A stretch of 28,979 nucleotides of DNA, taken from the IMG/VR virus record IMGVR_UViG_3300044846_001670, positions 1 through 28,979 of that record. One strand, 5' to 3'. This DNA is from a virus. A program made the position numbers and the translations under genes. Of this stretch, positions 1-28,979 are shown piece after piece; within the stretch, counting starts at the first letter, position 1, and each line of letters starts with the position of its first letter. A model generated the notes under the pieces. The model did not search any database. It was not told the DNA's origin and saw only the letters and a program-made list of their open reading frames with translations.

Positions 1-16
1 AGTCTGCTAATACCAT
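1..16 (-). CDS. Possible start of a further gene, cut by the window edge
   Basis: An ATG at 16..14 opens a frame reading M-V-L-A-D before the window ends. A TAnnTTTG promoter-like element lies 5 bases upstream, which is the only support. Too little is visible to assign a function, and the ATG could be fortuitous. Confidence 0.25.
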
Positions 17-21
17 AATGA

Positions 22-29
22 CAAAGATA
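22..29 (-). promoter_or_regulatory. Candidate Bacteroidetes-type -7 element (TATCTTTG)
   Basis: On the minus strand the bases read TATCTTTG, matching the Bacteroidetes -7 consensus TAnnTTTG, and the next ATG is 5 bases downstream. No convincing -33 TTTG is seen at the expected distance, so this is a weak call. Confidence 0.25.
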
Positions 30-36
30 AGAATTA

Positions 37-183
37 TTATCTACCTTGTCCACGATATTTTGATTCAGGAGTAGCTTTTGGTCCAACGGACTTATGTGCT
101 TTACCCTTCTTTTTACTTTTACTAGGGGCTAAAGTTTTTGCTGAAACTGAACTACCTTTCTTTGGTTTTGCTGCTGGTGCCAT
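37..183 (-). CDS. Small basic Lys/Ser/Ala/Pro-rich protein, 48 aa
   Basis: This frame starts MAPAAKPKKG at 183 and ends SKYRGQGR at a TAA at 37..39. It starts 2 bases after the preceding gene ends, as expected for a co-transcribed phage gene. It is very basic (many Lys, no long hydrophobic run), consistent with a disordered, nucleic-acid- or virion-associated peptide, but no family is recognised. Its position just after the tail-fibre gene and a small companion gene suggests the late/virion module. The composition alone does not prove that it is translated. Confidence 0.55.
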   Translation of the reverse strand: MAPAAKPKKGSSVSAKTLAPSKSKKKGKAHKSVGPKATPESKYRGQGR

Positions 184-185
184 GA

Positions 186-458
186 TTATGCTTTTATAAA
201 TCCTAATTGATCAAGAGCCCAATTAACTGGATATTCATCATCAGTTCCCCATTGAGCATATGTTTCTTGATCCATGGTTAAGTTACCATCTAGAATAGAA
301 GTACCTGGAATATTTTCTTCCTCTTCATTTTGTACCTCTGTAAACAACTGCCAATAAAAAGTTACAGAACTGGGATTCATTGGGAAGTTTAAAGCCAACA
401 AATTAAAATACTTACCGGTACCTTTAGTTGGAATTACTTCTGGTTGTATTAGTGTCAT
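186..458 (-). CDS. Tail-fibre-associated small protein, 90 aa, function unknown
   Basis: A 90-residue acidic protein without signal peptide or membrane segment. The C-terminal half is rich in aromatic and acidic residues (TMDQETYAQWGTDDEYPVNW). It lies directly downstream of the tail-fibre gene with a 43-base AT-rich gap and no terminator, so it is probably transcribed with it. The linkage suggests a virion or tail-assembly role, but this is inference; no catalytic motif is visible. Small proteins of this look are, as I recall, common next to tail-fibre genes of Bacteroidetes phages. Confidence 0.7.
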   Translation of the reverse strand: MTLIQPEVIPTKGTGKYFNLLALNFPMNPSSVTFYWQLFTEVQNEEEENIPGTSILDGNLTMDQETYAQWGTDDEYPVNWALDQLGFIKA

Positions 459-501
459 ATATATAATATAATTAATTTAATTGAAATGTCAATTGATGGG
501 A

Positions 502-3500
502 TTACATAACATTTGTAATAATTCCATTAGTTACAGTTATCATAACAGGAGGCATAGTAGGGATGTTAATGATTCCATTCCATCCTGCCACATTACCCAC
601 CTTGTAGTCTGTGGCGTTTATTGTACCATTTACCTCTAGTTTATTTCCTAGGTCGGTTGTGGTTGCAATGAGTATGTTACCAGTTGAGTCTACGATACGC
701 ATCTTCTCTGCGTTACTTGTACCCATTATAAAGTTTGTTGCTGAGTATGTACCTAGTAAGAAAGATCCTGCTCCTCCGAGGTTTGCTATAAGAGATGCTG
801 TACGGGCTAGTGCTATTCCCATTTGAGTGCCTGAGGCCCCAGAACCAAATACACGATAAACCACGTTATCCGTTTGGTCGTTCTGTGCAACCCAAGCAGC
901 TGTTCCACTTGCACTTGTAGACGATATACGACCAAAGATATTTGCAGCCGCTCCGCTAACAATATGAAGTATGTCAGTAGGAGATGCTGTTCCTATTCCT
1001 ACGTTTCCTGTGTTGTAGTAGATGTCGCTACCAGTAGTAGTCCATTGAGAAGGAGTACCAGCACTTCCGTTAGCTGCCAAAGTAATCCTACCTTGAGCAT
1101 CTACGGTGATGTTTGCGTTAGTATAAGCACCTGCTGTTACAGCGGTGTTAGCTAGAGATATAGTTCCACTACCAGTAATTGTTCCTCCGCTTAATCCTGT
1201 ACCTGTTGCTACTGAAGTTACTGTTCCTACATTACTAGTATAGCCTTGTGCTGAGACCCAACTTTCAGTTGCTATGTTCTGCCAAGCCGTTCCGTTGTAG
1301 AGTAAGTTTTTGTTGTTTGTGGTGTCGTATGCTTGAAGACCAGTAGCAGGCGTAGTGATTGCTAACACCTGAGCGTTGGTCATTCGTGGTTGTAGGAATC
1401 CTAGCGTTGTAGAGGTCATGCTCAACATAGCAGAAGGAACAGGTGTATAGGTACCTAATGATACTCTACCATCTGTCCAGATAGATGATTCATTTGGAGA
1501 AGAACCCCAATACATATTATATGTTGTAAATTTCCACGTTTGTCCTGCTAAACGAGTTGTATTTCCGTAATAAGCTAATGCATTTCCATATCTACCAATA
1601 CTTACAGTTCCATTTGAACTAAAAGAACTATTAAAATCTCCTGTGCTATCCCAACCTATATAAGCAGTTCCATCATCTGTGGTTTTTAATGGAGTAACAG
1701 TTGTGCCACTATTTTGAACTAAGAAGGCGGTGGTCGCACTTGTTGTACCTGTTCCCTTTACTCTTGTACTACCATTTACATCTAGTTTGTATCCTGCGTC
1801 TGTGGTTGTATTAATAAGAACATTACCTGTAGTTACAGCCACCCTCATGCCTTCAGCATATGTTCCGTACGATACAGCATATCCTAAGATTGTAGTACTT
1901 CCTTTTAGGGTTACTGGTTGAATAGTAGTTCCAAGAACAGTACCTATGTTATTTGCGTGCTGAAGAAATGGATTGTTTATACCATCATTCCAAGAAAATT
2001 TAACTCCAATATTATCACTATAGGTTGTATTTATTGTAAGCTGATAACTTCCTACTCCATGAGAAATTACCAATCCATTATACCCACTAGTGTTAACAAT
2101 TGTTAATTTTCCCCCAGTTGAATTTGTATTTCCGTATGTAAATGCTCCTGTGCCTATTAATGTATTTCCTTGTATTCTAGCGGCATAATTACTTACCCCT
2201 GTAAACGCACCATTAGTAAAGGTAGGATTGATGTCTAGTCCTACTAATACGTCATTGTTTGCTGCTGCTACTAAAGTGTTGTTGAAGAATACTCCTCTTG
2301 CGATTGCTGAGGCCGCAGTGATTGAGCCTGCTACTGTAAGTTTTGCCCCACTGTCTGTAGTTGTGTTTATAAGAATATTTCCAACATCTGTAATTCGTAA
2401 ACGCTCTCCAAAGCTAGTAAAAGTTCTTGTGTAAAATCTAAGATCGCCTCCTGTACTACCATTTGGTGCGTAGATAGATTCTATTTTTGCTTGCTCGAAC
2501 TGACCTGGGTAGAAAGTATTTAACTGGGTATTTGCAAAAGAAATAATACTATTTAAGCTACCAGCAGTTGCATAACCTCCTATAACTAGTCTTCCTGGAG
2601 TTCCCAGTACATTACTATATACAGAAAGATTCACAGATCCAGAAGGAGAGATTATTGAATCATAATTACCAACAGCAAGGTTATTATTTGAGTAAAGTAT
2701 CCCAGTAGTTCTTAGGCTTCCATTAACATCTAACTTATATCCTGAATCCGTTGTGGTGCCTATGAGGATATTACCTGTAGTATTTGCAACTCTTAGATTA
2801 GTTTGTCCAGCTAATCCTAAATCTAAGTTATAAGAAGTGCTTCCTGTACGAAGAGTAAAATTTACATTTGAATATCCTTGAAATCCTACGGCTGTAGGTA
2901 AGATTGCTGTATTCCAAATCCAGCTACTTGTACTCATCTGTATTCTATTCTGTCCATCTATACGGATATATCCGTTTGATAAAGACATTATACCATTCAC
3001 AGTTACTATATTAGTAGCATCATTACTATGAGGTGTGTTACTACCTAGATAAACTTTATTATTAGCGGTCAACCCACCCACAGTAATAGCATTCGTGGTT
3101 GTGTTACCTGCTGTGGTTACTTGTGCTAAAGTAGGAATTGAGACCAAAGGCGTACCTCCGAAGATAGCCGTAAAGGTTTTGTTCTTCCACAATCCCGTAG
3201 ACGATTCGTAAGTAAGCAGATCGTTGTTAGCTTCAGAAGCAACAAGAACCCCGTGCAACTCATTTAACTCATATCCGTTTTGAATATGAAGAACTATTCT
3301 ACCTTGGGTAGGGTGAGAACGAGCAATATACCCGATAAATACTGTATGATTGGGTTCGGCAGGAACTGTGCTTGTAAATGCTCCTGCTGTGGTAGCAGAC
3401 AACCAAACAGCATCTCCAGCCGTAAAAGCTGAAGTGTCTAAGTTGTGAAGAGTTCCGTTTGTTGCAACATATCCGTCAGAGTTATTTGAAATATCTGCTT

Positions 3501-4944
3501 CAACCATACCTATGGTCTTTGAAGAAGTAGCCTCAGTATGTGCTTGGGCTCTTAAGGCATTGGGTCTGTTTCCTGTTGCTCCACTTAAATAAACAATTGT
3601 ACCTTTAGTTAGAGTAGAACCAGTAGAGTTTCTTACTATAATCTCAGTTCTTTCTGCTGAGTCCACAACTCCGTCATTATCTACGTCATAGGTAGAGTTT
3701 CCTAAAAATACAGGTTTTCCGTTAAATCTTGTATATAGAGTAGAATTATCTACTTCTACACAATGTACGAACCCTTTGTAATCAATTTTATAATTGTCTT
3801 TTTTAGCGGTGCTTCCTTGTAAGTTATTGAAATTACAATTTAGTCTGTAAAAGTCTCGAACACCGTACGAAGTAATTGTAGGAGAGCATTTTGTAATTGT
3901 GGCGTATCCTCCAAGTTTTAAGATTATTTCTTGTAAATCATCAGCCATTCTTTTTGATACAGTAGTAATATTATTACTATTTAGATGACCGTCTCCTTTG
4001 TAGTAGGCACTATAAAATAAAATTAACTTTTCTGGAGGTAGATTCTTAACGAAAGATGGAATAAATTTATTATGGGCGTGTTTTCCAAATTGACTTAAAA
4101 ACTTTGCTAGTTCTGAGTGCCTAAAGTTGAAGTGTGCGTTTTGGTGATGACGCAAAGTTCTTTCTAAACTTCTTGCCATCTCAACCATAACTTTAGTACA
4201 ATCGGCAAGTGTTGTGCTTTTTGTCTGAGTTACATAAATTCTACTTTCTACTACACAACCCTCGGCTAAAAACCAACCTAAAAATTCTAAAAACAAATCA
4301 TCATCAATCCCAAAAGGATTAGTTTCTGTTTTTACTCCTATCCACTTTGCTGTTATTGGAAACGATCTTATTTTTTCTGAAACTTCATCGGCTCTTTCCC
4401 AATAAAAATCTTCAGACCAAACTAGTCCTCTTTGTCCTCCATACCATTTTCTTACATACATCCTATGGTTAGGAGTAACCAAATAAGACAACTGCTTAGT
4501 TTCTCTTCCTAATAGTTCTCCGTCATATTCGTATTTAAATATGTGATTGGGTACTTGATATTCTAACTCTTTTGTCTCTTGATTAAGAGTTGCTACTTCA
4601 TCATCAAATGAAATGTCAGTGATTTTTTTCCAGCCGTTTAGAGTTAATAACTCTGTGTCGGGGTGAAAACACTTATACATATCTCCACCACCACCTCCAC
4701 CTCCAATAGCTTTCCAAGTACCATCGTCAGATAAGTAAAGATTACCTGCTCCTGTAGATCCTGTTCCCAAACGATTAGGGTCAATGATTCCTAAAGAAAT
4801 ATAAGAAGCATCAAACAGACGATAAGCAAAAGGACCTGTTCCTGATACAGGAGAAGCTAAAAAGTACCCTGCAGGCATTTGATTGTCCCCTGATGTACTT
4901 ATATAGGCTTGTAATTCCTGAAGGGTTAATGGATTATTAGGCAT
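502..4944 (-). CDS. Tail fibre / receptor-binding protein interrupted by an intein
   Basis: A 1480-residue precursor. Residues 1-91 form a short N-terminal segment ending in a seven-glycine run and GDMYK. Residues 92-416 are an intein (separate entry). Residues 417-1480 are the C-extein, starting STYDVDNDGVVDSAE, a motif common in phage fibre proteins. Excision would leave about 1155 residues. The extein has a conserved head (IIVRNSTGSTLTKG; HTVFIGYIAR; RIVLHIQNG), then a long low-complexity beta-rich shaft with at least four copies of a motif like GNILIGTTTDSGYKLDVNGS, and the fibre motif YTNANITVDAQGRITLAANG. The protein ends in a short hydrophobic tail and shows no obvious C-terminal peptidase/chaperone domain. 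Its role is inferred to be host-surface recognition at the tail tip. The gene follows a terminator and has its own TATATTTG element. Confidence 0.88.
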   Translation of the reverse strand: MPNNPLTLQELQAYISTSGDNQMPAGYFLASPVSGTGPFAYRLFDASYISLGIIDPNRLGTGSTGAGNLYLSDDGTWKAIGGGGGGGDMYKCFHPDTELLTLNGWKKITDISFDDEVATLNQETKELEYQVPNHIFKYEYDGELLGRETKQLSYLVTPNHRMYVRKWYGGQRGLVWSEDFYWERADEVSEKIRSFPITAKWIGVKTETNPFGIDDDLFLEFLGWFLAEGCVVESRIYVTQTKSTTLADCTKVMVEMARSLERTLRHHQNAHFNFRHSELAKFLSQFGKHAHNKFIPSFVKNLPPEKLILFYSAYYKGDGHLNSNNITTVSKRMADDLQEIILKLGGYATITKCSPTITSYGVRDFYRLNCNFNNLQGSTAKKDNYKIDYKGFVHCVEVDNSTLYTRFNGKPVFLGNSTYDVDNDGVVDSAERTEIIVRNSTGSTLTKGTIVYLSGATGNRPNALRAQAHTEATSSKTIGMVEADISNNSDGYVATNGTLHNLDTSAFTAGDAVWLSATTAGAFTSTVPAEPNHTVFIGYIARSHPTQGRIVLHIQNGYELNELHGVLVASEANNDLLTYESSTGLWKNKTFTAIFGGTPLVSIPTLAQVTTAGNTTTNAITVGGLTANNKVYLGSNTPHSNDATNIVTVNGIMSLSNGYIRIDGQNRIQMSTSSWIWNTAILPTAVGFQGYSNVNFTLRTGSTSYNLDLGLAGQTNLRVANTTGNILIGTTTDSGYKLDVNGSLRTTGILYSNNNLAVGNYDSIISPSGSVNLSVYSNVLGTPGRLVIGGYATAGSLNSIISFANTQLNTFYPGQFEQAKIESIYAPNGSTGGDLRFYTRTFTSFGERLRITDVGNILINTTTDSGAKLTVAGSITAASAIARGVFFNNTLVAAANNDVLVGLDINPTFTNGAFTGVSNYAARIQGNTLIGTGAFTYGNTNSTGGKLTIVNTSGYNGLVISHGVGSYQLTINTTYSDNIGVKFSWNDGINNPFLQHANNIGTVLGTTIQPVTLKGSTTILGYAVSYGTYAEGMRVAVTTGNVLINTTTDAGYKLDVNGSTRVKGTGTTSATTAFLVQNSGTTVTPLKTTDDGTAYIGWDSTGDFNSSFSSNGTVSIGRYGNALAYYGNTTRLAGQTWKFTTYNMYWGSSPNESSIWTDGRVSLGTYTPVPSAMLSMTSTTLGFLQPRMTNAQVLAITTPATGLQAYDTTNNKNLLYNGTAWQNIATESWVSAQGYTSNVGTVTSVATGTGLSGGTITGSGTISLANTAVTAGAYTNANITVDAQGRITLAANGSAGTPSQWTTTGSDIYYNTGNVGIGTASPTDILHIVSGAAANIFGRISSTSASGTAAWVAQNDQTDNVVYRVFGSGASGTQMGIALARTASLIANLGGAGSFLLGTYSATNFIMGTSNAEKMRIVDSTGNILIATTTDLGNKLEVNGTINATDYKVGNVAGWNGIINIPTMPPVMITVTNGIITNVM
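622..2786 (-). repeat. Four dispersed copies of the fibre repeat GNILI-TTTD-G-KL-VNGS
   Basis: The tail-fibre shaft repeats a roughly 22-residue unit near 622-688, 1768-1836, 2325-2390 and 2718-2786. Variants are GNILIATTTDLGNKLEVNG, GNVLINTTTDAGYKLDVNG, GNILINTTTDSGAKLTVAG and GNILIGTTTDSGYKLDVNG. A weaker relative (GNVGIGTASPTDILHI) lies near 1010-960. The DNA copies are alike enough to allow recombination between them. Such repeats probably form beta-structured shaft segments between variable modules. Confidence 0.75.
3697..4671 (-). mobile_element. In-frame intein with a two-motif LAGLIDADG homing endonuclease domain
   Basis: The segment encodes 325 residues from Cys92 to Asn416 of the tail-fibre precursor. 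Splicing block A is C-F-H-P-D-T-E-L-L. Block B is VTPNHRMYV, with the expected T-x-x-H. The C-terminal blocks are FVHCVEVDNSTLYTRFNG and KPVFLGN, followed by Ser as +1 extein residue. The penultimate residue is Gly rather than the usual His, which I recall from other phage inteins ending in NGKPV-x-x-GN. The endonuclease domain carries both dodecapeptide motifs, LEFLGWFLAEG (about intein residues 128-138) and LILFYSAYYKGDG (about 216-228), with acidic residues in place. The open frame and intact motifs suggest an active splicing and homing element. The insertion point lies inside the conserved fibre motif GDMYK/STYD. Confidence 0.92.
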
Positions 4945-4957
4945 AGTAGTCGTTATA

Positions 4958-4965
4958 CAAATATA
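4958..4965 (-). promoter_or_regulatory. Candidate promoter -7 element (TATATTTG) for the tail-fibre gene
   Basis: The minus strand reads TATATTTG 13 bases before the tail-fibre ATG, matching TAnnTTTG. T-rich sequence from the preceding terminator lies where a -33 TTTG element would sit, but no exact TTTG is present there. Its place between a terminator and a major gene supports a separate promoter. Confidence 0.45.
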
Positions 4966-4974
4966 ATATAATAC

Positions 4975-5009
4975 AAAAAATAAGAAAGGGGAACTTCTCA
5001 GCTCCCCTT
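4975..5009 (-). terminator. Rho-independent terminator before the tail-fibre gene
   Basis: On the minus strand AAGGGGA (5009..5003) pairs with TCCCCTT (4992..4986) across a 10-base loop, and is followed by TTCTTATTTTTTG. It ends the transcript of the gene at 5073-5396 and separates the metabolism block from the virion block. Confidence 0.75.
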
Positions 5010-5023
5010 CTAGGTTGGTTGGT

Positions 5024-5072
5024 AAACTAAATAACTAAAAACTAAAACTATAAACTAAATAAACTAAAACTA
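5024..5072 (-). repeat. Short AGTT(T) repeat tract in a 3' untranslated region
   Basis: Between the stop of the gene at 5073 and the terminator, the minus strand holds seven AGTT units spaced 6-9 bases apart, separated by runs of T or TA. It has no coding potential that I can see. It may be a slippage product or a spacer. Confidence 0.5.
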
Positions 5073-5396
5073 TTAGATCGCCTGTGGTCCACCTGTTAAG
5101 CTAAAGAAAGCAAGAATTTCTTCTTTTACTTTCAACTCAACTACGATGGGCTCACTTGTGATTTCAAATTTAGTGATTTTTACTGGAACTTTTTGCTTAG
5201 TTGCAGGATCAATCTTATATTGGTAATCTACAGGGTTAAGTTTATCAGCACTTCCTTCTAGTACAACAGCTAAGCCATTGTCTGTAGGGTAGGTCATCAA
5301 TACTTTGTTAAGATCAAAAGAGTAACCCTTCTTAACGATGAGTTCCATCTCTTCGCCACTTTCGATTTTTTCTTTTTCTGTGTAATAGAATAACAT
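5073..5396 (-). CDS. Conserved-looking hypothetical protein, 107 aa
   Basis: A soluble acidic protein starting MLFYYTEKEKIESGEEMEL, with alternating charged and hydrophobic residues that suggest beta strands, and no signal peptide, membrane span or metal-binding cluster. It is the last gene before a terminator and lies 18 bases after the GroES-like gene, so the two are probably co-transcribed. No family is recognised. A role in virion assembly alongside the chaperonin is possible but is only a guess from position. Confidence 0.65.
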   Translation of the reverse strand: MLFYYTEKEKIESGEEMELIVKKGYSFDLNKVLMTYPTDNGLAVVLEGSADKLNPVDYQYKIDPATKQKVPVKITKFEITSEPIVVELKVKEEILAFFSLTGGPQAI

Positions 5397-5414
5397 ATCT
5401 CTTATTTTAACTAA

Positions 5415-5696
5415 TTACCAAGTGAAAGCGATATCGCTATCTCTAACCATAATCTTCTCTTCACCTTCTATTTCTACTAGTTCAGCAGATTGAAGGTACA
5501 TAAGATTAACATATACTACGTCTCCTACTGCTACTTCGGTTACGTCTTTTCCTATGGCGTATACTTCTAAACGCTTAAGGTTTGCTAACTCTCTCATGTT
5601 CATTTCTTCTTCCATCTCTGGTGTAAGTTGGATAAGTCTTTCTTCTCTTTTAGGACGATTGAGTAATACTCTGTGTCCTTTTACTGTGATGCTCAT
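5415..5696 (-). CDS. GroES-like co-chaperonin, 93 aa
   Basis: Length and motif order match the Cpn10/GroES fold: an N-terminal strand with K-G-H-R-V-L-L-N, a central VYAIGKDVTEVAVGDVVYVN resembling the GroES G-D-x-V strand, and a C-terminal EEKIMVRDSDIAF resembling the GroES ending E-x-x-x-I-x-x-x-D-I-L-A. The region in place of the mobile GroEL-binding loop (about residues 18-38) is polar and Glu/Met-rich and differs from bacterial GroES. Phage homologues such as T4 gp31 and RB49 CocO replace host GroES so that host GroEL folds the capsid protein; the same role is inferred here. It precedes the virion block. The leader is A-rich with no Shine-Dalgarno. Confidence 0.65.
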   Translation of the reverse strand: MSITVKGHRVLLNRPKREERLIQLTPEMEEEMNMRELANLKRLEVYAIGKDVTEVAVGDVVYVNLMYLQSAELVEIEGEEKIMVRDSDIAFTW

Positions 5697-5716
5697 ATTT
5701 TTTCTTTTAATTTAAT

Positions 5717-6157
5717 TTAATCTAGTTCTGCTTTAATTACATCTAGACCTGCAGCAATCAGAAGCTCTAAGCCTGATCTGTCTCTGTAGTCTTCAATGTA
5801 TACAAATGTAACGATTCCACTTTGAATTATCAACTTAGCGCAATGCACACAGCATGCATGAGTACAGTACATAGTTGCGTCTTCTGTACTGATAGGACTC
5901 TTGCATGCTTTAGTGATTGCATTAGACTCTGCGTGTAATACAGAATCTAGAGTTACGTCATTCTCTTCGCAGATATTAGGGAAGCCGTGGATATTTCCAT
6001 TATAGCCGAAGGAGATAATATTACCTCCCTTAACTATAAGACACCCTACCTGTAGTCGCTTACAATAAGACTCCAAAGATATTCTTTTAGCTATGTCTAA
6101 GTAAAGCAATGCTTTATCTCCTACTGCTGCGTTGTAAATGATTGGTATCTTATGCAT
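5717..6157 (-). CDS. Deoxycytidylate (dCMP) deaminase
   Basis: A 146-residue zinc-dependent cytidine/deoxycytidylate deaminase fold. The catalytic H-A-E is at 75-77 (LHAESNA), and the second zinc motif C-x-x-C is at 103-106 (ACCVHCAKLI), where the usual Pro before the first Cys is replaced by Cys. GYNG at 51-54 and SGIVTFVYIEDYRD at 113-126 are typical of the dCMP deaminase branch. The reaction is dCMP to dUMP, the substrate of the thymidylate synthase at 24618-25658. The gene is separated from its upstream neighbour by 1 base. A generic nucleoside or other deaminase is less likely given the C-terminal motif. Confidence 0.87.
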   Translation of the reverse strand: MHKIPIIYNAAVGDKALLYLDIAKRISLESYCKRLQVGCLIVKGGNIISFGYNGNIHGFPNICEENDVTLDSVLHAESNAITKACKSPISTEDATMYCTHACCVHCAKLIIQSGIVTFVYIEDYRDRSGLELLIAAGLDVIKAELD

Positions 6158-6158
6158 A

Positions 6159-6626
6159 CTATGGTTTTAAACTTTCTTCAAATCTATAAATTTCTTTTGT
6201 AATATCCACTACTACTCCGTTAAAGTTTATGTCTTTATGTAATAGTAGTTTATAATCCTCAGAGAATTCATCGAATCTATTCTGTTTAAACATCTCTAGA
6301 TCCCTGTGATAAATCTTGTTAGGCTTAAATACATACATTATTCTTTCGTCTACTTCATAGTAGTCAAAAAAAGAATCAAAGCTAGTAATCTTCCCTTCAA
6401 AGGCTCTGAAAGCACTACTCTCTACAGGTTCAAACAGAAAAAACAAACAGTTAGAATGCTTAGACTTAAAACCATAATCATCTAGATAAACATTAACTAA
6501 ACCAAAATTATACAAAAGTCTAGCAGCTTGAGCCCCTGAAGTAAATATCAGGGGACTCATAAACCTAGTAGTATTGTTAGTGTTCTCGTTCACTCCTATG
6601 TAATTAGATAACTCTGATACCGTCAT
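6159..6626 (-). CDS. Hypothetical protein, 155 aa
   Basis: No family is recognised. The protein is soluble, rich in Phe and Tyr (NCLFFLFEPVESSAFRAF), with no catalytic motif. The frame is open to 6689, but the ATG at 6626 (MTVSELSNYIGV) is preferred because the longer version would overlap the nuclease gene by 86 bases instead of 23. It sits between the nuclease and dCMP deaminase genes. Confidence 0.6.
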   Translation of the reverse strand: MTVSELSNYIGVNENTNNTTRFMSPLIFTSGAQAARLLYNFGLVNVYLDDYGFKSKHSNCLFFLFEPVESSAFRAFEGKITSFDSFFDYYEVDERIMYVFKPNKIYHRDLEMFKQNRFDEFSEDYKLLLHKDINFNGVVVDITKEIYRFEESLKP

Positions 6627-7572
6627 TTTCGTAATCTTCTTTAGTGTATGCCCACAAATCATTCTCAGAGTGCCATATAAGTCTCTCAATGGCTTGGTGG
6701 AAACCTTCGTAACTCTTGCCTTGGAATACTCCTCCCATCTTACCTATAGCCATGGCTTCATCGGACAGCTCATAGATTAAAGGACTACCTGGAAACTTTT
6801 GGCTTTCTACGATAAATCTAAAGTTACTTACTTTTAAATTATCTCCGTAGATACTGAGATCTGTTTGTTTTAAGGCTTCTGTGTAGAATGCTCCCTGAAA
6901 ATCATAACGATACTTCATAAGAGTGTCTGTCCAGAAGTTTAAGGAAGTAGTAGTGGTCTTCAGGTCAATAGGATAAAGTATGTTGTTTACAACGTCCACA
7001 ACTACCAAATCTAATAAACCCTTACACTTCACTCCTAAGTACTCAAAACTTAAGGCTTGTTGGGTAAATACTTTGTACTGTGAGTTACCTTTTACAAACT
7101 TAGAAGTGAAAGCATGTGACTTAAGTCCTTCTGCAATATTAATGATTAGGGCTTCTTGGGCAAAAGAGATTACTTTCTTGCCTTCTGCTGCAATCAAATC
7201 CTCGTAGTAGGTCTTACCCTCCACTTCGAATCTTTCTCTTACCTTAGCGATAGTATCTCGCTTAAACTTTGCTGCTTCATACGCAATAGTCTCAGCCATA
7301 CTATCTTCTCGGTTACAGAATAGACTCCATACAAAATCTCCCATTTGTCCTGTAGGTCTTTCTACACTACTGATGTGGAACTCTGATCTGAATACTTCTT
7401 CTCCTTGAGTTAAAATTAAATCAACTCCATCACCTATTAGAGTTACTTCTGCTGGCTCATCTGTATCGGAGCTAGGGTCATAATTATAATATAGGTTAGG
7501 ATGTTGTAGTAGCTTTTTAAGTCTGCTTTGACTCTGTGCTGTACTGTCTAAGTATCCTTGATCTAAAATCAT
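6604..7572 (-). CDS. PD-(D/E)XK exonuclease-like protein (RecB/Cas4/DUF3799 type)
   Basis: A 322-residue protein with the PD-(D/E)XK nuclease signature: GLLDLVVVD (Asp188), then YPIDLKT (Asp203, Lys205), then a RecB-family Q-x-x-x-Y motif in DFQGAFYTEA (Gln226, Tyr230). The N-terminal GDGVDLILTQGEE resembles the G-x-x-x-H-x-x-x segment of Cas4/RecE-like proteins. Likely activity is 5'-3' resection of duplex DNA, feeding the Sak4-like and NinB-like recombination proteins encoded nearby. Asp in the D-L-K motif replaces the more usual Glu, which is allowed in the family. Its start overlaps the upstream gene's stop (ATGA). Confidence 0.72.
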   Translation of the reverse strand: MILDQGYLDSTAQSQSRLKKLLQHPNLYYNYDPSSDTDEPAEVTLIGDGVDLILTQGEEVFRSEFHISSVERPTGQMGDFVWSLFCNREDSMAETIAYEAAKFKRDTIAKVRERFEVEGKTYYEDLIAAEGKKVISFAQEALIINIAEGLKSHAFTSKFVKGNSQYKVFTQQALSFEYLGVKCKGLLDLVVVDVVNNILYPIDLKTTTTSLNFWTDTLMKYRYDFQGAFYTEALKQTDLSIYGDNLKVSNFRFIVESQKFPGSPLIYELSDEAMAIGKMGGVFQGKSYEGFHQAIERLIWHSENDLWAYTKEDYENDGIRVI

Positions 7573-7751
7573 TTGTCTATTTTGTCTATTGTTAAAGTTA
7601 AATTAAACCACAAAAACCCTAGGTGAACACTAAACTTTTGTCTAGAGTGTGTTCTACTAAGGGTTAGTGTAGGGATTACGTAGAAAAACCAATAAGGATA
7701 ATCTCGTTGTCCTTGTTTTCCTCTAAAGAAATTACTGAATTTTACCTTCAT
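7569..7751 (-). CDS. Small hypothetical protein, 60 aa
   Basis: A basic 60-residue protein with aromatic stretches (YPYWFFYVIPTLTLSR and VHLGFLWFNLTLTI). The hydrophobic parts alternate like beta strands rather than forming a clear membrane helix. It overlaps the gene before it by 20 bases and the one after by 4 (ATGA), typical of compact phage operons, which supports translation. Function unknown. Confidence 0.6.
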   Translation of the reverse strand: MKVKFSNFFRGKQGQRDYPYWFFYVIPTLTLSRTHSRQKFSVHLGFLWFNLTLTIDKIDK

Positions 7752-8091
7752 CTGTTAAGTCGTTAAATTCAGGCTTTTCTCTGAGTATGTAGGCAATAAA
7801 CATAGCATTACATTGTATGTGTCCTATGTGGTGAATCAAAGACTCCTTATCGTGAGACTCACCTGACAACAAACTAAACGTATGTCTAAGCATGCTTTCA
7901 ACTACTTCGCTTACTGGCATTCCTTTTTTCCAATTCTCTCTGGCATATTTTTTTGCCCCAAACTCTAAGACTTCCACCATTGGCTCTAGAGACTTAAAAT
8001 CTACTAGAGACCAATGTGCTTTGCCTTTGTTAAAACGAAGTGCTTGTCCTCCTTCGTTAAAGTCTTCCATAGCAGGGAAATCATCCGTCAT
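7732..8091 (-). CDS. dATP/dGTP diphosphohydrolase-like protein (DUF5664 type, all-alpha NTP pyrophosphatase)
   Basis: The 119-residue protein carries the family pattern K-G-K-A-H-W-S-L-V-D then LEFGAKKYARENWKKG (43-58), then RHTFSLLSGESHDKES (69-84) and HHIGHIQCNAMFI (87-99). The acidic and His residues of the latter two helices are expected to bind metal. The family is annotated as hydrolysing dATP/dGTP to the monophosphate. No PurZ-like adenylosuccinate synthetase is in the window, so a link to modified purines is unsupported; nucleotide-pool control is more likely. It lies among nucleotide-metabolism genes. Substrate assignment is from family knowledge only. Confidence 0.72.
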   Translation of the reverse strand: MTDDFPAMEDFNEGGQALRFNKGKAHWSLVDFKSLEPMVEVLEFGAKKYARENWKKGMPVSEVVESMLRHTFSLLSGESHDKESLIHHIGHIQCNAMFIAYILREKPEFNDLTDEGKIQ

Positions 8092-8093
8092 GA

Positions 8094-8366
8094 TTAACGC
8101 ATTAAGGCTCCTGTAGTAGTTTTAGAAGGAGGCTGTAAGAAAACTGTTAGAATAACTCTTCCAAACTTCATAGGAAGTATGTCAGTAACTAATCCGAGAG
8201 TTCCATTACAATTAACGACAGACCCTATAGAGATTGTAATTTCTCCTTTGTCTCCTTTTTCGTCTCTGTAGGTAACTGAATTCTCACCATAGTAGTGGCT
8301 AATTCCAGGAAAGCCCACGGCTTCCACTTTGTCTGTTTCTGTTCTTGGTTCTATAATGTATAACAT
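8094..8366 (-). CDS. Hypothetical protein, 90 aa
   Basis: A small soluble protein with beta-rich composition; VTYRDEKGDKGEITISIGSV then NGTLGLVTDIL hints at a small barrel (SH3/KOW-like) fold, but this is weak. It sits 2 bases before the diphosphohydrolase gene start and 4 bases after the NinB-like gene, so it belongs to the same operon. No function can be assigned. Confidence 0.6.
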   Translation of the reverse strand: MLYIIEPRTETDKVEAVGFPGISHYYGENSVTYRDEKGDKGEITISIGSVVNCNGTLGLVTDILPMKFGRVILTVFLQPPSKTTTGALMR

Positions 8367-8370
8367 AATT

Positions 8371-8808
8371 TTAGGTTAGTTCTGGTACTTCCACTCCCAG
8401 TATTTCTCTTGCAAAGGTAATAACATCTTGGATAAACTTATGAACTTCTTCCTTCTTTCCCTTAGAAAGTGAGAGAGGAGTTTTGATGAATTGTCCCTGA
8501 AACATAATCTCTTCGTAGAAGTACTTGTCCTTAAGGAAAGTCACTACGTCTTCTTTGGTATATACTTCCCCTGTAAGCGATTCAAATCCTCCTCGGATAA
8601 TAGGTACTAGGGTACTATAAAAATAAGCCAACTGAGGGTTTGTTTTCTTTGAGTCAATTCGTGTGATACAAATTTCTACATCTACTTTTGGATCTTGTTT
8701 CATAAGTTCTCTAAAATAAGTCTGCATTAATTCTCTATCTCCCTTAAGATGAACTGTGCCATCTATGTTAAGGGATAGAGATGCAGGTATGTAAACTCTA
8801 TTTATCAT
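8371..8808 (-). CDS. NinB-like recombination protein
   Basis: A 145-residue protein. The central segment K-K-T-N-P-Q-L-A-Y-F-Y-S-T-L-V-P matches the R-S-x-P-Q-N-x-x-Y-(W/F) signature of NinB/Orf-like phage proteins, and the end (EEVHKFIQDVITFAREILG, then V-E-V-P-E) matches the usual C-terminal helix and I-P-x-P tail. NinB/Orf of lambda is a recombination mediator that works with single-stranded DNA and SSB; the same is inferred. NinG is encoded nearby, as in the lambda nin region. It overlaps the upstream gene's stop by 4 bases. The match is by pattern only and moderately sure. Confidence 0.5.
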   Translation of the reverse strand: MINRVYIPASLSLNIDGTVHLKGDRELMQTYFRELMKQDPKVDVEICITRIDSKKTNPQLAYFYSTLVPIIRGGFESLTGEVYTKEDVVTFLKDKYFYEEIMFQGQFIKTPLSLSKGKKEEVHKFIQDVITFAREILGVEVPELT

Positions 8809-9068
8809 AACTTATTGTTTGTTCTCTTTTCTATTTCTTCTAATAATAAGAATGCCAACTCTTCGTCTTCGTCAATCTGATTACTAACGTTTCTCTTTTC
8901 TAGATAACCATCTAAAAGCTTTATAAAGTAAGCGTTCTTTGCCTTAGCTTCGTTGATTGCTTTCTTTAAATCAGGATTGACGAACTCACGAATGAATTGG
9001 TATTGTGTGTTTACAGCTCTAGCTAGGAGATAAGTTCTCCTAACTTCTTTAATCTCTTCTTCTTTCAT
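8805..9068 (-). CDS. Hypothetical charged helical protein, 87 aa
   Basis: The start is placed at 9068 (MKEEEIKEVRRTYLL), where TGATG joins it to the polymerase stop; the frame is open further upstream to 9125 but that part lies inside the polymerase gene. The protein is highly charged, predicted helical, with EDEELAFLLLEEIEK near the C-terminus. No family is recognised. Translational coupling to the polymerase suggests a possible accessory role, but this is inference from position. Confidence 0.6.
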   Translation of the reverse strand: MKEEEIKEVRRTYLLARAVNTQYQFIREFVNPDLKKAINEAKAKNAYFIKLLDGYLEKRNVSNQIDEDEELAFLLLEEIEKRTNNKL

Positions 9069-11038
9069 CACTTTTTCCAAAATGGCGCTACACACGGATC
9101 TGCTTTTAGTTTTACTCTTTTGCAAAACTTAGCACCTGCATCTACCATTGATTTTTCTAATTGTTTTGCTGTTTCTTCTGCTATTTCTAGAGGAGTTTCT
9201 ACCAATATTTCATCGTGTATTATATTGACTATCAATACTTTGAACAATAAATTATTAGGTATTAAATACTTATTCCAGAAATACACACAAGCTAGTTTAG
9301 TAATTTCCGCAGATTCACCTTGTATAGGGTAATTAAGAGACATCCTTTCAATGTCACCTCTCTTTCTAAAGAATCTACTGACTTTCTCCTTCATTTGCCT
9401 AGCAGTAGGAGTGTCACTATTCTTCATAGATTTGTACCTATCCCAGAATTCTTTGGTTAATTCACCCTTAATCTGTGCAAACTCTTCGTAATAATCTACG
9501 TAAGATCTCTTACCTGTTACAGGAGAGATTAACACATAACCATTCTCAATACCGAACTTCTTAGTTTCATCAAAATAAGCCTTAAGTCCAGGGAAAGCTG
9601 CAAAGTATGCATCATAGATCTTTTGACCTTGCTCTACACTTAACCCTAGTTGGTCTGCTATACCAATACCTGAACCCCCGTAATTGATCGAAAAACCAGC
9701 AACCTTAGCTGATTGTCGCTTATCCTTGTGCTTCTTTTTGATGTCATCTAAGTCCATACCATCTAACTCAGGATACATCTTAGAGGCAATAAACGAATGC
9801 ATATCACCCAGATCATTATCGTAGAACTCAAGTAGGTTTTTATCTAAGCATTTGTTAACTAGTACAATCTGTTCTTGTCCTGTATAGTCACAACCTACTA
9901 GAGTATTTCCTTCTGATGCTACAAAGCAACTACGAGTCTCTTGGTCTGATGGAATGTTTTGAAAGTTAAAGTTCTTTACGTTACCTGATTTACCACCACT
10001 AGATAAGCGTCCTGTGTTCATCAACTGCTTAAACTGTGTATGTATTCTTCCGCTTACTGGATTGATCTGTTCTATCCAGTTGTAACCATAAGTTCCTATG
10101 TCTTTCTGTGCTTCTTTAAATGAAAGATAAGTTTTAATAATTGGATACTTAGTTGCAAACTTACCTAAGTGGTTTGCTTCTATTGTTTGTTTCTTAACTC
10201 CTTTCTCGACTACAGTTGTATCCACACCTATAGCTTCAAAGAATTCTACAACCTGTGAGGGTGAGTTCCAATTCACATTAATTTTGTTACCTGAAGAGAA
10301 CATGTCTAACTGAGTGTCTATAAATTTGGACATCTTGTTCTCTAGAATAAACTTATTAAGTGCTTCTACTGCCTCATCAGCTTGTATCTGCACTTTCTCA
10401 ATCTTCTTGGTCCATTGTTCTACGTCTAGTTTCATACCACAATACTCGATATATGCTAGTACTAGAACAAAGCGATTGTCCAATTGAATGGACACATCTG
10501 TACCTTCTGTAAACTGAGAGAAGTTTTGCTTTGACTTGATTTCGTGTAGGTATTTTACGTCATAGGCAGAATATTTAACAAACCCTTCGGTTAGTCTACC
10601 TGTAATGTTTGCTCGTTCCTCCTTACTAAGTGTTACTCCGCAATGACGTTGTACACAAGCAGCTAAAGAACATCTATGACTTTCTATACCCAAACGGGAT
10701 GTTTTCTCGCCTAAAAATGTATCATATACCCTAGTGGGTACAATTCTCTGATGATACAAGAATCTTAAGTCAAACTTAAAGTTATGACCTATGAGTTCCT
10801 TAATTTCTAATAAATTCTTGTACTCTTGGATGTCTATTGTAGATAGGTCTACAACATACTGGACTTCTCTATCTCCTAACTGCAGGGTATAAAACTTGCA
10901 AGTATATGGATCAAAGCCACTAGTCTCGGTATCGACACCAATAGAGTCTAACTTATCTAAGTAATCTAGGGAATCTTGTACGGAGCAGAGGGTTACATCA
11001 GGTAGGGAGATATCTTGTTTTGTTACCAGATAAATCAT
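9068..11038 (-). CDS. Family A DNA polymerase with 3'-5' exonuclease domain
   Basis: A 656-residue replicative polymerase of the Pol I/T7 family. The proofreading domain has Exo I VDTET (Asp36, Glu38), Exo II HNFKFD (Asn86, Asp90) and Exo III YSAYD (Tyr156, Asp160). The polymerase domain has motif A GCDYTGQEQ (Asp384; the usual DYSQIE is changed to DYTGQE), motif B RQSAKVAGFSINYG (441-454) and motif C IIHDE (Asp609). All catalytic carboxylates are present, so proofreading and synthesis should both be active. There is no 5'-3' exonuclease domain, as usual for phage versions. Neighbours are helicase, primase-like, SSB-like and NinG genes. Its start overlaps the NinG stop by 4 bases. Confidence 0.95.
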   Translation of the reverse strand: MIYLVTKQDISLPDVTLCSVQDSLDYLDKLDSIGVDTETSGFDPYTCKFYTLQLGDREVQYVVDLSTIDIQEYKNLLEIKELIGHNFKFDLRFLYHQRIVPTRVYDTFLGEKTSRLGIESHRCSLAACVQRHCGVTLSKEERANITGRLTEGFVKYSAYDVKYLHEIKSKQNFSQFTEGTDVSIQLDNRFVLVLAYIEYCGMKLDVEQWTKKIEKVQIQADEAVEALNKFILENKMSKFIDTQLDMFSSGNKINVNWNSPSQVVEFFEAIGVDTTVVEKGVKKQTIEANHLGKFATKYPIIKTYLSFKEAQKDIGTYGYNWIEQINPVSGRIHTQFKQLMNTGRLSSGGKSGNVKNFNFQNIPSDQETRSCFVASEGNTLVGCDYTGQEQIVLVNKCLDKNLLEFYDNDLGDMHSFIASKMYPELDGMDLDDIKKKHKDKRQSAKVAGFSINYGGSGIGIADQLGLSVEQGQKIYDAYFAAFPGLKAYFDETKKFGIENGYVLISPVTGKRSYVDYYEEFAQIKGELTKEFWDRYKSMKNSDTPTARQMKEKVSRFFRKRGDIERMSLNYPIQGESAEITKLACVYFWNKYLIPNNLLFKVLIVNIIHDEILVETPLEIAEETAKQLEKSMVDAGAKFCKRVKLKADPCVAPFWKK

Positions 11039-11679
11039 TTTAATAACGGTCCTACTATTTTGTTATAATCGTGTAATGCTTCACGGAGCTTCTGATACTT
11101 CTCAGTCTGAGTGTAGTTGCCTTGTTCAATATCTGTAAGACAAGTTCTGTACACATCGTAGATGAGTTTTCTATCATGGTTGCTTAGCTTAAGAATCTTG
11201 TTAGAGAGCTGAAGCATGTCTTCTGTAGTGTCTTCTCCCCATATCCTATTTAAAGACTTACCTAAGTTCCACACGTGGTGAGGAGTATATAGGTTACATT
11301 TAGGACAAGCAGGTAAAAGATTAGTCAAATGGTATCGTGTAGATACTTTGGTTCTCCCTACGAAGTGTGCACACTGAAGTCCTTTGGGGTCAAGTGTAAT
11401 CTCACAAGCATGGCACTTATTGATGTGTGCTCCTCTTACTAGCCAGGAAGTTATTTGGTCTAGTCTAGTTTGAGTAATAGTTTCTTGTTTGATCTTTCTC
11501 TTGATCTCCTTGCGGACTTTTTGCTTAGCTTTTTTCTCTTTTACTACACATGTAGCACACAATCTCTTAGTCTTGTTTGCTATTGCTTTAATCTTACCAC
11601 ACTCAGAGCAAGGCTTTTGCAAATCTTTCTCTTCAGGTAGTCCCTTTACGGGTATTTTCTTAGGTGTTCTCTTTAACAT
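11035..11679 (-). CDS. ninG: NinG (Rap)-like recombination protein with HNH-type zinc centres
   Basis: A 214-residue protein matching lambda NinG/Rap: an N-terminal zinc ribbon (Cys24, 27, 41, 44), a Lys-rich helical linker (KEKKAKQKVRKEIKRKIK), then CHAC (89-92), LQCAHFVGRTKVSTRYHLTN (101-120) and LLPACPKCN (121-129), typical of the HNH/Rap nuclease core, followed by YTPHHVWNLG. Rap is a Holliday-junction and D-loop endonuclease used in phage recombination. It is the first gene after a terminator and starts only 6 bases after a TATATTTG element, so it probably opens a transcription unit containing the polymerase. Confidence 0.88.
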   Translation of the reverse strand: MLKRTPKKIPVKGLPEEKDLQKPCSECGKIKAIANKTKRLCATCVVKEKKAKQKVRKEIKRKIKQETITQTRLDQITSWLVRGAHINKCHACEITLDPKGLQCAHFVGRTKVSTRYHLTNLLPACPKCNLYTPHHVWNLGKSLNRIWGEDTTEDMLQLSNKILKLSNHDRKLIYDVYRTCLTDIEQGNYTQTEKYQKLREALHDYNKIVGPLLK

Positions 11680-11685
11680 ACTTCA

Positions 11686-11693
11686 CAAATATA
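11686..11693 (-). promoter_or_regulatory. Candidate promoter -7 element (TATATTTG) for ninG-polymerase unit
   Basis: TATATTTG lies 6 bases upstream of the ninG ATG, and 19 bases further upstream is TTTT within the terminator T-tract, a near match to the -33 TTTG of Bacteroidetes promoters. The spacing to the ATG would give a very short or leaderless transcript. Confidence 0.5.
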
Positions 11694-11706
11694 ATCGAGA
11701 ACATGT

Positions 11707-11735
11707 AAAAAGAAAAGGGGATCTAATGACCCCCT
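11707..11735 (-). terminator. Rho-independent terminator after the DUF932 gene
   Basis: AGGGG pairs with CCCCT around a 10-base loop, followed on the minus strand by TTTTCTTTTT. It ends the unit that includes the DUF932 protein and precedes ninG. Confidence 0.65.
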
Positions 11736-11758
11736 AATCTTTTGGCATGCAACAGGTA

Positions 11759-12607
11759 TTACAAAGATACCAATTCTCTATGAACAGGAGTATAGGTTTC
11801 AGAAATTAATTCCAAACCTCTGTTGTTAATAGTATAAGCACTACCGTGGATAAGAGACTCACGCTTAGACTCCACACTCTTATGTGACATCATATAGTTA
11901 GTAAAGCGAGTAGTAGCGTTAAACAAAGCATAAGCAGTGTTACCATGTGTCTCGTACTCAGTAGTAATGGCCCTTCTAAAGTCGTGTACTCTGTTCTTAC
12001 CTCTTGAGTTAGCTACATCTCCTCCGATGATATTTAAGATAAAGTCATCTGAAACGGTCTCAGGTACGTTAATAGTACTCATATCAATCAACTTTTCAAT
12101 GAACTGCTCTTCTTGGGTGAGAGAGTTTTGGAGTTGAGAGATGATAAGACTTAGTCGACCATGTGAATTCTTGGTGTGTCTTACACGCTGAGAATCCCTT
12201 AGTGCCATGTAAAAGGTATTAGCACATACAACAGTTACGTTAGTGGCACCAAAGCCTATAGGAGAGCTTCCATCATGAGAAGTCAAAGCAGTTAAGTATC
12301 TTTTGTTAAAAGATCCTCCAATTTTTACATCTTGTAGGGGAAACTGGTAATAGACTTTCTGTCCTTCTCCAAGCATACCACCTCTTTCACCTGATATATT
12401 TACTCGGGCTGCTGCCTCAAGTAACATATCTAGGATTTCTTCGTTCTGTGTAGGAACATACTTGGCTCCTACAATACCTAAACATCTGTTGTTGTCTGTT
12501 CTAAAGACTCCAAATGCTGGTGTGGGTTCTCCATCAGGACCAAACAAGGCTTTCTTTTCTACTACCCAATTTGTTCTTGATGAGTTTAATAAATCTAGTT
12601 TATTCAT
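11759..12607 (-). CDS. DUF932-family phage/plasmid protein
   Basis: A 282-residue protein with the family pattern: LGIVGAKYVPTQNEEILDML (43-62), VYYQFPL, IGGSFNKRYLTALTSHDGSS and VTVVCANTFYMAL. DUF932 proteins are common in phages and plasmids and lack a settled biochemical function. It is intact and full length for the family. It is the last gene of the unit running from the SSB/primase region and is followed by a terminator. Its start overlaps the previous stop by 4 bases. Position suggests a DNA-metabolism or anti-host role, unproven. Confidence 0.78.
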   Translation of the reverse strand: MNKLDLLNSSRTNWVVEKKALFGPDGEPTPAFGVFRTDNNRCLGIVGAKYVPTQNEEILDMLLEAAARVNISGERGGMLGEGQKVYYQFPLQDVKIGGSFNKRYLTALTSHDGSSPIGFGATNVTVVCANTFYMALRDSQRVRHTKNSHGRLSLIISQLQNSLTQEEQFIEKLIDMSTINVPETVSDDFILNIIGGDVANSRGKNRVHDFRRAITTEYETHGNTAYALFNATTRFTNYMMSHKSVESKRESLIHGSAYTINNRGLELISETYTPVHRELVSL

Positions 12608-12801
12608 AGTTTGATTTTTTTAATTGATTCGATAAATTTTGTTAGTTCTCCTAGTTCTTTGACTCTTCCTTGGATCTCACAGTAATCGTATTCACTGCTC
12701 TGTTCCATTTCTCTTACTTCTTTGACTCTAGTAGTGATAAACTCTACTAGTTGTCCTTTTAGTTCTAAGTGCCCTAAGGCCTCATAGTCTTGCCAATTCA
12801 T
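12604..12801 (-). CDS. Small charged helical protein, 65 aa
   Basis: A short protein of alternating charged and hydrophobic residues (LKGQLVEFITTRVKEVREM; GRVKELGELTKFIESIKK), likely a helical hairpin or coiled coil. It overlaps the DUF932 start by 4 bases, so the two are probably translationally coupled. The leader is A-rich. No family recognised. Confidence 0.6.
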   Translation of the reverse strand: MNWQDYEALGHLELKGQLVEFITTRVKEVREMEQSSEYDYCEIQGRVKELGELTKFIESIKKIKL

Positions 12802-12807
12802 TTGTTT

Positions 12808-13509
12808 TTATTTTAAGTTTTCTAGCCATACAATATCATCTGGATTGCTGGCCATGAGGATTTGGTTAATTCTTGTAAAGTGATCACACTCCCACTCTCC
12901 TCCTTTGTATAGTGCGGAAGCAGGGTGAGATGCTGTTAATACGTGGTGAAATTTGTCATCAACTAAGTGAGCAAACTTTAAAGCGTCCTTACCCCAGAAA
13001 CAAAAGATTAAACCTGTAGTACTACTACTTAAAGTTTTAAGTACTTCTTCGGTAAACTGTTTCCAAGGCTCCAAGTGAGAACCTGACTTACCTTCTTCAA
13101 TAGTTAAGGCTGCATTTAGCATAAGAACTCCTTGCTTAGCCCATGATTCTATGTTCATATCTATGGGGAAGGAGAGTTCGTCTGGATAAATATCTTGTTT
13201 GATTCTATTGTACATAATCCTAAGAGAAGGAGGTATGTAGTCTCGGTTTCTAGGTGCAAAAGAAAGTCCACATGCTACTGGTTCACCCTTATGTTTGTTT
13301 GGATAAGGGTCCATACCTAGTATAACTACACGGACTTTCTGAAAGGGAGTTAAATTAAAAGCCCTGAAGACTTCATCCCTGTTAGGAAAGATTTGTTTAC
13401 TTGCTCTTTCCTTAGCGATGAAACCCCCAAGGCTTCTAAAATACGGACTCTCTATTGTTTCTCTTAAATGTTGATACCAATCGTCTGGTATATCAATTAG
13501 TTTTTTCAT
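12808..13509 (-). CDS. ung: Uracil-DNA glycosylase, family 1, with variant GMDPYP motif
   Basis: A 233-residue enzyme that removes uracil from DNA. The water-activating motif is GMDPYP (Asp67) instead of GQDPYH; poxvirus D4 has GIDPYP, so the change is compatible with activity. Other family features are present: GLSFA (81-85), VLMLNAALT (128-136, uracil-binding Asn132), FCFWGKDA (169-176) and HPASAL (195-200) for the H-P-S-P-L loop with the catalytic His195. The start overlaps the DnaA-like gene by 17 bases. A UDG beside dUMP metabolism fits removal of misincorporated uracil; a structural processivity role as for D4 is a possible alternative. Confidence 0.88.
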   Translation of the reverse strand: MKKLIDIPDDWYQHLRETIESPYFRSLGGFIAKERASKQIFPNRDEVFRAFNLTPFQKVRVVILGMDPYPNKHKGEPVACGLSFAPRNRDYIPPSLRIMYNRIKQDIYPDELSFPIDMNIESWAKQGVLMLNAALTIEEGKSGSHLEPWKQFTEEVLKTLSSSTTGLIFCFWGKDALKFAHLVDDKFHHVLTASHPASALYKGGEWECDHFTRINQILMASNPDDIVWLENLK

Positions 13510-14140
13510 TATTAATGTGCTCTAAAAACACTCCATTAACTAAGGTTCTTGACTTCTTACCCCAACCTGTTCTGTTTTCTACTAGAATAATGTTAGGATT
13601 TAAAGTAGTGTTAAGGAGTCCTGGGTATTCTTTCTCAATCTCGTTAAGAACTTTTACATACTGAGCCTTATAAGAGCTGACAGTGTCGTAAAAGTCTTTG
13701 TGTTTCTTAATAGAATGAATGATACTTGAGTGATCTTTAGATAAGAGGAATCCTATCTTAGACAATGTGTAATAGAACTGAAGTCTAAACACAGCTGCAA
13801 ACTGAAATCTTGCGTCTACTAATTCCCTTCCTCTACGTAGTCGTACAAAGTCTTCTACATTTACTTTGTGTACCCTACATATAATAGACATAATAGATTG
13901 CTCTAACTCATTAAACCTTTTAACGTTTACTTTGGTTTCTTGTGATTTTTGAAATGTAGCCAATCTCTTTGCTGCTGCTTCCTCTGGAGTTACAATCGTT
14001 ACATTCTTTGTGTAATACTTAGAATATTTACTCTTGCTTCTTGTTCTGTTCCAAACACCTTCTTGTACTAAGGATTCCACTTTTAAGTCCTTAAACGCTA
14101 ACGCTAAGGCTTCTTTTACAATATCGTGAACTGTTGGCAT
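13493..14140 (-). CDS. DnaA domain IV-like DNA-binding protein
   Basis: A 215-residue protein whose residues about 80-150 resemble the DnaA C-terminal DNA-binding domain: ICRVHKVNVEDF then RRGRELVDARFQFAAVFRL, LSKIGFLLSKDHSSIIHSI, where DHSS-I-I-H-S matches the DnaA signature D-H-(T/S)-T-V-x-H-A. No Walker motifs are present, so it is not a full DnaA. It probably binds DnaA-box-like DNA at an origin or as a regulator. The gene overlaps the primase-like gene start region by 25 bases and precedes ung. N- and C-terminal parts are basic and unassigned. Confidence 0.72.
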   Translation of the reverse strand: MPTVHDIVKEALALAFKDLKVESLVQEGVWNRTRSKSKYSKYYTKNVTIVTPEEAAAKRLATFQKSQETKVNVKRFNELEQSIMSIICRVHKVNVEDFVRLRRGRELVDARFQFAAVFRLQFYYTLSKIGFLLSKDHSSIIHSIKKHKDFYDTVSSYKAQYVKVLNEIEKEYPGLLNTTLNPNIILVENRTGWGKKSRTLVNGVFLEHINNEKTN

Positions 14141-15105
14141 ATTTCTATTAATTTTTCTTTTCCGTGTTCTTTATAAATGTCGCTTATGTCTTTACCTAAG
14201 CTTGCATGATGATACAATACTGGTATATCGTACATCTCTGATATCTTTTGTGCTCCTTCTATTCCTGCTCTATCTGCATCAAACCAAACATATATGGAAT
14301 CAAACCTAGCCCTAAGAAGCTCATAAGCGTTCTCTGAGATAGGAGTTGTTTCACTTCTAACAGCTACTGCATTAACTCCAATAGAATGTAAGGTCATTAC
14401 GTCTTTAGTTCCTTTAGTAATAATTAAGATACTTCCCTTATGTGGTAGCTGGGTGTAACCCTCAAGCATACCTCCAAAGAAGTTAGTTCTAAATTTTACT
14501 CTCTTATCTGCATAGGGACGATATAGTTTAAACTTATCTTTCTCTTTATACCGATAACAAGGATCAAAGTCGTTATTAATGTACCATATATTCTCTGCTA
14601 TCCAAGCCTTCTCTACTCTTCGTACATCATAGAATTTAAGAATCTTCTCTGTTACTCCAAACTGAGACCAGTATTCTAAATCTTTCTGATTGAACTTAGT
14701 TAGTTTTACTTTAATGGACGCAGGTTTTACTTCTGCTGGTTTAACTGTCTTAAGACTATCTATTTCTATTTTAAGTCCAAGCCTGTCTTCTAGGCTAAAG
14801 TTCTTAAGCTGGAAGTCTGACTCAATTTTATAAAGAATATCAGGATACTCATACCCTGTTCTCATTTGAGCTATGTCTATGCAGTTATAGTGGATTTTTT
14901 CTGTAGCGTAATCAATAAAGTAAAGGTTACCTCCTTGACTCCACTTAAAGAAACAGGTAGCATGCTTATCAGATCTGAAAGGATTCTTGTATTTATTCCT
15001 TAAGTCTATTTTTTCTCCGAAGTAAAAAGACATCAAGGCTTCTTGTCCTACAAGCTTGTACAGTGTTTGTACGTTAGGTCTGATTTCAATACTTGTTAAA
15101 TCCAT
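14116..15105 (-). CDS. DNA primase-like TOPRIM protein
   Basis: A 329-residue protein. The N-terminal NPFRSDKHATCFFKWS (41-56) followed by LYFIDYA resembles the degenerate zinc/N-terminal part of phage primases, but no CHC2 cysteine set is present. The TOPRIM domain spans about 226-310: ILIITKGTKDVMTLHSIG, then VWFDADRAGIEGA (Asp276, Asp278) and LGKDISDI. The usual first TOPRIM glutamate is Lys231, seen in some phage primase-like proteins as I recall. Likely role is RNA primer synthesis with the DnaB-like helicase, but the substitution leaves activity open. It follows a terminator after the SSB-like gene. Confidence 0.75.
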   Translation of the reverse strand: MDLTSIEIRPNVQTLYKLVGQEALMSFYFGEKIDLRNKYKNPFRSDKHATCFFKWSQGGNLYFIDYATEKIHYNCIDIAQMRTGYEYPDILYKIESDFQLKNFSLEDRLGLKIEIDSLKTVKPAEVKPASIKVKLTKFNQKDLEYWSQFGVTEKILKFYDVRRVEKAWIAENIWYINNDFDPCYRYKEKDKFKLYRPYADKRVKFRTNFFGGMLEGYTQLPHKGSILIITKGTKDVMTLHSIGVNAVAVRSETTPISENAYELLRARFDSIYVWFDADRAGIEGAQKISEMYDIPVLYHHASLGKDISDIYKEHGKEKLIEICQQFTIL

Positions 15106-15113
15106 AATAGGTT

Positions 15114-15142
15114 AATAAAAAAGGGGCTACAAATGTAACCCC
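15114..15142 (-). terminator. Rho-independent terminator between SSB-like and primase-like genes
   Basis: GGGG pairs with CCCC and TAC with GTA around an AAAT loop with one mismatch, followed on the minus strand by TTTTTTATT. Downstream genes are on the same strand, so it may attenuate rather than fully stop transcription. Confidence 0.65.
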
Positions 15143-15176
15143 CTTTTCTAAAAATAGAATAGAATATTAAAAAGAT

Positions 15177-16019
15177 TTAGAATATGCTGTCTACGTCTTC
15201 GCTAAGAGGTGCTGTTGCTACCTCACTAGTATCCCAACTCATAGCAGGTTCGTTAGAAAAAGGACTCTCTACTTCATTGCTTTCAGGAGCATTGTTCTCA
15301 GTGTATTCTTTGAAGGTAAAGCTTCCGTAGAAACTCTTAAAGCCATACTCACCAGTGATTTGCTTAGATACATATTCAGTAATTTTACCACCTACGTTAA
15401 CAAATACCTTAGTGCATACATCTTGGTACTTACCATCTTTAATTCCTAACAGAACTTTAACACCCATGTTAGCTTTGTTAAAGTGAGCAAAGAAATCTAC
15501 CAACTCATTACCCTTACCTTTAGCGATAGAGTTCCAAGAGTCAAGTACAAATGGCTTCTCTTTAGGAGAGATGTTACCATAAGCCTTAAGTAAAGAATAA
15601 ACTGTCTCTTCACCACCCTTAGCTTCACGAGCACTTCTCAAGTCCATTCTGCGAGAAGGGTCTAAAGCAGATTGTGCATCGCTTAAGTCAGCTAAGTTAA
15701 GAGCCCAAGAGGTTCTTGTATAATTATCAATGAATTGTTTCTTACCTGCTTGTGAGGTACGAGTATCATTGTTAACCCACAAAGAGAACTTACCACGCAA
15801 ATCTGTTTTGAAGTCTGGATGGTTTACATACCAGAAATCTAGGCGCATTCCGTTATCTCCTTCGTAGTTAGGTTCTTTAACTTTATCTTCTTCAATTCCC
15901 AAAAGGGCAGCAAGTGCTTTACTAGTTGGGTTTACAGCAACGATTTGGATAGGTGCAAATCCTGTGTACATTTTCTTGCCTGATGAAGGCTCTCTGGTTT
16001 CTAATTCGTCGAATTTCAT
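15177..16019 (-). CDS. Probable single-stranded DNA-binding protein, 280 aa
   Basis: No standard SSB signature is seen, but the overall plan fits phage SSBs: a folded beta-rich body of about 230 residues, then a Ser/Asn/Glu-rich linker (NAPESNEVESPFSNEPAMSW) and an acidic end finishing D-V-D-S-I-F, similar to the acidic tail ending in Phe that recruits partner proteins in SSBs. It lies between the Sak4-like ATPase and primase-like genes, the usual place for an SSB. A terminator follows at once, as often seen for an abundant product. The alternative is another replication accessory protein. Confidence 0.5.
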   Translation of the reverse strand: MKFDELETREPSSGKKMYTGFAPIQIVAVNPTSKALAALLGIEEDKVKEPNYEGDNGMRLDFWYVNHPDFKTDLRGKFSLWVNNDTRTSQAGKKQFIDNYTRTSWALNLADLSDAQSALDPSRRMDLRSAREAKGGEETVYSLLKAYGNISPKEKPFVLDSWNSIAKGKGNELVDFFAHFNKANMGVKVLLGIKDGKYQDVCTKVFVNVGGKITEYVSKQITGEYGFKSFYGSFTFKEYTENNAPESNEVESPFSNEPAMSWDTSEVATAPLSEDVDSIF

Positions 16020-16040
16020 AATTTTTTGTCTTTAAGTTTT

Positions 16041-16736
16041 TTATTTGGTTTTTGTTGGTACTTCTTCTGCGTAATAAGTGTCAATAGATTGACATACAAG
16101 GCTTAGGTCATTTGGAATCAATGTGTCAGCAAACATATCCATAGGGCTCTTCGCAGGATAGTTTCTAAAACGGTTGGTTACAAAATTGTAAGTTGGTTTT
16201 TCCTCTTTGTCTTCACCTACGTGAGTGTAAAGACAAATAGTAAACAATCCCTCGAGAACAATTTGAGAATCTAATGCTTTGCCGATAGTCTTAATCTTCT
16301 GACCTACAATATTTCCATTATCCTCTATGTTTTCTGAGTGAGTGATGTAGAATACTTTAAGGTCATTACGAAGCTTACGAGCTGTAGTAAGCATGTTGGT
16401 TACATCCTTAGCTAAGTTTACAAATTTACCAAAACCTACTTCGTTGGCTTTCTTCATCATAAGGAAAGACATAGAGTAGATAGCATCATCCATAATTACA
16501 TTCTTGATGTGTGGTGCTTTCTCGCTGATTTGTTGTAACAAAGCTGTGATTTGAGCGATCTCATCTACTTCCATGTAGTTCTTTGACTCAGTGTTGTAGA
16601 GTTTCTCTGCTCCTTTGAAAGGCAATTCTTTCCGTGCTACGTTAATAATAAAGGTTTCTTTGGGATCGAGGGTTCTGATAGAGGTAGATTTACCTGTACC
16701 TGAAGGTCCTACAATGGCAATTAGTTTTGAACTCAT
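16041..16736 (-). CDS. Sak4-like RecA-fold ATPase
   Basis: A 231-residue P-loop ATPase: Walker A GPSGTGKST (10-18), Walker B VIMDD (80-84) and a sensor-like ITHSE (131-135). Size and layout fit the Sak4/AAA_24 type of phage single-strand annealing or RecA-like recombinase, which pairs with SSB. It lies directly before the SSB-like gene, a common arrangement. Role inferred: recombination or recombination-dependent replication. A plain NTPase of other function is possible. Confidence 0.72.
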   Translation of the reverse strand: MSSKLIAIVGPSGTGKSTSIRTLDPKETFIINVARKELPFKGAEKLYNTESKNYMEVDEIAQITALLQQISEKAPHIKNVIMDDAIYSMSFLMMKKANEVGFGKFVNLAKDVTNMLTTARKLRNDLKVFYITHSENIEDNGNIVGQKIKTIGKALDSQIVLEGLFTICLYTHVGEDKEEKPTYNFVTNRFRNYPAKSPMDMFADTLIPNDLSLVCQSIDTYYAEEVPTKTK

Positions 16737-16754
16737 ATATTTATTTTATTTGGT

Positions 16755-17078
16755 TTATTTGGTTTCTTCAATTTCTTCTATTCGGTCTATGACATCGTCT
16801 TCTGTATCCCAGCCAAAGTTGCCTACAAAGTGCACAGCGGCAGTGAAACAGTTTTCAATATTTCTTTCAGGGTCAATCAGTAGTTCTTCTCTCATATCTT
16901 TATTGTTGTAAAGTTCTGAGGAAAGCCACATCAAGAAGTTGTCTTCTTGTTCTATGGTCCATGTGTGTTTTTCATACCAGCCATCTTCTTTACAGTCGAT
17001 AGTAGTATAGTCTACGTTAATAACGTCACACATGTGTTTGATTATTCTAATTAAATACGGGTTCTGTTGTTCATCCAT
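16755..17078 (-). CDS. Hypothetical protein, 107 aa
   Basis: An acidic helical protein with EQEDNFLMWLSSELYNNKDM followed by a segment ending FVGNFGWD; this W/E-rich pattern recurs, as I recall, in small proteins of Bacteroidetes phages, without known function. It is placed 3 bases after the helicase gene and 18 before the Sak4-like gene, so it is part of the replication operon. Confidence 0.65.
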   Translation of the reverse strand: MDEQQNPYLIRIIKHMCDVINVDYTTIDCKEDGWYEKHTWTIEQEDNFLMWLSSELYNNKDMREELLIDPERNIENCFTAAVHFVGNFGWDTEDDVIDRIEEIEETK

Positions 17079-17081
17079 TCT

Positions 17082-18194
17082 TTACATTTTTAAAAATCGT
17101 TCGTAATGATTGCTTACTGGGTTATTCATATCCTGTGGTCTAGGTAACTCTTGGAACTCTCCGTTAGCTCCATTAAAGTATAGTCCTATGCTTGAGTTTT
17201 CTAAGCCATAGTAACGGTCTTTAAGGAATTTAAGGGAGCGATACTTGTTACCTAAGATACTTACATCATATCCATTATGAGTAGCGATGTTGTATCTAGC
17301 AGGACTGAATAGACCAATAACAATTTCGTAGTCTTGGTGTACACCTTTGTTGATGTGGAGTTCTTCCATTGATGGTTCTAGTTTCTCTTCCATCAATTGA
17401 CCTTTGTAGGTGTAAGTCTGTTTCTCTGATGCAGGTGTCTGCTGATGTACAATTACATTAATCATCTTATAACGCTTAGAGAAGACCTCTAATACGTAAT
17501 CTTTAACCATAAAGTCAAAGGTTTGATAAGACGATAATTTAATCTTGGTATCAGGAGCTACCTCATTAGATAAAAGACTAATGTGGTCTAAAATAAAAAA
17601 TACCCATACATCATCTGACTTATACTTGTAGCCTGTGATTAACTTCTTACCGTCTTCGAGTTCTTTGTATGTGTGCTCTCCGATTTCAGGGTTATCAAAA
17701 TAGGCTCTAATATACTTAGACATACCCGTAGGGTTTCTAATGTAATCAACTACTTCTACGATCTCTTGTAAGTTATAGATGAATCTTTCAGCATCTTTAA
17801 CCTTAGCCATAAGATCGTTAGTCATAGTGTAATTACCAATAGACTTTAATTGTTGTACGCTAATAGTTACCCTGTGTTTCTCATACATGTAGATTGAGAT
17901 AAAAGATAACCAGAAGTCTGTAGCACTTTCTTCTAAAGCAAAGTAGAAGATTTTAGGTTGTATAGAACTCTTGTTTAAGCGTACTTGCTTGTAGATGTTT
18001 AAGATAGTCATGTACTTAGCAAACTTTGACTTACCTACACCTGATGCAGCTGTTAAACAAGTAATAGAACCTTTAGTAAATCCTCCGTAATGTTCTCCTA
18101 GTCTAGGAAATGGAGGAGGGATAGAAGTTAATCCCCCCTCTTCCTTCACTAGTTTATTACGTTCAATCTGCCCAATTAATTGTCCAAACTCCAT
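17082..18194 (-). CDS. DnaB-like replicative helicase (RecA-fold)
   Basis: A 370-residue helicase lacking the DnaB N-terminal domain. Walker A is SGVGKSK (51-57), the catalytic Glu lies in ALEES (86-90), Walker B is FFILDH (199-204, Asp203), and the sensor motif is VIVHQQTPASEK (247-258). Near the end, KFLKDRYYGLENSSIGLYF resembles the arginine-finger/K-x-R region of DnaB/T7 gp4. It would unwind the fork for the family A polymerase and act with the primase-like protein. Encoded just after a candidate accessory protein and before the Sak4-like ATPase. Confidence 0.85.
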   Translation of the reverse strand: MEFGQLIGQIERNKLVKEEGGLTSIPPPFPRLGEHYGGFTKGSITCLTAASGVGKSKFAKYMTILNIYKQVRLNKSSIQPKIFYFALEESATDFWLSFISIYMYEKHRVTISVQQLKSIGNYTMTNDLMAKVKDAERFIYNLQEIVEVVDYIRNPTGMSKYIRAYFDNPEIGEHTYKELEDGKKLITGYKYKSDDVWVFFILDHISLLSNEVAPDTKIKLSSYQTFDFMVKDYVLEVFSKRYKMINVIVHQQTPASEKQTYTYKGQLMEEKLEPSMEELHINKGVHQDYEIVIGLFSPARYNIATHNGYDVSILGNKYRSLKFLKDRYYGLENSSIGLYFNGANGEFQELPRPQDMNNPVSNHYERFLKM

Positions 18195-18196
18195 AA

Positions 18197-18763
18197 TTAC
18201 AAAATTTGATGACTATTGTAGGCTGGACCTGTGCCATTCTTTAACTCCTCACACCATTTGGCTAAGTCGCTTTGGTCTACGCCATCTATCTTTTTGTAAA
18301 TAAAGTAACCACACTCTCTAATGAATCTGATATTTCCTTGAGACTTAAGTGTACTTATGTAGAGATCTGTTGCTTGTGATATTTCTTCAAGAGTATAGTC
18401 GTACTCACTGATAAATCTAATTAAGCGTTTTACTACGCTAGACTTGTCTGTGGTTTTACCTGATACTCCTAGATTCTTAGCACTAAACTTACCTACAAAC
18501 TCAGCTAACCAGTTAGCAGAGATAACAATCTCTTTCTTTGCTGAGGGTTTGTTGACATGTTTGTTAGCAAGTGATTCAATTACAGAAGGCTTGGGAGCAA
18601 TCAACTCTCCAATAGACTTAGAAAAGTCTAAGTCTTCTAGTGCTTTAGGTGTCCAACTATAAGTAGTTCCGTTATGTAGAAGTTTCTCTTCGTAAATCCA
18701 CTTGTCTATCATCTTCTCCTTCTGTAGCAGTGCCCAGAGGACTTCGTAAAACGTTTTCTTCAT
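18197..18763 (-). CDS. Hypothetical replication-region protein, possible helicase accessory/loader
   Basis: A 188-residue protein with no recognised family. It is mostly charged and helical; the middle (KKEIVISANWLAEFVGKF) and the C-terminal VDQSDLAKWCEELKNG are the most structured-looking parts. It ends 2 bases before the helicase gene, a common location for helicase loaders, but there is no P-loop and the assignment is purely positional. Its first 92 bases overlap the preceding gene in another frame. Confidence 0.6.
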   Translation of the reverse strand: MKKTFYEVLWALLQKEKMIDKWIYEEKLLHNGTTYSWTPKALEDLDFSKSIGELIAPKPSVIESLANKHVNKPSAKKEIVISANWLAEFVGKFSAKNLGVSGKTTDKSSVVKRLIRFISEYDYTLEEISQATDLYISTLKSQGNIRFIRECGYFIYKKIDGVDQSDLAKWCEELKNGTGPAYNSHQIL

Positions 18764-18950
18764 CTGTTGGTTTTATTAAAGTAAAGTTTACCCCCTTAAA
18801 GATTTCCTGAGAATTAATCTTTATTGGGTCTACAAAGATAGGCAAATTCTCATCTTTTTGCAAGAGAATTTGGTCTTCTATCCACATTTTTTTCATAAAA
18901 AGAAAGTCTGGATGTGACTCCAGACTTTCTCCATAGTGTTCTATTTCCAT
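18672..18950 (-). CDS. Hypothetical protein, 92 aa
   Basis: An acidic protein starting MEIEHYGESLESHPDFLF, 3 bases after the metallopeptidase stop. Residues 1-62 look like a normal soluble protein. The last 30 residues (RSPLGTATEGEDDRQVDLRR) lie in the 92-base overlap with the next gene and have a composition expected from an out-of-frame reading, so the functional part may be the N-terminal two thirds. No family recognised. Confidence 0.5.
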   Translation of the reverse strand: MEIEHYGESLESHPDFLFMKKMWIEDQILLQKDENLPIFVDPIKINSQEIFKGVNFTLIKPTDEENVLRSPLGTATEGEDDRQVDLRRETST

Positions 18951-18953
18951 AGA

Positions 18954-20381
18954 TTAAAGTTTGACAATTTCCTCGAAAGGAACTTCTCCAGCTTTGCAGT
19001 CTTTCATCATCGTCTCAATGAAATCTTGCTCGTCTTCAGGTACGTTAAAGATGCTTTCGCATTCATAACAATAACTGTTAAGTAACAAATCATTTGTAAC
19101 GTGAAGTTTATCACCTAGACAGTTAGGACAGATACCTTCCATCATCATTTCATCAAGGTCTGCTTGCTTGTAAAGAACCTTTGATTTGTTGCTGAATGAT
19201 TCTAGTCCTTCTCTTAGTCTTGGGTCTTGATACTGAGGGTAACATTCTGTCATCCATTCGCTGTAGATTTCATACTCTTCTTCTGCTGCGGCTTCTTCTG
19301 CTTTATCTTTATCATAAGCAACATCTCCAAAAGGATCTAACATGTCCAAGGGATCTTCTGGTCTAGACCAGTGCTTTGAACTTTTAGCAGAAGCCAATTT
19401 GCTTTTTGGAGGCATCCACTCTCCCTTCTGTATGTCATAGTACCAATCTTCATCATCATCATCCCAGATATTAATCTGCTTAGCACCTGTTCCCAAGTAA
19501 GTAGAACTAGATTTAGTCTTACTACCTCCATAAGGAAGCTCAGAACGAAGATTAGGTACAGGGAAGGTAAGAGGAATGTTTCTCTCAGCTATTTTAACTA
19601 ATAAGTCATAAGTAAAACTGAAGGCGTTAATCATCAAAGCAACACTTGCTACCTCACTGTCTCCGTGTTCATTAAAGTAGCCGCATGATTGGTTAAATGA
19701 AGATACTTTTAGTCCTCGCTGACGAAGTTTGCCCACGTCTGTAGCCGTACCTGAGTTAAGAGAGTAGCCATACTTATCCATCAAAGGATCTAGCAAATCA
19801 TAGTGGTCAGGATTGAAAGTCTGAACTCCATTAGTAAATTTGATAAAGTCATTTGTATAGGATCTGCGATCTAGCTGTGCAACAACTAAAGAGTTATCAA
19901 AGAAACTCATATCGCAGTTTCCACTACCGATACAACCCCTTTCTTCCGCATAGAACAATGCTACTTTACAGTTTGGAAGCACCTTAAGCATTTGAATAGC
20001 AAAGCATACACCTACAGAGTCATCGAGACCTAAGCCACACTGTTCACCTCTTGCATTGTCAAAGCCAAAAATCCACTCATCTGTTTTGAAGATTCGCATA
20101 CCTACATGATAGTCTTGAGCTGTGTCATAATGAGCTACAATAGTAGGATAGAATTCTGCTGCTCCTTTTGTGCAATAGATATTGCCTCCTTTCTCATACA
20201 CAGTAACTCCTTCGATCTTAGAGATAAGCTCTATAAGCCAATCTTTCTTAATTGCTTCGAGTTCTGGTTGATAAGTAGGACTTTGTTGATACATAATATC
20301 AAATAGTAGATCAAAGTCTACTGGAAAATCACCCTTAATGGTGTGGTCTATTGCTTCTAGTTTGTTTGTTGTGTATTTCAT
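18954..20381 (-). CDS. M20/M28-like zinc metallopeptidase with C-terminal zinc ribbon
   Basis: A 475-residue protein. The first 270 residues match the co-catalytic di-zinc peptidase fold: AHYDT (His84, Asp86), GLGLDDSVG (bridging Asp near 121), AEERG (Glu146/147), QLDRR (Asp171) and NEHGDSE (His239), i.e. the full ligand set for an amino- or carboxypeptidase/deacetylase. A disordered acidic, Asp/Glu/Lys-rich stretch (about 320-390) follows, then a zinc ribbon CPNC (418-421) and CYEC (438-441). A peptidase inside a replication operon is unusual. No signal peptide is seen, so it acts in the cytoplasm. Substrate unknown. Confidence 0.75.
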   Translation of the reverse strand: MKYTTNKLEAIDHTIKGDFPVDFDLLFDIMYQQSPTYQPELEAIKKDWLIELISKIEGVTVYEKGGNIYCTKGAAEFYPTIVAHYDTAQDYHVGMRIFKTDEWIFGFDNARGEQCGLGLDDSVGVCFAIQMLKVLPNCKVALFYAEERGCIGSGNCDMSFFDNSLVVAQLDRRSYTNDFIKFTNGVQTFNPDHYDLLDPLMDKYGYSLNSGTATDVGKLRQRGLKVSSFNQSCGYFNEHGDSEVASVALMINAFSFTYDLLVKIAERNIPLTFPVPNLRSELPYGGSKTKSSSTYLGTGAKQINIWDDDDEDWYYDIQKGEWMPPKSKLASAKSSKHWSRPEDPLDMLDPFGDVAYDKDKAEEAAAEEEYEIYSEWMTECYPQYQDPRLREGLESFSNKSKVLYKQADLDEMMMEGICPNCLGDKLHVTNDLLLNSYCYECESIFNVPEDEQDFIETMMKDCKAGEVPFEEIVKL

Positions 20382-20386
20382 TGTTT

Positions 20387-22408
20387 TTAAATTAAAAATT
20401 GATCAGGACTTTCAGCAGTCTCTGATTCTGTTGGTAAGTGTTGACTTAACTCTTCAACTGCTTCTGCAAGACTCTCTATAGTCAAGTTATTCTCAATAAC
20501 TCCGATAAAAGTGTTATTATAAACTTGACTTGGGTGATAGAAACGATAAGGACTACTAGAAGAAGTACTGCTTGTCAGTATAATAGTACTTGAAGTTGTA
20601 ACCCCAGTTGTTGGGTGCGCAGTAATAGTAGTAAGAGGCTCACTATAATCTTCTGTAGTTTCTTCTGGCTTATTCTCATCATCTGGGTGATAAAAGGATC
20701 CGTTGATCAGTTCATACGTATGCTCATTATGAATAAAGAAACCAAAACCATTCTCATATTGTCTGAGATAATCATCGTTTTCATATGCATAATCTCCATC
20801 AAACAATTCTACAGCTCGATTTCTTAATACAGGGTCACTATTATAGTCTTGTACGAAGTCATCTCGATCTGTAAAATTAGCATCCATCACCTCTGAATAG
20901 ATAGAACAATCACCACAACATCTTTCGTCTACATATCTACCTGCGTCTATATGGCAAGAATCATCATATTCTATCTCTGCATCACAAACAACACAACATA
21001 TAGTATCAGGGAGACCTGAGTGGTTATAGAAATTACCTCCAGTACACCTAAGGGTATAGTGATGGCCTTCTCCATAGTTACTTAAGACTTGATCGTCAGG
21101 ATGGTAACAGTAAAGAGTATCTACGTAAGGAAACTGATTAATTCCAGTTAAATCTATCTTAACAGAATAACGTTCTGATGTTTGCCAGATCCTCTTATAG
21201 TTAGCGGATTCTAGAGCAGTTTTAAGTAAGTTCTCAGTTTCGGTTTTAGTAGAATAGATTCTATCGTAAGCCCACTGGTTACCTAGATTCCACAGAATAG
21301 CTCTAGCTGCTACTTTATTGGCTCTCATAAGTACTCCTATCTTAACCTTAGAAGGATCTCTAGTATACATCTCGAAGTATGATTGACATCTTTCATAACG
21401 CATACAAGAGCTACCTAAAGTATTACTGTGGGCGTGATAGTTGTCTTCGTCATAAGCCCACTTAATTTGTTGTCCTTCCATAATTCTAAAATCATATAGA
21501 GGATTAGAGATTGTGATAAGAGAGGCATAAGATTCTGAGAACGTAGTGATATCCCTATCAGAATATTTATCTTTAAAAATCCTACGAATAAGTTTACCTA
21601 CAGAAGTATGATAACGCTTCTTATAGTTCCATACCTCAGGTAATACTACTTCAGTATTTTCAAACTCTACACCTATTATATGAGGATAAGTAGTAGTTAT
21701 AGTAAGACCTGCTTGGTCAATAGAGAAGCCATTAATACCATACACTACACTGTGTCTGATAAGAAGAGGTTCCGAGTCTTGTTCTAATCTAGGTATATTG
21801 TAAGAGTAAGAAACTTCCTCATCCACTCCATTAGTGTGACTTGTATAACGATTAGCAGTAAAAGAACCTTTCTTTTCATAGAATTCTTTGATAGGATAAA
21901 CTAAGTTATTTAAGTGACGAGCAGTAAGAGTAAGTCTTTTAGTATAAATAGCCTCTGAGTCTCCATATAATCTTGTTTTACCTATGTGTAGTATTAACAC
22001 AGTACCAGGTCTAATCATCTGCATTCTTGTTTCTTCGCCTTCTAATCTATTTTTACGGTCTTCGTCTAGATAAGAAAGTTTGCTGTAGTCTGCTTGTGAT
22101 AAACCAAGATAATTACAATACTTAGAGCCTTCTGGGACTCTTTTAAGCGATAATAAGTCATCTACTATGTCCTTTACGATTTGGGGGACATCAGTAGCCT
22201 TAAGTTTAATTAAGCGTCTTTTTAGATCCTTGTGCATTACAAACTTGTCTGTTAAGACTTTACGTGCACGTTTCACTTTAGGAGCATGAATAGCAGAGAC
22301 TTCAATAGTTTTTTCTGCTTTTTCTAAAAACTCCGTAGAGAATGGATCATCAAAGATTTGAAGTTGTTGGCCTGCAATTAGGCCTGCTGATTCTAATTCT
22401 TCTGGCAT
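20387..22408 (-). CDS. Large phage protein of unknown function with Cys cluster and Ser/Thr-rich tail, 673 aa
   Basis: No named family is recognised, though segments such as SSCMRYERCQSYFEMYT then RANKVAARAILWN and DRIYSTKTETENLL recur, as I recall, in large phage proteins of unknown role. The N-terminal 60 residues are basic and disordered. About residues 505-545 hold a dense Cys/His cluster (CCVVCDAEIEYDDSCHIDAG; DERCCGDC) that probably binds zinc. A Ser/Thr-rich linker (SSTIILTSSTSSSSPYR) lies near 620-640, ending in an acidic tail. It is the first gene after a terminator. No membrane segment or signal peptide. Confidence 0.75.
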   Translation of the reverse strand: MPEELESAGLIAGQQLQIFDDPFSTEFLEKAEKTIEVSAIHAPKVKRARKVLTDKFVMHKDLKRRLIKLKATDVPQIVKDIVDDLLSLKRVPEGSKYCNYLGLSQADYSKLSYLDEDRKNRLEGEETRMQMIRPGTVLILHIGKTRLYGDSEAIYTKRLTLTARHLNNLVYPIKEFYEKKGSFTANRYTSHTNGVDEEVSYSYNIPRLEQDSEPLLIRHSVVYGINGFSIDQAGLTITTTYPHIIGVEFENTEVVLPEVWNYKKRYHTSVGKLIRRIFKDKYSDRDITTFSESYASLITISNPLYDFRIMEGQQIKWAYDEDNYHAHSNTLGSSCMRYERCQSYFEMYTRDPSKVKIGVLMRANKVAARAILWNLGNQWAYDRIYSTKTETENLLKTALESANYKRIWQTSERYSVKIDLTGINQFPYVDTLYCYHPDDQVLSNYGEGHHYTLRCTGGNFYNHSGLPDTICCVVCDAEIEYDDSCHIDAGRYVDERCCGDCSIYSEVMDANFTDRDDFVQDYNSDPVLRNRAVELFDGDYAYENDDYLRQYENGFGFFIHNEHTYELINGSFYHPDDENKPEETTEDYSEPLTTITAHPTTGVTTSSTIILTSSTSSSSPYRFYHPSQVYNNTFIGVIENNLTIESLAEAVEELSQHLPTESETAESPDQFLI

Positions 22409-22436
22409 ATTATTTTAGGTTAAATGGGTTTAAATG

Positions 22437-22461
22437 AAAAAAGCACCCCTAGAGGTGCTTT
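22437..22461 (-). terminator. Rho-independent terminator after the 22484 gene
   Basis: AAAGCACC pairs perfectly with GGTGCTTT around a 6-base loop, followed by TTT on the minus strand (a run of six T in total). It is the strongest terminator in the window. Confidence 0.85.
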
Positions 22462-22483
22462 ATTAGTTTAATTTAGATTTAAT

Positions 22484-22687
22484 TTAAATGTTTTCTGGTG
22501 TTTGTTCGCTGTCTCTTGTGTAACGATGTGCTAGTAATAGGTTTTTTTCTTCTAGTGTTTTCTTAAAAGCTTTGTCTCGTTCTCTTTCTGAGTAGAATTT
22601 GTAGTCTTCATTCTTCTTCATTGTCTTTACAATCAGGTGATATTCTACCACCGTACCATTCTCGCTTAATGTATAGTTAGAACTCAT
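22484..22687 (-). CDS. Small hypothetical protein, 67 aa
   Basis: The start is placed at 22687 (MSSNYTLSENGTVVEYHLIV) because its ATGA overlaps the stop of the small membrane protein gene; the open frame upstream to 22789 would lie inside that gene. The protein has a beta-like start and a charged helix (YKFYSERERDKAFKKTLEEK). No family recognised. A terminator follows. Confidence 0.6.
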   Translation of the reverse strand: MSSNYTLSENGTVVEYHLIVKTMKKNEDYKFYSERERDKAFKKTLEEKNLLLAHRYTRDSEQTPENI

Positions 22688-22836
22688 TCTGCAAAGATAG
22701 CTAATAAGTTTATTATTAGCCCTGCTACAATGGAGAGGAGGGAGATAAAGAGAAGAGAGTATGCGAAGAACTCGTTGGTACTCATACACCTAGTGTTCTT
22801 CAGTTTTTTTCCTATTTCCTTACAAGCTTCCTTCAT
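22684..22836 (-). CDS. Small single-span membrane protein, 50 aa
   Basis: The frame starts MKEACKEIGKKLKN at 22836, overlapping the previous gene by 17 bases, and ends at TGA 22686..22684, overlapping the next start as ATGA. A basic N-terminus of about 18 residues is followed by a hydrophobic run (FFAYSLLFISLLSIVAGLII) long enough for one membrane helix, with the positive N-terminus expected inside. Both overlaps fit coupled phage genes. Function unknown; such proteins can act in membrane-linked phage functions, but nothing here specifies one. Confidence 0.65.
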   Translation of the reverse strand: MKEACKEIGKKLKNTRCMSTNEFFAYSLLFISLLSIVAGLIINLLAIFAE

Positions 22837-23047
22837 TTTTGTTTATTTCCTTTCTAACGTCTTTCCAAAACAATATAGCATTCTGCATAGAACGATCTTT
22901 AACGTAGTTGTCCATATCTGTGTATTCTGCTATAATCTTGTCAATTGTGTAATTCGCAATCTGTCTGTAAGCGTAACCGTTCATTTGGAACCCTAATCCC
23001 ATTAGGATTTCTTGTTCCATAGCTTCTGCTTGTTGTTTGGGAGTCAT
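22820..23047 (-). CDS. Small hypothetical protein, about 75 aa
   Basis: The ATG at 23047 (MTPKQQAEAMEQEI) is preferred because small Bacteroidetes-phage proteins beginning MTPK-x-x-A-E are frequent as I recall, and it lies just after the upstream stop; an alternative ATG at 23086 adds 13 residues and overlaps that gene by 26 bases. The protein is helical and acidic, with a possible YRQIANYTIDKIIAEY helix. Function unknown. Confidence 0.6.
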   Translation of the reverse strand: MTPKQQAEAMEQEILMGLGFQMNGYAYRQIANYTIDKIIAEYTDMDNYVKDRSMQNAILFWKDVRKEINKNEGSL

Positions 23048-23060
23048 AAGGTGAACAAAG

Positions 23061-23471
23061 TTAAAGTTTTTCTGCTCGTTCGTCAAATCTATATTTCAAT
23101 TCTTCCATAAAAACTTCTTTGTAAAAGTCAGAAATTTGATGTTGTGTCTTTAGGATAGCTTCAATATGATCTGAGTCTAAGTCTTTAAGAAGTTTGTAAA
23201 CTAAAGGTTGTTTACCGTCTTTACCTCTGGTTCCCCAGTGTACAGCTGATCTCCTTGTAATGTGAGAGCCATCGTCATAAACGCTTAACTCTTCGTAAGT
23301 ACCTACGTTTCTTCTTAAATAGTCTGTACCTCCGTCAACCATAAGAACCTCTTTAGTTAAAGTGTCCTTATATTCAACGTAGTTATGTCTATTGTAAGAA
23401 GTTAAGATAGTACCATCTGGTGTCTTAATTCTATTTAATAGAATTCTTAAAATTTTAGATTCTGTTGTCAT
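23061..23471 (-). CDS. Conserved phage protein of unknown function, 136 aa
   Basis: A soluble protein with marked motifs: TSYNRHNYVEYKD, MVDGGTDYLRRNVG, VHWGTRGKDGKQPLVYKLLK and LDSDHIEAILKTQ. I recall this pattern as a frequent hypothetical protein of tailed phages, without assigned function. The His and Asp/Gly motifs hint at an enzymatic or nucleic-acid-related role, but no catalytic set can be named. It overlaps the GNAT gene by 17 bases. Confidence 0.75.
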   Translation of the reverse strand: MTTESKILRILLNRIKTPDGTILTSYNRHNYVEYKDTLTKEVLMVDGGTDYLRRNVGTYEELSVYDDGSHITRRSAVHWGTRGKDGKQPLVYKLLKDLDSDHIEAILKTQHQISDFYKEVFMEELKYRFDERAEKL

Positions 23472-23919
23472 TATAGTCTTTGTTTAAAATGTAAGCGGGT
23501 TTTAGCTCTGTAACAATGTTTCCATCTTTTAACACAGTCTCATGCAAGCATTCGAATTTATCTATTTTAAAGCCTTCTGCTTGAAAGAAGTTAAGAGATT
23601 GGATGTTCTGTGCTTTAACCCTTGTAAATGCCTTTATAGGGCTCTTATTTTCGTTATAAGCATCATGTAAAGCTATACTAAGTATTGCATGACCATAACG
23701 CTTACCTTGAAACTCCTCAGATACTCGTATAAAAGTAATTCTATACTGGTTATCTTTTTTCTTTTTAATTAAAAGTACTGCTACTACCTCTTTTCCTTCG
23801 TGTAGAGCATGTACTTTTAGTGTAGGATCCATAAATGATTTTTCTGTGAAGGTTACTCCAAAGTGACTAGAGATAAACTCAAAGTACTCAGGTTTCTTTT
23901 CACATACATGTGTTATCAT
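23455..23919 (-). CDS. GNAT-family N-acetyltransferase
   Basis: A 154-residue protein with the GNAT core: IRVSEEFQGKRYGHAILSIAL (strand 4 and the acetyl-CoA pyrophosphate-binding loop, variant of Q/R-x-x-G-x-G/A, here Q-G-K-R-Y-G-H) and KAQNIQSLNFFQAEGF (typical A-x-N-x-x-S-x-x-F-Y-x-x-x-G-F ending). It probably transfers acetyl from acetyl-CoA to an amine or protein; the target is unknown. Phage-encoded GNATs are known to modify host proteins or nucleotides. It overlaps the HTH gene's stop by 4 bases (ATGA). Confidence 0.78.
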   Translation of the reverse strand: MITHVCEKKPEYFEFISSHFGVTFTEKSFMDPTLKVHALHEGKEVVAVLLIKKKKDNQYRITFIRVSEEFQGKRYGHAILSIALHDAYNENKSPIKAFTRVKAQNIQSLNFFQAEGFKIDKFECLHETVLKDGNIVTELKPAYILNKDYNDNRI

Positions 23920-24101
23920 ACGTAGATTATTTTTAGTTTTTCTTTTGCTTTGGCTCTTTTATAAAGAGAACCAAAAGCATAATGATTCATACCCAGCTTA
24001 ATACCTGCCCTACCATAACTTAATTTAAGTTCATCTCTAAGTATGAGTGCAGCGTATTGTTTAGGTGTGAATCCTTTTAGATCTAGTTTTAGTTCGTCCA
24101 T
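23916..24101 (-). CDS. Small helix-turn-helix protein, 61 aa
   Basis: The protein carries FTPKQYAALILRDELKLSYGRAGIKLGM followed by AFGSLYKRAKAK, with the spacing of a sigma-70 region 4-like HTH (first helix, turn, recognition helix, basic end). It starts 1 base after the HNH endonuclease gene. Likely a small DNA-binding regulator, possibly of the adjacent genes. It is too short for a sigma factor. Confidence 0.6.
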   Translation of the reverse strand: MDELKLDLKGFTPKQYAALILRDELKLSYGRAGIKLGMNHYAFGSLYKRAKAKEKLKIIYV

Positions 24102-24102
24102 A

Positions 24103-24615
24103 TTATACTAGTTTTAGTAATTTTTTATATTTAGATCTAGATAGTTTAAGTCCAGTTACAGCTCCATCGTAGCAAAGGTTTTCTGCTCTACATGCTTCTG
24201 CTACACTTTTATAGTAAGTACCTGTTTTCAGACTTACTACGTGTATGTGCCAACTAGAAGCTTTGATTGCATTTAAGTGCATGATGTTCTCTACTCTGGT
24301 ACCCCACTTAAGATTGGTGTAGTGATTGTTAAGCTTATCTCCGTCTAAGTGTATTACACACTCACCTTCAGGTCCATCTAAGAAAAGTTTGGCTACCAAA
24401 GTTTGCCTAAACACTCGTTTCTTAACAGAACCTACAGATAAGATAACTCCTGTAAGTCCATCACGATTAATAAAGCCTTTTAAGATCTTTTCTTTCTTAA
24501 CTCTAGCTTCTAGTCTACCGAATCTAGGTTGACTGTAAGATCTTTCTAAGCTTTTAACCTCTCCGTATTCATTTACATGATAATATTCTTCGAATCCTGG
24601 AATAGGCTTCCACAT
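24103..24615 (-). CDS. HNH homing endonuclease with NUMOD4 domain
   Basis: A 170-residue free-standing homing endonuclease. The N-terminal WKPIPGFEEYYHVNEYGEVK is a NUMOD4 motif. The HNH core is VIHLDGDKLNNHYTNLKWGT (about 82-101) with its His and Asn residues, and eN-x-x-H follows (VENIMHL). The C-terminus has a NUMOD1-like DNA-recognition helix (VVSLKTGTYYKSVAEACRAE). It lies 2 bases after thyA and 1 base before the HTH gene, typical of an endonuclease gene inserted without disrupting its neighbours. Both start and frame look intact, so it is probably active. Confidence 0.88.
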   Translation of the reverse strand: MWKPIPGFEEYYHVNEYGEVKSLERSYSQPRFGRLEARVKKEKILKGFINRDGLTGVILSVGSVKKRVFRQTLVAKLFLDGPEGECVIHLDGDKLNNHYTNLKWGTRVENIMHLNAIKASSWHIHVVSLKTGTYYKSVAEACRAENLCYDGAVTGLKLSRSKYKKLLKLV

Positions 24616-24617
24616 AA

Positions 24618-25658
24618 TTAATTGCTTAAAGGTGCTTTGATTGTTGGATGTGATTGGTAATTAACTAACTCAAAATCAGTATTGTCTAGATGTGAGTACA
24701 AAGACTGATCTTCTGATAGTGACTTATAGAAACTATCTTCTTTCAAATGGTTTAATGTAGGTAAGTCAAATCCCTCTCTTTCAATCTGCTCTTTAGCCTG
24801 CTCGATGTGATTTAAGTAAAGGTGAGTATCGCCTAAGTTACCGATTAGCTCTTCAGGAATCATGTTAACTTCTTTAGCAATGATAGTCAATAGAAGAGCA
24901 TAAGAAGCAATATTAAATGGCAAACCTAAGAATGTATCTACAGATCTTTGATTCCACATTAAAGAAATAGCTCTACTTGGGATATTAAACTTCTCAAAGT
25001 CACTTAAGGTAAGTTGTGCTTTACCACTAAAGTGTTTGTCCATGTACGTCTTCTTCTCTTCGTAAGTCAACTCTCTTGTGTAGACTTGGAAGCCATAATG
25101 ACAAGGAGGAAGAACCATTGTATCTAATTCACCTACATTCCAAGCATTAACCATTAATCTTCTAGAGTCTGGATTAGTCTTTAAACCGTTGATTAGATTG
25201 GCAATTTGGTCTACACTTGTTTCAGTGCCGTAATCCATGTCTTTATCAGATACCCAACTTCTCCATTGCTTACCATAAATCGGACCTAACTCACCATATC
25301 TAGCAGCAAACTCAGGATTAGTCTTAATCGCTTCTACAAACTCTTCTACGGTGTAAGCGTCTCTGTCATTTGGTCTAGGTTCACGGTAGGCTTTGTAAGC
25401 GTCTCCTGTCCAGATATTACATCCGTTATCTAAAAGGTATTTAATGTTAGTGTCGCCCTTTAAAAACCACAGCAATTCAGTTACTATTGTCTTCCAAGGC
25501 ATCTTTTTAGTAGTTAGAAGAGGAAATCCATCACTCATCCTATGTCTAATGGTGTAGCCAAAGATTGATTTAGTACCTCCATTTCTGGTTTCTTTTTTTG
25601 TACCACTCTCTAAAACATCTTTTAAGAGATTTTGATAATCTAAATCCAATTTATTCAT
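24618..25658 (-). CDS. thyA: Thymidylate synthase
   Basis: A full-length 346-residue ThyA: phosphate-binding Arg25 (in KKETR), catalytic Cys186 in LPPCHYGF, nucleotide-binding NQRSVDTFLGLPFN with Asn249 (dUMP-specific; dCMP hydroxymethylases have Asp), GDTHLYLNH and the C-terminal H-P-T-I-K-A-P. It converts dUMP and methylene-tetrahydrofolate to dTMP. The usual T-G-T-G-T after Arg is N-G-G-T-K. The ATG at 25658 is chosen (MNKLDLDYQ); it overlaps the GIY-YIG stop by 8 bases, and the open frame upstream lies in that gene. An orphan copy of the first 25 codons lies 756 bases further upstream, beyond the endonuclease gene. Confidence 0.95.
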   Translation of the reverse strand: MNKLDLDYQNLLKDVLESGTKKETRNGGTKSIFGYTIRHRMSDGFPLLTTKKMPWKTIVTELLWFLKGDTNIKYLLDNGCNIWTGDAYKAYREPRPNDRDAYTVEEFVEAIKTNPEFAARYGELGPIYGKQWRSWVSDKDMDYGTETSVDQIANLINGLKTNPDSRRLMVNAWNVGELDTMVLPPCHYGFQVYTRELTYEEKKTYMDKHFSGKAQLTLSDFEKFNIPSRAISLMWNQRSVDTFLGLPFNIASYALLLTIIAKEVNMIPEELIGNLGDTHLYLNHIEQAKEQIEREGFDLPTLNHLKEDSFYKSLSEDQSLYSHLDNTDFELVNYQSHPTIKAPLSN

Positions 25659-26391
25659 TTTCTTTATTTTTATATTTCCATTTGTACCCACCAGCTGTTT
25701 GTTGTTTTCCTTTACAAACAGCATTTATGTTATATATTTTTAACTCTAATTCAGCACTAGTGACACTTTCCCACTCTTTTATAAAACCCCCATCTATATC
25801 AAACTGAAGTATTGGTTTTCTCTTTTTAGATGGCCCTAACTTGACTCCTTTTTTAATTCTAGATATTTTATCTGAAAACCCGTTTGGCTTAGGTTTTCTT
25901 AGTTTTTGTTTAGTCTCAACACTACACTTTCTACCTTTAGAAGATTCGGATATTTTTTTCTTTGTATCATCACTATGCTTCCAGCCACTTTTTATTTTGC
26001 ACTGTTGATATTGTGATATTTTTATTTTCCATTCTTCATATCTTCTATCAGCCTCAGCCTTGCCGAATTTTTCAAGCCAATACTTGTATCGACCTCTTCT
26101 TAAAATCTCTTGACCTAACTTTCTATCTCCTTCTTTACTTCCGTCACTTATGTTATATCCAATAGTCTTATCTACACTGTTTAAAGTTTTAATCCAGTAA
26201 ATTTCTTTTTCGTTTAGCTCTTGGAGAGTATAGCATTCTTCCAATATCTTTTTTTTAAAATTTTTCTGTCCATACTTTTTTACAGCAGCTTTTAGTAATT
26301 TCCCACTTCCATAGTAGTAAGGATTGTTATTTTTATCTTGCCCTACGTAAATTTTACCATTTACCAAATTAGTTGTTTTGTAGATAATCAT
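25651..26391 (-). CDS. GIY-YIG homing endonuclease with NUMOD3/NUMOD1-type modules
   Basis: A 246-residue free-standing homing endonuclease. The GIY-YIG nuclease domain occupies about 1-95: MIIYKTTNLVNGKIYVGQ, then YYYGSGKLLKAAVKKYG and LNEKEIYWIKTLNS with the metal-binding Glu. It is followed by a basic linker, NUMOD3-like repeats (HSDDTKKKISESSKG; SVETKQKLRKPKPN; FSDKISRIKKG) and a C-terminal NUMOD1-like module (PILQFDIDGG; AVCKGKQQTAGGYKWKY) that reads DNA. Frame and motifs are intact. It lies between a 5' thyA fragment and the complete thyA, whose ATG it overlaps, and its own start lies inside the reading frame of the fragment. Confidence 0.9.
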   Translation of the reverse strand: MIIYKTTNLVNGKIYVGQDKNNNPYYYGSGKLLKAAVKKYGQKNFKKKILEECYTLQELNEKEIYWIKTLNSVDKTIGYNISDGSKEGDRKLGQEILRRGRYKYWLEKFGKAEADRRYEEWKIKISQYQQCKIKSGWKHSDDTKKKISESSKGRKCSVETKQKLRKPKPNGFSDKISRIKKGVKLGPSKKRKPILQFDIDGGFIKEWESVTSAELELKIYNINAVCKGKQQTAGGYKWKYKNKENE

Positions 26392-26488
26392 AAATGCTTT
26401 CTTGTAAATATCTTCTATCAGACTTTTCTACTCCGTAATCTAAAATAGATTGAAGTAGAATTTGATATTGTTTGTCTATGCTGTTCAT
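26369..26488 (-). pseudogene. Orphan 5' fragment of a second thymidylate synthase gene
   Basis: A 39-codon frame starts MNSIDKQYQILLQSILDYG at 26488, with its ATG overlapping the stop of the gene at 26485 (ATGA). Its first 25 codons align without gaps to the first 25 of the intact thyA, ending at the same phosphate-binding Arg (11 of 25 identical by eye), and read like a standard ThyA N-terminus. From codon 26 (about 26413 on) the frame diverges (RYLQESIYDYLQNN) and stops inside the GIY-YIG gene, 23 bases past its start codon. It cannot encode an active enzyme. It is best explained as the original thyA 5' end, split by arrival of the endonuclease gene. Confidence 0.75.
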
Positions 26489-26772
26489 ATTTGGAAGTCT
26501 GAGTACTTAAGTCCCCATTGTACGTTAACCCACATCATCTCTTTCTCGGCTAATCCCTTATTCATTTTTAGTTTTTCTCTAAGATAAGCGACTCCCCACT
26601 TTCTCCATTCTTCTGCTTGTGCAGTAGTCATAGTCCAATCGGTAAACCAATCGTCTTTACGGTCTTTAATGTCATCAAATGTAACTTCATGACCTGCAAT
26701 GATAAACATCTGATTGATGATGTCAATCAATGCTTGTTCTCGTTTTTGTTCTCTACTCATTCGTTTTGCCAT
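26485..26772 (-). CDS. Conserved-looking hypothetical protein, 95 aa
   Basis: A charged helical protein starting MAKRMSREQKREQALIDI, with W-rich C-terminal half (EEWRKWGVAYLREKLKMNKG; WVNVQWGLKYSDF). I recall similar small proteins in Bacteroidetes phages, without known function. Its start overlaps the preceding gene by 16 bases. In the ancestral order it would have been followed directly by thyA. Confidence 0.7.
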   Translation of the reverse strand: MAKRMSREQKREQALIDIINQMFIIAGHEVTFDDIKDRKDDWFTDWTMTTAQAEEWRKWGVAYLREKLKMNKGLAEKEMMWVNVQWGLKYSDFQI

Positions 26773-27062
26773 AACTCATAAATGCTGTTTGTTGTTGCAA
26801 ACTTAATGTAGTTTTCTTTCTGTTCCAAGATCTCTGTAACAGTAGTTGTCATCCAGGTATAAGATATTCTTTGAGGGTCTAGGATAAGCGACCTACCTAC
26901 TGCAGCTTCATTATGAAGTTCTTTAAAAGTGCCATCTTCGTTCCACTCAATCCACCCAGCTTTGTGACCTACGTTAGATAAGCCATCTCTTTCTCTAACT
27001 AACTTGTACTTAAAGAGATCCTCTACGTTTAATTCTATTTTAACTTGTTCTATTTTACTCAT
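26757..27062 (-). CDS. Hypothetical protein, 101 aa
   Basis: A soluble acidic protein. The central part AGWIEWNEDGTFKELHNEAA then VGRSLILDPQRISYTWMTTT looks well conserved in style, and the end (YIKFATTNSIYELW) is beta-like; this arrangement is familiar from small proteins of Bacteroidetes phages. No catalytic motif is visible. The gene lies 1 base after its upstream neighbour. Confidence 0.65.
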   Translation of the reverse strand: MSKIEQVKIELNVEDLFKYKLVRERDGLSNVGHKAGWIEWNEDGTFKELHNEAAVGRSLILDPQRISYTWMTTTVTEILEQKENYIKFATTNSIYELWQNE

Positions 27063-27063
27063 G

Positions 27064-27330
27064 TCATTTATATTTAAATAAGAATTTAAGACATCCTTTA
27101 TATATTAGTAGTCTGCATATCCACTTAGGTAACCAACCAGCCATATATTCGTCTGTCTTAGTTAGTATGTATACTTTGTAGACTTCGTCTCTATTATGGT
27201 GATCTTCACTCTCACTGAATTCAATAGTAGCCCACTGACCTCTAGCCCTAAAGTAGAAGTAATGTTTTAAGAACCAGCCTTCTGCTTGTACTGGACAGTT
27301 ACCTGCTGGTTTATATTTCCATTTTATCAT
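27064..27330 (-). CDS. Hypothetical protein, 88 aa
   Basis: The N-terminal half holds GNCPVQAEGWFLKHYFYFRA then GQWATIEFSES, a pattern I recall from small phage proteins of unknown role. The C-terminal part is basic and hydrophobic (WICRLLIYKGCLKFLFKYK), perhaps a membrane-associated helix. It overlaps the preceding gene by 20 bases. Confidence 0.62.
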   Translation of the reverse strand: MIKWKYKPAGNCPVQAEGWFLKHYFYFRARGQWATIEFSESEDHHNRDEVYKVYILTKTDEYMAGWLPKWICRLLIYKGCLKFLFKYK

Positions 27331-27577
27331 CTCTAAGTTGTATTAGTTCTTGTTTTATTTCTTGGTACATTTCTATTACCTTTCTGTTTTGCCAAGCATG
27401 ATGTTCTAATGCTTCTATAGTCTTGTCTACAGAAATTAGAGAGCAAGTAATCGCTTCATTATACCTTCTCTCACAGCTTAGTAGTCCTTCTTTAAGGGAC
27501 CCATTGTTAGGCAACTGATAATAAAACTCATTGATCAGCTGCCTAGCTGGTGTTGGGTTAATAATATCTTCTATCAT
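27311..27577 (-). CDS. Hypothetical helical protein, 88 aa
   Basis: An acidic, mostly helical protein (SVDKTIEALEHHAWQN; EMYQEIKQELIQLRDDK), likely to form a coiled coil. No signal peptide or motif. It lies 3 bases after the upstream gene and overlaps the next by 20. Function unknown. Confidence 0.6.
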   Translation of the reverse strand: MIEDIINPTPARQLINEFYYQLPNNGSLKEGLLSCERRYNEAITCSLISVDKTIEALEHHAWQNRKVIEMYQEIKQELIQLRDDKMEI

Positions 27578-27580
27578 TGC

Positions 27581-28255
27581 TCACTTCCTAAGTTTATCAT
27601 TAGCTTGTTGAACAAGAGAATCTAATTGCTTATCTCTATTTTCTTTTTCAGCTTCTAGTTTCCCTAACTGTTTCTCTAAGCGATCAATACTACCCCAAAT
27701 AATACCTGCATTAGGGTCTAGTTTTAAGATTTCGGCTACTAGTTCTTCTTGTGTACCTCTACTGTAAAACCCGCTTTCTATATCATCAGCTAGGTCTTGT
27801 AGGTGTTTAGGTGCTGAAATACTAATCCTTAAGTCATAACTACTCCATTTAGTCTTGTAGTCCCAAAATATAATACCTTTGGTTAAGTTTCTAAATAGAT
27901 TGTGTAGTCTTCTGTTTCTTACTCTTACAATAGAGTTATCACAACCAAACAAATGTAAGAAGCGTAGAAACCATCTGGGGCACCATTTAGGCTTAGCTTC
28001 ATAGTCCATAGCTAAAACTAACGGATAAATAGCCTTAAAACAATCTCCGTCTTCATTGTAAGGAATAGTACCTAAGTAAGAATACTTATCATAGAAACCC
28101 TTAGGGAAGAATATAGGCCTAATTTCTCTCCAGCCTATATGCATAGTATTAACCATACCTTTCTTACGTCCTTTCCAGAACAGTAAGCCTGCTAAAAAGA
28201 AGGTTACTTTCTCCCTAACAGGTCTATTGTCTTTTATTTCAAATTTAGTTCTCAT
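27581..28255 (-). CDS. Hypothetical protein, 224 aa
   Basis: No family name can be given. The protein has a hydrophobic stretch near the N-terminus (KVTFFLAGLLFWKG), too short for a firm membrane call, a W-rich basic middle (KWCPRWFLRFLHLFGCDNSI; RVRNRRLHNLFRNLTKG), then FWDYKTKWSSYDLRISISAP, and a C-terminal coiled coil (DRLEKQLGKLEAEKENRDK). Similar proteins recur in Bacteroidetes phages as I recall. The start overlaps the previous stop by 4 bases. Confidence 0.68.
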   Translation of the reverse strand: MRTKFEIKDNRPVREKVTFFLAGLLFWKGRKKGMVNTMHIGWREIRPIFFPKGFYDKYSYLGTIPYNEDGDCFKAIYPLVLAMDYEAKPKWCPRWFLRFLHLFGCDNSIVRVRNRRLHNLFRNLTKGIIFWDYKTKWSSYDLRISISAPKHLQDLADDIESGFYSRGTQEELVAEILKLDPNAGIIWGSIDRLEKQLGKLEAEKENRDKQLDSLVQQANDKLRK

Positions 28256-28602
28256 TTCTTTACTAGTTTAATCATTTCTCTAAGGCAAGCAAGTTCTGCT
28301 TCTTCATATGCTTCAAAACAATTGTCCCAGTTTTCTTCAAACTTACCTTTATAGATATAATAAACAGTAGTATTTGAAGGAGTTGTTTTAGGCATAATTA
28401 GTGCATGTAAATTATACTTCTCTCTAAACCATCTAAATGCTTGTGAGTAGGTTGGTGCTGGGGTTTGATAAAATCGACTCTGTGCGTATTCCGATTCCAA
28501 TGATAGTTCTTGTGTTGGGTTAAAATATACGCCAAAACAAGGCTCATCAAATCCAAGTTGTTTTAACTCTAATGCTTCTGAATATAGTGTAAAGTCTTTC
28601 AT
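28252..28602 (-). CDS. Hypothetical protein, 116 aa
   Basis: The protein reads EALELKQLGFDEPCFGVYF, then APTYSQAFRWFREKYNLHA, then a Tyr-rich middle and EAELACLREMIKLVKK. This is a pattern I recall as a frequent small phage protein without function, found in Bacteroidetes phages. It is soluble and has no catalytic set. It is linked to both neighbours by ATGA overlaps. Confidence 0.7.
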   Translation of the reverse strand: MKDFTLYSEALELKQLGFDEPCFGVYFNPTQELSLESEYAQSRFYQTPAPTYSQAFRWFREKYNLHALIMPKTTPSNTTVYYIYKGKFEENWDNCFEAYEEAELACLREMIKLVKK

Positions 28603-28856
28603 TTCTTAATATTTTTATAGATATAGGTAGTATCACACTTACCATCTGTACACACAATTTCAATAGAAGGTTTGATAGGCTTATCTGATTTTACACCAAC
28701 TTGTTTTATTCCTAACATACCTGCTACTACACTTACAGCCATGAGTGCAAATAATAACAAATGGAACAAGTCACTACGCTCATCACGTTCATCATTGTCA
28801 ATTTTGTTTAATCCAAGCATAATAATAGCAGCTAAGATTCCCAGTATCCACATCAT
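28599..28856 (-). CDS. Small membrane protein with two predicted spans, 85 aa
   Basis: Two hydrophobic segments, MMWILGILAAIIMLGL (about 1-16) and LFHLLLFALMAVSVVAGMLG (about 30-49), flank a charged loop (NDERDERS). The C-terminal 35 residues are polar with CTDGKC and Y-I-Y-K, probably outside the membrane. It starts with a double ATG at 28856 and 28853, overlapping the upstream stop. Function unknown. Confidence 0.65.
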   Translation of the reverse strand: MMWILGILAAIIMLGLNKIDNDERDERSDLFHLLLFALMAVSVVAGMLGIKQVGVKSDKPIKPSIEIVCTDGKCDTTYIYKNIKK

Positions 28857-28979
28857 TGCTCACCTCCTCCGTAGGTTTGTTCGTAGTATTGTTCACCAGT
28901 TATTGGTAATGTACTTTCAGGATAATCAATTCCATGAACTGTTCCTTTGTTGTATGCAGTTTCAATTCTTTGCTTCTCC
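28853..28979 (-). CDS. C-terminal end of a gene cut by the window edge
   Basis: An open frame runs in from the window edge and ends QTYGGGEQ at TGA 28855..28853, coding for at least 42 residues (E-K-Q-R-I-E-T-A-Y-N-K-G at the edge). It overlaps the next gene's ATG by 3 bases, as its neighbours do. The visible tail is polar and ends in a glycine run; no family is recognised. Confidence 0.6.
   Translation of the reverse strand, partial: EKQRIETAYNKGTVHGIDYPESTLPITGEQYYEQTYGGGEQ

Follow-up and report, generated by a model that had tools for sequence, protein, structure and literature searches.

Hundreds of sequenced phages, the KP34-like Klebsiella phages among them, carry a protein of family PHROG 4191 that is annotated, as in KP34, as "putative peptidase" but has been given no role; a search of open-licence papers returned no functional test of any member. 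In KP34-like phages, the peptidase gene belongs to the conserved core together with a second gene, here called SCM, whose family is of unknown function (PMC4411677). Neither this peptidase/SCM pair nor the fold of the SCM protein was found described in the open-licence literature. Among known enzymes, PepT and Xaa-His dipeptidase (M20) and the tetrahedral aminopeptidases (M42) have the catalytic fold and the metal ligands in common with the phage enzyme (Z 23-27), but they carry a lid/dimerisation domain (M20) or a PDZ-like domain (M42) that is missing from it. For the SCM protein, the closest likeness is to FemX and the aminoacyl-tRNA-dependent transferases, whose GNAT domain resembles the core of the SCM model. 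Another GNAT protein of phages, Rac of LUZ19, is an acetyltransferase whose action leads to proteolysis of a host protein (PMC7552054).

Here we analysed a stretch of viral DNA of 28,979 nucleotides (the window) in which a PHROG 4191 peptidase gene (18954..20381, minus strand; 475 aa, ATG start) lies directly downstream of an SCM gene (20387..22408, minus strand; 673 aa), with 5 bp between the two reading frames. The pairing of these genes across tailed phages of widely differing kinds suggests a widespread module in which an amide bond on some target is both formed and cleaved.

Peptidase family and active site

The window peptidase, a predicted co-catalytic di-metal enzyme, matched the PHROG 4191 "peptidase" profile with an E-value of 1e-28 and, taken alone, is an ordinary member of this known phage family. 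Its match to Pfam Peptidase_M28 (E 0.013) scored 15.7 bits against a curated cut-off of 21.3; the copies in PP16, Jenst and TSP4 passed this cut-off, and 62 of 71 diverse relatives matched M28 at E<=0.01. A PDB search with the single peptidase sequence gave no matches. In family, catalytic residues and adjoining partner, the window copy is like KP34 gp11, PP16 gp11, VP93 gp7 and the phi38:1 peptidase, while it differs from these four by a long acidic linker and a C4 ribbon.

No variation was seen among the 71 aligned relatives at H84, D86, D120, E146, E147, D171, R172, T214, D215, N230, H239 or E243. The clan MH set of metal-binding and catalytic residues (HxD...D...EE...D...H) is therewith complete in the window peptidase and invariant (71/71). 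The first-pass annotation had named His84, Asp121, Glu146/147, Asp171 and His239 as the ligands. All of these but one were invariant, the exception being Asp121, whose column holds Cys in 41 of the 71 relatives. From the alignment, the bridging Asp is assigned to D120 and not to D121, because D120 is invariant and lies four residues before the invariant G124, a spacing that we take to be that of M28 enzymes. With this correction, a check of the homologues for lost ligands found none (71/71 intact).

Group I introns with a LAGLIDADG endonuclease interrupt the gene in some relatives, directly after the E146-E147-R-G motif in L035, L045 and L054 (~4900-6000) and directly before the H239 motif in L052 and L053 (~6690-7870), the endonuclease itself having been read from the sequence in L045 and L053. 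It is common for homing introns to occupy conserved sites of important genes. Given this habit, their presence at two different active-site motifs fits a strong constraint on the active site of the peptidase.

Predicted fold of the peptidase

The AlphaFold2 model built from the 71-row alignment covered residues ~10-270 at a pLDDT of about 81-98. Together with VIA-align and the invariant columns, it delimits a catalytic domain (19569..20354, minus strand; residues ~10-271) that contains H84, D86, D120, E146, E147, D171 and H239. VIA-align scored Xaa-His dipeptidase at Z 26.8 and PepT at Z 26.7, and Foldseek reached 1e-9 to PepT and M42; the structural matches from the two programs comprised PepT, Xaa-His dipeptidase, carboxypeptidase G2, TET aminopeptidases and LysK. 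Neither an M20 lid/dimerisation insertion nor an M42 PDZ-like insertion was present: model residues 17-271 aligned to the catalytic domain of targets of ~340-490 aa. The fold search thus recovered the M20/M28-type similarity that had been proposed from the sequence, as a clan MH enzyme of M28/M42/M20 type without a lid domain. Moreover, the proposed cytoplasmic, non-lysis nature of the enzyme held up, and its suggested target, a peptide or amide-linked molecule, gained support from the minimal lid-less MH-clan domain, which suits exopeptidases and amidases. The alignment and the model indicate that the product of gene 18954-20381 is a co-catalytic di-zinc peptidase or amidase of clan MH with a single catalytic domain and an intact active site, its activity being predicted.

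Acidic linker and zinc ribbon

By pLDDT profile and composition, the catalytic domain is followed by an acidic linker modelled mostly at low confidence (19131..19568, minus strand; residues 272-417), with 26 D/E against 12 K/R in residues 301-400, and then by a C4 zinc-ribbon-like motif (19059..19130, minus strand; C418, C421, C438 and C441). The ribbon was kept in 51 of 58 peptidase reading-frame pieces of the window's family, some of which are truncated or split by introns, and in 6/6 Callevirus-type peptidases; elsewhere it was found in 16 of 137. Thus the fusion of linker and ribbon to the peptidase, as earlier noticed, is real in both its parts, but it is lineage-specific, being found mainly in two lineages of Bacteroidota phages.

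Linkage of the peptidase and SCM genes

Peptidase relatives were gathered irrespective of their neighbours, and a scan of viral contigs with a rhizobial alignment (A3) confirmed at least 573 of them. Linkage was evaluated at the 115 loci whose flanks measured 2 kb or more on both sides; removal of near-duplicates left 55 of them. An SCM gene lay within 1.6 kb of the peptidase at 114 of the 115 loci and was directly adjacent at 110. Among the non-redundant loci, 54/55 had an SCM neighbour, against 11/55 for the second commonest neighbour family; the SCM gene was upstream on the same strand at 48, downstream at three and on the opposite strand at three. The pair thus stays together in either order and is sometimes divergent.

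The pair was found in Bacteroidota phages, KP34-like phages, Phimunavirus/Kotilavirus, VP93-like phages, rhizobial phages and Thermus phage TSP4, and also in the Cellulophaga phages Calle_1 and phi38:1, Pectobacterium phage PP16 and Rhizobium phage Pasto. Two of these carriers, TSP4 and phi38:1, have non-pathogenic hosts. GenBank records of the two genes, counted by name and not matched record by record, were equal in number (SCM/peptidase) for phages of Klebsiella (231/231), Pectobacterium (51/51), Vibrio (42/42), Escherichia (10/10), Shigella (4/4), Thermus (10/10) and Cellulophaga (7/7) and for uncultured megaphages (5/5). Four marine-type megaphages (LR756501, LR756502, LR756504 and LR745206) showed an unusual paired expansion, with 13, 17, 7 and 7 SCM matches and 8, 6, 5 and 6 peptidase matches respectively, a few of the weakest being short fragments. 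The closeness of the two genes in these megaphages was not significant (4/22 peptidases within 3 kb of an SCM gene). In P74-26 both genes are present and lie apart, and similar peptidases without a detectable SCM gene occur in phages of Bacillus and Brevibacillus and on several bacterial chromosomes.

Two further arrangements were observed. In Enterococcus phage VRE9_4 (2628-5953), a PHROG 34186 peptidase has a PHROG 18912 gene on either side, and an SSCH motif is present in one of these two; the arrangement is possibly a remote version of the SCM/peptidase module. A contig of Mesorhizobium sp. STM 4661 (4628-11377), probably of prophage origin, carries two SCM/peptidase pairs close together.

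Downstream of the window peptidase are genes for a DnaB-like helicase and a DnaG-type primase. The first-pass annotation was therefore right to place the gene beside helicase genes, and its early/replication location holds: the gene is just ahead of primase and helicase in PP16, KP34, NTUH-K2044-K1-1 and VP93, and the pair precedes them in the last three and in Buco. This neighbourhood, to which that annotation had attached its reading, is nevertheless not conserved, since Callevirus and Thermus phages differ, while the conserved partner next door had gone unremarked.

Sequence and predicted fold of the partner

Within an alignment of 63 SCM sequences, the residues held in common were S334-C335-M336, Y348, R369, Y385, P427-Y428 and D430. 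In the S-C-M motif (21401..21409, minus strand), S and C were invariant (63/63) and M was present in 62/63. KP34- and VP93-type partners, which the first SCM profile had missed, carry the S-C-M, R, Y and PYxD motifs on reading. A Cys-rich region (CCxxC...CCxxC; 20906..20998, minus strand) probably binds zinc, as suggested by the positions of its Cys residues and by weak LIM/double-zinc-ribbon matches in relatives. The family matched only families of unknown function in PHROGs, no member matched a Pfam GNAT model, and PADLOC anti-phage defence profiles matched neither the peptidase nor the SCM gene in the three phages searched.

AlphaFold2, run with the 63 SCM sequences, yielded one model of the 673-aa protein (pTM 0.42) with a core at a pLDDT of around 80-96. 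The best PDB match in Foldseek was FemX (probability 1.00, E 2.4e-3; no E-value reached 1e-3), followed by GNAT acetyltransferases, MprF and ATE1. VIA-align of residues 301-409 to GNAT domains gave Z-scores of up to 9.2, mostly 7-9, over 90-102 residues, including 7.0 for the aminoacyl-tRNA-dependent peptide synthase Sbb17; all 50 rows covered this one core, and nearly all were acyl- or aminoacyl-transferases. The core (21182..21508, minus strand) is accordingly predicted to have a GNAT fold, which we grade as likely and not as proven because the E-values are modest and the model is a single one. In the model, helix 2 begins with S-C-M, strand 4 ends with Y385, and Y428/D430 follow beyond it; we infer that these residues would converge on an active-site cleft.

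The pyrophosphate loop that binds acetyl-CoA (Q/RxxGxG/A after strand 4) was absent from the SCM proteins, 3/63 chance regular-expression matches apart. Because of this absence, SCM would more likely work in the manner of the FemX-type aminoacyl transferases than as a classical acetyltransferase. It differs from FemX and the aminoacyl-tRNA-dependent transferases in the single GNAT-like domain of its model (the FemX type has two), its own S-C-M motif, its putative zinc-binding Cys-rich tail and the lack of sequence similarity.

Rac and SCM are both GNAT-type phage proteins (SCM by prediction), but Rac has an acetyl-CoA pocket, is encoded next to the RNA polymerase gene and relies on proteases of the host, while SCM is without the P-loop and has a peptidase of its own. 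As a relative of SCM, Rac was rejected on its different locus and its acetyl-CoA pocket (PMC7552054). A toxicity screen of the Drulisvirus fHe-Kpn01 yielded three toxic proteins; as these are of 69, 182 and 146 aa, none of them is the SCM protein, and this identification was likewise rejected.

Possible function of the pair

We tentatively read the peptidase and SCM as a two-gene phage module in which a transferase and an amide hydrolase act on a common host or phage target, a reading to which we give somewhat less than even weight. The two genes would be expressed together with the early/replication genes. SCM, as a GNAT-fold acyl- or aminoacyl-transferase without the acetyl-CoA P-loop, would form an amide bond on a target of host or phage origin, which may be a protein end, a side chain, a peptide or a small amine. 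The peptidase would cleave the same kind of bond, so that the modification is reversed or the modified product trimmed, and among the Bacteroidota phages it may be tethered to a partner by its acidic linker and zinc ribbon. The transferase activity, the shared substrate and the early timing are what we infer here, beyond the peptidase fold, the conserved active site and the gene linkage that the analysis shows and the GNAT fold that it predicts.

The adjacency of the two genes, strict as it is, would also suit a peptidase that matures the SCM protein by trimming it, for instance at the N terminus or in the acidic C-terminal tail, so that SCM is the active factor. The C-terminal ends of SCM proteins are indeed acidic (about 10 of the last 40 residues), and the structural matches of the peptidase include LysK and carboxypeptidase G2, enzymes that take off residues at the C terminus or residues linked through a side chain. 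The invariant residues of SCM (S, C, Y348, R369, Y428 and D430) are however typical of an enzyme and not of a substrate; moreover its C-termini are unconserved in sequence and no cleavage site was seen, and we consider such maturation unlikely. On the other hand, that the closest peptidase folds are PepT, PepD and the tetrahedral aminopeptidases, and that the megaphage authors counted a peptidase among auxiliary metabolic genes (PMC9723777), would agree with a host-directed or nutritional role of the enzyme, as an exopeptidase that supplies phage growth with recycled peptides, and with SCM being merely co-transcribed. Yet the two genes co-occur almost perfectly across very distant phages; because they do so in either order and orientation, co-transcription alone is insufficient, which leaves peptide recycling a distinctly improbable account.

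Location beside replication genes, together with putative zinc-binding motifs in both proteins, raises the question of DNA or nucleotide modification, with the pair acting like Mom of phage Mu, a GNAT-fold DNA modifier that also occurs in jumbo phages (PMC7824862), and the peptidase taking off a group held by an amide link in the course of base modification. The conserved neighbours, however, included no genes for nucleases or for base synthesis, and the 7-17 divergent SCM copies per megaphage genome suit diverse protein or small-molecule targets better than a single base or metabolite, albeit by argument only. Mom is missing from the listed structural matches of SCM, which is inconclusive and does not count as evidence against it. 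We hold a role in DNA modification to be very unlikely.

Within the preferred reading of a transferase paired with an amide hydrolase, a more specific form would be reversible amide conjugation, in which a CoA-independent, aminoacyl-tRNA-using GNAT-fold transferase places either an amino acid or an acyl group on host targets and a dedicated di-zinc enzyme serves as deconjugase, the megaphages then holding 7-17 writers and 5-8 erasers. This form is speculative and on balance doubtful. The two-gene module as such, if it acts as proposed, would bring a new kind of modification, of proteins or small molecules, into phage host takeover or counter-defence. Through the pairing with a predicted transferase, what was an isolated "putative peptidase" becomes a biochemical system open to testing.

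Other genes in the window

Several other genes of the window, all on the minus strand where a strand is given, were noted. An intein-like block, in which a LAGLIDADG_3 domain was matched (E 3.8e-7), is part of a tail-fibre-like protein (502-4944, minus strand). Reading frames 24103-24615 and 25651-26391 (minus strand), which flank the thymidylate synthase gene (24618-25724), by eye resemble HNH- and GIY-YIG-like free-standing endonucleases. A dATP/dGTP diphosphohydrolase-like gene is located at 7732-8091 and a gene of the uracil-DNA-glycosylase superfamily at 12808-13509, both on the minus strand.
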